NCBI RefSeq assembly: GCF_000210295.1
Contig: NC_026741.1
Span: forward strand, 248,001-312,000
Reading direction: 5' to 3'
Source: Trypanosoma brucei gambiense DAL972
Lineage: Eukaryota > Euglenozoa > Kinetoplastea > Trypanosomatida > Trypanosomatidae
DNA length: 64,000 bases
How positions within the stretch are numbered: position 1 is the first letter of the stretch; the number at the start of each line of letters is the position of its first letter. Below are positions 1 through 64,000 of the stretch, one piece after another. A program made the translations under genes and the position numbers. The notes beneath the pieces are model-generated. The model had not been told where the DNA came from and made no database searches. It was given only the letters and a program-made list of their open reading frames with translations.

Positions 1-1227
1 CCGCACGTTGCGCACCTGATACAACTCTTCGTATAACCAACTTTCTCTAAACCTCTCTTGGTAACTTTTGCAATCGACATGCACTAATTTCTCCCTGCCA
101 GACACAAAAGCGTCGGCGTACACGGCCTCCGCGGCCAACATCCCAGACTTCATGGCCGTGTGCGTGCCTTTTATCTTTGGTAAGTTAAGGAAACCTGCAC
201 AGTCGCCAACGAGCACACCGCCAGGAAAGTGTAGCTGCGGCAGCGAAACCAAACCACCTTCAACAAGTGTTCGAGCACCGTAATGAAGCGGCCGACCGCC
301 ACGCAGTTGCGATGTTACCAGCTCGTGAGTCTTCCACTTCTGAAACTCCATGTAGGGACGAATGTGAGGATTTTTGTAGTCCAAGCCTACAACAAACCCA
401 AGGGAGACCAAACCATCGCCGTAGTGGTAGAGAAAGGACCCACCGTACGTGTTGTCGTGGCCCTTATCTGTGAGTGGCCAACCTATTGTGTGCGAAACAG
501 AACCAGGGTGATGGTTGCCCTCTGGAACCTCCCACACCTCTTTCACTCCAAGACCGTACGTTTGGAAATTCTGCTTCCCACGGAGGTTGAATATTTTCTC
601 TAACTGCTTGGTGCAAGAACCACGGCATCCTTCTGCGAACACGGTTTGCTTGGCCCTAAAAATCATGCCAGGATCGTACCGTTCGGTTTTCTCGCCCTTC
701 TTATTGATTCCGACATCGTTAAGCTGTACACCTTCCACTGCCGTCATACTGCTGTTAAGCACAGGCCGGGCGGCGGCAAACCCCGAATACACCTCCACAC
801 CTAACTCCGTTGCTCGTTCAGACAGCCACCTGCACAGTGACCCAAGCGACATGATACGCGCATTGTGGTTTTGCAGTGTGGGTGGTATTATGGGGGACCT
901 AAAGCTGCGTTTCTGGTCACGCAAATAATAAAAGTTGTCGCTCGTTACGGTTGTCAGCGTCGGAAGATCAGTAGCGACTTCCCAATCAGGGATGAGCTCA
1001 TCCAGCGACCGCATGTTTACGCAGGCACCAGAAATCGTATGCGCCCCAATTTCACTCCCCTTCTCAACAAGAGCGACACGAAAATCATCCCCTGCGACCC
1101 CACCGAGTTGCTTTAGTCGAATGGCTGTGGCCAGTCCCGCTGGGCCGCCTCCAACAACAACAACGTCGAACTCCTCAATCACACGCTCCGCCACGGCGCA
1201 AAAACAACAACTTGTTCGACGAAACAT
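1..1227 (-). CDS. ETFDH: Electron-transfer-flavoprotein:ubiquinone oxidoreductase, N-terminal part (cut by window edge)
   Basis: ETF-QO passes electrons from the mitochondrial electron-transfer flavoprotein to ubiquinone, linking flavoprotein dehydrogenases to the respiratory chain at the inner membrane. The ATG at 1227 opens 409 codons to base 1. The first 15 residues (MFRRTSCCF...) are basic and hydrophobic, as in a mitochondrial presequence. An FAD-binding dinucleotide fold follows, VVVVGGGPAGLA at residues 22-33, then VEKGSEIGAHTISG. Further family blocks are FAEGCRGS, SHTIGWPL, GLDYKNPHIRP, the GGVLVGDCAGFLN second FAD block and KGTHTAMKSGMLAAEA. The C-terminal region with the 4Fe-4S cysteines lies beyond the window. 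It is the most downstream gene of the minus-strand cluster here. The family call is firm; the symbol is the animal name. Confidence 0.95.
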   Translation of the reverse strand, partial: MFRRTSCCFCAVAERVIEEFDVVVVGGGPAGLATAIRLKQLGGVAGDDFRVALVEKGSEIGAHTISGACVNMRSLDELIPDWEVATDLPTLTTVTSDNFYYLRDQKRSFRSPIIPPTLQNHNARIMSLGSLCRWLSERATELGVEVYSGFAAARPVLNSSMTAVEGVQLNDVGINKKGEKTERYDPGMIFRAKQTVFAEGCRGSCTKQLEKIFNLRGKQNFQTYGLGVKEVWEVPEGNHHPGSVSHTIGWPLTDKGHDNTYGGSFLYHYGDGLVSLGFVVGLDYKNPHIRPYMEFQKWKTHELVTSQLRGGRPLHYGARTLVEGGLVSLPQLHFPGGVLVGDCAGFLNLPKIKGTHTAMKSGMLAAEAVYADAFVSGREKLVHVDCKSYQERFRESWLYEELYQVRNVR

Positions 1228-2440
1228 CGAAAAAATATGGTAGCGGCAAAACTACAATGCAAAGAACAGTTAAGGTTACAAAAACAAAGCACCTACACGC
1301 AAATATGATTGCGTGTGTTTGATATTAGTCCAATTAGGGTACCTTCGTTCCCGCCTCCCTTGCCTGAATCTCAACTACCGTTCGTTCACGTCCCTCCAAC
1401 CCTATTTCTCTCCTTGTCTGCAGTGAGTGCGTACAGAGGGAGGAGAAATAAAGAGGTGGGAAAATTCCAGTTGCACTACGGTCCAATCTTCACCCTTGGC
1501 GTTTCCCTGTCGCGAATATGCCGCACAACGCTTACTTGATCTTTTTTTTTCAATTTCCCTCCTCCGCAGTATTCTTTGTATGTATAAACTCCTTTCTTTC
1601 AAACCTCAAATCTGCTTGACAGGAAGAAAGAGGCACGTTACAGGCAGGGACAGGAGCTCCAAACGAGTTACCTCTTCAGCACCACATAGAAAAGCGCATA
1701 CATACAAGCACACACAGCGTCGAACTAAGCGAACAAATGCTGAGTCACATGAATGAATAAGTGGAAAAATATTCGACATGTACAGCAAAAACAGTTAGGA
1801 AAAGGCGTATATCCAAGCAACAACAAAGAAAAAACAATACACCAGCAGAATGATGCAAAGAAGACGAGTATCCGCGGAGCACTGCCGTAGCCTCCACGCG
1901 GTAACGGTACAACCTACAGTAGGGAGGGCGCCTGATGACATCAAAAGGTGAATATGTGCAAGGAAATGCCCCGCACAATGTAACACTTAAAAAATGTAAA
2001 TCCCACGCACACACACACTCCTCTAACCATCCACTTCGGTAAGACGCCAAGCTACCACTTCAAACAAGAAAGAGAGGAAGAAGATTTCAAAAATACCGCT
2101 CGAAATTCTTTGGGAAAAAAACGAATAAACACATATATGGATACTTGTACATTCCAACCTCCCCCGCACACGTGGCATCATTTCCGCGTTGGCGCGCACA
2201 GTTTCTTACCGCACCACCACACCACCGCTACCGTCGGCAGCACCAACGATGACACGCCATATTAAACTTACCCGGACACCTTTTACTCTTGATTTCACTT
2301 TGGTGTTCGCTTTAACATATTCAGTGTCGTCATTTATTTCCATACTCGCATCTTTTGGCTTCCACTTCGTTCACCCGCTGCTAACACCACCCAGTCCTAT
2401 GAATATGTGTAAACACGGCAGCGAAAACAGCAGTTGGTCC
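1228..2440 (-). other. Intergenic/UTR region without a supported gene
   Basis: These 1.2 kb separate the SEL1-repeat gene stop from the ETF-QO start and should hold the 3' UTR of the former and the 5' UTR of the latter. On the minus strand a possible spliced-leader acceptor AG lies at 1252-1253, 25 bases upstream of the ETF-QO ATG, with only a weak pyrimidine tract. Short open frames here have low-complexity composition and no recognisable motif. I see no RNA gene. Confidence 0.6.
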
Positions 2441-4852
2441 TCATGCACCGTGATGCCTTAGTAGTAGGCACATGAACAACAGCGTCGCACAAAACACAAG
2501 AATGCAGTCATCCCACTTCCACCCACCCGCGCTTTTGAGGGTTATTTCCGCATGTAACTCCCCTCGCAGTGCCAGTCCCTCCGTGGAAGCACCTTCAACA
2601 TCCGCAACTCGCATAACATCGTCGTTGTACTTCGCGTTCGGCATCGGTAGCCGCAGCAAGCTGCTCAGTCCGTACGGCTGCCGGCAGAAATATAGCCACC
2701 ACCACTGGAAGTTCAGTGACAGGCGTGCGAACCACACCGCATAAAAGCCCAAGCCACCATCTACATCTCTAACGTGGTCGTAGAAACGTTTCGCCAAGTA
2801 CAAACGCCTCTCTAGCATAATAAGAGGATCTGTTGCAAGTCCCTTGAGCTCTTGAGGGTCCACCGAGTCGTCGGGGTCAAGTGCCGTGTTGGTAATTATG
2901 CTCACAAACGCATCCCACACCCCCACAGGTTTACGAATGTTGCCGCCCACACCAAGGCCCAATTGATACATGAAGCCCGCACTAAAGAGTGCCTCAGAGT
3001 GGCCGGAGCCCGCCGCCGCCTCGTAATGAAGCAGTGCCTTCGCCATATCTACACCAATGAAACGACTTTCACCATTGTAATAAAAATTTCCAAGCTGCAG
3101 CTCAGAGTCGAAGTTGCCAGAGAGAGCGCTTAGTTGCAAAAGTCGTAACTTCAGCATATTGTATGCTTCCCTTTGCGAGAGGAGCATTTTTCGCTGGGTG
3201 TGGCCACCCCCTCTACCAATTTCTCTCATCGACGGTGCGGAACCACGAGCTGTGCCTCGTTGTCGCCTTCCACTTGGATCACGGTACCACTGTAAGTACA
3301 CCTTTCCTTTCACCTGTTGCTGAACCGCGCGCTCCGGTGGTCGACCGTCCTTTGCAAAGATGCCGTTGAGCAGCTGCCCTTCTTCCTCCTCTTCAATAAT
3401 CTCGTCACTCAGCATCCGTACGGCTCGGCGCCTAGAGTCGGAGTGGCCGGTCTCAGCAAATGCAAGCCGCTCCAGCAACTGTACGAGTGTACTGTCAGTC
3501 GTGGGAGTGAAAGGGGTCTCTTCACCGCGTGGAAAGTACGGTCCATCACTATGCTCGTTAAACATGGAGCCGTGTGCCACCACGCGACTGTAAAGAAGCA
3601 CAGCCTGCTGGCAGTCACCTTGCATTTGGGCGTGACGGGCGAGTTGCCAGAGCGAAAGGACACTTCCACGCAGCGCCGCAACCTTAAACAATCTAATCGC
3701 TACAGCAGGATCTTGTGGCACGCCGCGGCCGTGTAATTTCAAAACACCCAAATTGTACATAGCCTCCGTGTTTCCACGATTCGCACCCTTCCTGAAATAC
3801 TTCGCCGCGGTTTTAAAATCCGGTTGGCGTTTGGCGCCTGCATCCGTTACAGGTTTGTCGTTTTGGTAATAGCCAATCGCGTGCATGTACCCCATACCAT
3901 TGAGCGAGGTTGGCTCACCCTTCACTGCTCCCTTTGAAAAATACGAAGCGGCAACGGCAAGATCCCGTGCAACACCCTGCTCCACAGCACGATCCCCAGT
4001 GGCATACAATTGACCGAGCGCACCATACGCAGCGTCGTCTCCCTTCTCCAATGCTCTAAGAAAGCAACTGCGGGCCCGAAGTCTATCGCGACGCTGTCCA
4101 TTTCGTCCCTTAAGGTACATGTAGCCAAGCGCAATAATTTTGTCAGTGGCGCCGCCATCTGCTCCATACATCAGCGCATGGACGGTCTCCTCATCGGTGG
4201 AAACGTGCCACTTACCTCCAAAAAGCATACGCAACCGTGTTTCACCTATAGAACCAGGCAGCTCACCATACGTCATAGCCACTGCGTCCGCCGCCTCACG
4301 GAAATGTGAAACGGCCAGCTGGCAGTTGCGGGGAGCCCCAACACCGTCACGGTACCGGGAGCCAAGAGCCATGTGAGCCTCTGGAATGCTTTCAAGAGCT
4401 GCAAACTTGTAGTGCATAATCGCATGGGCATCCGACTGCGGTACTCCAACACCGCTTGCATACATGACCCCCAGCAACCAGTGCAAGCGTCCGTGCCCCA
4501 TCGCCGCGCCTTTCTTGATCCATGTCAGCGCCTCCGTGAGATTGCTTTCGTCGTAAAGGGCCCGAAGGGCACGGTGGTATATTTTGGAGAGTTCCACACG
4601 ACTTGCTGGACGTGATGCGTACATGGCGAGGTCAAAAGTTAAATACGTTCCATTAACGGGTTCAATACCTTCCACAGTTTGCTTTGGGTCCGCATCACCC
4701 TCCGCCGTGAGGGGTGGCTCAGAAAATTCAGTTAATGAGGAAACGTCGGAGGCGCAGATACAAAATAGCAGCACCAACAACGCTACCAGCGGATCACACC
4801 GTATCCAGCGTCTGACGACCCGTGAAGACAAATCACGCAATGGGCGTTGCAT
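2441..4852 (-). CDS. SEL1-repeat membrane protein, SEL1L/Hrd3-like ERAD component
   Basis: The product is 803 residues. The frame opens further upstream (to 5038) but only with a GTG; the first ATG is at 4852. Starting there gives a clean signal peptide: basic residues, a hydrophobic core around 21-35, then SDVSSLTEF. The body carries many SEL1-type TPR repeats (A-x-x-x-LG-x-x-Y-x-x-G-x-GV), for example WLLGVMYASGVGVPQ, ALGSRYRDGVGAPR, NLGVLKLHGRGVPQD and SAGFMYQLGLGVGG. A single transmembrane helix lies near the C-terminus, just before RHHGA. This layout of signal peptide, luminal SEL1 repeats and C-terminal TM is that of SEL1L/Hrd3, the partner of the Hrd1 ubiquitin ligase in ER-associated degradation. 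The repeats and topology are visible; the ERAD role is inferred from the family. Confidence 0.88.
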   Translation of the reverse strand: MQRPLRDLSSRVVRRWIRCDPLVALLVLLFCICASDVSSLTEFSEPPLTAEGDADPKQTVEGIEPVNGTYLTFDLAMYASRPASRVELSKIYHRALRALYDESNLTEALTWIKKGAAMGHGRLHWLLGVMYASGVGVPQSDAHAIMHYKFAALESIPEAHMALGSRYRDGVGAPRNCQLAVSHFREAADAVAMTYGELPGSIGETRLRMLFGGKWHVSTDEETVHALMYGADGGATDKIIALGYMYLKGRNGQRRDRLRARSCFLRALEKGDDAAYGALGQLYATGDRAVEQGVARDLAVAASYFSKGAVKGEPTSLNGMGYMHAIGYYQNDKPVTDAGAKRQPDFKTAAKYFRKGANRGNTEAMYNLGVLKLHGRGVPQDPAVAIRLFKVAALRGSVLSLWQLARHAQMQGDCQQAVLLYSRVVAHGSMFNEHSDGPYFPRGEETPFTPTTDSTLVQLLERLAFAETGHSDSRRRAVRMLSDEIIEEEEEGQLLNGIFAKDGRPPERAVQQQVKGKVYLQWYRDPSGRRQRGTARGSAPSMREIGRGGGHTQRKMLLSQREAYNMLKLRLLQLSALSGNFDSELQLGNFYYNGESRFIGVDMAKALLHYEAAAGSGHSEALFSAGFMYQLGLGVGGNIRKPVGVWDAFVSIITNTALDPDDSVDPQELKGLATDPLIMLERRLYLAKRFYDHVRDVDGGLGFYAVWFARLSLNFQWWWLYFCRQPYGLSSLLRLPMPNAKYNDDVMRVADVEGASTEGLALRGELHAEITLKSAGGWKWDDCILVFCATLLFMCLLLRHHGA

Positions 4853-5525
4853 GGCACAGAGTGATAAAAAAAAATTGTAAATCAGAGATAACACAAACAA
4901 TGCTTTCAAATGCCTGTGGGTCCGTCCTTCTCCTGGAAATATAACGAGTAACGATGTCTCCCTGTTTTTTTTTTTGGAGGGGGGAAACAAGAAAACTAGA
5001 GAGGTTGAAATAGCGAGATGAAGGCCGTGTTCTCGCACTTTTCTTCGTAAAACTTGAAGTTGATAGAGGCAAAGGGAACGGAAGAAAAGATAGACGAAAA
5101 CAAAAAAAAAAGATTTAACGAAAAAGTGTCAAAGGAGCCTAGACGCTGCAAAAGCCGCGAGTGATTCAAACAAAGTTATGGAGAGGTCGACATCACCACT
5201 CCCCCATCCCCTCCTAATCTCCTTGGGAAGGGGAGTAGAAAGCGAAAACTGTATAGGTGACGAAGCACGTTCCCTGTAGAAATCACGGTACTCACCACCC
5301 ATTAGCCCATCAATCACCTTCTCATCTACCTCATTCCTCTGAAGTAGTTAACCGACATTAATCATTACCGCCTGTCGTTACCTAGTCCCCACACATCACA
5401 TTTCCGGGAATATGCCTGTTTCCACGCAAAACCTGTGCACACTATTCTCCACAGTAAGACTCGTCCATTGCTAGGCAGTCCAGTTGCCTAAGCACGCCCT
5501 ATCAGTTTGCCGTCCAGCAGCACCT
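4853..5525 (-). other. Intergenic region upstream of the SEL1-repeat gene
   Basis: On the minus strand a strong pyrimidine tract at about 5061-5112 precedes an AG at 5053-5054, a good spliced-leader acceptor. A leader added there gives a 5' UTR of about 200 bases with no ATG before 4852, which supports the chosen start. A second possible acceptor follows the T/C-rich block at 4970-5000. The rest, up to the Grc3-like gene stop at 5526, is presumably that gene's 3' UTR. No further gene is seen. Confidence 0.6.
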
Positions 5526-8500
5526 TCAAAAGAGCGCCTCCACAGCGGCAGTTTCAGATCGGTCGGCCAGCGTGCACGCCAGTGAAATGCAGACCCTCTT
5601 CCCCTCGCCGGATACTGACAGCATTTTATGCACGTCGTCACGACCAACTGGTAAGCGGATTCTTATTTTTCCCGATGAACGCATGTCCGCCTCGTTACTC
5701 TCCACAATACCAAAGCAGGTGATGGGAAATCCATCCGGCAAATCCACAAGAGAACGGCAATTTGGGTAGTGAAATGCTTGAGCATCGCAGTTAGTCAACG
5801 ACTCTGTTTTATGGGAAACCGCCACACCCTGAGCAGGTGAAGAAGAAATAACTCTTATGGAGAAGGCTACGACACTGTGCTCCAACGCAGCACAGACAAA
5901 GTCAACCGTTAGATCAGAGGCGTCCGCCACATCCGTAAACACCAACGACTCAAAATGACTCAACTCCCCTGTAAACAACGTCGTCGTTCGCCGCCCGCCC
6001 ACTATGATTGGTTCCTCCCCCTTGTAAAGTTCCGAAACTTGTTGTTTCACATGTCTCAACCTAGTGGCTTCGTAATACTCAAAGATAGGCGCCAAGTATC
6101 GCCCCCACATACCCCTACGAATTGCGGACGCCTTTGGCTGCATGCTTTTCCGTAACAATCCTTCGTCCCTAACCACCTGAACGGTGTGAACCGTACCACT
6201 CCACTTGGGCAATGAAGAAGACTTTGTTGCCTCAGCCGAGGTGCTGCTGCGCTTCGGCCGAAAATCATGAGCATGTGGAAGGAGACCAAGGATTCTACTA
6301 CTCGGCAGGCTGTCCGCGCCGGCAGCACCGCAGGCAATGCCGTCTTGCTTGTGCACAAGAAACCTCTTATTCACGACACTGGCATTGAGGCCTTTGATAG
6401 GATCCACTAACTCCGTGGCAAATCGTGCCCACTGCTCCTCCTGCCTCTTTGCAAGGTGAATGATGTGTGTGGGTTGCAGCCGCCGCACCGCCTCAACAGT
6501 CATGCGTCTTCCGGTGCTTAAGACCCAACCATGTGTATTAACGATGATAGGGTACCGCTTCCGCAACTGTTCGGCGACGCCGCAAATACGCGTCAGCGCT
6601 GTAGCGCCAGCGACCGGACAGCGAAGCCGCGTACCACCAACGTAATACCCCCTCACAAAATCAACACCATCACTTTCGTGGGGTGCTAGAAGGGGTTTGC
6701 TAACACAATAGAGCGACAGAACACCAGGTGGTCCAAACTCCGGCTGCCCGATGTCGAGCTCAAGCCAATAACAAACACCGTGCTGTGATAGAAGCGCGTT
6801 CGCGAGAAAACGACAAAGTGTTGACTTACCGATACCCTTCGATCCAAGAACGACGACAGCTCCTGAACCGTGCCTCACTACAGCCGGCACCACATCAGGA
6901 AGCAGCGCTGCGTCAACGCCCGGAACAGGTTGTCGAGCGAGAAAGAGTGGGACTTCAACAAATGAATCAGAGTGAAGTTTCCCCCTGTGCCTACCTCCTC
7001 CATTTTCCCGCTTGCTAGAACTTGTGTCTCTTGGCACAAGATAGCGGCGCCGAGTTGGTGCCTTCTCGTGGGATTTGTAGGGCTGAACAACGAGCACAAC
7101 ACAGGAGTTATCGGCAGCATGACGGCCTTCTTGCACTCTTGCGACGCTCGCCTCGACCCAATCCCAGTCAACTGTGCCGAACATTTCTAAGTCATCTGCT
7201 TCACAATCCCTTTCGGAAGCAGTATCACCAGCTGCTGTCGGCTTTCCGATGCCCATAAACCGACAAAAAGACGCTGACGCTGGTGGGGCAACCACAACGC
7301 AGTCATCGGCCGCCGGCAGATGCAGCTGCCGCTTAGGAACCGGTAGCGACTCCGATGCAGCACTTTTGCTCTTGAGAGGCCGTACGGGCATCACGACAAC
7401 CTTTTGTGAATCACTCAGAAGAGTAATATGCTTCCTACCCAAGAAGAAGCCCCCCACGGTGATCTCGCCGATCCCAAACCCGATGATACAACATGGTCCT
7501 TGAACAGTTATAGAGTTCCTCACGTGCAGAAGTGTGTGATGACACGGTACAGCAGCAGCCCGATTAATATGCATCTCAAACAGCACTCCACCGTAGCGCT
7601 GGCAGCGGCCTGTGGATACGGCAGCCCCAGCGGCAGTTTCATTACCAACGCCAATTTCTGTGCCCTCATCTGCAATGTGCTGGTTCCCTGGAGATCGTGC
7701 ACCTTCCTGCAGGCGCCGCTGCTGTTGGAAACCAAAGCCCCGCTTCACCGACATAACTTTTACCGTTCCCCCGTTCGCCTCAGCACAACAGTCGCCGAAA
7801 TTGACCCCTGAATCGGCAATCTTCCTTTCCTCTTCGGATTCTTCGGATTCTTCGGATTCTTCGTATTCCTCGGATTCTTCAGTCTCTTCATCAAGAAGAC
7901 CACTCACAGGTGGTAGATCCTCGCTATCGTACCCGGAGAAGTGCCGGTCGATATTCCGTATCTCTCTCGCGGCAGATGCGCTGCGCCCAACAGCATTACC
8001 GGTGAGAGTACGGCAACCTTCATCATCAAACGATGACGTCTCGGAGGGGTTTGAATCGCTGCTGTCACTTCCCACGGAACCAAAACGAATGACGTCTCCG
8101 CCGTCGGCAAACAAACCAAGCGGTCCGCTTGTGCTGGTCATATTCTTCACATTGCGCTGCGCACGCCGTAACTGCTGTCGTTGCTCCGCTGTGTGACGTG
8201 GGAGTCGGCCCACCGAAATCAAAGGTTTTTTGACTCCACTGAAGTCCCGTTCATCAGCAACCTCTGTGCAATACTTGAGTGCGGAAAACTTTCGCCGCCT
8301 GATCACGTCAGTGGCATCGTCCCCCACAGCAGGGTTCTGCTGCTCGGCAACGTTATCCCTCGCCAGCGCGGCCTGAGCCTCAATGCGGGCAAGCGCCTTG
8401 TCCGGTATCTTAAAGCGTTTTAACGGCGGCCCCACATCCGCTTCGTCACCGACGTCACGTCTGTCGCCTTTTCCTTCGTGTCGGTTTCCCAAGTCTGCTG

Positions 8501-8639
8501 CTATGGCGTCGGCAGAAACACTCCAAGAGCATATATTAACAGCTGGAAAATCGGTGCCATCGCGGGCCTTTTTTTCTTCCCCCTCCCCAACATCAACCTC
8601 CGTGATGCCTGCTGTTAACGGTTGTCGCCTTCGTCGCAT
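5526..8639 (-). CDS. GRC3: Grc3/NOL9-type polynucleotide 5'-hydroxyl kinase
   Basis: The product is 1037 residues, with an ATG at 8639. Grc3/NOL9 kinases phosphorylate the 5'-OH end of RNA and act in the nucleolus in pre-rRNA (ITS2) processing; Clp1 is the pre-mRNA relative. The kinase domain starts near residue 560. The Walker A loop GSKGIGKST lies at about 597-605, LELDIGQPEFGPPG follows at about 625-640, and YPIIVNTHGWVLSTG matches the VNT-x-GW motif of the family. The N-terminal half is long and charged, with an E/S tract encoded by a GAATCC-like repeat near 7835-7890, as often seen in nucleolar proteins. The clearer fit is Grc3/NOL9 rather than Clp1 because of the long N-terminal extension. 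A spliced-leader acceptor is likely at 8668-8669. Confidence 0.87.
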   Translation of the reverse strand: MRRRRQPLTAGITEVDVGEGEEKKARDGTDFPAVNICSWSVSADAIAADLGNRHEGKGDRRDVGDEADVGPPLKRFKIPDKALARIEAQAALARDNVAEQQNPAVGDDATDVIRRRKFSALKYCTEVADERDFSGVKKPLISVGRLPRHTAEQRQQLRRAQRNVKNMTSTSGPLGLFADGGDVIRFGSVGSDSSDSNPSETSSFDDEGCRTLTGNAVGRSASAAREIRNIDRHFSGYDSEDLPPVSGLLDEETEESEEYEESEESEESEEERKIADSGVNFGDCCAEANGGTVKVMSVKRGFGFQQQRRLQEGARSPGNQHIADEGTEIGVGNETAAGAAVSTGRCQRYGGVLFEMHINRAAAVPCHHTLLHVRNSITVQGPCCIIGFGIGEITVGGFFLGRKHITLLSDSQKVVVMPVRPLKSKSAASESLPVPKRQLHLPAADDCVVVAPPASASFCRFMGIGKPTAAGDTASERDCEADDLEMFGTVDWDWVEASVARVQEGRHAADNSCVVLVVQPYKSHEKAPTRRRYLVPRDTSSSKRENGGGRHRGKLHSDSFVEVPLFLARQPVPGVDAALLPDVVPAVVRHGSGAVVVLGSKGIGKSTLCRFLANALLSQHGVCYWLELDIGQPEFGPPGVLSLYCVSKPLLAPHESDGVDFVRGYYVGGTRLRCPVAGATALTRICGVAEQLRKRYPIIVNTHGWVLSTGRRMTVEAVRRLQPTHIIHLAKRQEEQWARFATELVDPIKGLNASVVNKRFLVHKQDGIACGAAGADSLPSSRILGLLPHAHDFRPKRSSTSAEATKSSSLPKWSGTVHTVQVVRDEGLLRKSMQPKASAIRRGMWGRYLAPIFEYYEATRLRHVKQQVSELYKGEEPIIVGGRRTTTLFTGELSHFESLVFTDVADASDLTVDFVCAALEHSVVAFSIRVISSSPAQGVAVSHKTESLTNCDAQAFHYPNCRSLVDLPDGFPITCFGIVESNEADMRSSGKIRIRLPVGRDDVHKMLSVSGEGKRVCISLACTLADRSETAAVEALF

Positions 8640-9656
8640 ATGACAAACTGCGTGGGGGCTGCGGGTCCTTTGAAAAGTAGATTACGAAGGTAAAGCAAAA
8701 AATTGAAGAAAGATGAAGAACAAAGTGCCAGCCACCTGTTGCGTAGTGCATCACGGACTGATTTGCATCCCTCTCCTGCGTGAAGCGAGCAAATCATATG
8801 CATGAAAAGGGTTCACATCGGCATGTTTATTTGCAAATGTATGTGGACGTGACTTTCTCACCTCTCCCCCATTGAAGAGGCTATACGATCGCAGGGGTCT
8901 GAGGGCGGGGGGAAAGCGAGGGTGAAAAGATCCTAAACGATCTCATTCAACTCCACCAATATTCCTAGAAAAACCAAACCGAATACGACAAAAGTGCCAT
9001 GTTCACCTCCGATCGTTCACTTTTTTTTTTTCATATTCCGTCCCCAATAGCCCCCCCCACTGCCCACAAGCTTCCACTACCTTCACAATTATTTTAGCTT
9101 CCCGTGCTTGTTATTCGCGTTAAACTTTTTACCATTTATTATTGTACTTCCTCAGTTCGGACTAGCGTCTGCGCCACTCTCAGGGAGGTTTGAGTATATA
9201 AAGGGTGAACAAAAAGAGGCAAGCGAAGAGGAGGCCGCTTCCCCGTCTAATCACCTCGCCGGTGCGGCCTTCACTGGCACAACCCACCTGGTTTTCTCCA
9301 TCCATACTCGCCGCCCTTAGCAACGCCTTTTCAGTCCTCCTTTTTCCAATAGGCCGCTCGCCGCCTTCATTTGGAATGTACGCCACCCTACGCTAGTTCG
9401 TAAACGGGTATCTTCACTCTCTGTATGCACTTCAACTACCAGAAGTGAAGCCCCCATGGAGCTTTCATACGGGTACTTCACACAACATGCCGGTGCTGGC
9501 CCACTGTCACCTTTTGATTGAGTTATCACCGTGTCTCTTCCCCTTCAACAATGGAAGCAAATCAAATAAGAAAGTAGCAGAGGAAACACACGGTGCTACC
9601 CTTCCCCCTCTACGCGCTTCTCGTGTCGTTCGCCTGAAGTTTGACCGTGCGTAGCG
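8640..9656 (-). other. Intergenic/UTR region without a supported gene
   Basis: These 1.0 kb hold the 5' flank of the Grc3-like gene and the 3' flank of the HSP20/CS-like gene. The minus strand shows a pyrimidine tract at about 8672-8722 followed by AG at 8668-8669, a plausible spliced-leader acceptor 29 bases upstream of the ATG. Open frames here are short and compositionally biased. No RNA gene is recognised. Confidence 0.55.
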
Positions 9657-11186
9657 TTACTCCTCAGCAGACCCCTTTGATTCAGCGAAGGTTACTCGCT
9701 TTCCACCACTTTGCCTTCCCTTTGCACCACACCTTCCATCCGACTTCCCGCCAGCTGCCACCGCAGTCGCGACAGCAGTTCTCTCAGCTCGTGCAATCAA
9801 CTGGCGCTTTTGCTCCTCAAGTACGCGGGCAAAAGAGTCCCGTGTCTTCTTTGATTGTGTTTCCCGTCGGTTTTGGCGGTTTACCATCCGTTGAAGCATC
9901 CGCTGTTGTGTTGCTTTGGCTTGCGCAACGCGCTCTCTCAGCGTTGCTTTGGCGGCCCTTCCCGCTGCTTTTGCCAGCTCGAGAGCCTTCTTCTGCTCCT
10001 CTTCAAGAGCACTGTCAGGTCCCTTCCGCTTCTTCTTCACGATGTTGTTGTTACTGATTTGCTCTTCCCGCTGCAATGGCCGCTGCTGCTGCAACTTACC
10101 AGCCTTCTGCAGAGGACTGGTCTCAACTACTTCACGTGCCCTCTTTGTACACCTCCCCTCCCTATTGCGTGCGCCCTCCGCCTTCCCCTTCTCTCCAGCT
10201 GTCTCATCGGCTCCGTCATCTTCCACGTCCTCTGCTTGTTGTCGGACTTCTCGCTTTTTTCCGCCAGAGACTCGAAGGGCATTATTCTCATCAATCTTTC
10301 GTCTCTTGTCATCCCCATCCGCATCCTTTAGCTCACCCTTGCCAAGCAACGCTCTCCTGCTCCGTACCTTCAGTTCTCCATCTTCACCCATACGAAACCG
10401 TAGTGTCTTTTGCTTTTGTATGGACTCCAACATCGCATCCCGCTCCTGTCGAAGAGATGATGGTATTTCACCAACAATAGGGAGAACGCACCGAAGGACA
10501 CCACAATCAAACTCATACTCTGCCTGCGCCGGGTCTACGCATATTCCCTCTGGCATGGGAAGCACAAGACGATACTTCTTGGTGTGCTTACAGGTGTCCA
10601 CAACAAGGGCCGTAGCGGTCGTCCCACTCACGTCAATATGCTGCGGTGGCACGTGATGAAGGGCTACACCCACAAGAAACTGCTTTCTTTTGTGATGCAC
10701 CTCCACGCTATGTGCTGGCTCCTCCACGCGGGATGAAGAAGATAGCAACGGCTTCTGCCGACTTACGGCGGCGGCATTAGAAAGTTGGCTAGAGGTGATA
10801 GCAGTGTCCCGCTTCGCCCCGCCGTTCTCTGGGGCCGCGGCGCCACTCTCAATCCGTGTGTCACTGAGCAAACGCTGCCGAACTTCTGCAGCCTCCTCTG
10901 GGAGAATAATGGCACCCTGACGTTTCACTGAGTGGCCACCAGTAGCCGGCTTGGATGAGATGTTCTCTCTGTCAGTACCATCCGTCTGTTGCCTCTTCTT
11001 CCCCTTCAGCTTCAGCCGCCGCTCCTTTGCAGCAACCTCTTTACGAGCCGTGCGCGCCTGCTTGGCAATTTTGCGTAGCTCCGCCTCCTCCTTCTTAGCC
11101 TTTGATGTGACGGTCATTTCCGGTACACCGCTACGTCTTCCCTTGAGTTCAACTTCGGAATGAAAAGGGGAAGATATCTCTAACAT
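9657..11186 (-). CDS. Lysine-rich protein with HSP20/CS-like beta-sandwich domain, function unknown
   Basis: The frame opens at an ATG at 11345. However, a strong pyrimidine tract at about 11302-11322, with AG near 11271, lies inside that extension, so the first ATG after the likely splice site is 11186 (509 residues). ATG 11117 (486 residues, starting MTVTSKAKKEE) is also possible. The N-terminus is a basic helix. A segment at roughly 165-240 looks like an alpha-crystallin/p23-CS fold: FLVGVALHHVP, KKYRLVLPMPEGICVDP, then DCGVLRCVLPI, matching the closing G-x-L-x-x-x-LP of that fold. The C-terminal half is rich in K, R, E and Q, probably coiled, and ends in KRVTFAE. The composition suggests a nucleolar or nuclear protein. 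The fold call is moderate and no function is assigned. Confidence 0.7.
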   Translation of the reverse strand: MLEISSPFHSEVELKGRRSGVPEMTVTSKAKKEEAELRKIAKQARTARKEVAAKERRLKLKGKKRQQTDGTDRENISSKPATGGHSVKRQGAIILPEEAAEVRQRLLSDTRIESGAAAPENGGAKRDTAITSSQLSNAAAVSRQKPLLSSSSRVEEPAHSVEVHHKRKQFLVGVALHHVPPQHIDVSGTTATALVVDTCKHTKKYRLVLPMPEGICVDPAQAEYEFDCGVLRCVLPIVGEIPSSLRQERDAMLESIQKQKTLRFRMGEDGELKVRSRRALLGKGELKDADGDDKRRKIDENNALRVSGGKKREVRQQAEDVEDDGADETAGEKGKAEGARNREGRCTKRAREVVETSPLQKAGKLQQQRPLQREEQISNNNIVKKKRKGPDSALEEEQKKALELAKAAGRAAKATLRERVAQAKATQQRMLQRMVNRQNRRETQSKKTRDSFARVLEEQKRQLIARAERTAVATAVAAGGKSDGRCGAKGRQSGGKRVTFAESKGSAEE

Positions 11187-13334
11187 CAGATATAATAGAA
11201 CGAACAACAGTTTGCCGTGCAAACCTTTACAGTCGGTTAGCGAAATGTTTGAGCAACGTGGTAGTACACTCAAATGGAATACAAGGGCAACGGTGGGTCC
11301 GAAAGGGAAGAAAAAAGAAAGTTCACTGTCGCATTCTAAAACCATTAACTTGAACCACCCAAACCTCTCTCCACTTCAGGAGTTGGACTGCGGCTATGCT
11401 GCCGACATTCTCACTTGCGCTCACATGAATGCGTATCGAGTGGTAAGAAAATGCAGACGCGTTAACAGCCGGAGTAAGCAACAACAACAACCAACTGCGC
11501 CCATGTGTGTATGCAAATGAAAAGAGAGGAGAAAAAAAAAAAAGCAAAGTGAGAAGCAATTGACGGTAATGATGATCGCACAGTGGCGAAGGAAATATAT
11601 ACTTTCATACATACATATACAAGGTGACTCTGCTCGAAACCGACAGCCGAGTCAAAGAGGCACCAAAAGGGTCCCCACAACATGCACAAGAAGGCAAATA
11701 GAGTGAGAAGAAAGAAAGTATGGAACGCAAAGCGGCTGCCGTCGGGCCGACAAGGATAGGAAGGGGAAAGATGGAAGCAAAAGAAAGCAAGATGCAAAAA
11801 ACAAAGGGAGTATCATATGTTTATTCATTCCCTTACACCTTCTCTCTTTTAGAAATCTTTCCCAAACGTTCCTACGTTTCCCCCAACCTTCAACGTCGTT
11901 GTTTTCGTTTCTGTTGCTTTCATTTCTGTTTTGTGTGTGTCTGTGTGTTACATGGGTTCCACAATCTCACACGTTGAACCAACAACGCAGTGAAAGTCTA
12001 AAAGAAGGCAGTTTTAAACCCATGTACTTCCTCTCTACACTCTGTCATAAAAGTCAGAATACTCCCTTTATGTGAGCGGAGCAAAAACAAAAAAAGAGAA
12101 AAGGGTTAGAGGGGCACATAGAACCACTTAGTTTCTGAATAAACAATAACCGATCCCAGAAACGAGCAGCAACCAAAACAAAAACAGGAGGGTCCGGTGT
12201 GGAAAAGGGAGTGGGCACGGCTTCACATACAAATATACATCAAAACATATACCAACTCATCATATACAGCGCATGGTCGACTGTCTGTCTTCGATGTCCA
12301 AAGAAACGACAGCCACCAACAATGTTAAAGAAAATTAACGTTTAGTTCGATCACCACGCCACGTGCACACATACATATCCCTTTCCACTCCCCTCCTCCG
12401 TTACTTCCTTTTTTTTTCTTTCCTTTTTTTTTCTCCCCCTTCCTTTGTCTCCACGAGTACTTAACAGGAACACCAACACTAAGCCTCCAGGGGGTGATTC
12501 GTCCTCTCCAAACGCACACACAATGAAATTGCCTCTTCCGAGTTAATCAGGACAAAAAGAGGTGATCAAGTTAAAGAAGAAGCAATAATTACAAAAAAAA
12601 AAAAGAGAAGACAGTAAAATAACTAAAGGAAAAAAGGAATGAACGGAAGTTAGCAAGTCGCTAATCACAGCACATCCCCATACCTCACCGTTGTCAAGAG
12701 TACACTAACGCGCTTCACCGAAGGGTCGATATTTCGTTAGCAAACTCTTCTGCTGAAGCTTTCTCCTTAACCAAAACACTATTTTGTTCTTTTCGAGTGG
12801 CTCAGAGGGAAAATGGCGACGAAGCACCTCAAAATGAAACTACACAAACAAAAAAGTGCAGCACACAAAAAAAAAAGAAAGAAAGAAAGGGGAAAAGGCA
12901 CACCCGTCCAGATAAAGTGAGAATTATCCTCCGTACTCAACATTCACCACCCCGTCACTCCTCTTTCTTACACCACATCACCGACAGTACCAACATCCAA
13001 TATTACAGCTACGGAATTTTACAAATCGCACTTTCTTGTGTAAAGTTTTCTTGATTTTTCTTTTCCTGCTTTTCCTCTTTCTTTGCTTTCTTTTTTTTAA
13101 AAAAAAAATCACTCTGCTTGTCTTCCCAGAACCTCCCAGTCTATCACCCCTTCCCCTTTCCATAACCGCAAGAGTCAAAAATACTGCACTTGACAAATGG
13201 AGAGCCATAGAATGAGCCAAACGTGAAAAGAAGCAAAGTGCAAAAAAAAAAAAAAAAGTGACGGAGAGCGAGTAAAAAAGAAGGAAATAAAACCACAGAC
13301 AAAGTGAAGGTGGCGGGCCGTCACCAGGAAAAAA
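11187..13334 (-). other. 2.1 kb intergenic/UTR region, low complexity
   Basis: AT-rich DNA with many A and T runs and purine/pyrimidine blocks lies between the 1393-residue gene's stop and the HSP20/CS-like gene. The minus-strand tract near 11302-11322 is the likely splice signal for the downstream gene. Open frames on either strand are short and dominated by F, S, K and C. I see no tRNA, snoRNA or conserved coding signal. Confidence 0.55.
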
Positions 13335-16300
13335 CTAGAGAGTCCACGGCACAATATTTCTTCCTAAGTGAAGGTCTTTCGGCTGAATACTATTGTGGTC
13401 GACATGCGGCGACCGCGGCTGCGGGTCGTAACGATGGAAACCGCGGCTACTCCGCTGCACACACATCCCGAGAGTTGTGATGGGCGACAGGTGACGGAGA
13501 TCAAACGCGGCAACTTGCCTGGACCGTCTAATCAACGCAACGGTGCGCCGCTCGTAGTACTCGCTGTTTCCGGTGACGTACCACTGTGACTCATGCAAGG
13601 CCCGTGGGACGCCACTCTCTCCACCGTGGGAAGTCTCTTGGAAGTGAACTTGAAACTGGACTGTATTCTGAAATGCCCTTCGCATTTGCTCCACAACTTG
13701 CGCCTGCCTGGCACCGACGACAGCGGCAAGTGGTGAAATCATAAACTGTCTGTCTACACCGTACCGACTTGCCCAATGGCCGCCTGCGCCACTCCTCTCG
13801 GGAGACAAGGAGTGTCCAATGTCTGCTACAGGAGAGTGAAGGTCAACAGACACTGATGATAAACCCAGTGTAGAGGCGCCATTGCCATTTGTCCCCCACG
13901 GTGTATCATACGGTTTGGAGGCGCCCGCCTTCAAGCCACTCGACTTCCTCTGTTCGTTGCGGCGCATGTGCAAACTAACGAGTTCCCGCCGAACATTACG
14001 CACCGTCAGGTCCTGAGGAAGATCAGCAAATCCACCTTGTCGCCTAGCACGACGCCGAGAAACGCTTGCGCTGGAGAATCCACACTGTGGGCCCTTCCTC
14101 CAAAAGTGGTCCCAGTGGTTTGAACGGCTCTCCGTGCGGGCGGTGTTTGAGAAATAGGGAGCATCACCACCAACTGAAGAGCGAAGACGTGATTCAGACA
14201 CGTAACCCTCCGATGGATGTGCGGTGTGTAGATCAGAACACATTCTAGAAGATGGACGACCGGTCGATGGCGTTTCGAGATGTGTACGGCGCCGTTCCTG
14301 TCGGCGGCGCTCCCTGCTCGGTAGCCGAATCAAAGGGGTGGAAACACGAGATGTCCCTTGTTCTTTGGCGCACCGCCCTGTCAAAAGCACTGTGCTCTCG
14401 CATGGAGTCCGATCGGAAGTCTCGGATTGCGTGCTAAGCAAGCTTCTTTTCACCTTTTCAGCGGTGGTATTGTCCGATTGGCTCGCATTGCTTGACGACG
14501 CGGGTGCGGCGCTCCCGCACCGCTTTGGGGCCATCACTAATGAACTCTCATTTAACGGAAAAGTCACGAGTCCGGGCTTTTCCTGTTGAGGAGGAGCTTC
14601 ACCACCTGTCTTTGAACACCCTGGAAGGCGAGCATTCATCTGTTCCTCAACTTCAGCTTGCATCGCAGCCTGCATTTCCTTCTCTTCCCTCAACATCTTT
14701 TGGTACTGTTCCATGAACAATCTGCGGTTGTCCACCCCGGTGACGAGATAATACAGCTCCCCCCTCACACGGACTATAGTACCAAGCACTACATCCCGCA
14801 CCTTTTCAATTGTCTTTCCCAGTAAATTTTCGTCATAAGTCACCTGTGTCATACTCGGAAAGGTTCGTTGAACCAAACCCGAGAGGGCGATCTTCTCCAG
14901 TTGTACTTCCGTAAAGCTACCCGCTCCCACCAAAGTAACCCATGATTTACCGGTAGGACCAACCGCCACCCGCTCTGTGGCATACTCGATTGCTGTCTCA
15001 CACACCACAATAGCAGCCCAGCTAAGAATCATCTCGCGATATGTGTGGAGAAAAAACGACCGCATGCCAGCCGGCTCAAAAGATGTGTCAATGATGGACT
15101 GGAAAAAATCTTCGTAGCTCTCCACTACATCCATAAGGAGATCTAGCACAATAGGTAAACTATTGTGTGTTGCATCGTCGATGTAGATATTACGATTCTG
15201 CCGCACGCTGGAGTAAATCGTTTGCATAACGGAATAGAGGGGAAGCAACGAGGGTTCCGGGTGCAAAAAGTCATCCGGAGACAAGAAGGTTGCGAGGTAC
15301 GCGTCTTGATCCGCCTCAGTCATATTGTTCATGTTCGCCAGGTGACGTCGATAACCCTGTCCCTCCTCACAGTCCACCTCTTTTTCTACCGTCATTCCAA
15401 CCCCTGACGAATCGGGGACACTGAATGGTGCCACACCGTACCCACCATGTGCAAGGATAAGCAACGGTGCAATAGTTTTGGGGCGGCCACCATTTTTCCC
15501 TACCACCTCGTCCCTAAGTATTGCACTGCTTTCTGCGTGCAAGCTACCTTCAAAAAGACGGGCCTCCGCTTCAAGATGGCACGTGGTCTTAGTTAGTTTG
15601 GAGGATGTCGCAGTAGTGAGGGCCGTATCGGCAAATGGGTCTTTCGTAGTGTCGGTGGCGTTAAAAGTTGCACCACCATCACCACCACCACCCAACGGTT
15701 CCCTACACGGCGGTCGCTGCCACATGGCAATGTCACGCGCTGTGCGAAGAGGAAGACCACAAGCATGAAACGGCGGCCTCTGCAGCATGCGCTCCGTAGA
15801 GGAGAGCCAATAACCATGGCGTAACGCAACGCTTTGCAACACCTGCTGGCACGTCGAGGTGTCCCGATGTAGGAAATAACGGTCATCTCGCTGTTCTCCA
15901 TCATCCGATGATCCTACAGAATTTGCAGTTGAGAGTAGACTACAACTTTTCCCGGACTTCTTCGATGATGATGAAAACCGCAAACGCGTCAGTCTAGGCG
16001 ACGCCTTGCGGGGCGGAAGGGGCACCTTCTCACTCGACGACATTCTTGAGTCAATTTTGGGGCCCGGTGAGGATCGGTTCTTCACAGCATTGTGAACGCG
16101 TCGTCGCAGCACACAATAATCCTCTGGGTCGCCCGTAAAAAGTTCCTCAGGTAGCGACCGCATAAGCACATACGTAACAAATCGGGCCGCCGCCTCCGAG
16201 CATTTCTGCAGCCCAGGATGACAAGAAAGAATTCCTGCCAGTTTAATCAAATCCCCATGAGGTGCCGAGTCTATTCGCTTGTCGAGCGTTATATCCCACA

Positions 16301-17516
16301 ACCCGCCGAAAACGGAATGACAACTGGGGGAAAAACTGGATTGAAGACCCGCCGGGCCGTCGTGAGAATGAGGACCGGGAGAAGACTTTCTACAATGCCC
16401 AGGATTACTCAACCGCTTCAAGGTCAGCTTGACAAGCCGTTTCACAGACTCCGTTCGCTGCTCCCGCTCCGCCGCTAGTCGCTTCTCTGATGCCCCGTCC
16501 TCTTTCGGTGATGCCCTATCAGGTGAAGAGAACCCGGTGAACGTAGAATCACCCATGGTGCCTCTGGTTAAAGAGGCTTCGGGATTGGTAAACGCCGCTG
16601 AAAAAAATGGAGCGGAAGCATTAACGCCCTCATTCGCCTTTGTTTTCGTCTCTTGTAGAAACGGGAATTTAAATACACCAGATAAAGCATTTGCATTCCC
16701 AATGAGACTTCCCATAGTCGTTGTGAGCTGTTCCCTATTCTTTTCCCCCTCATCCTTCATGTTAAAATCATGGACTGCTGAAGAACCCGTTGAAAACGAA
16801 GGGGACTCCACCTTCTCAGTGCTAACACGAGGTTGCCTACCGTAGCGCTGCTCGTAGTCAGTCACAAACGTGTGTAGCGCATCATACACACACTTCTCAA
16901 GGTTATCACCCACCGCCAGAGAAGCTTTTCCCCATGGATCCCCATCCGTGAGCGTCGTGCTTGTGCCTCCTTCTATACATGGCAAGTTGTTGCTTCCTGT
17001 TGTAGAGGTTGTGAATGACGTCCGCAGCACTGATGTTCCCCGCGATGAATCACACAGGGGTGCGGCCCGCCGGGCATCCTCTTCTTGCTTTTGCTGCAGC
17101 ATCTTCTTCGCCATGTGGTACGCAAAGAGACGTTCACGCCTGCATCTCAATGTCGGCCGTATGTAACGCACAAGCGCACCGGAAGGTGGTCTCCGCCCCC
17201 CCACAACCGCGGTAGTGGTATTCGTGTCATTAGGAGCTGGTGAAGATGGAATATTCCGCCTCTCTCTTGGGGAGTGCGACCGGCTACGCTCCATTTCTTG
17301 AATTCTTTTCTGCTCCAACCGCTCCGTTTCCTCAGCCATCACCTCTGCCAACATCGCGGCAATCGCCCCAACATCTTCTAGTGCACCTGATACAGGGGTT
17401 GGCTCGCCATAACATAAAAAATTTTTACCACATCCCTTCTTTTTCTTGCTCCTCTCTGTTATTCGCATCTCCCGCTCTGCGCTGTGTTCCATACATAGTA
17501 TCTTTTCATATGACAT
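13335..17516 (-). CDS. Large hypothetical protein (1393 residues), kinetoplastid-type
   Basis: The long intact frame starts at an ATG at 17516. I do not recognise a family. A short helical N-terminus (residues about 45-75, EVMAEETERLEQKRIQEMER) is followed by S/T/P-rich linker sequence. A more ordered block at about 405-460 contains LAGILSCHPGLQKCSEAAARF. A better-conserved-looking alpha/beta region at about 750-945 includes LDLLMDVVESYEDFFQSI, WVTLVGAGSFTEVQLEK and VRVRGELYYLVTGVDN, then a charged coiled stretch (EQYQKMLREEKEMQ). The C-terminal third is disordered and basic. There is no signal peptide or membrane helix. The uninterrupted 4.2 kb frame in cluster orientation makes it a real gene; a cytoskeletal role would be only a guess. 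Confidence 0.85.
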   Translation of the reverse strand: MSYEKILCMEHSAEREMRITERSKKKKGCGKNFLCYGEPTPVSGALEDVGAIAAMLAEVMAEETERLEQKRIQEMERSRSHSPRERRNIPSSPAPNDTNTTTAVVGGRRPPSGALVRYIRPTLRCRRERLFAYHMAKKMLQQKQEEDARRAAPLCDSSRGTSVLRTSFTTSTTGSNNLPCIEGGTSTTLTDGDPWGKASLAVGDNLEKCVYDALHTFVTDYEQRYGRQPRVSTEKVESPSFSTGSSAVHDFNMKDEGEKNREQLTTTMGSLIGNANALSGVFKFPFLQETKTKANEGVNASAPFFSAAFTNPEASLTRGTMGDSTFTGFSSPDRASPKEDGASEKRLAAEREQRTESVKRLVKLTLKRLSNPGHCRKSSPGPHSHDGPAGLQSSFSPSCHSVFGGLWDITLDKRIDSAPHGDLIKLAGILSCHPGLQKCSEAAARFVTYVLMRSLPEELFTGDPEDYCVLRRRVHNAVKNRSSPGPKIDSRMSSSEKVPLPPRKASPRLTRLRFSSSSKKSGKSCSLLSTANSVGSSDDGEQRDDRYFLHRDTSTCQQVLQSVALRHGYWLSSTERMLQRPPFHACGLPLRTARDIAMWQRPPCREPLGGGGDGGATFNATDTTKDPFADTALTTATSSKLTKTTCHLEAEARLFEGSLHAESSAILRDEVVGKNGGRPKTIAPLLILAHGGYGVAPFSVPDSSGVGMTVEKEVDCEEGQGYRRHLANMNNMTEADQDAYLATFLSPDDFLHPEPSLLPLYSVMQTIYSSVRQNRNIYIDDATHNSLPIVLDLLMDVVESYEDFFQSIIDTSFEPAGMRSFFLHTYREMILSWAAIVVCETAIEYATERVAVGPTGKSWVTLVGAGSFTEVQLEKIALSGLVQRTFPSMTQVTYDENLLGKTIEKVRDVVLGTIVRVRGELYYLVTGVDNRRLFMEQYQKMLREEKEMQAAMQAEVEEQMNARLPGCSKTGGEAPPQQEKPGLVTFPLNESSLVMAPKRCGSAAPASSSNASQSDNTTAEKVKRSLLSTQSETSDRTPCESTVLLTGRCAKEQGTSRVSTPLIRLPSRERRRQERRRTHLETPSTGRPSSRMCSDLHTAHPSEGYVSESRLRSSVGGDAPYFSNTARTESRSNHWDHFWRKGPQCGFSSASVSRRRARRQGGFADLPQDLTVRNVRRELVSLHMRRNEQRKSSGLKAGASKPYDTPWGTNGNGASTLGLSSVSVDLHSPVADIGHSLSPERSGAGGHWASRYGVDRQFMISPLAAVVGARQAQVVEQMRRAFQNTVQFQVHFQETSHGGESGVPRALHESQWYVTGNSEYYERRTVALIRRSRQVAAFDLRHLSPITTLGMCVQRSSRGFHRYDPQPRSPHVDHNSIQPKDLHLGRNIVPWTL

Positions 17517-17747
17517 TGTCCCTCACTCTCTTGGGGCTTTACTTTTCCCGCCGTCTCCCTCTCTGAGACGGCAAAAGCGATGTGAATTTATCAACTAAGT
17601 CCTTCCCGAATATATCCAATCAAGCGCATACAAGACGCACGGTTCTGCCACCCGCTGGAGGAGAGAAACTCGCTCCCCTATTTCTTCACCAAATCGCCCC
17701 ACGCGTGTAAAATCACCACCTTGCCTTGTTTTTATCTCCCGCCTATT

Positions 17748-17782
17748 TTATATATAAATAAATAAATATATATATATATATA
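17748..17782. repeat. (TA)n/TAAA microsatellite
   Basis: A run of alternating TA with TAAA interruptions is read directly, in the 5' flank of the 1393-residue gene. Confidence 0.9.
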
Positions 17783-19598
17783 AGGGAGGGCTGACAGAAC
17801 CCACCTTTATTTATGTATTTTTCTGTATTTTTTTTTATTTTTTTTTTTGGTTTTTGTTCCCTTCTCCTCCTGTGCCTCCTCTTGACTATAAGGTGCCTAC
17901 TACCGTTACTGTGATGCAACTAAAATGAACTTAAGTAATATGTCTCGTGTATTTGTGTATGCTTTTTGTGTATTTATGTGCGTTTTCCTGAAAGAGGGAA
18001 AGCAGTTCCAAGTCCTTAGTTCCAACTATTTTACCCTCTATCACCCCCCTACCCTTGTTAGCGATTGGAAAAATGGATAAAGTACAAAAAGAAAAAAGAA
18101 ATAAAATGATAATCGTTTATTTCAGCTTGACACTATTCATATGTTTTTTCATCAGCCCTCGCCCACATAGGAAGAGCACTAGCAGTAGCAAAGTATGGTG
18201 AAAAGAGAGCCTGGGATATTAAAAGATTGGATGGAAAATAGCAACAGGAGAATTTAAAAAAAAAAAAGAAACAAAAAAACAAAGAAAAGGGGGAAAAAAC
18301 AACAAAATGACCCACAAAATCGCACACTGCGATTAGAGACCTGGATAGGGAAGAGGTAGAGAAGGAACGACAACAAAAAGAGCAGCGAAAAACAAAACAA
18401 AACGCAAACAACAGAAAGAGGGGGGATCTTGACAGACAAGCGTGTTTCCTTCACATCCGCGTTGCACTATACAATCATTATGATGATGATAATAATAATA
18501 ATAATTGAAATGACAAATTTTAAAAGAATTTAACAGAAAAGAAAAAAAGAAGAAGAGAGGAGAGAAAGCGCTAAAGCGCCGCCCAGACACACGCGCATGC
18601 GTTAGCCAAACACTGAAGTTAATTATATCAACAAGAATAGTCGCGAGATTGACAGGAACGCATGTACGCAAAAAAAAAAAAGGAAGCTGCCGTTTTTGTT
18701 CCTTTTTCTTTGGTCTTTTTTTGTTGTTGTTGTTTGTTTATTTGTTGGTTTGGTTTGGTTTGGTTTGGTTGCTTCTCTATCCTTTATTCTTTTCTTTTTT
18801 TAAAAAAAAAAATCCTCTTTCGTATTTATCCCTCTTCTGTTGGGGTTCGCGGGGGGGGAAGGGGGTTGGAGACGCCATGTGTTTCTTCATCCTCCACGCA
18901 CCAAAAATATTTAAAAAAGAAAAAGAAAAAGAAAAATATGTAGATACCAAAAATGAAAACGAAGTACATCCTCGCCAAAATAAAAAAAACGTGAAAACAA
19001 AAAGATAATAATAATAATAACGAATGAATGAATGATGCGCTGCAGCTGCAGAGGGGTAAACAGGGCCGCGTAACGGATGTCCGGTTGGGAAAAAAGAGAA
19101 AAGAGGAGATTTGATATTGATTATTTTTGCATTTCGTTTTGATACTACTTCAGATAAAATGGTGGTGGATAGTAAGAATCAGGAAGTAAAACAGAAAAAA
19201 GAGAACGGTACGAAAATAAATGAAGAAAGAAAAAAAAGTAAAACGAGGGAAGAACGCTCCCGTCAAACATCACCGACGTCATTAATAACAACAGCAACTT
19301 CAAATTTAAAATCCTTTAGTTTTCTCACGTTTACTTCCTCCTATTTAATTAATTTGACTTCCTTTAGTTTTCTGTTATTGTTGTTGTTCTTGTTTTTCCT
19401 ATCTTCTCTCTCCCTTCTCGTTATATTTTCACCCCTCTCCCTCCCCGTGTTGTGATGACTAAATGGGCCCACCAGTACCAACAACGGCGGGGGGGAAATG
19501 AAAAAATCAACAACCATAAATAAAAAGGAGCAACAAACACAAATGCGACGCACAAAGCAACAACAACAACAACAACAGAAAAAAAATTAAAGTAAACA

Positions 19599-19619
19599 AA
19601 ACACACACACACACACACA
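19599..19619. repeat. (CA)n microsatellite
   Basis: About ten CA units, adjacent to a (CAA)n run at 19558-19576 on the plus strand. Confidence 0.85.
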
Positions 19620-20742
19620 AGAGGTACGGTTTTAAATTCATTTAATTTACATTCAAGCCTCCCCGGTTGTCCGGGGTCTGATTTCATATGGTATTTCAGC
19701 GCTACTTCCATTCCCCTTTTTAAAAAAAAAAAAAAGATTTGTTCTCCTTTAACTTTATGCACCCGCCTCCTCTATTTCACGCACAATGTCATACTTGCCA
19801 ACTTCACATTCCGTTGTGGCACTACCATTGTTTCATTGTTGTTACCTTTTTTTTTTTCATTTTTTTCCTTTTTTTCGTTTTTGTAAGCCCGGTTTTACTT
19901 TCCCCGTCATTCAGATCTAAGTAATAATAATAATAATAAGCTGATTCGGCTCCCGTTTGTTCAATTTGGTTTTTCCCTCATTAATTCGCCCTTTTATCCC
20001 CTCCTTTCTTTTTGTTTTATTTTTTTTTTTAATTCCCTTCCACAACAACAAAAAGGAAACACGAAAAAAAAAACTTAAAACAAAAACGCGCCCTGCTTCA
20101 GAAGTGAAAAAAAAAAAGGTACGGGTCTATGAGTAAATACTCAATCAAATAGCTCATAGAAAACACACACACACACACAACAAAACAAAAATATAATCGT
20201 ATACTTATTCGTATTTATATAACAAAAACAACCGACCAAAAAAAAAAAAAAGAGAGCTACAACGATCCGAAGGACATTCAACTACGGCAAATTGCACTCT
20301 TTTTCCGTTTTCGCTCTTCGAGTCATTACGTAACACATGTGGAAGTAAATCAAAAGAAAAAAAACTAAACTAAACTAAAAATGGCGCAAATCAGGAAATG
20401 CGGCAGAGAAAAGGAAGAAGAAAAGAAAATCACTAAAAATCATACAACAATGCCATTATTTTCACCCCACCCGCCTGTCACTACAAACACATTGGCAGAA
20501 GCGAAAAGATAATGGGGCGACAAAAACGAATATGAAAATGAACTTAAGTCCAATGGATGCATCAACACGGAAGCAGGCACAACGTAGAAACTTCAAAACA
20601 AGAAAGAAAACGAAAAAGGAAGAAGAGAACTTGTAAATCACTCCGGAACTTTTTTGTCATATCCCTTTTTTCTTTTTGTTTTCGTTTGCCCGCAAGGGGA
20701 TGATGGGGAATAACATAAAAATAAAAGAAGAAGGTGTTTCCC

Positions 20743-20749
20743 ACATATG

Positions 20750-20792
<43 letters not shown>
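20743..20792. repeat. (TA)n microsatellite with TATATG units
   Basis: Three ATATGT-type units run into a pure (TA)n tract of about 30 bases. Strand slippage is likely, so the length may vary between strains. Confidence 0.9.
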
Positions 20793-20794
<2 letters not shown>

Positions 20795-21986
20795 ACCCGC
20801 ATCTCAAATGGCTCGGAAGCAACCCACTCACTGAAAGTAAGTACAAGGGATGAAAAGAACCACAGGGTAGATAAAAGAAAACAAACCGGATTTGGACGTA
20901 TGAGGCACCGGTACCAGCAGCAAGACACAAATATCCGTTATTTTTTTTTTCAAAAAAAAAGGTAAAAGAAAGAAAGGTATATTGGGAAGGAAAAAAAAAA
21001 AAGACGAATTAAGACGAATGAAAATCTGGCGGAGGGGTTTCAGGGAAAACTGCAGGGTTAAACCCATTTTTCATTTCAGAAAAGAAAAGCAACCAGTCAA
21101 TTGAGTGGGTCACCCTTCAGCTAGAAGGAAAAATAGAGAGATCAACTAAAATCGAAAAGTAGGGAAGGAACATAAACACAACGAGATGCCCATCACCTTG
21201 CATCTCCGCACATCATAGGGAAGAAAAATGACGAGATCGCAACTAACAACGACGAGAAAACAAAACGCACACAGATACAGGCGAATGAAAATGTATAAAA
21301 ATGACATGAAAAGTTGCAAAAAAAATGGGTAGAGCCCGGCAGAAACCAAATCCCCTTCGCCCGCGCCTCTTCCTTCGCCCTTCCTTTGCCTTAAACACCG
21401 TATAAATATGCACACAGACACATCCATCCATCCATCTATCCATACATACATACATGCACCTATACTATTATATATTATATAATCGTGTGTATTTATCTTC
21501 CTCTTCCTCTTTTAGTGGTGGTTTTCGCTAACTTTATCTCATATCCAAATTATTCCTATCACCCTTTTCCCATTCCACAGTTCCTTCACCCCTCCCCCTC
21601 CCTTCCCCTTGGACCCGATTTGCACATCAGCTTTCCTTCTCTACAAACATGCAACATTCGTGGGCCCTGAAGCAAATACTTGGCCATATCGCCCAGCTAA
21701 ATTAGATTTTACTACTCTCCATTTATTGGTTTTAGTTCGTTCCTTCTCTCCCTCATTCCTCATCGCGCCTCCTCTTTTGTATCCTTTCCTCTCCCCTCTA
21801 TTTTATTATTTAGCCTTCGAGGGGATTCATCCATTTCGTTTCCGCCCACCCCTTCCTTCACACTTACTCCATCTATGTCGCATCCTTCCCACTGATGCAA
21901 AGAGGTACAGGCGTTTATTCAAATGTTTTACTCACCTCCGAAACATAGCCGAGCAGGTAAACATATTCGTCCTATTGCACGCACAA

Positions 21987-21987
<1 letters not shown>

Positions 21988-22019
<32 letters not shown>
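21988..22019. repeat. (TA)n microsatellite
   Basis: About 15 TA units, 320 bases from the stop codon of the 1106-residue gene, hence within its probable 3' UTR. Confidence 0.9.
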
Positions 22020-22023
<4 letters not shown>

Positions 22024-22335
22024 CACATGTACATATGTAGATGACTGCGTTTGGATGCGCACAAAACGTGAATAGGGCCCACAGATTGCACGGTCATCTC
22101 GCTTTCCATCATGCGACATCCGTACATTGTTGGGGTCCTCAGAACCTCTATAACCTTGTGTTTTTTTTTCGCCTCTTTTTGTTCTTATTACAAGTGGTAG
22201 TTCCCTCCTCATCTATATTTGACCTCTTTCTCTCCTGTGCGAGCCTATCCTCAATCCGCCATCCTAACCTGTCCTCTGTGTCTCTTGCTCCAACCGGATA
22301 CTGGCGGAGCCGAGTCCCCTTATAATGCTACTCAC

Positions 22336-25300
22336 TCAGCCGTAGAGAAATACGACAACGAGGTAAGCAACAGCAACCGACGCCAACAATGCCAAAAGGT
22401 AAGCGTTACGACGTAGGCGGTCCACCTGCGAAAAACGAGCGAGCCGCCATAGAAATCTACGGTAGCGACTGCCACGCCGCTGCGTCGTGACTACAGGTGC
22501 CGGGGTGACCGTCATCAGGGACCATGGTTGTGCGACAACTGCTGGGGCCTTTCGCTTCCTCTTCGGCGAGGTCGATCTACGTAAATCACGGGTTGTTTCA
22601 GTCACAGGTGGAGCCACCCGATCGGCCTTCATTGGACGCTCAGTCTTAGCCGGCCTTTCAGCTTTAACCGGCCGCTCAACCTTTGCTGGGCGCTCGGAAC
22701 TTGCCTCAAGTCCTTTCCCCTCACTTCTGGTGGTGGCATCATGAGTTTTCAAAGGCTCGGCTTGCCCTTCGTGAGCTCTGCCGTTGCTACCGCCGTTCAA
22801 AAGTGGTTTGCCATTGGATAGCCGTAAGGGTTTCTCCGTAGAAGCTGCGCCTCGTGGTCCCTTATGAGACAAATGCTCGTCCTCATGCCTTTCCACGCCG
22901 TTGGACTCTTGGCTCTCTGCGCTTCTCTGGCTTTCAAGCACGATTGCGATAGACACTGCCCAGTCTACTATCAGCTTTGAGCGCTTTCGCTCCTCGTCCC
23001 TCCTCGTGGCCACTCGCGCATCCAAACATGGCACCAGAATGTCCTTATACAGTTTCACAACAAGCTGCATCTGCTCAAGTTGCGCGGCGCACCACACCTC
23101 CGCTTTACGTAATTTATCGCTCACCGTCATTACGCTTTGCTTGGCCACCTCATAGTCGCCCTTCTTGAAACGAAGCAACGTCAGAATGTCCCCGCTCCTA
23201 GAGAGTCCGGAGGGAGCGCCAATACCAAATAACTCAGTCCGATGGCTTTGCTCTGGGTTTAGTGCTTTAATTGCAGGGTAGAATAAATTAGGAGTTTCAA
23301 CCTTCGCCTTTCGCTCCCCTTTTGGTGTCAAGATGCCGCTAAGTGTCTTGCGTATATCCTTTTGTGTGCGTTGCACCTCCAGCGCAGTGGCGCGTAGATC
23401 TTGGTCTAGTTTCTGTATCATATCAAAAGCTTCCTTGGTGCATTCGTCAACACTGCCATAATCTTCTTCACACTGTTTCGCGCCGCCCAAAAGACGCGCA
23501 GCAAACCGAAGCACTTCCTCAGAGATACTCCCATGAGGCCGCATAGATGCTCCAATGAGTCCCTCCACCAAATGTACAGCGTCCGAATCTTCCTCAGGGG
23601 CCCCCGCATCAACCGCCTTTTGGCCATTTCTACCGCCGCGACCCTTCTTCCGCTTGTCGGCTCCGTCAGTTGTCACGCAGTGCTGGAGCGATATACTAGC
23701 AAATTGTTCGCCCAAACGCTCCAATTGTTGGGCCAGATTGGCTATTCTCCGCCTACTCAAACCGATGCTGTCAGCCCACTCCAGTATCATCTGCCTACTG
23801 TCAGACAAATCCATCACCTCATTATCATCCTGTGGCGATGCACTAACAGCCGATGTCTCCTCCGCCTGTGGTGGCACTTTGACTGATACATCATCTGGAG
23901 TCTCCGCTGCCCATGGCGCCCACGGCGCCTCCGACGCACCGCTCCTCAATGATCCTGATTTACCTCCCCTCCGTGATCCCGAACTTTCTCCCCTCCACGA
24001 ACATGACGACCCGGGTGTGACATTTTTCCACGAAGAGACCCCCGTCCACGACGATCTCACCACACCCCGTACCTCTGAAGTCTCTGCGGCCCCTGCAGAT
24101 GCCGTTCTCCCTTTCCGCAGTGCGAAGCTGGGAGTCCACGGAAAACACTGGAATGTCCCGCACAGAGCCGGATTAAATGTGAATGGTCTGCCAGGTCCCC
24201 CGCCATTAAAACACATGCCTCGTCCCCAACCAAAACAAGGTTGCGGAGCGGTTTTTCTTCCATGTGGATCCACATCTGCGGGACTAACTCGCATTCTGTC
24301 ATAGGGATTATGCTGCATCTTAGACCCATTACCCCTTGGAGACGCCTGTCCGGAGACCTCAGAGTCCTGCCGCCCATGGAATGAAAAGTACTCTTCAGCC
24401 GACAGCGCCAACACATCCCCTTCAATGGTGGTATCGTTAAACGGCACCCACATGCAAGAGAGGTCCTCAACATTTACCTCCGCCACTGCCACATCCGACA
24501 CCCCGTGGACAGCGAAACGCTCCGGGAAAAGGTTCACGAGGGCATCCAGGGCAATACGCCGGGGTCTCAGACGTGGTGACGCGCCTGAGCGTGGGCGGAC
24601 GGCACGCACTACCGTGTGCACAAACAACACTACATCGCGCTCCCTTTGGTCATCGCCCTCGGTGGGCACTTCACCATCCTCACCATGATGTGTCAGGCAT
24701 ATGTTCAAGGCAACGGGTACTGGCGGCGGCGGAATCGAGTGGAAGACACGCGGTAATACCTGTTGTGGCCCCTTGGGTTCCTTTCCCGCGCTGACTCCAC
24801 CCCCACTTTGTTGATTGGTGCTGGCGCTACTCACTGCTTCCTCCTCTTTGACGCTTTCACCAGGGGAGGCAGTGTCTGTCCCCCTTCCTGACGACGGTGC
24901 TTCGTCAAAACCACAAAACGACGTGGGATTGCTTGAAATGCAACTGAAGGCGGCATCATGAATGAGTGCACGCAGCTGATGGGCGTACATGCGCTTCGTA
25001 CTAGCAAACTCCTCGAGCATTTCAGACACAGACCCCCTATCATCATTTTTTCTCTCCTTTGTCCCCTCGGGAGTTGGAGAGAGCACTAAACGGATGGGAA
25101 TACGAGCTCGAACCTCGTAGTAACTCGGCTCGCTGCCGTTTATCATCCCTGATACGATTTCGCACGGAAACCCACTCGGAAAGAAACTTACTTCCATCCT
25201 TGGCCAGGTTGTAAGCCTAACAATGTGTGACGTCACCGCACTCCATGTTTGAACAAGAAAATCCAAGCGATTGGTCCTCAGTACATGCAGCTCCACACTG

Positions 25301-25656
25301 CTATTACCCTCAGCGTCATCACTGACACATGGCAAAGCAAGCACCCAATCCAGAGTCAGTTGGATGACACGGGGCCCAGCCTCTCCATCACCGGCAGCCG
25401 CGCCAGCAGAATCAGCTGAGAGCAGGTGGAGGCCCAACCCATCCTCCCCAACAGCTAAGCTTCCATTATGTTTGGCGCTGTCAACGGGCACGGTTGCCTT
25501 TACTGCAGTGAGGAACTCAGAAGGTGTCGTCCACGTAATGACAGGCACGGAGGGTGTGTCAAGTAGGGACACCCTATCCGCAACTGTGGCCTCGTCGCAG
25601 CTTGTGCAGGAATGACACGGCAGAACATAGCGCAATGTCAAACTGGAAGGGCTCAT
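22336..25656 (-). CDS. Hypothetical protein (1106 residues) with C-terminal membrane anchor
   Basis: The ATG is at 25656. A spliced-leader acceptor AG at 25714-25715 follows a CT-rich tract, giving a 5' UTR of about 58 bases. I do not recognise the family. The first 450 residues are beta-rich with long acidic or Ser-rich linkers. A G/S/W-rich low-complexity stretch covers about 530-600. A helical, coiled-coil-like region (about 640-900) contains LAQQLERLGEQFASIS and DLRATALEVQRTQKDIRKTLSGI. Near residues 985-1010 is a short tandem motif of the form ERP-x-K-x. The last 25 residues form a hydrophobic helix (YLLALLASVAVAYLVVVFLYG) after a basic cluster (RRGSRYRRFLWR), so it is probably tail-anchored with the bulk in the cytosol. 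Confidence 0.85.
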   Translation of the reverse strand: MSPSSLTLRYVLPCHSCTSCDEATVADRVSLLDTPSVPVITWTTPSEFLTAVKATVPVDSAKHNGSLAVGEDGLGLHLLSADSAGAAAGDGEAGPRVIQLTLDWVLALPCVSDDAEGNSSVELHVLRTNRLDFLVQTWSAVTSHIVRLTTWPRMEVSFFPSGFPCEIVSGMINGSEPSYYEVRARIPIRLVLSPTPEGTKERKNDDRGSVSEMLEEFASTKRMYAHQLRALIHDAAFSCISSNPTSFCGFDEAPSSGRGTDTASPGESVKEEEAVSSASTNQQSGGGVSAGKEPKGPQQVLPRVFHSIPPPPVPVALNICLTHHGEDGEVPTEGDDQRERDVVLFVHTVVRAVRPRSGASPRLRPRRIALDALVNLFPERFAVHGVSDVAVAEVNVEDLSCMWVPFNDTTIEGDVLALSAEEYFSFHGRQDSEVSGQASPRGNGSKMQHNPYDRMRVSPADVDPHGRKTAPQPCFGWGRGMCFNGGGPGRPFTFNPALCGTFQCFPWTPSFALRKGRTASAGAAETSEVRGVVRSSWTGVSSWKNVTPGSSCSWRGESSGSRRGGKSGSLRSGASEAPWAPWAAETPDDVSVKVPPQAEETSAVSASPQDDNEVMDLSDSRQMILEWADSIGLSRRRIANLAQQLERLGEQFASISLQHCVTTDGADKRKKGRGGRNGQKAVDAGAPEEDSDAVHLVEGLIGASMRPHGSISEEVLRFAARLLGGAKQCEEDYGSVDECTKEAFDMIQKLDQDLRATALEVQRTQKDIRKTLSGILTPKGERKAKVETPNLFYPAIKALNPEQSHRTELFGIGAPSGLSRSGDILTLLRFKKGDYEVAKQSVMTVSDKLRKAEVWCAAQLEQMQLVVKLYKDILVPCLDARVATRRDEERKRSKLIVDWAVSIAIVLESQRSAESQESNGVERHEDEHLSHKGPRGAASTEKPLRLSNGKPLLNGGSNGRAHEGQAEPLKTHDATTRSEGKGLEASSERPAKVERPVKAERPAKTERPMKADRVAPPVTETTRDLRRSTSPKRKRKAPAVVAQPWSLMTVTPAPVVTTQRRGSRYRRFLWRLARFSQVDRLRRNAYLLALLASVAVAYLVVVFLYG

Positions 25657-25713
25657 CCGTCGGGCTCCCAGTTGCTCCTGCCCGCAGAGGCAACAAATGA
25701 AGTTAACTGAACC

Positions 25714-25760
25714 CTGAAAGGGAACAAAGTGGGTTAAAACTTACCCAGAAAGGGGGAAAC
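25714..25760 (-). promoter_or_regulatory. Spliced-leader acceptor of the 1106-residue protein gene
   Basis: On the minus strand CCACTTTGTTCCCTTTCAG forms a strong tract and acceptor, with AG at 25715-25714, about 58 bases before the ATG. Confidence 0.65.
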
Positions 25761-26045
25761 GCGAAGACGGCCGATACGCGGTCAACGATGAAAAAGAAAG
25801 AGAGCGTGCTTGGTGCCTTTTCTCTGCTTACTACACTAAGGTTGGTTTTCTATGACTGTAAATGGAGATGTGCACGTGAAAGACACAGCGAACCCAACTA
25901 CACACTTTGATCGATGCACAGCTTTTTCTCTCCCTTTCCAGCCCTCTATTTTCTCCTTGGTTTTCTTCAGCGCCACGGAAGAGAGAGTTCTGCAGTGTGC
26001 TTCTCGGTAAGCCAAAAGTACACCCACTCTGGTGACAGGATATCA

Positions 26046-26073
<28 letters not shown>
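26046..26073. repeat. (TA)n microsatellite
   Basis: About 14 TA units read directly. Confidence 0.9.
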
Positions 26074-26077
<4 letters not shown>

Positions 26078-26706
26078 GCGTATATATGGGTGTTTGTTCA
26101 CACCCCTTCCTTCTTTCACACTCCTTAGCCTTAGTTAGTATCCTTCCTTCTCTCACTCGCTCTTCAGCTCTTCGGCTCCTCAGTCTCCTAATTAATGGTG
26201 CCTGTCGTTAGTTCCTCCTTCCCACCTTTTTTTATCGAAAACTGTCACACCTCTCTTCCTCTACCACCAACGCCCCCAAACCGCACCTCGTCGTCCAGGA
26301 ACTGCGGCGGTAGAACCAAAATATGGCGTGGAAGGAAGCCAATATAAAGTGGAAAAGATAGATGCAGAGAAAACGAATGAGAGGCTCTTCTCAAGCTTTC
26401 TTAACCCTATCTCCCCTGTGTTCCTTCCTTCCCCCTTTGCACCTCTGTTTTTAATGCTGCACTTTGTCCCTTCTTTGTTGAGCAACAATCGCTGTTTACC
26501 TCCCCTCTCTTCCTTTTCTTCAGTGCGGATTACTTGTCTCACTGCCTTACTTCCTTCACACCTCGATCTTGATTTCTTTACTTATCTTTCTTTTTCCTTG
26601 ATTCGTTGCTGTCTTCCGCCTTGTATGGTTTGAATTCCCCGTTCTTCCTTTTCTTCCTACCCCACGCGCTTGACCAAGTCACTATCACTCTTTTCTTTGT
26701 GAGTGA

Positions 26707-26732
26707 ATATATATATATATATATATATATAT
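26707..26732. repeat. (TA)n microsatellite
   Basis: About 13 TA units read directly. Confidence 0.9.
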
Positions 26733-27006
26733 CTACTAAAGGCTACCACACCGGAGGAACCAAAGAAATGACGAGAGAAAAAGAAAAAAGCAAACACAGA
26801 AATAGTGAAGACTGTCGAGTAACACAAGGAAGCGAATAAGTGCGGACGGAACTAAAATACCGACACTGACAATCGTGGGGGAGAAGTACACATGCCCGTA
26901 CGTATAAATGTGTGCAGTAGTGCTTCAAAGAGCTGTACGCAATCCACATGAAGAGAGGGAATCGTAGCCAAAATCGAGTATGAAGTATAAATGCAGGTTG
27001 GGTCTC

Positions 27007-27031
27007 ATATATATATATATATATATATATA
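27007..27031. repeat. (TA)n microsatellite
   Basis: About 12 TA units read directly; the third such tract within 1 kb. Confidence 0.9.
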
Positions 27032-27284
27032 CGCACATGCCTGTCAGTACTTACCTCATCCCCTCACACCTTCACCCACGCCCGCACGACTGGTAAAAAA
27101 AAAAACGCACCATCTGATGCATGCGGTGGCTTCGAAGTTCTGGAGTTTATTTTTATGACTCCTTAGAGGGCTGCCAGCGCGGTTGCAGTCAACTACTTGT
27201 TCATCTGTTCTACTTTATTTTCTGCTCTTAACCCATAGCTGACCCTCCCCCACAGGGGCATACACGCGCCCCACAAACATACCA

Positions 27285-27309
27285 ACACACACACACACAC
27301 ACACACACA
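27285..27309. repeat. (CA)n microsatellite
   Basis: About 12 CA units on the plus strand, in the probable 3' flank of the PH-like gene. Confidence 0.85.
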
Positions 27310-28066
27310 AACCGATGGATTTCAACGAACTGCGGGAAGCGAGCAGGAAGAGGGGAGCTGTGTTCTATTATATCACAAGTGCGTGTACAGATGTAGAAAA
27401 AAAAATGATAACAAATGAGGGAAAGTGAAACCAAAGGATTGTAGAGAGAGAGAGAGAGGTAAAGAGAATGAGATTGATTGAAGCCACTTACATTGACAAC
27501 TGTGGGAACGCCACGTTACTTTTTCGTTTCTGGTGTCATTTTGAAACTTAGCTCGTGACTCATCCTCCCTCCAACCCCTCTAACTCGGGGTTGAGGCGAG
27601 GAGGCAACAACAACCACAACGCCAATGACGAAACATTATAAATGCCGAGTCGTATTTCTGGCTACCACTTTTTTATTTAAAAAAAAGAAACTCTCGTATC
27701 CTGCGCCTTTCTCACCTCTCTTCGGTCCTCCTTCCACACACCTGCTCAAATATCCCTCTATTACTGGCAAGTTCACAGTCCACCTCTCTATCCGGATCTA
27801 TTTATTTCTCATGAAAGCGCGCCGCACAAAAATTATGCCCAACAGAGTTGACAGTCGCAAATTCCCTGTCCAACAAAAAAAGTCACAAAGGTAAATGGGT
27901 TGGAAGCAAAAAAAAAAAAAAACGACGGCAAACCATTAACTAATATCGGCACTCACTTAGCCCGCCACCTCCGATTCCAATAAAACTTCCACCCAGAGGG
28001 TGGCCACACACACTAACAAAATTCATCAGTGCATGGTGGTCACGGTCGCTGCTTTAGCATTTTGTA

Positions 28067-30235
28067 TTACGATGAAGGTCCTGTGGGTTGCAGCCTGTTC
28101 CGCTCCACAATGAACGACATGGCGCGCATCCATAGATCCCTGTCCTCTTCGGTAAGGAATGTAAGCGCCAAGTCACGCTCATTGAACCTCAAAACCGCAC
28201 ACATCTCGTTTGGAACCGCACTTCCGTTGTGGTCTTGAACGACACCCCGCTTGTCTCGCTTGAAGAAACGCGAAAACTGTTCGAGAGTGCCCTCACACAG
28301 AGGAGACGCACAAAAAAGTGTGTGTAGACTAAGTGCATTCTTGCAACCCTTAAGTGAAGCGCTAGTAAGGGAGGTGGGGGACGGGCCCCAGATGAGATGT
28401 GGGGTTGGTGACGCACCACCACGTTTAGCGGGCAACATCTCCACACGGAAGTAACGCAGATGCGGCCGGCCACCCGTCACGTGCTTGCAGATGTTATTGC
28501 CGCGGCGCAGCATTGGGACGAGACCATGCAGCGGACATCCCACAGCCCTGCCGGACACACCGCCACGCTGCCGATTAACGGCTTCAGGAGTGGTTTCCAT
28601 GGACGTATTTGCGCAAGCCGCAGCAGACCGACATGACATCGCACGCTGCCTTGATGCAGCGGATCGGGAAGCGCTACGTCCTGCACGTAACCCGGCGGCA
28701 CTAAGATCTCGCTGGCCAAGGGCGCGTGAGTGGGCTCTGAGGCGCTGCCGTGACAGCGCACAGGGTTGTTGCGATTGGGGCAGAGGACCCCCAAACTGGC
28801 TTGAATTTACGGGAACTGCCCGCCATGCTCTCGCCCCCTCCAAGCCCCTCTCCCCGGAACGATGGTGAGGTGATACATCGCATGCGTCACTTCCGTGTAC
28901 ATCCCTTCTGTCTACACTGTGACGAGGGGTTCCCTTCGTTAGGATCGGGAAGTCTTCCGGCTCCACAACACAGGCAACAACAGGGTCCTCATCCTTGAAA
29001 CCCGCACGACCAATACCAACAGAGTCTCTATAGTCACGAACGGTACGGTACATGTCCACATAGAAGCACTGCACGAGGCCAAGCACATCCTCCGGCGTCA
29101 TCGTTTCGAGCCCCTTTCGCGATTCTTGTGCATCCAACGCGTAATGGTTCTTCAGATAGTAAATGATCGTGTGGAGGTTTTCCGCGTGTACATCGGAGGG
29201 AAAAGTTGTCGGGTTTGAGCGGTTTTTCCCACCTTCCCTGCGGCCGAGGCTACTGCTGCTGACGTTAGCGGCATTATCAGCGGCCATGCGATCACTGAGC
29301 CTGGCGGTAGGTGACAAGCTACTGTTCACCGGAAAGCTAGAGAAGCCGTTGCCGCTGACACCGGGCGCGAGACCATCCCTCCTGCCACCCGTGGAGTTAC
29401 TGCTCACCGCAACACGTTCCGGCCTACTTCCTTGTCGGCTCATATCGGCGCTACCTCGTCGCGAGTCTGGCTTGGAGAGCGCGCGATCACAACCGTTACC
29501 GCCGTCAGGTCCCGAGTTTTTGAAACATTCATCGATGGAGGAGTGGTTGTGAACCGCCACAATGAGGCCCTCCTCACCGCCACGCCTCTCCCGCAGTCGC
29601 CCTACCTCGCCACGACCCTTCGTGCCGTACAAAGCTGTAAGAGAATCGTCGCGCCTCATCAGTGTCTCGTCTGCATCTTGCCGCCTGCCGGAAGGATCCA
29701 GCGACGTCACATCCTGGTAGCATTGCTTCGAGGATGTGCGAAGGAAGGGCTGTGACATTGAAGCCTGCTTAGGATCAGCTTTCGACCCACGTCGTGATGC
29801 TGCCGTCTTCCGTACGCCACCATCAAGCGACGTATTTCCAGGTTGCGAAGGTTGATTGATCATGTGTTTTTTGTCATATCTCAGGGGCTCTGCCTCCACA
29901 AACTCCCCGTTAGTTGCAAGCGATGGCACTCTAGTGGTTGCGCCGGACGCATAATTGGGCCCCTGGTTGTGACTAAAGGTATCTGGACCGACATGCATGC
30001 CACTCACCGCACTGCCCCTTCTGCTGCACCCACCCGGTCGTTCACCAATCGACCTGCGCTCACCAACACTTTGGTGAGGCCTACTGCTGGCACGCATAGG
30101 TGCCACCTGGTGGTCTATCGAATGGTCGTACGCCGGCGTCACAGATCCTGTCATGTCCTGGTAATGATGTTGCTGTTGGGGGTAAATCTCCTGCTCTAAC
30201 GGAAAACAACGGGAAGCCGAATTTCTTCGACTCAT
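28067..30235 (-). CDS. Hypothetical protein with C-terminal PH-like domain
   Basis: The product is 722 residues, with an ATG at 30235. The N-terminal 330 residues are disordered, rich in R, S, G and Q, and basic. A predicted helical block at about 345-405 (LHTIIYYLKNHYALDAQES, then DVLGLVQCFYVDMYRTVRDY) follows, then another basic disordered stretch. The last 140 residues resemble a pleckstrin-homology fold: RPHLRYFRVEML as an opening strand, HLIWGPSP, a long insertion, MCAVLRFNERDLALTFLTEE, and a closing helix DRDLWMRAMSFIVERN whose Trp is the hallmark of PH domains. Such domains bind phosphoinositides or proteins, so a membrane- or cytoskeleton-associated role is possible. The PH call is by pattern only; the gene itself is convincing because the frame is intact and in cluster orientation. 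Confidence 0.82.
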   Translation of the reverse strand: MSRRNSASRCFPLEQEIYPQQQHHYQDMTGSVTPAYDHSIDHQVAPMRASSRPHQSVGERRSIGERPGGCSRRGSAVSGMHVGPDTFSHNQGPNYASGATTRVPSLATNGEFVEAEPLRYDKKHMINQPSQPGNTSLDGGVRKTAASRRGSKADPKQASMSQPFLRTSSKQCYQDVTSLDPSGRRQDADETLMRRDDSLTALYGTKGRGEVGRLRERRGGEEGLIVAVHNHSSIDECFKNSGPDGGNGCDRALSKPDSRRGSADMSRQGSRPERVAVSSNSTGGRRDGLAPGVSGNGFSSFPVNSSLSPTARLSDRMAADNAANVSSSSLGRREGGKNRSNPTTFPSDVHAENLHTIIYYLKNHYALDAQESRKGLETMTPEDVLGLVQCFYVDMYRTVRDYRDSVGIGRAGFKDEDPVVACVVEPEDFPILTKGTPRHSVDRRDVHGSDACDVSPHHRSGERGLEGARAWRAVPVNSSQFGGPLPQSQQPCALSRQRLRAHSRALGQRDLSAAGLRAGRSASRSAASRQRAMSCRSAAACANTSMETTPEAVNRQRGGVSGRAVGCPLHGLVPMLRRGNNICKHVTGGRPHLRYFRVEMLPAKRGGASPTPHLIWGPSPTSLTSASLKGCKNALSLHTLFCASPLCEGTLEQFSRFFKRDKRGVVQDHNGSAVPNEMCAVLRFNERDLALTFLTEEDRDLWMRAMSFIVERNRLQPTGPSS

Positions 30236-32895
30236 TTTATAAGGGTATCAAAGGGACTTACTACCCCGCCACCTTTCGTCACTGCTCGTTTCTAACACCT
30301 GTCAGTCGTTGTCGCTTGACGCTCCCCTCGACTTGTCGACTTTATCTACTTCCCCTCCCCTTTCGTCCCTCTTCTTTATTATATATATATATATATATGT
30401 TGCTAATTCACAAACGCTGCCTGCAGCCGTGACTCCTTTGATACCAAATAGAATAGTAAACCACGGAAGTCACTCGCACAGAACTACTCGTAACACTCGG
30501 AACCGCCACACTCGGGATGTACGGCCACAGCAACCGCCACCTCTCAACGCACACGCACACCTCTTCCTTACCACAGGACACACGTTGCACCTTCCCCCCT
30601 CGCTTCAAGTGCTTCGCGTATGGCCGCGTATGAGTGAACCTAAGGTGTATTTGTTTTCACTCTTGTGGACGTACTTCGTAACTGCCCCCACGTCTGTATA
30701 TCAACCTGTATATCTATAAATATATGTTATGTACACCTTTGCAAAGTGACTAGGAACCTAATGCGTCACAAGAGACAAGGGGTCCCGCTACTTACGAGTA
30801 CGGCCCACTTTCCCTGCCCTGAAACTGATGGGAACCTCCTCTTGTTGAAATGAAAGAGTGATATATATATATATATATATATTGCACAAAATAAAATATA
30901 ATTTAAAGGGACCAAATAAGCGAAACACTAGCAACAGAAGTGGGGAAGAAACGCCCCACTTCAACAGTTCCCACCCCTTCTAACTCAGTACTAACGGCAG
31001 CGCTACAAGCGGATGTTCCTTTCGCCGCTACCATGAGTGCGGGTGGTTTTTAGCAAGCACACACACACAAAAAAAAAAGAAAACAAAGGCGAGGCAATAA
31101 GAGGAGAATGGGGGAGAATCGTACCGTCAGTGAGCCTGGCTAAAGGTACAACAGCTGAATCAGGGAAAAGGGATTTCTAAACAAGAAGGAGATAGTGTGA
31201 ACAAATTAAGAAGTTTATAGTGGAAAAGAAAGCAGAATGGATGCACAATAGAACACAATTAACGCGCTACACAAAAAGAATATAATGAAAAGCAGGTGCC
31301 TCCCCGTTACACTATTAAATTTCGTTTTTTCACCCCCTCCCCCTCACCACCTAACACAACTCACGAGAGAAGATGGTACCTCTCAAGCTGTAAAAAAGGG
31401 GGGATGAAACACTTGAGAGCAAAGCCACTCACCTCTCCCACCTTACCTTCCACACACCCCCATAACTACCAGCGGCCCTTCCACAGAGATGTGACCTCTA
31501 CAGACATGCATTCCTCCTCCTCCTTCCTCCCTCTGCCCACCACGCAAAAATATCACCAGCAAAAGAGGAAGCAACGAGTGCAAAAGACGCCATGACCGCA
31601 CCTACCAACCACAACAAGGGGAAATATCAGGACATGTCATTGCTCACGCTACACAGATATATCCATGCCTTGTACAACCAATTGCAGCGGCACTGGCGCC
31701 GTATGCATGTAAAGGCAATTACTGAGGGTACATTAATCGAGCAGAGTTAGTACAGAAAGAAAATGAAGAGGATTTTTTTGCAAACCTGGCAGAGTGATAC
31801 GTAGAACAATATCGAAGGTGAGCTTCCACAGGAAGAAGGGACTACTAGACTACAACGGCGGGCACAGTAGTAGAAATTATAACAACAAAACCGGTGTTCA
31901 GGAGCGAACTGCAACGTCCCTGGGTTCTTTTGGCTTGCCACAACATGTGCTGGCTAATCGACTGCAGAGGACAAAAAATTATAATGGTAAAAGAAGGTAT
32001 GCACTAACAGAGAAAAGAAGCGGAGACAAGGCGACGAAGAACAGAACAGGCACAGACCTCATGTACAAAAATAGAAAGAGAATCGCTGAGTAGAATTGAA
32101 TGGTTGACTGTTGTTACCATCCATAGAAGATAGAGAAAGGGGCGCCGTAAGGCCGATAGTGTTTAATACGCGTAACCGCCACAAGGAGTGTAATAATCCT
32201 AACCGTACTTGTCCCCCACTATCATCTTCCCACTTGTGGTCCCATCACAGACACCACACTCAACCAACACAAGGCGATGAAAGGAACTGTAAGGGAAAGG
32301 GAACGCATTATTCCTCTCACTCGCTTGTACTCAACTAGCTGATGCGCTCGCAATTCCCACTTCCTCCTCATCTTATACTCGCTTCACAGCTGCATAACTC
32401 CCTTTGAATTGGGCCTCAGCACAGGACCCATCACACACAAGCAGACACATGACCCCGTTTTCACACAGACAGACACACGCATACACAACTTTGCTGTTTC
32501 CAGCAACTCTCCAAGCTGGTAGCCGGGTTTTGTGGGTTGGACATCAACTGAACCGATATATTCTCGGCGGACCACCAACGTAAGGCAACTGGGTGTTGAC
32601 ACAGTAGCTGCACAAAGGGAAATAAAGTGACAGACGTATAAATATCAGTTGTATGCACTTCCTGTCATAAACTCCTCAAATGCAAACAGCAACGCGCACG
32701 ACAAAGATGGATCTGCTCCATACCTTTCAACTTAACTCAACTCTCACCGTCAAATAAGCTACCTCCATTGGAAACCCTGCGCAGACACAAACACAAACAA
32801 CTAAAGGGGCACACCAACTACACATTAACTGGCAACCGGCATCGTCACTACATCCGCAGTAAGCGCTGAAAAGCAGGCAGCATGGTCCAAAGATT
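30236..32895 (-). other. 2.7 kb intergenic/UTR region without a supported gene
   Basis: It lies between the mitochondrial carrier's stop and the PH-like gene's start. It holds (TA)n tracts near 30380-30398 and 30861-30882 and many A-rich blocks. Minus-strand frames such as 32384-32602 (72 codons) are Cys/Val-rich translations of CA-rich DNA and have no family features. No RNA gene is recognised. Confidence 0.55.
30861..30882. repeat. (TA)n microsatellite
   Basis: About 11 TA units; a shorter one lies at 30380-30398. Confidence 0.85.
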
Positions 32896-33900
32896 TCAGG
32901 CAGCCGGTAAAAACCACATATAGAGTGACGATATATAAACCATGCGCACCATCGTGAACGCAGCCCCACGATAAAATCCGGCGATCCCCTCCGTCGAAAG
33001 TATGTGATGGAAGCAGTGCCGTGCCGAAGCATAGCGAAGCCCGTCCATCGTAACCGCGATCATCATACGGCGCCTCATCGTGTCGAGGGGATGCAAACCT
33101 AATGTCGATACTGCCGAGACACCGACACCTGCGCCCACTTGCACCACAGTCGCCGTGTAACCCTCGGGCTCGGATGGTAGTCGCGAGAGAACCTGCTGCG
33201 TCAAGCCCGTGTACATGACGCCGTATATTATACTTCCGGTTACATAGAGGCCAAAACCCGCGTAAAGGAGATGTGGGGCCTCACTAAACACAGATTGGGC
33301 AAAGAAGGCCAAACTGTGGCGATAATCATAAAGATCACACGGACTACGCCTCAAATCCACCGCAAGGCGGAAACGTGCAAACTCCAGCGGGTATGACACC
33401 GCAGAAACAGCCAACGCGCCGCATAGAATTGATGCATATGTGGCGGCCGAATGCCCGAATGGGAAAGCCCGTGGGAAATTGTTGTATACCCACATCTGCA
33501 TCGGGCCCCCAAGAAGCATGTGCGCAGCGGTAACGGGAAGCAACGACCCTACTTGAACAAGATTACCACGCCAGAAACTACGAATCCCCTCGATAGAATG
33601 AATGCAACGGAAGCAGTGCCATGAACTGCGGAAAGTACGATCAAGAACACCCGTGCGCTGCAGTTCCTTCTGGCACTGCATAACAAACTTAATACGATCA
33701 AGTGGAGCGACTATAGTACATAAGCAACACTTCTGAACACACGCCACCTGGAGGGACTGCACCGATATGTTGTCAGATGGATCGTTACTAAAGTCGTTGG
33801 GTGCCTCAGACTCCATCCCATTATCCAGAGGAAGTGGATCCCCCAATGCACGTTTCGCCTGCCGCTGGAGCCCGGGCTCCTCACCATCGCCACCAACCAT
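32896..33900 (-). CDS. Mitochondrial carrier family protein, ADP/ATP-carrier-like with altered substrate site
   Basis: The product is 334 residues, with an ATG at 33900. It has the three-fold carrier repeat: P-x-[DE]-x-x-[RK] motifs APLDRIK (65-71), YPLEFAR (170-176) and HPLDTMR (270-276), six hydrophobic segments, and the G-[FY]-[FY]-RG type motif before the even-numbered helices (SFWRGN, GFYRGA). RRRMMI at 276-281 is one residue from the RRRMMM signature of ADP/ATP carriers, and the second repeat (YPLEFARFRLAVD) is also of that type. Compared with the well-studied mammalian carrier, however, K22 aligns with C61, R79 with S119 and R187 with G227; only R279 (R319 here) is kept. It is therefore an ADP/ATP-carrier paralogue of uncertain substrate in the mitochondrial inner membrane. 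The 50-residue N-terminal extension is acidic. Confidence 0.9.
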   Translation of the reverse strand: MVGGDGEEPGLQRQAKRALGDPLPLDNGMESEAPNDFSNDPSDNISVQSLQVACVQKCCLCTIVAPLDRIKFVMQCQKELQRTGVLDRTFRSSWHCFRCIHSIEGIRSFWRGNLVQVGSLLPVTAAHMLLGGPMQMWVYNNFPRAFPFGHSAATYASILCGALAVSAVSYPLEFARFRLAVDLRRSPCDLYDYRHSLAFFAQSVFSEAPHLLYAGFGLYVTGSIIYGVMYTGLTQQVLSRLPSEPEGYTATVVQVGAGVGVSAVSTLGLHPLDTMRRRMMIAVTMDGLRYASARHCFHHILSTEGIAGFYRGAAFTMVRMVYISSLYMWFLPAA

Positions 33901-35115
33901 GGAGGACTAAGAGGCCTTCGACTAAACCAGTGGAAGACGAATGAAAAGTGAAGTAGTGACAGAGCCTCAAAGGGAAGACATTGAACTAAAAAGCAACGAC
34001 GAAGTCAAGGCGAGAACCCATTTCTTCCGGTCGCGCTAGGAAACGGCTTCCCTTTCTTCACCCTCTTCAGAAACATCAGGGGAATACCGTGGGGATCTAC
34101 ACTGCCAATTGAATACATGCACATCACCCCCTGCTGTTCTACCACTCACAACCTGACGCTCGACGAAACACGGGATCCCACTCTGGAGACAGAAAATGGG
34201 GATGAAAATGAGTGGGAGATGAAGGAATCCGAGGTTCCACCATTTGTTCCGTTGCTCCGTCTCCGCGAGCGCGTGTCTGTGCACCTCACACACTCTGTCC
34301 CTCTGCTCATAGCCCCGCATTCGTCTCGCCGACAAGCTTCACCATGTGATGTTGCAGCGCCCCTCCACTTTCAACACCAGTAAGCTCCAACCACTTCCAC
34401 TATTCACACCTTTTGTACCAAGCACTACCAAATGGAAGATGCGGCGCCAGCAGGTGCGAAGAAGATGATATGAAGAGCAGACAAAACAAAATAACGTACG
34501 GACAAGGCAGTGGAGTAGTTTGGAGAGCCCGAGGGGGGGGAGACTGCAGGGCGAGTGTCAATGCACATCATCACATAGGGAAACAGCGAGGGGAAATTAA
34601 AACAGCACCAACTACAATCTCCACGGAGGGGAAGGAAGCTTTCACCCGAGTAACGGGTACTCGAAAAAACCAAACAAAGCACAAGTGCACAACACCTTTT
34701 CCTCACCAGTATATGCGACCCCCACTCATTTGTTCCCGTCAATACGTGTGAAAAGGCCCCTGCAGCAAACCAATGTGACACCTTAAGATAATAGCAAAAG
34801 CTGAAAAACGCCGATATGAAGGTAACTGTAAAATAATTTGAAGGGGCGAACAAAGGGCAACCCGGCAGCAAGAACGGAAGAACAGAAAAACATAACAGTA
34901 AACGAGACCCACAGCAGGGTACACCAAACACAAAGAATGTGCTTCATTAAGGGACTTTCGGCACACCACAGTCCGTCGTGAAGGAACAAAAAAGCAAAAA
35001 AGACCGCATAAGGCATGGAGATCAAGGGTAAGCAAAAAGTTTTTGGCGTGGCCACGCACAAAACCCATCACCGGCCATTTTCCCCTCCCCCCTCGCCGTA
35101 CCTGTCCTTCTCTAA
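33901..35115 (-). other. Intergenic/UTR region without a supported gene
   Basis: A minus-strand pyrimidine-rich stretch ends in AG at 33922-33923, a good spliced-leader acceptor 22 bases upstream of the carrier ATG. It also skips an upstream ATG near 33985. The rest should be the 3' UTR of the SNARE gene. The longest minus-strand frame (34425-34931) starts only at GTG and is Cys/Phe/Ser-rich, so I do not call it. Confidence 0.6.
33922..33965 (-). promoter_or_regulatory. Spliced-leader acceptor of the mitochondrial carrier gene
   Basis: On the minus strand a CT-rich stretch (CACTACTTCACTTTTC onward) ends in GGTTTAG, with AG at 33923-33922, 22 bases before the ATG. Confidence 0.6.
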
Positions 35116-35838
35116 TCATTTTTCAGCGTTTTTTTTCGCCTGCCGTTTTTTGTATATCATGACGCCCATCAAAACTGCCATAGCTACCACCAGAATGCCG
35201 AAAAGGGACAAAAAGCATTTATCACCGGCCAACTGCCTGAAAAACCATCGTACATCCCGCCCTGCTCTATCCAACTGTCCCTGCAGCTCCTCCAAACCCT
35301 CATCGACCTGATACATCTGCTCGGTCTGCCGCTGCAGAGCCTGAAGGGTTTCCTGCCCCGTTTCTTCCGTCATAATCATCACCTTCTCCGTCCGCTGCAG
35401 GGAGACAAGCATGTCCTTCTGAACGTTCACTGCAGCTTCAAGTACCTGCTGCGAGTCCTGAAATCCCGACCCATCCGCCCCACCAGGGCCTAAGAGCTCC
35501 TCCTCCCGCCTTTCGGCATGTGTCTTCTCTAGCGCTACTTTGGTGTGCTTGGCGTAGACATGCTTCTTTATTTCAGCGTCAAGCACACGAATCTTCTCCT
35601 CAGCAGCCCTGCAAACCTTCTCGTAGTGTGACCGCACAGCGGCATCCTCCGTCCGCCGTAGCTCGTCATTTAGCATTTCCACTTTGCTGCGTGCCTCCCG
35701 CATGACAGGTTTCGCCGATAACTCTGCCTGTTTCTTGTCTAGGGTTGTTGAAGCATTGAAGATGGAGTCAGAAGCGTTCACAAGCTTCTCCAGGGCTTCC
35801 TCCACCTCACCCACTAGCTCCTCAACTTTGGACGTCAT
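35116..35838 (-). CDS. NPSN: Qb-SNARE, NPSN (novel plant SNARE)-like
   Basis: The product is 240 residues, with an ATG at 35838. The N-terminal half is a helical Habc-like region (VEELVGEVEEALEKLVNAS onward). A SNARE motif covers about 140-200 (MLVSLQRTEKVMIMTEETG, then LQALQRQTEQMYQVDEGLEEL) with Gln in the central layer region. A C-terminal membrane anchor follows at about 208-229, introduced by the GDKC motif typical of Qb-SNAREs such as NPSN, Vti1 and membrin, with a short basic tail. The spacing and the RQLAGDKCF junction fit NPSN best. NPSN proteins occur in plants and many protists and act in late secretory or cell-division traffic. The SNARE call is strong; the subfamily is less sure. 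Confidence 0.85.
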   Translation of the reverse strand: MTSKVEELVGEVEEALEKLVNASDSIFNASTTLDKKQAELSAKPVMREARSKVEMLNDELRRTEDAAVRSHYEKVCRAAEEKIRVLDAEIKKHVYAKHTKVALEKTHAERREEELLGPGGADGSGFQDSQQVLEAAVNVQKDMLVSLQRTEKVMIMTEETGQETLQALQRQTEQMYQVDEGLEELQGQLDRAGRDVRWFFRQLAGDKCFLSLFGILVVAMAVLMGVMIYKKRQAKKNAEK

Positions 35839-36476
35839 CTGCTTCCTTACCTCTTACCTCAACTATTCTTAATAGTCTCCTGGCGCCTCACACACAAACC
35901 CCGTACACGAGTTAAGTGCCTGTAGTTGGCACACTGCGCCTCCGGTACGGGAAAACGGCGAAGGCTAAGCGCACTCTCCACCCCCACCAAACCTCAAATC
36001 ACTTCTTCCCCAGCAAGCCCCCTGTTTCGCTATTGTCTTCTGATTGTTGATATCTGTTTTCGCCACCCTCTGTGCTTCTCCTCAATTAGAAGACGACGAA
36101 ACGTGTCAGTCTACGTTTTTAGAAAATGGAGAGGATCAGTCAATTTTTTTTTTTTGAGTGCTCTACACGCCCTTCAAGTCCTACGCGCCCGCCAAGCTTT
36201 TGCAGAGGGCCAACCCGACTGAGGAGAACTACTCACTATACTGAATTCAATGTCCGAAGGTGTGCCAACGTGAAATAAATAAAAGGGGGAGAACGATATT
36301 TCAAATGCGTGTGAAGTTGATCGGAAGGAAGGTAAGAGAAACACTAAACGACCAAAATGCAGTTACCGAAGAACGGACTTCGCTCAGCCGTGCACGGCTG
36401 ATAGAATCATAAAATTTTTAACGAAAAATAGAAAAAAAAATGAGTAGGATTGTAAGTCCCAACTGAAGGCAGATTA
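35839..36476 (-). other. Intergenic region between RPL7a copy 2 and the SNARE gene
   Basis: About 640 bases with no gene. The minus strand just before the SNARE ATG ends in GCAG, a possible acceptor directly abutting the start codon, but without a strong tract. The remainder should be the 3' UTR of the downstream RPL7a copy and differs completely from the 3' flank of the other copy. Confidence 0.55.
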
Positions 36477-37307
36477 CTAAGCGGCTTTAGCGGCGGCATC
36501 ATTTCCAGCAGTGCGAGCACGCTTCTTGCGCAGTTCAGCGCGAGACCGGAGCGACAGCTGCAGACCTCCCCATTGGCGACGGATAACGTCACTGCGAGCA
36601 AGGAAGCGGGCATTCACAGAGCGAGTAAGGTTCTTCAGCGCAGCCTGGTCCTCCGCGTTGACGTCAGTAAAGGCAACACACGTGGCGGTTTTGCGACCAA
36701 TCGCATCACCCAGGCGTGCCTTGTCCTTCACGATGGCGTACGGAATCTTGTTGGCGCGGCACAGAGTCGGCATCCATAACACCAACTCAATAGGATCCAC
36801 GTTGTTGGCGATGAGCACAAGGCGCGCCGTCTTCTTTTCAATTGTGCGCGTCACCTCCTGCAGACCACTCACAACGCAGAGAGGGGCTTTCGTTGACACG
36901 GTCCCCTTGGGGTTCTTCTTCTTTTCCTCTGCAACTTTTGTCAAACGATCCCTACGCGCCTTTCGGGTTTCCGGGGCGTACTTCTTAACCAACTTCAGCA
37001 GCTCGTTGCGACTGGAGCGGTCAAGCACCTTTGTGAATTGGTTCAGCGCCGGGGGTACCTTCAAGCGTCGCTGTAGCACGCGCTTCTTACGCTGCATCGT
37101 CACGAACGTGGGCCACCGCATGAATCGTGAAAGGTCACGAGCATAAGGGACATCACGCCCGATACCAAAATCCTTCGGGCGCGCCACGAAGGGTGATGGT
37201 GCTGCAGCAGAAGCCTTTGCCTTTTTCTGGGTAACCTCAGGTTTCTTGTACGGGACCCCAGCCTTTTTGGTGGGCTTTACAGCCTTCTTCACCTCCTTGC
37301 CGGCCAT
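36477..37307 (-). CDS. RPL7A: 60S ribosomal protein L7a (eL8), copy 2
   Basis: The product is 276 residues. Four extra codons upstream begin with GTG, so the ATG at 37307 is the start. eL8 is a structural protein of the large subunit. It contains a basic N-terminal extension (MAGKEVKKAVKPTKK) and an L7Ae/L30e/S12e RNA-binding domain at about 142-225 with the family block ARLVLIANNVDPIELV (161-176) followed by LCRANKIPYAIVKDKARLG. Protein and coding sequence are identical to the copy at 37563-38393, 1086 bases away, while the flanks differ completely. Minus-strand spliced-leader acceptor candidates are AG at 37327-37328 or 37316-37317 after a CT-rich block at 37341-37360. Confidence 0.96.
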   Translation of the reverse strand: MAGKEVKKAVKPTKKAGVPYKKPEVTQKKAKASAAAPSPFVARPKDFGIGRDVPYARDLSRFMRWPTFVTMQRKKRVLQRRLKVPPALNQFTKVLDRSSRNELLKLVKKYAPETRKARRDRLTKVAEEKKKNPKGTVSTKAPLCVVSGLQEVTRTIEKKTARLVLIANNVDPIELVLWMPTLCRANKIPYAIVKDKARLGDAIGRKTATCVAFTDVNAEDQAALKNLTRSVNARFLARSDVIRRQWGGLQLSLRSRAELRKKRARTAGNDAAAKAA

Positions 37308-37562
37308 TTTCTTCACTTACAATCCACTATGTTAATTCAATGAAAGGAGAGGCGAAATGGATATTTTTGTCAATGTTCAAGCGAGTGGCACCGCACACTA
37401 CCTCCTCAGCCAAATTTACACTGCAACAGAAAGTGGCAGCATCGGATAGATCAGCCCAGCATCACATGTTCAAAGGAAAAAAATAGAAAGTAGCACGTAC
37501 ACACACACAACGTAGTAAATGCCAGAATACAGGACAGATGAAAAGCGGCGGGGCACCAACTA

Positions 37563-38393
37563 CTAAGCGGCTTTAGCGGCGGCATCATTTCCAGCAGTGC
37601 GAGCACGCTTCTTGCGCAGTTCAGCGCGAGACCGGAGCGACAGCTGCAGACCTCCCCATTGGCGACGGATAACGTCACTGCGAGCAAGGAAGCGGGCATT
37701 CACAGAGCGAGTAAGGTTCTTCAGCGCAGCCTGGTCCTCCGCGTTGACGTCAGTAAAGGCAACACACGTGGCGGTTTTGCGACCAATCGCATCACCCAGG
37801 CGTGCCTTGTCCTTCACGATGGCGTACGGAATCTTGTTGGCGCGGCACAGAGTCGGCATCCATAACACCAACTCAATAGGATCCACGTTGTTGGCGATGA
37901 GCACAAGGCGCGCCGTCTTCTTTTCAATTGTGCGCGTCACCTCCTGCAGACCACTCACAACGCAGAGAGGGGCTTTCGTTGACACGGTCCCCTTGGGGTT
38001 CTTCTTCTTTTCCTCTGCAACTTTTGTCAAACGATCCCTACGCGCCTTTCGGGTTTCCGGGGCGTACTTCTTAACCAACTTCAGCAGCTCGTTGCGACTG
38101 GAGCGGTCAAGCACCTTTGTGAATTGGTTCAGCGCCGGGGGTACCTTCAAGCGTCGCTGTAGCACGCGCTTCTTACGCTGCATCGTCACGAACGTGGGCC
38201 ACCGCATGAATCGTGAAAGGTCACGAGCATAAGGGACATCACGCCCGATACCAAAATCCTTCGGGCGCGCCACGAAGGGTGATGGTGCTGCAGCAGAAGC
38301 CTTTGCCTTTTTCTGGGTAACCTCAGGTTTCTTGTACGGGACCCCAGCCTTTTTGGTGGGCTTTACAGCCTTCTTCACCTCCTTGCCGGCCAT
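37563..38393 (-). CDS. RPL7A: 60S ribosomal protein L7a (eL8), copy 1
   Basis: This is the upstream member of the tandem pair, 276 residues with an ATG at 38393. It has the same domains as the downstream copy: a basic N-terminus and an L7Ae fold with ARLVLIANNVDPIELV at 161-176. The intergenic stretch to copy 2 is only 255 bases and must hold both a polyadenylation site and a splice acceptor. The two coding sequences look identical base for base. Identity ends one base upstream of the ATG and two bases past the TAG stop. High expression of ribosomal protein genes through gene duplication is common in trypanosomes. Confidence 0.96.
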   Translation of the reverse strand: MAGKEVKKAVKPTKKAGVPYKKPEVTQKKAKASAAAPSPFVARPKDFGIGRDVPYARDLSRFMRWPTFVTMQRKKRVLQRRLKVPPALNQFTKVLDRSSRNELLKLVKKYAPETRKARRDRLTKVAEEKKKNPKGTVSTKAPLCVVSGLQEVTRTIEKKTARLVLIANNVDPIELVLWMPTLCRANKIPYAIVKDKARLGDAIGRKTATCVAFTDVNAEDQAALKNLTRSVNARFLARSDVIRRQWGGLQLSLRSRAELRKKRARTAGNDAAAKAA

Positions 38394-38749
38394 TGTGGAG
38401 TACTATCGTTTCCCGAAAAAGGAGTAACGGAAGTGAGGGGTTAGTAAACAAACCTCTAACAGAAAGCGGCTCAGTGGTGGGCAAACACACGGAGCAATGT
38501 GAACAGAGAGCGTGAAAATGATGTGTATATACCGACAACGAACTATTTGTACAGAAAAGCAAAAACTGCTGTGATTTTGAGTTAGAAACCCTAACACGTT
38601 GAACTAGCGAAAAAAACATTTTTTTAACACCTTTGCTTCATTGGTGCTTAGGATCACACTCCCTAAACATGTAACCCCTACGACCTTTGATTCCATGCAC
38701 ACGGCTGTGCCTCTTCCCTTGACACATGTCCCCATCTGTGTTTACCTTC
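38394..38749 (-). other. Intergenic region upstream of RPL7a copy 1
   Basis: 356 bases without a gene. On the minus strand a pyrimidine-rich stretch at about 38408-38440 is followed by AG at 38403-38404, giving a predicted 5' UTR of only 9 bases after the spliced leader. Confidence 0.6.
38403..38440 (-). promoter_or_regulatory. Spliced-leader acceptor of RPL7a copy 1
   Basis: On the minus strand a CT-rich stretch leads to GATAG (AG at 38404-38403), nine bases before the ATG. This signal is not shared with RPL7a copy 2. Confidence 0.6.
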
Positions 38750-39838
38750 TTAATCACGACCGTTGGGTCTACTAACGATATCCCGCATATTTTGCCCGGG
38801 AGATCCGTTGGAAACTAACAACCGTAGGCCACAGTTTTCTACCTTAGCACTCGCGACATTGTCATCCTTACCCGTGCCATCACCGTTTGTATCACAGCTC
38901 CAGAACTGCATCTCCACATCTCTCTCTATCCTCCTCTTCTCTCGTTCGAGGAAGTATCGGAACACGCGCTGAAAGGCAGATTGCTCACCCTCACCGTAGA
39001 GGTCAGCCTCATCGCTGCTAAAACTTAGCGTGTCCTCGTCAGAAACGAAGTGGGCGTCGTCTCGTGTGCCCCTGTCTGTGCCCCTGCTATGGTTCCTTTG
39101 TAGTGAAGAATCTGTTTCAGAGGTTTTGCCGAGGCTATCGTTATTGGGGAATTTCCCGGTGTGACCGCCACCCCCTCCCCAGGACTCGTTAAACACCTCG
39201 TCATTATTATACGATAAACTAAACCCACTCTCGATTTCAAGCTTATTGCGCCGTCGCAACTCCTTACGTATGTAGTGCCCCCTCCCCTGCCGCCCAGGCG
39301 GGAAAAGACAGAGCTCCTGCGTATTGAGGTTCATGAATCGTACCACCCCGGAAGTGGTACGACACAATACCCATCCATCAGGTACGTCATCGACCAAAAG
39401 CATCTCTTCGATCATGATCAGGAGGTCGTCATCACGCGGGGAGCGCAGCCCAACGCTACAGCGAAACTCTGCTATGTCCCCCACCGATAACATGGTGGCG
39501 GCACCTCCATCGCCGCATCTGCTTCCCTCCGCGTCGCTACCGCCGTCACCGTCCTCGTCTCCGTCAACTTCCTCCTCGATGCGCGTGATCACCACGCATG
39601 GTGGTGGAGCATCACACCCTTTCCACCGCCTAAAGCCAGAAAACTTACGCTCCGCTCGCTTGCGGGCCGCTCGCCGCCATCTTGCTAAGAAGAGCCTCGT
39701 GCGTAAAACCGCCGCATACGCTATGAGACATACGCCACCACCCAGCCAAGGAACCCACTGCGGAACAGTTGACAGCACTGCGCGCCTTGCATCTGAGAGC
39801 GTCTCCGCCTCGTAGAGGTCGTGCCACAGTTTCTGCAT
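38750..39838 (-). CDS. Membrane protein with WW-like motif, function unknown
   Basis: The frame extends to 39952 but starts there at TTG. The first ATG is at 39838 (362 residues), and an acceptor AG at 39930-39931 after a CT-rich tract supports it. A hydrophobic segment at about 27-49 (WVPWLGGGVCLIAYAAVLR) is followed by an Arg-rich patch, so it is probably a single-pass membrane protein with the C-terminal part in the cytosol. An acidic D/E/G linker comes next. At about 151-182 the sequence VPDGWVLCRTTSGVVRFMN, then NTQELCLFPPG, has the spacing of a WW domain (first Trp, central aromatic, Asn, Thr, final Pro), but the second signature Trp is replaced. The C-terminal part is charged, with a helix FQRVFRYFLEREKRRIERD. 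No family assignment is possible. Confidence 0.8.
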   Translation of the reverse strand: MQKLWHDLYEAETLSDARRAVLSTVPQWVPWLGGGVCLIAYAAVLRTRLFLARWRRAARKRAERKFSGFRRWKGCDAPPPCVVITRIEEEVDGDEDGDGGSDAEGSRCGDGGAATMLSVGDIAEFRCSVGLRSPRDDDLLIMIEEMLLVDDVPDGWVLCRTTSGVVRFMNLNTQELCLFPPGRQGRGHYIRKELRRRNKLEIESGFSLSYNNDEVFNESWGGGGGHTGKFPNNDSLGKTSETDSSLQRNHSRGTDRGTRDDAHFVSDEDTLSFSSDEADLYGEGEQSAFQRVFRYFLEREKRRIERDVEMQFWSCDTNGDGTGKDDNVASAKVENCGLRLLVSNGSPGQNMRDIVSRPNGRD

Positions 39839-40370
39839 TACGACAGTGCAGCCGCGCCACCCGCGGCCCAGTGGAAAGTAGCAGTGACAATATGGGTGCG
39901 CAGCTAATAGAAGCGAAAATCGGTGGGAGCTATAAAGAGGAAAGCAGAACAATGCTCACACAAATCCTCCCCTGTTGTAAATCTAAGAGGTAGCAGGGAA
40001 AAAATCATACAGTTATTGAAGCGATGCGGAAACGGTTCGAAGAAAAAACAATTAACGAAGACATCTACCAACTTTTATATGCAGATACATGACCACAGCC
40101 ATGAAAACATCGGCTCCCACACCGAGTCGCCGATCATTGACAATAACAGATACGAAAGAAAGATTTGCTATACATATCCGACGGGAAATAATGGAATACC
40201 CTCCTCGAGGGAGCCAACCTGAGACAACAATGAAAGAAAAAAAGAGACAGCAAACGAACGCACGCCCTCATTGTCAAGTTTCACGGCGCCACGACTACGT
40301 TCACGAAGCAACGCGTCACAGGCATTCACCACAACTATTCAAAAAAAAAAATGAGTCAACCCACCCTCGG
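39839..40370 (-). other. Intergenic region between the dynein and WW-like genes
   Basis: About 530 bases with no gene. It contains the likely spliced-leader acceptor at 39930-39931 for the WW-like gene and, towards 40370, the 3' UTR of the dynein gene, with an A-run near 40340-40350. Confidence 0.6.
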
Positions 40371-43300
40371 TCACGATACGGCTATAAAGAACCCCAAGCT
40401 GTCACCAAGGGTGTCCACCACAGGACCACTGGACGCCAATGCTTTACGCCCACCTCCTCTGCCGCCCGGTGGTCTTTGCCCCACAGATCGCGGGGGTGTC
40501 GCGTTTAACTCCGACCGTTCACAAGCCGGTACTGTGACGTACAGTGGTAGTTCGAATAGGGGCTGCCACACGCGGTTGGTTGCCTCGTCGGGCTTATCGT
40601 CGGGATTCAGGGGGTGACTCACAGCCCACTGTAGATCTAGTCCAACCACCGGCACAGTGGCGACGGACCGTTTTACCACGTCGCAAACCTGAGGGGGTTC
40701 AGGTTCTGTCAAGAAAAGAACGCTATTACACATCGCACTGCCCTCCTGGCGTGGCTCAGAGCCCTTCTTCCCTGAACGCAGGTCCCACAGTACGCCACTC
40801 GGCTGTCGCGAAGCACAGTCTGTAAAATCGCTCTGATATCGAACGGCGATAACGATATCCATATCATGCTTGCTGGCACCTACCTCCTTGTTCCATCTCA
40901 TTTCACATGGCTTCCAACCGGCCTGTATCGATACCTCCCGCTCCAATTGCCGCGAGGGCGCAGCACCAACGAGGAGGACGTCGTCGTGAAGGAGCATGTA
41001 GCGCCGTGTCACTACCAAAACCGCCTCAATGTGGCTCAGCAAATCACCCTTCCGCTCCAACGCATCTGCCAAGAGTATATTGAGCAGGAGCTTTGGATAC
41101 TGCAACGCAGGCAGCCATACACTGAGAACGGACCCGGGCTGCCATCCCCTGAACTGCGCTGTCGCAACTCGCAGCCGTGAGGATAACTCTTTGTGCTGGG
41201 CGCGTTCCAATGCCCTGACAGTTTCCTCTCCATAGACCCCCTCCCACACAAGCAGTAACGATACAGCCGAATTTGACTCAAAGTCTTCATGGGGCTCCGT
41301 TTGAGAAGCACCATCTACCCCACCCTGTGAGCATAATGGTCCATCTGAGGTGCTAAACAGCGGATCAGCCCTCGTAGAGAAAGGAACACCACAAAGGCTT
41401 CTCCGCAAGGCACTACTTGCCATGCTTCGGTATGTCACAATCGTGTGGTCGTCTCCACAAAGATGGAGGAAACTTTTGTCGGAACGACGCAGAGTCGCCA
41501 TGAAGACCTCATCAGTTGGCTTCTCCCTGAGAAGCTCGTCCAGTGCAGTGCTGTAGCACAAACGCCCGTCATCCCTCAGCATCAACAGGGGACCACGCTC
41601 GTACAGCATGTTTTCAATTAGCAAACAACCTTGATGTCTTTCGCTTCGAGATGTGTACACGAGGTAGGCCACTTTATTAAAGAGACGGTACAGCCGCTCA
41701 CTAATTGACCTCCTCTGCAAGGTTGCGCTCTTCAGCTCCGTACTTGACACAGTGTGGGTTGCGGCGTGTAAAGTAGTGGATGGGTGCCTCTTGGATGACG
41801 GCTCCTCCTCCTGTGGGTCATCTAGCTGTTTGAGCGAAACGAGACGCAGGATGAGAAGAAGATCATCAGTGTTGATGTCCGTCCGATACAAATCAGTGAA
41901 TACGTTGTCAAGTCCCCTATCCTCCACAAGAGCACGCTGGACAGCACCCCCAGCACTGATTCCGGCGTGTAGCTCGAGGACATAGCCCAACGGCGTAACC
42001 ATGGTGTTGCCCCGGTCGCCTCTCTTGCAGGAGTCCAAGTGACTGCAACTGACCCCCGATTTGGTACATTCCCTCTCAAGAAGAAGTGTCACACCCTCTC
42101 TTTTCCACGGTGGAGCAAACACCTTCCCCCCAATGACGGAAAGCAACTGGTGCCGCGGTGACACCGAATCCACTACTACGGGAAAGCACCACTCCTGCAT
42201 GGCGCGAACCACGTTATTCCGTACCATATTAGGGGCGCCCCTAACAGTGCAACACAGTACAACAGGTGTGCGTGTCGAGTGGCCACCACCCCGGAGTAGA
42301 CCCCATATCCCGTACCGCCATAAGGCAGAGAACCTGCTTGAAATTGCTTGCAGGAATGACGCCTCCTCAGACACGCCAGCTGGCGGCACAAACACGGCCA
42401 TAACGCAGTGGCCACGCACAACGTGGGTAGGAGGTTGTTGAAATGAATGACTGACATAACCCACAAGCTGATCCAAGTCCCTTACATTGGTTACGGTGAG
42501 GTACTGAAAGAAGAAACTAGCCGAGTTCGCACGCTGCCTAACATAACCGACCAATTCATGTGTGTTGGCTCCCTTCAGAAGCAATGGAATCGATGTGTTC
42601 CCGGAAAACTGCCACCATTCTTCACTATACCGCAGATTAGTGCACTGACTGTCAAGGGAGTCGTATATGGACAAACCCCCCTCTTCCGTGACTTTCTTCT
42701 TCACCGATGTGAAAAACGCGGCATAGAGGTCAGAAGCAACCGCATCGCATGCCCTGTGGTTCAGCAGCATCCACTGTTGAAAAAGGAAACGGATTAATTC
42801 TTCACCAGCTTTCAACACCCATGAAGTATTTGTATCCTTAACGAAGAGCGTGCTCTCCAAACTCAGACCGCTCTCGGTGTCATCAAGCGTGGAGTTATCA
42901 CGGGCAATACTATTTAGCAACGGATCCATTGATGATTCGTACAGGTTCCTTACTGTCTGCTTATCAGCAGCAATATTTTGCCGAGTGAGCAGCCGGTTCA
43001 GTACATCGTATTGTTGGGAAGTGAGAAAGGTGATGTGGGAAGAATACAGCACACCCGAGTGAGCCAACATAAAGCCGCAGCTGTGCACCACGGTGGACAG
43101 AATATACCATGCGAAGATGCCACGCAGTTCCATGGGCCAGCCGGAAGCCATCACATCCACAAGGCTCTCAACGAAGTTTACCGTTGCATAAAAGTCTCTC
43201 TGTGGTGGTGGTAGCTTGTCAAAAGTTCCAGGTGATATGCGACGCACGTAGGCACTCGACAAGTTTGTTGCACCCACAATGAACGGTTCCAGCATGCGCC

Positions 43301-46300
43301 ATTCCCACAACCTTCCTAATATCTCTTTCTCTATGACACGTACAGCCCGCTCCGCCGCTTGAATCCCCCGTTTAAGTCCCTCCCACAAAGAGGCCAGTGG
43401 TTTTTGCACGCTTTTGTTGTGCGCCTCGATGCGTAGCACAGTCATGTGGAGGGTGTGCAACTCGCGAAGAAGGAAATCAAGTCGTTCGAGCTCGCCGTTG
43501 TTGTTCCCAGCCAGCTCGTCAAGGTCACCGCTTAACATCTCTCTGACCTCTGGTAGCGTTACACGAAAGGCACAGAGTGCGTCATTGTCCTGCTTGTCGC
43601 GCACACTAAAGACATTCTCCACCAATGGTCTTGCGTACGCCGTCGGGCACCCTAAGAGTATCGTGTGAACTCCCTCCTCTATCCGACGCGGACTGGGAAT
43701 GTTGACGACCGTAGTGTAGCAACGCGTGGCAGCCTTAGCTTCTTCGTGTAGCATAACCGCAGGAGAAACACAAACCATGAGAAAACTGGGCTTTACAGGC
43801 ACTTCCTGCCCAAATAGTGTACACCTCAAGTTACGCTTTTGCAGCGCCGCCTGCGGTAACGCCTTCAGCAACAACAGTAGAGGTCGCAAACGCTCCAGCA
43901 CAGAAGGGGCATGCACGTCACATATGAGTAGACCGATCCCCGAACTAGCTGCCCTAACCACCTCGTCGCAGAAGTCCTTCTGCATTACGGAAACAACGAC
44001 GCAGTCACCGCAGATGAACGCCAGACAGCGGCCCAAAACCTCTTCAAAAACGTTTGTTACACCGCAAAAGATCGGGCAGTTGGAAAAGATCTTCTGGAGC
44101 AATCCTGCGATGCATTGTCGTTCATAGGCAGAACATGCCGATAGAAGCAAACTTTCGACCGTCTCGTCGACGCTAGGAAACAGCAGTGAAGCTGCGGGGT
44201 CCTCCAAATCCGCCGGGGCCTGGATACCCCAATCACAAAGAAGTGAGTACAGAGCTTTGTGGCAGGACCGTTGCACCTCAAGTGGTAAAGAGGCAAAAAA
44301 CGCAAAATGAGCAGCAACCATAATAACGGCACCCTCACCCTTTGCCATCTCGTTGCACTGCGCCGCAGTTTTGCCTGGTGTATGGAACAAGGAAAACCTA
44401 TCCAGAGCGTCCGTTATAAATTCAAGGGATTTTTGGCGCTTCGTCATATCCACTACCGTCGTTTCTAGGCCCTGGCTCTTCTCATCTACGTTGTTAACTT
44501 CCTGTTCAACACATTCAATTTTCCTTCTGGACTCGGAGACGCCACACCCCGCTTCGTTCTTTCTATCTTCAATAGTTGTGTACTCAAGACGCAAGCTGTC
44601 TAATTCCATCTGTTCAATCTGCAGCTCCTTCTTCACCCGCACAGCCTCCATGACGGACAAAAGGTAATCCGACAAAGCATCAGCAAAGGGTGAAACATCG
44701 GTAAACCGTACACCGCGCAACGAGGAATGGACACTCGCAAGGGACTCGTACGACAAACTCTCATGATCCAAATCTCGGAGCCGGGCGATAAATTTGGATG
44801 CCGTCATGATGCTTCTACCGCGGTCCCACACATCTCTTGTCGACGTTGCACGAAGATCCTCCCCCAACACCCTACAGACAGCCTTTACAAGCAACACGCC
44901 CTTAGGCGAAGGCAAGCTGCTTGCATATTGCCTGATTTGCGCCGTCTTCATTGAACACAAACGAGCTTTTGTAGAGGAAAGACCATCGCTGATACTTTCC
45001 CTCTTTAGGCGAAGCGCGTTTTCCGCCGCGGTCACCAGCGGCAACAAGTCGCATGACTTCCTCTGCAAAAATTCCCACTCACTCTGATGCCGTGTGGCGC
45101 ACTCCTTGGACCTCTCCAACCTAGCCACCAGCTCCCCACGGTGCTGGACAACGGTCACCTTCGTCTCCTCCGCCTCTTTACTTTTGTTGACGTACTCCTG
45201 CATTTTTGTGGGAATGGCGTTGAACAGATCGTCAACTCTAAGGGACTGAGAGACACAATGGCATATCCTAAACAAAGTCCCTCTAAGACGGTTAGCTAGT
45301 GTGGCGAACTCCTGCAACTGCTCAACAGAAATCTCGGTGTTTGTTCGTAGACAAAAAAATATGTCACATAGAAGCTGAGAGTAGGGACGTCCCAGTAGCG
45401 TCTCCGTATCCATAGGAACTCCCAAAAAGCAGGGTATGGACTCCACAGGTGCATCCTTTCCACGACCTTCTCCCCCTGGCGGTACATCCGCACTTTCGGC
45501 CCTCCCCGTTTCTGGTACGACAAATGTCGCCTTCTCGCTGCGGATCACCACATCGACATGTTCTCTCAGCATATCCGGGGCGTGCAGCACCACGGGAAGC
45601 ATTTGCAGTACGAAAGGAATCACAGTGCCCAGACGCCTCATTTCCTCAAAGCTAACAAAATGTGCTACAATACTCAAACGGGAGGAAATGCGTTCCCGCA
45701 ACTGCACCTCTTCCGCAGGAGTGAGTTTCCCACTTTGGCGTTGTATGCCCCGCCGTCCGTGTAATAGGTACAGCTGCTCTTCAACAGAAAACAGTTGCCT
45801 AACATTACCACCGCGCAGTGTGTAATAAAGAAGACTCAGTGGCCAAACCAGTGTTAGCACCTCATTAGGAACAAACACCACCATGCGACTCCCGCTACGG
45901 CAGGTGCCTTGCAGGATTTCAATGAGTTCTCGAGTAAACGAATTCTTCGCATCCGGAGCAACAAAATCAGACCGCAATGACCTCAAGTTCACGCCCCTTC
46001 CGGTGGCCCACACGTGCAGTGCTCGACGGATGCCAATGCCGTAGGCCCCAACAAGAGCAACATGAGAGCCTTCCTGTCTCAAACAATGGTGCACATCTGA
46101 TATCAACGAAACCGTCCAATGTGGGGTGCAATTCACATGCGGCGCCCCCCCAACGGCTGCCTGCTGCTGTGCCTCCTTTGTGGACGGCGATTCCATACGC
46201 GACTTGCCCGTCGATATATAAGGTGATTCACTACGGATCTCATCGACAAGGGCAGGCGGCATCATCACGTCGTGCTTCTCCAGCCATTTCCTGATGACGT

Positions 46301-49300
46301 CGTGTCCCACTGATGGATACTCAAGGCTGTTCAACACCTCAGTTACGTAGGTTTCGTCAGCACCCTCGCGCTGGCGTGCGCCAGGGGAGTACCGCATGGT
46401 CTCCTTCGCCATCTTAAGAAGCTCAGCCATTAACTCTTCTCGGCGGCCTTCGCCAGCAATAAGAGGCATGAAAAACGTGTAAACCGAATGGTATATACCC
46501 TTTACGATACTCGCCTCATCTAACTGAGTGGAAAGAATACGCAACACCTTGTCCACAACCCTGAGAAGAACGTAAGGATAGGGTAACTGTGATTGATTGT
46601 CGGCCCTGTCATCAGAAAAACTCAGGAGAGACGTGTCTTCGAATGCACAAATCCCGTCGATGCTCGCCAGTGTACTCTTCAGCCGATCTAAACCCGAGTG
46701 GTTGTCCCCGAGCAGCGAATTTATGAAGTGGAAAGCCATACTCTGCGAGGCAATGAGAAAGTCGCCCACGCCCTTCAAAAACCCCTCTCCGCGCCGTACG
46801 CCCCTTGTTTTGCCAATAAGTTTCTCCACTTCATGCAGTATTTCATCCTCAATAAAATCTGGTATCATTATCCGAAGGACGCTGTTTTCCACCTCAGGTT
46901 CGTGAGGCGGTGTCGGTAACGAGGTTCCTACACATATAACATCCTTTATGGGCACGTAGCCCTTTGACGGTGTGCACAGAGCAGAGTAGTGGTCAATGAA
47001 AGCGAAGACACACATGGCTTGGGGATATCCCATTTCTCCAACGAGGTGGACATCATCAACACATAGCACTAACCTCTGCCCAGATGAAGGTACATATGTG
47101 TTGTGTTGGGAGCGAGAAAGACCCTGAAGCAATGCATCCTGTACATCTCCAGCGGTGCACGCTACCGTGTTGTGAACCAACTCATATGCCCACCGGCTGC
47201 TACACCGCATGTGATTTAAGAGAGTCGACTTCCCCTGACCCCGCTCCCCCACAAGCAGAACTGGCTGGCCCACCGCGGCCATATATTCTAAGTGCATTAG
47301 CGTCCGCTGTCGTGAACGCAAGGGGAAAAAGTACGTCCACGCGTGTTGTTTAAAGTTTACACCCGGATCCCTGGACGCCCACGGGGTAGGAAACCCAACA
47401 TCACTAGCCTCCTTGCCCAATTTCTTCCACCCAAATGGTGTCGCAATATAGTTCAAAAGGTCGTCGTCTGGTGGAAATATAACATTCTCATCCACACCTA
47501 TATGCTGTGCCACAGCTGTTAGGCCACTTTGCGACTTCTTAAACGCAACAATACCCGTAGAGATTTCGCTTACTTGCATGCATAACATAACCGACCAGCA
47601 GGTCGCAAAAACAGCGCACTGAGATGCGAAAACATCATCGCTTGAATGTTCGCCCTCCGCCTTGCCACACGATCGCGCAAACGCATACCATCGCTTGTAA
47701 AACCTGGAGCAGCGGCACACAACGCCGAACACATCTTCGTCTAAACTAGAAATCCTTGGCACTGCGCTCACGTCGAGCACAGCCTCGATAAGTGCCGATA
47801 TTACAGGGAATGCCGCGCCTGGGCTACAGTTCGGATCGCTGTAGAGTTCATTTTTTAGCAAATCCTTCCATCCAGACGGCTCCGGCAGGGCATATATAGC
47901 CACCTCACTCACTATACGTGGATTGGCAGATTCTAAGGTAGTAACCACAGTGATAATGCGTGTTGACGAACCTTGTATAAAATCCGGGCCAGAGTACGAC
48001 CGGACTCTTACATGCGCTGCGCTCTCCAAAAAAGTGGGTACATCCACCACGTTCGTGTGTTCCATCACAATCGTATGAGTCGATATCGGGTCCCACTTCC
48101 TAGCAATGGAAACAAGTAAACCAGGTCGGGATTCGTCGCCATACACTTCCGCCGAGCATAGAAGCCGGTGGGAAAGGACAATATAGTGCGTGTCCCCGAC
48201 CCAACTCTTCCACAACGGGGTCTTCCCGGAATATGCAGACCCCACGAGCATGACGTTTTTGTTGAATTTCATGAAGTAGGTAAAACGTTCCAAACAACTA
48301 TCGAACCCCAACTTTGACTTGAACTTCTCCAATACCTCCTCCAAGACGTGTCGCGGGATCCCAAGTGTGTGAACAACGTTCCACTCGAAGAGTTTCAGCA
48401 GTCGCTCGTCCGACTCAATAACGTGCCAAAACTGCCGCAAAAATGCCGAGCACAGACTTTCAGCCATTGTCCCCGTTTTGCAGTCAGCAGCGTCTCGAAT
48501 TACCGACAAGAAACTCCTGCTCGTGAAGACAGCAGGCAACATCGCAACAAACTGGGAAAACATTGTGGCCAGTCTTTGCCCAATACTTGCGAAATGAGGC
48601 ACCCCAAGTGCCTGGAGCGTACCCTGGGCGAGCAACCCTAGGTCCACAGAAGGTACATAAATCGGTCGAAAGGCAAGACTGAGAGCGGTGGGTATTTCAT
48701 CGAGCTCACGTGTTGTGAGAACAACATGAAAGCACTCATGCCTGATGGCACATATAGAATTATCGCCTGCCTGAAACTCTACCGTTGACATACCACCGTC
48801 ATTGTGTCTCTTTTCATTGCGACATGCTGACTCAACACCTTTGAGAAGCGCTGAGACTGAATCGGCTAACTCCCTGCCCAGAAGTTCAATGTCCTTTAGG
48901 CACAATATCACTCCCGCGCCCAAGCAACCACGTAAGGCACGCACAATGCCCTCGAATGGCAGAGTCGGATGGCATTGGAGGAACCAACAGAAGCGGCCCA
49001 AGTACTGTGCATAATATTCTAGCTCCGAGTTTTCGTTGTTCTTCCCGATAAGAATAGGGAAGGAAGATGCTCTTATCGACATAAGCATGCTGCACAATCC
49101 CTTCTCAACATACTCAGGAGTCAAAATGGGAATGTTATAGTCTCCAAAAAACTCCATACCGTAGGGTAACTGAAGGCCCATCATCTGTACAACAATTTTT
49201 CCGCCTTCCAGCAACGTTTGCACCATCGCTGTGGCTTTAAGATCCTCCAGCGTTTCAACACCGGATTTGCTGACCAGTCGCAGTTCATCCCGGTACCGTA

Positions 49301-52300
49301 AGAGAGAGGTAATGGCAGTACTAAGGATTCTCTGAACTCTGGCACCTAAGGTATCATCAGCAAGTCGTACATATTCTTCCAAAACATCTTTTGAACGGCG
49401 GGTATATGCGTTCATGCCTGCCGTGCCAGCAACAGAAACAGCCTCCCGCAGGTCATGGTGACAGATTGTGCGAAGAGCTACATCGATCACCTGTACGCAT
49501 GAATCACCCAACCAAACCAAGGTATCCATGCGGTAATGATTTTCCACCGACATTTTTATTTCGTTGAGAAGTGAGGAACGTAACGTTCTGTCAAACGTTT
49601 TCATCCATTGTTCAACAGGTAGAGGTGATAACTCAATGGGGGTGTCCGTTCTAAGCACAGAACCATCAGTAGTAATAAACGACGTCACAACATTTCCCTC
49701 CAGATTAACGTCACAAACCCTGCTGTACAATGTTGTAAGATGGCGCTTCAGTTTTGTTGCGTTGTGAACGGACAAGAACGACAACAACGACTCATCATCC
49801 ATGAGATAAAAACGTGGGAACACCTCCCGCTTCGCGTCAAGTGAAGATGCAAGAATTTTTCGAACATCACCTAAAATTGTACGAGCCAAAGTGACCTGGT
49901 CTTGTATATTCTCCTGCATCATGGCCGTAAAAAGAGTGTACTGAGCTTTCCGCAAAGTCGCTGCCAGTGACTTGAAAGTATCACTAGTAGATGACACCTT
50001 CTCACGCAATAATTTTAGGTCTCGAGGAGTGAGTCCTATAAAATCTTCGTCCGTTGTGGTTTCAAGGGTTATTCCAAACGGTAGCACCTCCTTCCACTCT
50101 TTCTCGACGTCCTCCCACGTTAGTAATGTCTCCTTCATTCGTTGCACAACAGAATCGAACTCCATTACGGAACTTATGGTATACTGGCTAAGATGTTCAA
50201 CTTGACGTAAAGCACTTAACTCGTGTGAGAATGCTTCCAACTGTGAAGATATCGAGGTCCTGCATCTAGGCGAAAGAATGAGGGCATCATTGGATCCTTC
50301 GGCAACTTCAAAGACAAAGCGTGTTTTCTTCGCGTCACTCTTCATGCGCTCCAAAGTAGCCTCCGCCTCAAAATCTAAAAAAGCGGGGTCTACAATTAGT
50401 TTTATCTCGTCAAGGTGATCAATGATACCATTCTCAAGTAATTGCTTTAGTGTGACGTTAGAATCAATCTGAGTCGACTGCTTTCTGCCAAGCTGGAGAA
50501 TCCTCCCTATCTCCTTCCAGTGATTTTTCCGCAAGCCAGGTGTTGATAAGTATGCCAAAAGAGTCTGCAGAGACTCGAAGTCTGCCAACACCTGTTCTTG
50601 CTGCCTCCCTAGACACACTAAACCCGGATATCCCCGTAGATTCCGAACTGAGGAATGAAGGAGCCTTCTGCATCGCTGGACTTCATCGATAGTTTTCTCA
50701 CTGTTCAGGGCACTGAGAGGAATTATATAGTAATCCTTGACCCGAGTCGAATCAAAAACGCTGCACCAAAACTGTTCCAGAACGTCAAAAACACGCAACA
50801 CGGGATGTACGTCATCAAATGTCTCGACAGTTTCGAGACCAAGTGACCTTTCGCAATAAAAGACGTGGTCAATTCCCTTGACGACGTCGTCAACAATAAC
50901 TCGCAGCTCCTCACATGTTTGCGCACATATGTCACAAACATCAACACTGAGAAGTCCCAATAACTCAATCACACCATTACGGACCACAGTTATTTTACCA
51001 TGCAAGTCATTGCGGTACTCAACTAACTGAACAACCAAAGCAGGTTTCCTCTCAGCGCAAGCCTTCTTCGCATTGTTTGTTAACACGAGAAGCTCGTTGG
51101 GACATCGCATGAGCTCTGCTGCTACTTCATATAGTTGAGAATCTGCTGGTATGAGAAGCTTTTCTAAGTAACTAAAGAACTCGACAGCCCTTCTGCAATC
51201 ACCTGCCTCTATCTGCTTTGATAAATGTTCTGCATATGTAATATCAGATTGCAATTTCTCCAGCTCCTCAACACTGTTTGGAATTACCGATAACTGATCG
51301 TTGTAACTACGGCATTTCTCCAATGATGAGCGTATGAAAGACAAAATGTCTTTCTGAACCATGTTCAAAAAGCTTTTCAAGTAAGAAGACCATTGTTTTA
51401 CGTACCATTTCTTCACATCAGTGCAGTTAATAGCAATGCAGCCGCAAAACACCACATCAGGTGATATTTTCCCCACTTCTAATATGGTCTCGCGAAGCAA
51501 ATTCACATTGCTTACAACTTCTTCCTCCGAGCATTTGGTGAAGCACACTCCGTTTAGTGTCGGCATACGAGCAAACATCGAGTACTTCTCCGTTAAGTCC
51601 TCAACTACGGTACATGCTGCTCCTAGGTACCTTATTAGGGTTGCTTTTCCTGGAAAGCTGTCGTCGTCAAACAAATTTAGGGAGTGTCTCTCAAACTGAA
51701 TCGTTCGCATAATAACAGTTTCCGGAGTAGGAAGGTTGTTTGCGCTGTCGAGTAATTCGTCCAGCAGATCAGCGATACCAAAATGAAGTTGAGCGAACGA
51801 TGGAGAACTTGGTAAACCACAACCACCAACGACAAAATACACCTCAATAAGGGACATTTTCCGTGCCTTCAACGGTGTCACTATACGATCCCCACCAGTA
51901 GCGAAGAATGATACTAAATCATCAATTGCATCGGATATAAGAATCCTGATACGGTTGGTTAAAAATATACGTACCATCAAAAATACACGCCACAGTTCAC
52001 TCTCTTTTAAATCATTCAAATCCATCGACAAAAGCGTACCTGCCTCGGGGATCGTGGTAAATAAAAGTTGTTCCACCTCCGTATAGAACTCAATCCTTAT
52101 TCTGGTGAACGCCGCCCTCATAGAACATCCCAGCTGAGAAAGGAAATCATCCGCGTCTGTTCGCCAGTTGAAGGTGGTTGTGTTGAAAACAGCAAGCCTC
52201 TCAAAACGATCCGACCACAAGTGGTGTAACCTCACAAAAAAATCATTTTTCCCCTCAGACCATATAAGCGAGTGTTTTAGACAATAAAGGGAGTCGTTAA

Positions 52301-53045
52301 ATGCTAAAAATCCCCCGTGGTCAGAGCCGTCATCCCGTCCATTGTCTTCTTCGAATCTTTTGATATCTTCATTGCGACAAACGAGGCGCAAGGGTGCCAT
52401 TATCCTGCGGAAAAGGGAATTGAGATTCATATAATCATAAATAGCTTCGACACAGACCCTAATATACACCTGTTCAATCTCTTTCATTGTCCTTTCAACA
52501 ACATCCCGATGGTCAGCAGTTGTTCCTTGAGTTGCTAATATGACTATTCGTCTCAAACAACCCGTTTCATGAGTTATACATCCTTTGGCTACATTCTCAT
52601 ATAAATCAATGAGCAATGATGTCCTAAAATCACGGCCACTTTTACCGGGGGTGCACAAAGCCTCCTCGCTAATCCCAACAGGAACTCGAACCGAACGTCT
52701 CTGCGATTGTAACTGTGACACTTGAATGTACTGCCTCTTTCCATCATAACAAAATGTTCCCACATATGGTGAGTAATGACAACCTATTCTCGAGCTAGGA
52801 GATGATGATGCCTTCTTCCATAAGCAAATCGCGTCGAAAAGATCGCTCTCCTTGAACTCAGGGAAGTGAAGAACTTCGGTTCGTCCCGTGTAGTCGGGCG
52901 CTATGCCAAACGAACCGAAGCCAAAAGTCTCACCAAACCCTGCATCCGTGGCAACAGTGATAAATGGTCGCGGAATACCATCTAGAAAATAGGCAAGGAC
53001 CTTTTCAAAACGAATCTGTCCACCACAATCCCGCCTGTAATTCAT
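40371..53045 (-). CDS. Divergent dynein heavy chain with degenerate AAA1
   Basis: The product is 4224 residues. Three upstream codons start with TTG, so the ATG at 53045 is used. Length and order fit dynein heavy chains: a long tail, a linker with the hallmark KREVFPRFYLMDDESLL near 1076, six AAA modules, a coiled-coil stalk (about 2600-2710 and 2815-2880) around a microtubule-binding-like domain beginning SLPSPKGVLLVKAVCRVLGE, then AAA5 (EVPVKPSFLMVCVSP near 3085), AAA6 and a C-terminal domain. AAA2 keeps GSAYSGKT (1602-1609). AAA3 keeps GERGQGKS (K1939) and CVDDVHL. AAA4 reads GAYGIGIRR, without Lys. At AAA1 the usual GPAGTGKTE becomes ILIGKNNENSEL (G1334) and the usual CFDEFNR becomes CLKDIEL (K1384, D1385). 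The normal motor ATPase site is therefore missing. Axonemal versus cytoplasmic class cannot be told. Confidence 0.93.
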   Translation of the reverse strand: MNYRRDCGGQIRFEKVLAYFLDGIPRPFITVATDAGFGETFGFGSFGIAPDYTGRTEVLHFPEFKESDLFDAICLWKKASSSPSSRIGCHYSPYVGTFCYDGKRQYIQVSQLQSQRRSVRVPVGISEEALCTPGKSGRDFRTSLLIDLYENVAKGCITHETGCLRRIVILATQGTTADHRDVVERTMKEIEQVYIRVCVEAIYDYMNLNSLFRRIMAPLRLVCRNEDIKRFEEDNGRDDGSDHGGFLAFNDSLYCLKHSLIWSEGKNDFFVRLHHLWSDRFERLAVFNTTTFNWRTDADDFLSQLGCSMRAAFTRIRIEFYTEVEQLLFTTIPEAGTLLSMDLNDLKESELWRVFLMVRIFLTNRIRILISDAIDDLVSFFATGGDRIVTPLKARKMSLIEVYFVVGGCGLPSSPSFAQLHFGIADLLDELLDSANNLPTPETVIMRTIQFERHSLNLFDDDSFPGKATLIRYLGAACTVVEDLTEKYSMFARMPTLNGVCFTKCSEEEVVSNVNLLRETILEVGKISPDVVFCGCIAINCTDVKKWYVKQWSSYLKSFLNMVQKDILSFIRSSLEKCRSYNDQLSVIPNSVEELEKLQSDITYAEHLSKQIEAGDCRRAVEFFSYLEKLLIPADSQLYEVAAELMRCPNELLVLTNNAKKACAERKPALVVQLVEYRNDLHGKITVVRNGVIELLGLLSVDVCDICAQTCEELRVIVDDVVKGIDHVFYCERSLGLETVETFDDVHPVLRVFDVLEQFWCSVFDSTRVKDYYIIPLSALNSEKTIDEVQRCRRLLHSSVRNLRGYPGLVCLGRQQEQVLADFESLQTLLAYLSTPGLRKNHWKEIGRILQLGRKQSTQIDSNVTLKQLLENGIIDHLDEIKLIVDPAFLDFEAEATLERMKSDAKKTRFVFEVAEGSNDALILSPRCRTSISSQLEAFSHELSALRQVEHLSQYTISSVMEFDSVVQRMKETLLTWEDVEKEWKEVLPFGITLETTTDEDFIGLTPRDLKLLREKVSSTSDTFKSLAATLRKAQYTLFTAMMQENIQDQVTLARTILGDVRKILASSLDAKREVFPRFYLMDDESLLSFLSVHNATKLKRHLTTLYSRVCDVNLEGNVVTSFITTDGSVLRTDTPIELSPLPVEQWMKTFDRTLRSSLLNEIKMSVENHYRMDTLVWLGDSCVQVIDVALRTICHHDLREAVSVAGTAGMNAYTRRSKDVLEEYVRLADDTLGARVQRILSTAITSLLRYRDELRLVSKSGVETLEDLKATAMVQTLLEGGKIVVQMMGLQLPYGMEFFGDYNIPILTPEYVEKGLCSMLMSIRASSFPILIGKNNENSELEYYAQYLGRFCWFLQCHPTLPFEGIVRALRGCLGAGVILCLKDIELLGRELADSVSALLKGVESACRNEKRHNDGGMSTVEFQAGDNSICAIRHECFHVVLTTRELDEIPTALSLAFRPIYVPSVDLGLLAQGTLQALGVPHFASIGQRLATMFSQFVAMLPAVFTSRSFLSVIRDAADCKTGTMAESLCSAFLRQFWHVIESDERLLKLFEWNVVHTLGIPRHVLEEVLEKFKSKLGFDSCLERFTYFMKFNKNVMLVGSAYSGKTPLWKSWVGDTHYIVLSHRLLCSAEVYGDESRPGLLVSIARKWDPISTHTIVMEHTNVVDVPTFLESAAHVRVRSYSGPDFIQGSSTRIITVVTTLESANPRIVSEVAIYALPEPSGWKDLLKNELYSDPNCSPGAAFPVISALIEAVLDVSAVPRISSLDEDVFGVVCRCSRFYKRWYAFARSCGKAEGEHSSDDVFASQCAVFATCWSVMLCMQVSEISTGIVAFKKSQSGLTAVAQHIGVDENVIFPPDDDLLNYIATPFGWKKLGKEASDVGFPTPWASRDPGVNFKQHAWTYFFPLRSRQRTLMHLEYMAAVGQPVLLVGERGQGKSTLLNHMRCSSRWAYELVHNTVACTAGDVQDALLQGLSRSQHNTYVPSSGQRLVLCVDDVHLVGEMGYPQAMCVFAFIDHYSALCTPSKGYVPIKDVICVGTSLPTPPHEPEVENSVLRIMIPDFIEDEILHEVEKLIGKTRGVRRGEGFLKGVGDFLIASQSMAFHFINSLLGDNHSGLDRLKSTLASIDGICAFEDTSLLSFSDDRADNQSQLPYPYVLLRVVDKVLRILSTQLDEASIVKGIYHSVYTFFMPLIAGEGRREELMAELLKMAKETMRYSPGARQREGADETYVTEVLNSLEYPSVGHDVIRKWLEKHDVMMPPALVDEIRSESPYISTGKSRMESPSTKEAQQQAAVGGAPHVNCTPHWTVSLISDVHHCLRQEGSHVALVGAYGIGIRRALHVWATGRGVNLRSLRSDFVAPDAKNSFTRELIEILQGTCRSGSRMVVFVPNEVLTLVWPLSLLYYTLRGGNVRQLFSVEEQLYLLHGRRGIQRQSGKLTPAEEVQLRERISSRLSIVAHFVSFEEMRRLGTVIPFVLQMLPVVLHAPDMLREHVDVVIRSEKATFVVPETGRAESADVPPGGEGRGKDAPVESIPCFLGVPMDTETLLGRPYSQLLCDIFFCLRTNTEISVEQLQEFATLANRLRGTLFRICHCVSQSLRVDDLFNAIPTKMQEYVNKSKEAEETKVTVVQHRGELVARLERSKECATRHQSEWEFLQRKSCDLLPLVTAAENALRLKRESISDGLSSTKARLCSMKTAQIRQYASSLPSPKGVLLVKAVCRVLGEDLRATSTRDVWDRGRSIMTASKFIARLRDLDHESLSYESLASVHSSLRGVRFTDVSPFADALSDYLLSVMEAVRVKKELQIEQMELDSLRLEYTTIEDRKNEAGCGVSESRRKIECVEQEVNNVDEKSQGLETTVVDMTKRQKSLEFITDALDRFSLFHTPGKTAAQCNEMAKGEGAVIMVAAHFAFFASLPLEVQRSCHKALYSLLCDWGIQAPADLEDPAASLLFPSVDETVESLLLSACSAYERQCIAGLLQKIFSNCPIFCGVTNVFEEVLGRCLAFICGDCVVVSVMQKDFCDEVVRAASSGIGLLICDVHAPSVLERLRPLLLLLKALPQAALQKRNLRCTLFGQEVPVKPSFLMVCVSPAVMLHEEAKAATRCYTTVVNIPSPRRIEEGVHTILLGCPTAYARPLVENVFSVRDKQDNDALCAFRVTLPEVREMLSGDLDELAGNNNGELERLDFLLRELHTLHMTVLRIEAHNKSVQKPLASLWEGLKRGIQAAERAVRVIEKEILGRLWEWRMLEPFIVGATNLSSAYVRRISPGTFDKLPPPQRDFYATVNFVESLVDVMASGWPMELRGIFAWYILSTVVHSCGFMLAHSGVLYSSHITFLTSQQYDVLNRLLTRQNIAADKQTVRNLYESSMDPLLNSIARDNSTLDDTESGLSLESTLFVKDTNTSWVLKAGEELIRFLFQQWMLLNHRACDAVASDLYAAFFTSVKKKVTEEGGLSIYDSLDSQCTNLRYSEEWWQFSGNTSIPLLLKGANTHELVGYVRQRANSASFFFQYLTVTNVRDLDQLVGYVSHSFQQPPTHVVRGHCVMAVFVPPAGVSEEASFLQAISSRFSALWRYGIWGLLRGGGHSTRTPVVLCCTVRGAPNMVRNNVVRAMQEWCFPVVVDSVSPRHQLLSVIGGKVFAPPWKREGVTLLLERECTKSGVSCSHLDSCKRGDRGNTMVTPLGYVLELHAGISAGGAVQRALVEDRGLDNVFTDLYRTDINTDDLLLILRLVSLKQLDDPQEEEPSSKRHPSTTLHAATHTVSSTELKSATLQRRSISERLYRLFNKVAYLVYTSRSERHQGCLLIENMLYERGPLLMLRDDGRLCYSTALDELLREKPTDEVFMATLRRSDKSFLHLCGDDHTIVTYRSMASSALRRSLCGVPFSTRADPLFSTSDGPLCSQGGVDGASQTEPHEDFESNSAVSLLLVWEGVYGEETVRALERAQHKELSSRLRVATAQFRGWQPGSVLSVWLPALQYPKLLLNILLADALERKGDLLSHIEAVLVVTRRYMLLHDDVLLVGAAPSRQLEREVSIQAGWKPCEMRWNKEVGASKHDMDIVIAVRYQSDFTDCASRQPSGVLWDLRSGKKGSEPRQEGSAMCNSVLFLTEPEPPQVCDVVKRSVATVPVVGLDLQWAVSHPLNPDDKPDEATNRVWQPLFELPLYVTVPACERSELNATPPRSVGQRPPGGRGGGRKALASSGPVVDTLGDSLGFFIAVS

Positions 53046-53291
53046 ACTATACAATCCCCTTATAACTTATGAATACTAGAACCCTCCACAAAAATAATAA
53101 TTAATTCGAAAAGAAAAGAAAAATACGGGTGCCCGCCGCGATGGGGCTACAAACCGAAGTACTCCAAGGAAGACCGTTCGTTCACGGAAACACGTGGAAC
53201 GTTAATACGTTATGAACGAACATACAAGTCTAAACAAACGGTCAGAACGCAGTTGAGATTTGTCGTATAACAAAAGAGAGTAAAAGGAACA
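53046..53291 (-). promoter_or_regulatory. Short intergenic region with spliced-leader acceptor tract for the dynein gene
   Basis: On the minus strand a TTTTC-repeat pyrimidine tract at about 53105-53123 precedes several AG dinucleotides and the dynein ATG. This is the expected trans-splicing signal. The segment is only 246 bases and also carries the 3' UTR of the upstream gene. Confidence 0.6.
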
Positions 53292-53753
53292 TTAGTTCCG
53301 TAGCTTGTTGAAGTCGAATCTGTGCTCAGCGCCTTGTTTCAACTGCTCAGTTACGAACTGTAACCACGCAAGCTGGTTAACTCCCTCCTCGCAGTGGTGC
53401 GCGCTGATTCGCTTTAGTTCGTACTCATAGTCCTCCATCATCGTGCAAATACGACTGCGCATGAGCATCCCGCGACATGTGTACAGTATTCCATAGAGCA
53501 CAACACCCATACTAATAGCAGGGGGGAGGGGCCGTGTGTAGTAGACACTGTTCTTAAATATGTGACGTGGACCCCAGAGTCTGAACACCAGCATAACACT
53601 GGACGTTGTGAAGGTTACGCACCCCACAAGATAATACCACGCCCTGCTCTGATGGCGGGCCAACTGTTCCACCCGGTCGGCAACGTGGTGCCTCTGGCTT
53701 TGGGAAATCTCCGTAACATACTGTGAAAACTCCTGACCAACCTTTGACGACAT
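53292..53753 (-). CDS. Small two-transmembrane protein, function unknown
   Basis: The open frame runs up to 53813 (GTG) with an ATG at 53798. However, a nearly perfect pyrimidine tract followed by CAG ends at 53756, inside that extension. The ATG at 53753, two bases after the AG, is therefore the likely start (153 residues). A charged, probably helical N-terminus (QYVTEISQSQRHHVADRVEQ) is followed by two hydrophobic segments at about 38-59 and 76-95 with a short basic loop (GPRHIFKNS) between them. A charged C-terminal helix ends in FNKLRN. I do not recognise the family; hairpin membrane proteins of this size occur in ER and mitochondrial membranes. It is the first gene of the minus-strand cluster, next to the strand switch. 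Confidence 0.8.
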   Translation of the reverse strand: MSSKVGQEFSQYVTEISQSQRHHVADRVEQLARHQSRAWYYLVGCVTFTTSSVMLVFRLWGPRHIFKNSVYYTRPLPPAISMGVVLYGILYTCRGMLMRSRICTMMEDYEYELKRISAHHCEEGVNQLAWLQFVTEQLKQGAEHRFDFNKLRN

Positions 53754-53797
53754 TACTGAAAGAAAGAAAGGTAGAAAGAAAGAAAGAAGAAAATGCA
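53754..53797 (-). promoter_or_regulatory. Spliced-leader trans-splicing acceptor of the first minus-strand gene
   Basis: Read on the minus strand, this is a CTTT-repeat pyrimidine tract ending in CAG (AG at 53757-53756), then TA and the ATG. It predicts an exceptionally short 5' UTR of two bases plus the leader. Confidence 0.75.
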
Positions 53798-54208
53798 TCA
53801 AACCGGGCGACACACACAGTAGCGGAGATCAATCCCACGCGGGGAACCTCCTCGTTTTCAGGAGTCATACCATCACGCGAGGGGGTGCCCCGTATCGAGC
53901 CGGACCCCAAAGGGAAACTCGGAAATGCTGCGGAGGAAGCCAGGGACTCCGGGGTCCGCGGAGTCTGGACACCGTCGCCGACAGCCGAGTCTTCCACTAC
54001 GGGCAAGACGGCGGCGACCCCTACCACCGGCAGCCGCACCGCGCCGGCGATACAGTTGCGCGCTCACAGCACCACTGTAGGGGTGCCTCGCCCGTGTAGC
54101 CACAACCAGAGAGAAAGGGCAGCGGGGAGCCGACACAACTGCAGAAGGCTCTCGTCGTCAGAAAGTTCAACAGTGAAATGTAGAAGTGCCTTCTCTCTTC
54201 TCTTCTTG
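53758..54208. promoter_or_regulatory. Divergent strand-switch region, putative bidirectional Pol II initiation site
   Basis: The minus-strand cluster leaves to the left and the F-box gene to the right, and their predicted splice acceptors are only about 450 bases apart. The segment is more GC-rich than the gaps within the cluster and has no homopolymer or TA tracts in its centre. In trypanosomes divergent switches are typical Pol II start regions marked by H2A.Z/H4K10ac; that role is inferred from orientation alone. Two overlapping open frames of about 160 codons on opposite strands (53554-54039 and 53723-54211) probably reflect the GC content. Confidence 0.65.
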
Positions 54209-54211
54209 TAG
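54189..54211 (+). promoter_or_regulatory. Spliced-leader acceptor for the F-box gene
   Basis: A CT-rich tract followed by TTGTAG (AG at 54210-54211) lies 60 bases upstream of the ATG at 54272. It is the expected trans-splicing signal and supports plus-strand transcription here. Confidence 0.75.
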
Positions 54212-54271
54212 CCGTTCAATCCAAGGAATAGTAAGGGCACAAGGCACATTTTAGTTGGAGCGCGAAATAGC

Positions 54272-55333
54272 ATGGAAATGGCGGCGCCACCGCCGCCTGC
54301 CCGTAGGAGGCGGCAGCCTTTCATCACGTCTTTCCTTGAAAACGTATTACCGTTCCTACCGGCACGTGAGTTGCTTGTTTGTGCGACCGTATCCCGCACC
54401 TGGAGGGAGGAGTCTAGGGCACTTTCCATCTGGAGAGCGCTTCTAATCAGTAATCCACGGACAGTACAGTACGGGTATCAAGGGCTTACGCTAGGAGAGA
54501 TGCAAAAAATAGCCCTCCGAGCCGCTAATTTGTCGGACAACCGTGGTGACGCCGGTGGAGTCACTGACCAAGAAACCAGTGGAATGGAAGGAAGTGACTT
54601 CAGAGACAGTGAGGGAAGATCTGAGCCGTCCCTGGAGAACGCGAGAGGTAAGCAACGCAGACAATTCTCATCATGCGGAGGGGTCTCGACATTAGAAAGA
54701 GGTGCAATAATGACCCAGCGGACTGGTAGGGCCATCTGTGTCGAAACGAAAAGTTGTACCAACGATATACAGAAAACCTTCGAAACCGTTCAAACGTATA
54801 TCGTACATGTGAAAGAAAACGTTAAGTCAATTGCGTGTGTAATCGATGCACTCCGTCAGAAGGTACCAAGCAGTGAGTCTATTAAGTTTCATCAACAGTG
54901 TGTTGGGTTGTGGAAGAGGCTCAAAGTGTTCGAGGAGATTGTTATCGATTCGCTTGATGGTGAAACGGCATCACTAAGAGGACTTCGCAACTTTAAGCAG
55001 GTGGAGGTGGTGATGTCAGGACAAGTAGAATCGCAAGCTTACATCCAGTGGTGTTTTTTCAAGCAAGCACTTCCACTTGATGACACCTATTATGATTACG
55101 TAGACCTGCTGTATTCATTAGGTCCAGCCAGATATGGTCCCGCGATCGCGACTCTTTCAGAAATAGAGCTGGCCGTAGAGAGGATTCGAATGAACAATCA
55201 GCTTCAAACTGTCATCGATGGTGTGATCATGATGAAAAGTGTGGATATTGGAAGATTATGTTGGGAATCTTTGATGGCTTATGTAAACACAGAGAGGCGT
55301 GCAGCAGATCTTGGTGGACGTAGACCTGAATAA
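54272..55333 (+). CDS. F-box-like protein
   Basis: The product is 353 residues, with an ATG at 54272. It is the only supported plus-strand gene. After a P/R-rich start, residues about 21-60 read as an F-box: FLENVLPFLPARELLVCATV, then SRTWREESRALSIWRALL, with the LP, the L-x-x-V-C-x-x-W-like core and the closing W-x-x-L. F-box proteins recruit substrates to SCF ubiquitin ligases through Skp1. The middle (about 85-150) is acidic and disordered. The C-terminal 200 residues are helical (QTYIVHVKENVKSIACVIDAL, IKFHQQCVGLWKRLKVFEEI) with no WD or leucine-rich repeats that I can see, so the substrate-binding part is of unknown type. It has a good splice acceptor and opens the rightward unit. Confidence 0.85.
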   Translation: MEMAAPPPPARRRRQPFITSFLENVLPFLPARELLVCATVSRTWREESRALSIWRALLISNPRTVQYGYQGLTLGEMQKIALRAANLSDNRGDAGGVTDQETSGMEGSDFRDSEGRSEPSLENARGKQRRQFSSCGGVSTLERGAIMTQRTGRAICVETKSCTNDIQKTFETVQTYIVHVKENVKSIACVIDALRQKVPSSESIKFHQQCVGLWKRLKVFEEIVIDSLDGETASLRGLRNFKQVEVVMSGQVESQAYIQWCFFKQALPLDDTYYDYVDLLYSLGPARYGPAIATLSEIELAVERIRMNNQLQTVIDGVIMMKSVDIGRLCWESLMAYVNTERRAADLGGRRPE

Positions 55334-58300
55334 AATATTGGTTCAATTTTGTTTCTTTTTTGACTTCACTAACTAACCCCTTTTCCACTTGATGAGGTGG
55401 GTTCAGGAGCTCAAACCAAGAAAGCCATCAACTGGAAACACGATTGGCGCATATCATGAAGGTAATGTGTTTAAAAAAGATGGTAAATCGAAAAGCCATA
55501 CACCTATCAAGTTCGAGACGGAAAGTCACCAGCTGGAGTTATAAATAACTCAATAGGCGCCAAAGTAGAAAAAAAGGATGGACGCGTGGAATTGAGGAAG
55601 TGACCCGAGCGTATTTGCTTCGGTGTCCGTGTAAACATCCTGTCTACAGAATTATTAACAGAGTTTCGACACTTATCTGGACCCCCTTGCTTGATACACG
55701 TAACAACTGCTGTTATTCGATAACGGGTACTCACGTTAATTTGTTTTGTTTCTGCTCGGTAAAGTGTGCTCTTTTTTCATGTCCTACAAATCTAAATAAA
55801 GACCAATGTGCTTTACCTGTTTACGTTAGCCATCTTACAAATGAAATGCAAAAGAAACTTTGCATGTTATCATCAGTCGCCATTACCGACAGAACAGTTG
55901 AAACTACGTGATATGACGATACAGCGCATGAGTCATACTTTTTCTACTGTAAAGCAAGCAGCGAAACGTACAATATCATAGTCTAAAAATTCATTTCAAA
56001 GGAATTTGAAGATGTATTTCGAATCTGAACAACGATGGGGGATCAAAAATACTTCTTGATTAGTTAAATATTAAGACTGTTCAACAGCTACGCAAGAAGC
56101 AGGAGCTTTTGTGGATGCCCATTCCCTCCCCCGATTCGTAGGGTTAACAAGAAGAGGGTCAATCCGCATGGTGTAGTAAATCCCTTTATCAGCAGTTGTT
56201 GACTTGAGATGGACCGCATTTACTCACAAGTACATAAATTCGGATAGTTGAATTATCTGCTGTCACGATGGGACATTAGTTCACATGTAACGAACGTCCC
56301 AGGATAACGACAACAAATGTGGGTCCGTGAAAAAACGAGTTTTATACTGAGCGAAAGAATGTGCGTACATATCATCAGCATGAAATTATGTCCGACTCTC
56401 GTACAACTGACTATTTGGATGCGCCGCGGTTATACATATCCTCATCGAAATTTCTAAAGGGAGAGAACGGCTGGATCAGTGGCATGAAAATATTTGCAGC
56501 TTGTAGTGGGACGGAATGGCAATACTTCGCCCACAATGCTGGGCTTTGAAGGTCGTCATAACAACGGGAAACTGTTAGGAGAGCCTAGCTCAATCAAACC
56601 AATGTAAATTAAGGCGGTGTGCTGATACGCCTGCGAAGCGTACGGCCTTCTGAATATATACTTTTTAATTTCACTGTGTGGACACTGAGCAACTCACCAT
56701 AGACGACTAGTTTACTTCGAGTCGTGTTAGCATTATGAGGCGCCCTTCATTCTCTAGCCAGGTTATGTGGAGCAAAAACAAAAGCAACTGGGGGGGGGAA
56801 GTATGAAGGCGAAGTTTGGTGCTAGAACAGTATCAAATACAGTCGCGACGTTTGCGTCGGTTGCGCGCCAAAAACAAAACTATATCATGCTAATAAACAC
56901 TACTTAGCGGAAACGTCAGTATGACAGCGTGTCGACGTTCCCGATGCGCGGGTAGACGGGATCGCCGTCAGATCGATTCCAGAAGAATCCCATCATTCAC
57001 GTTCGGGGAAACTAAGACTCTGTTGACATGACGGTACGGGGAATTGTGGGAAAGGGTACTGAGTTTGCAGCGTCTTTCCTCTGTGAGAGCTGGGTTGCGT
57101 ATTCACCCTTACGGCAGTGGTGAGGAATCAGAGCACCTAACAGAGTGGCCACCCTACTTCAGATACTAATACTACAAAAAAAAAAGAAAAAGCAGGTATG
57201 TGGGAAGTGTCGATAAGAGTAACTTCCATATTTTTGCTTGAAGTTGAACATTGCGTCACATATGCACTTCTGGGGAGAACCCATACCTTTGTGAACCAAC
57301 ACAAACCGTGAGCGGTACTTTCAGACGTGGCGGGTGCATCCCCGGCACTGTTTTCTATTGTACGCCGCACAATAAGTAGCACCCCACCGAGCTACCAAAT
57401 GCAGAACTGCGGCGGATCGTCACGGATGAAAACACCAAAACACCGTATGAATTCGCATTGCTTGGCCCCAGTAAACGCTGCAACCCATGGAGTCCTTTGA
57501 TTCTTCCTTTGGAAATGTATAGAGGGGTGGAAACACTTGTTGCAGCTCTACTGCCCGGTTTGGGGTACGCCTCTGGTGTGAAGAAATAAACGGGTCGGGT
57601 TGGGTGCTTTCCATAGCGCGGTGAGAAACCATGACAGCTTCGTGTTAGTCGCTGCTCTCAGTACCGTCTCGCACAAAAGACCGCTGTGGTGACGAACGCC
57701 CTCCAGGGCCATATGCGCCAGCATATACATGCTGTACTAACTCTTCTCGCTTCTATTGTAGCGGACATACACCCCATCTAGATTGATTCCATGCTTGGAA
57801 GTTCCGTGCATCAGCACGCCTGCGGCGTAGTATGACCTCTCCCTCTGCGCATTTGAGGGCGAACAAAAAATAGTTACAAAGCGTCAATGCTGACGCTCCT
57901 GGGCAGTGACTTGGAGGGGCGTCACTTTGGTAAGGGGTCGGTCTGCTTCTGATGGCTCGTTGTACCGCTGACGGATATGTGATTGAACATATGGCGACCG
58001 TTCTGTCGAACTGTAGGGCTTCTGTTTCTGAAAGATGATACTTCATACCACGGCAACTCTCGGGGGATAGCTTCTTATTGAGCCGGCCTCTGGTGTGGAG
58101 AGTTACTCCCCTTTTTTTCTGTCTTGGTGACAGAAGTGCGGTGCGTCCACTGTGACAGTTGTGCACTGTATCGTGCCTGTGTCTGGGTGGGTAGAGGAAC
58201 GATGTGCGGGAGCGCTTTCTCTGTTGCTTATGTGCTCGGCTTCGTACTGCCTTTTGACTGGGAAAGTCGGTGTTTGGAGTGTGCTGCCGTACTTTGGACG

Positions 58301-61300
58301 GTGGGGATTCTACTGTCTCGCGGCTTAACAAAAAAAAAAAAAAATCGTACGGTGGCACAGTCCCTGCCCACTACGGTGGATTTATGCGGTCATTACAGGG
58401 CAAAGGGTTTCTGGTTTGGATGCAGCGTGTCGCCGCTGTGTGCGCGTCGCAAACCTACTAAACGTTGTCACTTCAGCGCTACACAACGCGTAAGCCAACG
58501 CACGCAGGAAACACTTCTCATCATCTCCACTGTGTTTCCGCGGTCCTTTGTTTACCTTAGAGGGCGTGTCACGGTAGAATTTGTTGATGTGGTTCGCAAT
58601 CTAATGAACTTGTCGAAAATGCTTAGCGGGGCTGTTTTAGGGTTTGAGACAGGGGGTCAGGTGCGGTTTTAAGTTCTGTATCGTATCTTAATCGGCGTGG
58701 CATCCCGCTCTGACCTCTGTTCCGCATCCATTGCATGCATTTCGCCTCATCTTCTTTGGCGGCGCACGCCTCCCTGGTATTGTCATGCAGGTGCCTTATT
58801 CCGTCCTGTGCGTCCCCGCCCCAAAAACGGAGCATAGCACTATTGGCGGCTCTCTTGAAATGGCTTATCGACTCTTCGAAGCTTCCACCCATGTGAACCT
58901 GTTATCTCTTGCAACAATGCGGGTGCGCACACCTCCCCTCAAACTCAGCAGCATACCTTCTGTGGTGGGTTTCCGGCTCCAAGTTATTTCCGCAGAGTAT
59001 GTGAGTGTTTAGTTGCATCAAGTGCGCCTTGTGTCGTCGTTTTGCCGGGGCGATGGTGTCGACCATTCACCCCACGTCCAGCTGCAGTTTTCTTTGGAGA
59101 CTCACTCTTCGGTACGCAGCACGAGTTGCATGCAAACGGCGAACAGACACAGGCGCGTAGCGTTCGAACGCGAAGGGGATCACTCATGTCCACTCCGCCA
59201 GGACCTGTCCCCTACGTCTCGAGAAATGAGCAAAAATCGACGAAGAGAAAGGCTTTTTGTTTGTGGTGTTTTCCTGCGCATACGAAGCTACTCACTTTGG
59301 GAAGCCCACGTAGTATGACAACGCTGTCTTTCCGGTGCCTAAACGTCGTCGCTCAAGTCCCCTGATGAACGTTACCATCGCAATGCTAAGTGTGGCTGGT
59401 ATATCTTAGTTAACTCTTCCTTCGGATGAAACTGCAGCCAGCTCCTCTTTTCGCATCATATGCGCTTCACCCCACAATATTGCACCATGCCACCGGGGTT
59501 TCATGGGAGAGATGACGTGGAATGGCAGATTGGGTGAAGGGTCAGGTAGGCATGACTCTTTCTGTGGCGGCGTATGGTGTTGATGTTTGGAAAGCTCTGC
59601 ATGATCAGTCGGTATCCTATACCCAGGTGCTGTGGGCGCAACGAATGCCAGGGGCGATGGAGAGTGGAAATATCAGTTTGTGTTCACCGCCGTGCCCTTC
59701 CTCTGAGAGAAGGTGCCACAAAGCACAGATCATCAATACTTCAACGAAGAGAAAATAAGCTCAGTTTGAAGTGTCGGCCGAGTGGTAATATCAAAATATC
59801 CCCCTACCCCACACTCCCTGCTTTCTTGGTGATTTAGCTCCGCAGCCACTCCGCCGAAACCTAATTCCGGTGGAGCGGAACGTTGACAGTTTGCCTCCCG
59901 TACCCAAAGGGCTGCGAGACCTGGACACAACACTGAGGCGATAGGCATCGCCAGGAGAAAAGGCATTTGTCTTAGTTATCACTGCGTTTGGTTGGGGAAA
60001 GGGCGTGTTCCCAATGCGGTGCTGCTACCCAAGGCACTTTTGTAGAACGCTGCTCATCGTTTGCTGTGCTTATCAAACCCGCCCCCTTACAAGCGAATGC
60101 CCACCAATCGGAGCCAGGGGCTGGCACTTCATCAAGGGGCTGCAGGATCTCAAACCACGTCGGCCGAAAGGTGGGGAACGCATTTCAAGGGATCACGACG
60201 CCGTTCGCTTGGAGACTTGTAATAGCGGGGGTTCAATGCCAAAAAGTTGCTCCGCGATGCCTTTCTTAACCGACCGGGACGTCACAGAACATGAAACAGC
60301 GGCAGCGGCGCGTAGTGTTTGGCGAATAATAACCCCACCCCATTTTTAACATCTTTAGCAGTCCTCTCTGGGGCTATGGCTGCCAGGCGCCAACGATTTC
60401 ACTATGAAGAACGGTTGTGAGGCTCGAAGTTAGTGTTTGTGAGTGTTTGAACCTCTTCGACACGCTGCTGCACCCGGGATGAGGCAGAATAACCAGTGTG
60501 CCCACGGTGAAAAAATGGCGGGACGTCGGCACAAGAGGCGGTTAAAGGATGCCAAATCGCCTGTCAAAACTAGTCGTTTTTTTTAAACCAAGGGTGCATC
60601 TCACTGAGGCCGACCAAGTGGCAGTGACGAGCCCCTTTACCAAGGCGCATTTACCACAATGGTCCCTAAAAGAGGGCGCTAACACACCCAAATACTAGCA
60701 CCACCGAACTATAAGGCATCGACCAAACACTTTTTTGGCTGGTGGGAACTTCTTGCCATCGACAGCTACGCCCCAGCCCACAAAGGTTTTTAAGGTAAAT
60801 CCAGAAACGTTGGAAACGGGTACATTGTGCGAAGTACACGAGGAGGTCGTGCACGCAGCCGTCGCACCGCGAGAGTTAAGGGCCTCACCTACAGATGGAG
60901 GACGACAAAAACAAACTTGCGGGAACCAGCTTTCCCAGATCGTCACAGTACGCGGGGCACGGAAAGCGAGTGCGCCGGAATGTCGGATGATGTTCAACCA
61001 GTGACTTCTCATCCACTTTGTGGAGCCCATTTGTCAGCGGCTTTATTGCCCAACCGACCACACAACACCAATCCAAGGGTGGCACCTCCTTTCCCACTTC
61101 CGAGATGAAGACTGCCACTTATAACAACGACCCTTTCCCTAAACCACCCTTGGTTTCCGAACACACGCACCTCCGAGGACATAAGCTAGGAAAATACAAC
61201 CACCAATGTGCCGCACCCGGCAATACCACGGCATACCTACAAATATTCCAAGACCTTCTGCATATATGAACGAATAGCTGCCAGGTTGGACGCCCCAAAG

Positions 61301-61490
61301 GGCGGAAGTGCATCACACCACGAGGCACGCAACCTCTCGACACCAGTGCTGAAAAGCACAACCCTGTTGCCGGCACTTGCAAACCAACTGGTGTCACCAC
61401 AAGCACTTCGACGAGCTGGTTTAAAAAAATCCGGCCAGCCGTACGACAACACCTTTAAACATGAAGGGGGACGTCATGCCGCATCCATCA
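55334..61490. other. Gene-poor 6.2 kb between the F-box gene and the 5S array
   Basis: No frame here reaches a convincing gene. The longest are about 200 codons (57753-58358 minus; 58124-58672 plus, which opens at TTG). Both are Cys/Arg-rich, and the two overlap each other antisense. Base composition is balanced, unlike the AT-rich gaps to the left, so this may be decayed coding or retroelement sequence, but I recognise no endonuclease, reverse transcriptase, RHS or VSG motif. A CT-rich tract plus AG at about 57741-57762 and another near 58108-58132 (plus strand) resemble splice acceptors without a long frame behind them. No tRNA T-arm or other RNA gene was found by eye. Confidence 0.5.
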
Positions 61491-62001
61491 GTTAGAATAT
61501 TTAGACAAAACATTGGGTTATTTGTTAAAAATAGATCCACAACAACATAGTTGAAGTATAAACAAAAGATCGCCAAATACAGATTTTGAAGGGAAAACTT
61601 CGCGATGCACAAACATCAGAAACAACAGAGCTCCACACACTCTTCAAACCACTTCACAGTCAGCGCACCAGCGTCACATCGCAACCGTCACCCCTCCAAT
61701 TGGGCATAACCCCGCTACAAACAACAATAAATTACCAGCCGCACGCGTGCAAGATAAAACAACGACAACGATCACATATCACACACTTCGACCGATCCCC
61801 ACAAATCCGAAAAAAAAAAAAATTACCTAAGCATATTCATTTAAAAACATGCGACAAAGAAACAAGTAAAATAAAACAATCACACAAGAGATCGCCCAAT
61901 AACAGAAAAAAACGAAAATAATAATTCGATAACATCATTTAAATATCAAAACAAAAAGGAAAAATAAACCAAATAATTCAAAAGAATAATATATATAACA
62001 A
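61491..62001. other. AT-rich segment at the edge of the 5S array
   Basis: About 500 bases with strong A-richness on the plus strand, particularly after 61800 (A-runs, AAATAAT, ATATATA), end where the 5S repeat homology begins at 62002. No gene is supported. It may be the unique array border. Confidence 0.6.
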
Positions 62002-62350
62002 TTCCGATACACATCTATTATTCCATACAAAAGGGTAGGAAAGCAAGTTATGAAGTTTCCCTGCCTCCTTCCCCATTTTTCCCTCCTTCCTTGCTGTCTT
62101 GTTGTCAGCCCTGTGCGCAAAAATTACCGTTATTGTATATGAGATCGGCCATGGTGGTAGAAACTTTTTCCGGGAGTATGGTCAGTGTGTATTTCCTCTT
62201 GTATTTGCTTGTGTTTATGCGTGTGTGTGTTTGTGCTGGAGCCGAAGGGAGAGAAGGGGAACTTTTAACGGCAACCAGACAGTGAAGAAACTTAGAAACG
62301 GACGATTGGCATAGATTTAACACAAGTTGAATGACGGCTGCAGCTCTAGG

Positions 62351-62356
62351 AAAAAA
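62351..62356 (-). terminator. RNA polymerase III terminator of the 5S gene, unit 1
   Basis: A T6 run on the minus strand lies four bases after the 5S 3' end. The same run recurs in the other units at +741 and +1481. Confidence 0.8.
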
Positions 62357-62360
62357 GTTT

Positions 62361-62482
62361 GGGAGAGTACAACACCCCGGGTTCCAGCGCCATCACTGAT
62401 CGCCGTACTAACGAGGCCTGTGGCCGCTTAACTTCACAAATCGGACGGGATATGGTGCATTCGGCCAAGTATGGTCGTACCC
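62361..62482 (-). rRNA. 5S rRNA: 5S ribosomal RNA, array unit 1
   Basis: Read on the minus strand it starts GGGTACGACCATACTTGG and ends GTACTCTCCC. The two ends pair as helix I (GGGTACGAC with GTTGTACTC). The internal Pol III control region is present: TTAAGCGGCCACAGGCC near the A box and CAGTGATGGCGCTGGAACCC in the C box. A run of six T at 62356-62351 on the minus strand just past the 3' end is the Pol III terminator. The 3' end is uncertain by two or three bases. Confidence 0.95.
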
Positions 62483-63101
62483 GACGTCCGGTAAACCGAA
62501 TGCGTGCATTTATTCCGATACCCGTCAAACTTGTTCATGAGGGATTTGAAGTGTAGGAGACGCGAAAAAAAAAAAAAAAGAAAAGAAGAAAAGCACCTTT
62601 CTTACCACTCCATACCATCCCCCCTCCAGCACCTACAGACACCATTTCCATCACACTACACCACACTAAAAAGTGGAAGAAAACATAACTTTCCTCTGAG
62701 TCCGGAGTGGGTGGGGGAGGTTGGGGGCGGATGAAACAGCCGTTCCGATGCACATCTATTATTCCATACAAAAGGGTAGGAAAGCAAGTTATGAAGTTTC
62801 CCTGCCTCCTTCCCCATTTTTCCCTCCTTCCTTGCTGTCTTGTTGTCAGCCCTGTGCGCAAAAATTACCGTTATTGTATATGAGATCGGCCATGGTGGTA
62901 GCAACTTTTTCCGGGAGTATGGTCAGTGTGTGTTTCCTCTTGTATTTGCTTGTGTTTATGCGTGTGTGTGTTTGTGCTGGAGCCGAAGGGAGAGAAGGGG
63001 AACTTTTAATGGCAACCAGACAGTGAAGAAACTTAGAAACGGACGATTGGCATAGATTTAACACAAGTTGAATGACGGCTGCAGCTCTAGGAAAAAAGTT
63101 T

Positions 63102-63223
63102 GGGAGAGTACAACACCCCGGGTTCCAGCGCCATCACTGATCGCCGTACTAACGAGGCCTGTGGCCGCTTAACTTCACAAATCGGACGGGATATGGTGCA
63201 TTCGGCCAAGTATGGTCGTACCC
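63102..63223 (-). rRNA. 5S rRNA: 5S ribosomal RNA, array unit 2
   Basis: Identical in sequence to the unit 1 gene over its whole length and 741 bases from it, with the same helix I ends, internal control region and T-run terminator. Confidence 0.95.
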
Positions 63224-63841
63224 GACGTCCGGTAAACCGAATGCGTGCATTTATTCCGATACCCGTCAAACTTGTTCATGAGGGATTTGAAGTGTAGGAG
63301 ACGCGAAAAAAAAAAAAAAGAAAAGAAGAAAAGCACCTTTCTTACCACTCCATACCATCCCCCCTCCAGCACCTACAGACACCATTTCCATCACACTACA
63401 CGACACTAAAAAGTGGAAGAAAACATAACTTTCCTCTGAGTCCGGAGTGGGTGGGGGAGGTTGGGGGCGGATGAAACAGCCGTTCCGATGCACATCTATT
63501 ATTCCATACAAAAGGGTAGGAAAGCAAGTTATGAAGTTTCCCTGCCTCCTTCCCCATTTTTCCCTCCTTCCTTGCTGTCTTGTTGTCAGCCCTGTGCGCA
63601 AAAATTACCGTTATTGTATATGAGATCGGCCATGGTGGTAGCAACTTTTTCCGGGAGTATGGTCAGTGTGTGTTTCCTCTTGTATTTGCTTGTGTTTATG
63701 CGTGTGTGTGTTTGTGCTGGAGCCGAAGGGAGAGAAGGGGAACTTTTAATGGCAACCAGACAGTGAAGAAACTTAGAAACGGACGATTGGCATAGATTTA
63801 ACACAAGTTGAATGACGGCTGCAGCTCTAGGAAAAAAGTTT

Positions 63842-63963
63842 GGGAGAGTACAACACCCCGGGTTCCAGCGCCATCACTGATCGCCGTACTAACGAGGCCT
63901 GTGGCCGCTTAACTTCACAAATCGGACGGGATATGGTGCATTCGGCCAAGTATGGTCGTACCC
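63842..63963 (-). rRNA. 5S rRNA: 5S ribosomal RNA, array unit 3
   Basis: Identical to units 1 and 2, 740 bases from unit 2. The complete gene is inside the window, but its upstream spacer is cut by the window end. Confidence 0.95.
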
Positions 63964-64000
63964 GACGTCCGGTAAACCGAATGCGTGCATTTATTCCGAT

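Follow-up and report, generated by a model that had tools for sequence, protein, structure and literature searches.

A trypanosomatid dynein heavy chain family that lacks both Walker motifs at AAA1

Dynein biology treats ATP hydrolysis at AAA1 as the engine of the motor. In the 64,000-nucleotide stretch of Trypanosoma brucei gambiense DNA analyzed here (the window, which lies on contig 8; the genome searched comprised 11 contigs and 22.1 Mb), a sequence-only reading had picked out a gene for a dynein heavy chain in which the AAA1 site appeared to have lost both of its Walker motifs. The locus raises the question of what such a chain is and what it could do. A heavy chain without AAA1 activity is a natural experiment in what the ring, AAA3, the linker, and the stalk do when the engine is absent, and it allows the role of AAA3 to be tested by itself.

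The gene, its neighbors, and its domain plan

The gene is a minus-strand open reading frame at positions 40371 to 53054. Residue numbers used here count from the start of this frame, in which the first ATG is residue 4, and the coding sequence (40371 to 53045, minus strand) specifies a product of 4,224 amino acids plus the stop codon. The consensus of the protein family described below opens with the same N-terminal block. We found no second copy of the gene in the genome; the next-best matches had about 20% identity and were to other dynein heavy chains. The protein differs from its T. b. equiperdum counterpart (P0002) at 13 of 4,224 positions. Databases already label several records of the family as dynein heavy chain or list its domains in them, so the gene itself is not an unknown one.

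A small gene lies downstream on the same strand (38750 to 39952, minus strand). Its product matches the C-terminal part (residues about 4821 to 5164) of P0049, a relative whose gene model fuses the neighbor to the dynein-like gene (blastp, 31% identity, E value of 2e-32); the two genes adjoin each other in that genome as well. The product is without a Pfam match, and it contains a stretch (GWVL...RFMN) that may be WW-like. Beyond it, a ribosomal protein gene, presumably for L7a, is present twice in tandem (36477 to 37316 and 37563 to 38393); by eye the two encode an identical protein, although the frame of the first begins slightly further upstream. On the other side, and on the strand opposite to the dynein-like gene, is a gene for an F-box protein (54272 to 55333), for which the match to PF12937 is barely above the cutoff. 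In T. brucei, Tb927.8.1330 has been named 60S ribosomal protein L7 (PMC6686227) and Tb927.8.1380 is an F-box gene (PMC12816148). The T. brucei gene number of the dynein-like gene probably falls between these two, as.1360 or.1370, and no mention of either number was found in the open-licence PMC literature searched.

Pfam searches of the protein detected DHC_N2, AAA_6 (weakly), and AAA_7, and nothing past residue 2004 or so. The tail (residues 4 to 750; 50805 to 53045, minus strand) is without a Pfam model and is among the better-conserved parts of the protein; the match between the family profile and DNAH1 starts within it, at position 344. The linker (DHC_N2 and the segment that follows, residues 751 to 1290; 49185 to 50804, minus strand) is recognized by PF08393 with 164.6 bits over residues 755 to 1168, a domain found in all 10 of the family members scanned, and carries the linker hallmark FPRFYLMDDESLL at residues 1079 to 1091. 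It is followed by the AAA1 module (residues 1291 to 1590; 48285 to 49184, minus strand), identified by PF12774 (33.1 bits) and by hhalign, by the AAA2 P-loop GSAYSGKT (residues 1605 to 1612; 48219 to 48242, minus strand), and by the Walker A and Walker B motifs of AAA3, GERGQGKS (residues 1936 to 1943; 47226 to 47249, minus strand) and CVDDVHL (residues 1998 to 2004; 47043 to 47063, minus strand). The position of the AAA4 P-loop reads GAYGIGIRRA (46020 to 46049, minus strand) and is without a Walker A motif.

The more distal part of the protein was located by comparing profiles. A stalk, made up of two coiled-coil arms and a microtubule-binding domain (MTBD), aligns by hhalign to the normal dynein stalk at residues about 2610 to 2890 (44385 to 45227, minus strand), with part of the MTBD placed by alignment at residues 2707 to 2763 (44766 to 44936, minus strand). 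AAA5, AAA6, and the C-terminal region (residues 2891 to 4227; 40371 to 44384, minus strand) were assigned by profile-profile alignment only; the Pfam models for this region (PF03028 and related models) gave no match in the 10 family members scanned, and hhalign extends to residue 4067 with posteriors that are low in places. The HMM-HMM alignment of the family (30 rows) to 12 normal dyneins covers residues 1 to 4067 with an E value of 7e-198. The modules AAA1 to AAA4 are present in dynein order, and alignment and spacing place the stalk and its MTBD between AAA4 and AAA5. A predicted structure of modest confidence (mean pLDDT of 64.9, pTM of 0.54) yields an AAA1-AAA4 model that matches cytoplasmic dynein motor domains. 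As judged from these alignments, the protein has kept the dynein plan of tail, linker, AAA modules, and a stalk with an MTBD.

AAA1 in this protein and across the trypanosomatids

The AAA1 Walker A position, as placed by hhalign, reads ILIGKNNENSEL (residues 1334 to 1345; 49020 to 49055, minus strand), and the Walker B position reads CLKDIEL (residues 1385 to 1391; 48882 to 48902, minus strand), in which a Lys replaces the metal-binding Asp and an Asp replaces the catalytic Glu. In the profile-profile alignment to normal dyneins, CLKDIEL falls on CFDEFNR with a posterior of 9, and the P-loop is aligned at posteriors of about 3 to 8, with better-aligned flanks; the stretch that corresponds to the sensor I sequence TMNPG is partly deleted. 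The first seven ten-residue blocks of AAA1 in the predicted model (residues 1285 to 1354), which contain the lost P-loop, have pLDDT values of 25 to 43, whereas most of the remainder of the module exceeds 70. The AAA1 fold is kept, and its nucleotide site is lost. An intact site does not occur elsewhere in the protein: GxxxxGK[ST] occurs just twice in the full sequence, at AAA2 and at AAA3. The sequence-only reading, which had proposed an AAA1 without Walker A and Walker B, was thus borne out, with the module aligning securely to normal dyneins; every motif it quoted for the linker, AAA1, AAA2, and AAA3 was found at the right place, and the interval that it gave for the AAA1 site, 48840 to 49060, is correct and spans residues about 1332 to 1405.

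At AAA1, GPAGTGKTE and C[FL]DEFNR are present in all 12 of the other heavy chains that we found in the genome. In the genome search, the Pfam AAA_6 model scores 38.5 bits for this copy, versus 419 to 511 bits for 11 of these chains and 354 plus 74 bits, in two pieces, for the twelfth. In one heavy chain, L020 (G000:C7:863142-864188), the match to the AAA1 profile is split in two, as though AAA1 held a short insertion.

Protein searches recovered relatives from Trypanosoma (T. theileri, T. grayi, T. melophagium, T. vivax, T. cruzi, T. conorhini, and T. equiperdum), Leishmania, Porcisia, Leptomonas, and others. The sequence-only reading had proposed a search for orthologues with the same changes; relatives that share the AAA1 loss are present in all four named genera, and the AAA1-less heavy chain has been kept in every trypanosomatid genus where we found it. 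The set used for counting has 30 rows and omits P0002, which is nearly identical to the window protein, and P0036 (L. donovani); besides the window protein it holds 29 further predicted proteins of 3,570 to 5,304 residues that share the AAA1 loss. Across these 30 rows, AAA1 is free of any GxxxxGK[ST] match, and Asp-Glu is missing from Walker B in every case (the Asp column is filled in 0 and the Glu column in 1 of 30). Some AAA1 residues survive in part of the family: the position that aligns with the AAA2 arginine (VSRCG) is occupied by Arg in 8 of 30 members, and the sensor II column by Arg in 14 of 30. The AAA1 loss is shared and is older than the separation of Trypanosoma from the Leishmania group, provided that it happened only once; calling it pan-trypanosomatid would be an extrapolation from the four named genera.

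The other nucleotide sites look different. The AAA2 P-loop is intact in 26 of 30 members. At AAA3, Walker A has GK[ST] in 26 members and GR[ST] in 4, the full GxxxxGK[ST] pattern is present in 15, and the [VI]DD of Walker B is present in all 30. As read from their motifs, AAA2 and AAA3 mostly retain the means of binding nucleotide across the family. AAA4 has GxxxxGK[ST] in none of the 30, a weak sign given that the aligned normal dynein is also without the Lys (GVGGSGRQ). The four relatives with Arg in place of the AAA3 Walker A Lys are P0055, P0057, P0058, and P0059, so that even the best-kept ATPase site changes.

Mean pairwise identity was measured in 18 stretches and is given here first for the 30 family rows and then for the 8 Trypanosoma rows. 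The linker has the highest conservation among the large regions measured (0.43 and 0.64), followed by the tail (0.40 and 0.58) and the AAA1 module (0.30 and 0.54); the last 777 residues reach 0.25 and 0.38. Within AAA1, the Walker A columns stand at 0.20 and 0.28, the former being the lowest value of the 18 stretches, and the Walker B columns at 0.38 and 0.74, so that among the Trypanosoma rows even the altered Walker B is well conserved. Identity is 0.71 and 0.74 at the AAA2 P-loop, 0.47 and 0.67 at the AAA3 P-loop, and 0.72 and 0.94 at the AAA3 Walker B. The MTBD (0.40 and 0.54) is better conserved than the coiled-coil arms (0.23 to 0.25 and 0.34 to 0.41). The distance from the MTBD to AAA5 is 186 to 200 residues in all 30 members and 192 to 193 in the eight Trypanosoma rows; it is 197 to 210 in other dyneins, a partial comparison in which the automatic search succeeded for 5 of 28. 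These values point to an AAA1 fold that is kept while its P-loop drifts, together with two other nucleotide sites and a microtubule-binding tip that are conserved. In a comparison of T. brucei with L. mexicana, the bit score of the protein falls to about 14% of the near-self value (330 of 2,411, residues 1000 to 2050), whereas an inner-arm chain keeps about 62% between T. brucei and L. tarentolae (2,846 of 4,607). On this rough comparison of different stretches, the family appears to evolve faster than a working inner-arm chain.

What a heavy chain without an AAA1 site might do

We postulate that the protein is an orphan trypanosomatid pseudo-motor that serves as a microtubule tether or regulator, anchored through its tail and in a state resembling strong binding, a reading to which we assign a probability of a little under 0.6. 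In the normal cycle, dynein holds the microtubule strongly without ATP and releases it when ATP binds AAA1, with bending of the linker (PMC4879348). Because release and linker bending normally need ATP at AAA1, a ring with no AAA1 ATP site would be expected to stay apo-like, with a straight linker and the stalk in the strong-binding register. Such a protein could serve as an ATP-insensitive microtubule tether or a static crossbridge; its conserved tail would anchor it to a partner structure, and AAA3 (and AAA2) might hold nucleotide structurally or serve as a slow switch. The AAA1 loss is plain in the alignments, and from it we infer the tether behavior and, with the structural models considered next, the location in the cell. 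The earlier suggestion of a structural or regulatory heavy chain is probably correct. Counting against the tether reading are the fast evolution of the family, the low conservation of the coiled-coil arms, the Arg columns of AAA1 that survive in some members, an AAA3 Walker A that is complete in only 15 of 30, and the modest confidence of the structure model.

The window protein is the thirteenth heavy chain of the genome, and it is absent from two models of the 96-nm axonemal repeat. One of these, 9y6s, is the repeat of L. tarentolae, in which the authors resolve the outer dynein arm and seven inner dynein arms (PMC12637542); none of its chains is nearly identical to the L. tarentolae orthologue (P0038), which scores 34.8 bits at best there. 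We take the other, 9e5c, to be from T. brucei, because another heavy chain of the genome (L010) matches its chain 6a with 4,607 bits over 2,000 residues. The window protein itself has no near-identical chain in the PDB, and its best 9e5c chain scores 86.6 bits; the best 60 matches listed include at least nine distinct heavy-chain sequences from 9e5c. Because the protein was not found in either model, its site of action would be expected to be minor or not on the doublets. Averaged models could also miss a site on the axoneme that is minor, flexible, or local.

An alternative hypothesis, possible but in our view rather unlikely, is that the protein is an inactive partner or scaffold with no role in holding microtubules. 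It would package an active heavy chain, pair with it, or help in its assembly, and its ring and stalk would matter only as a fold. The higher identity of the linker (0.43) and tail (0.40) relative to the C-terminal 777 residues (0.25) agrees with such a role, and absence from the two 96-nm models would be expected of a protein that works in cytoplasmic assembly or pairing. However, a pure scaffold would need neither an MTBD that is better conserved than its flanking arms nor a nearly constant stalk spacing, and both are seen here.

The sequence-only reading had also offered a motor run by AAA3 in place of AAA1, and this we consider very improbable. The retention of GK[ST] in 26 of 30 members and of [VI]DD in 30 of 30 is what such a motor would call for, but four relatives have Arg at the Walker A Lys and 15 of 30 are without the full Walker A pattern, so this part of the earlier reading was not supported. 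Moreover, the linker bends once ATP has bound at AAA1 (PMC4879348). The Arg-for-Lys changes in the four relatives suggest that AAA3 need not always hydrolyze ATP. Normal dyneins use AAA3 for regulation.

Local decay, a pseudogene, or a sequencing error would account for the missing motifs and has nothing else in its favor; as the earlier reading had argued, it can be dismissed given the 4,224-codon open frame, the 29 further proteins with the same loss and not one normal AAA1 among the 30, and only 13 differences in 4,224 residues from the T. b. equiperdum protein.

Returning to the tether, we tentatively suggest that trypanosomatids have kept an engine-less dynein, in which AAA1 might have been abandoned before the split of Trypanosoma and the Leishmania group while the AAA3 switch, linker, and MTBD stayed under selection. 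The resulting crossbridge might be gated, if at all, by the nucleotide state of AAA3 and not by a power stroke.

Relationship to DNHD1 and other heavy chains

The nearest described case is DNHD1, which has been called an orphan or ghost dynein-like gene (PMC8754002) and which the sperm flagellum needs (PMC9916431). In two fish sequences, the AAA1 Walker B is broken (VLKSVE and LFDSVD, compared with CLKDIE in the window protein) and the AAA3 Walker motifs are present, as they are here. Unlike the window protein, the fish copies keep a P-loop (GPRTSGKT) or near P-loop (GPCMSGKK) at AAA1. The earlier statement that no dynein class of this kind had been described was therefore too strong, DNHD1 being a partial precedent. 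Among the matches listed from the open-licence PMC literature, we found no description of this protein and no family in which several genera have lost the two AAA1 motifs together. An inventory of dyneins set its threshold to avoid extremely divergent sequences (PMC2239267), and inventories based on score thresholds could have missed a chain of this kind.

A chytrid protein (P0028, from Borealophlyctis) and a coral protein (P0031, from Orbicella) have an AAA1 P-loop and a broken Walker B (ILQNLE and CLNNIS, respectively). These two sequences suggest that AAA1-degenerate heavy chains may have arisen more than once.

One could propose that the trypanosomatid family is the orthologue of vertebrate DNHD1 and that the two represent one ancient class of AAA1-dead dyneins. 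A tree of the linker-to-AAA3 region (9 family rows, 13 other proteins, and 12 paralogues) put the family and DNHD1 on one side of a branch with SH-aLRT support of 82, and a branch with DNHD1 and the chytrid orphan had support of 97.9. DNHD1 also combines a broken AAA1 Walker B with DDxH in AAA3, and its score against the family profile (89 to 102 bits) is not low relative to its poor paralogue-profile score (928 to 976). By absolute score, however, DNHD1 ranks among the lowest entries for the family profile, the family, DNHD1, and the chytrid orphan are all long branches, and DNHD1 retains a P-loop or near P-loop at AAA1. Of 161 columns conserved in 19 normal dyneins, 5 are changed in both DNHD1 and the family, and in only 1 of these is the new residue shared; that change (N to H) occurs in an insect dynein-2 as well. 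Despite the tree and the DDxH motif, we set orthology aside on this shared-residue result and regard it as doubtful. If DNHD1 and the chytrid orphan did prove to be related to the family, they would make up an ancient eukaryotic class of non-motor dyneins.

An inner-arm origin was likewise considered and rejected. It was suggested by the best PDB matches of the family profile, which over the tail and linker are DNAH1 (up to 204 bits) and DNAH3 (195 bits), and by the inner-arm types being those that the family profile scores highest. Compared with the single-headed inner-arm chains (DNAH1, DNAH3, DNAH7, and DNAH12), the window protein differs in its dead AAA1 and in not being found in the 96-nm models. 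The heavy chains of cytoplasmic dynein-1 and dynein-2 share its plan of ring, linker, and stalk, but their AAA1 is active.

The first tree left out 9 of 47 rows. With or without the odd rows, the family fell outside the heavy-chain groups compared, and a grouping with the inner-arm chains was rejected by the AU test (p-AU of 0.0123) on a quick tree. Long branches limit this rejection as well as the suggestion of an inner-arm origin. When DNHD1 and the other odd rows were removed, the family still attached near an unresolved base of the normal dyneins. As it joins none of the heavy-chain groups compared in these trees, we treat it as an orphan family. Three of the 12 other heavy chains of the genome (L018, L019, and L020) group with the insect cytoplasmic dynein-2 chain. 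In the PDB entry 9fqr, chains Xx, Hl, and I3 (4,069, 4,583, and 4,730 residues) match dynein heavy chains and are listed as malate dehydrogenase 1B, radial spoke head protein 9 homolog, and CFAP57, apparently through mislabeling.
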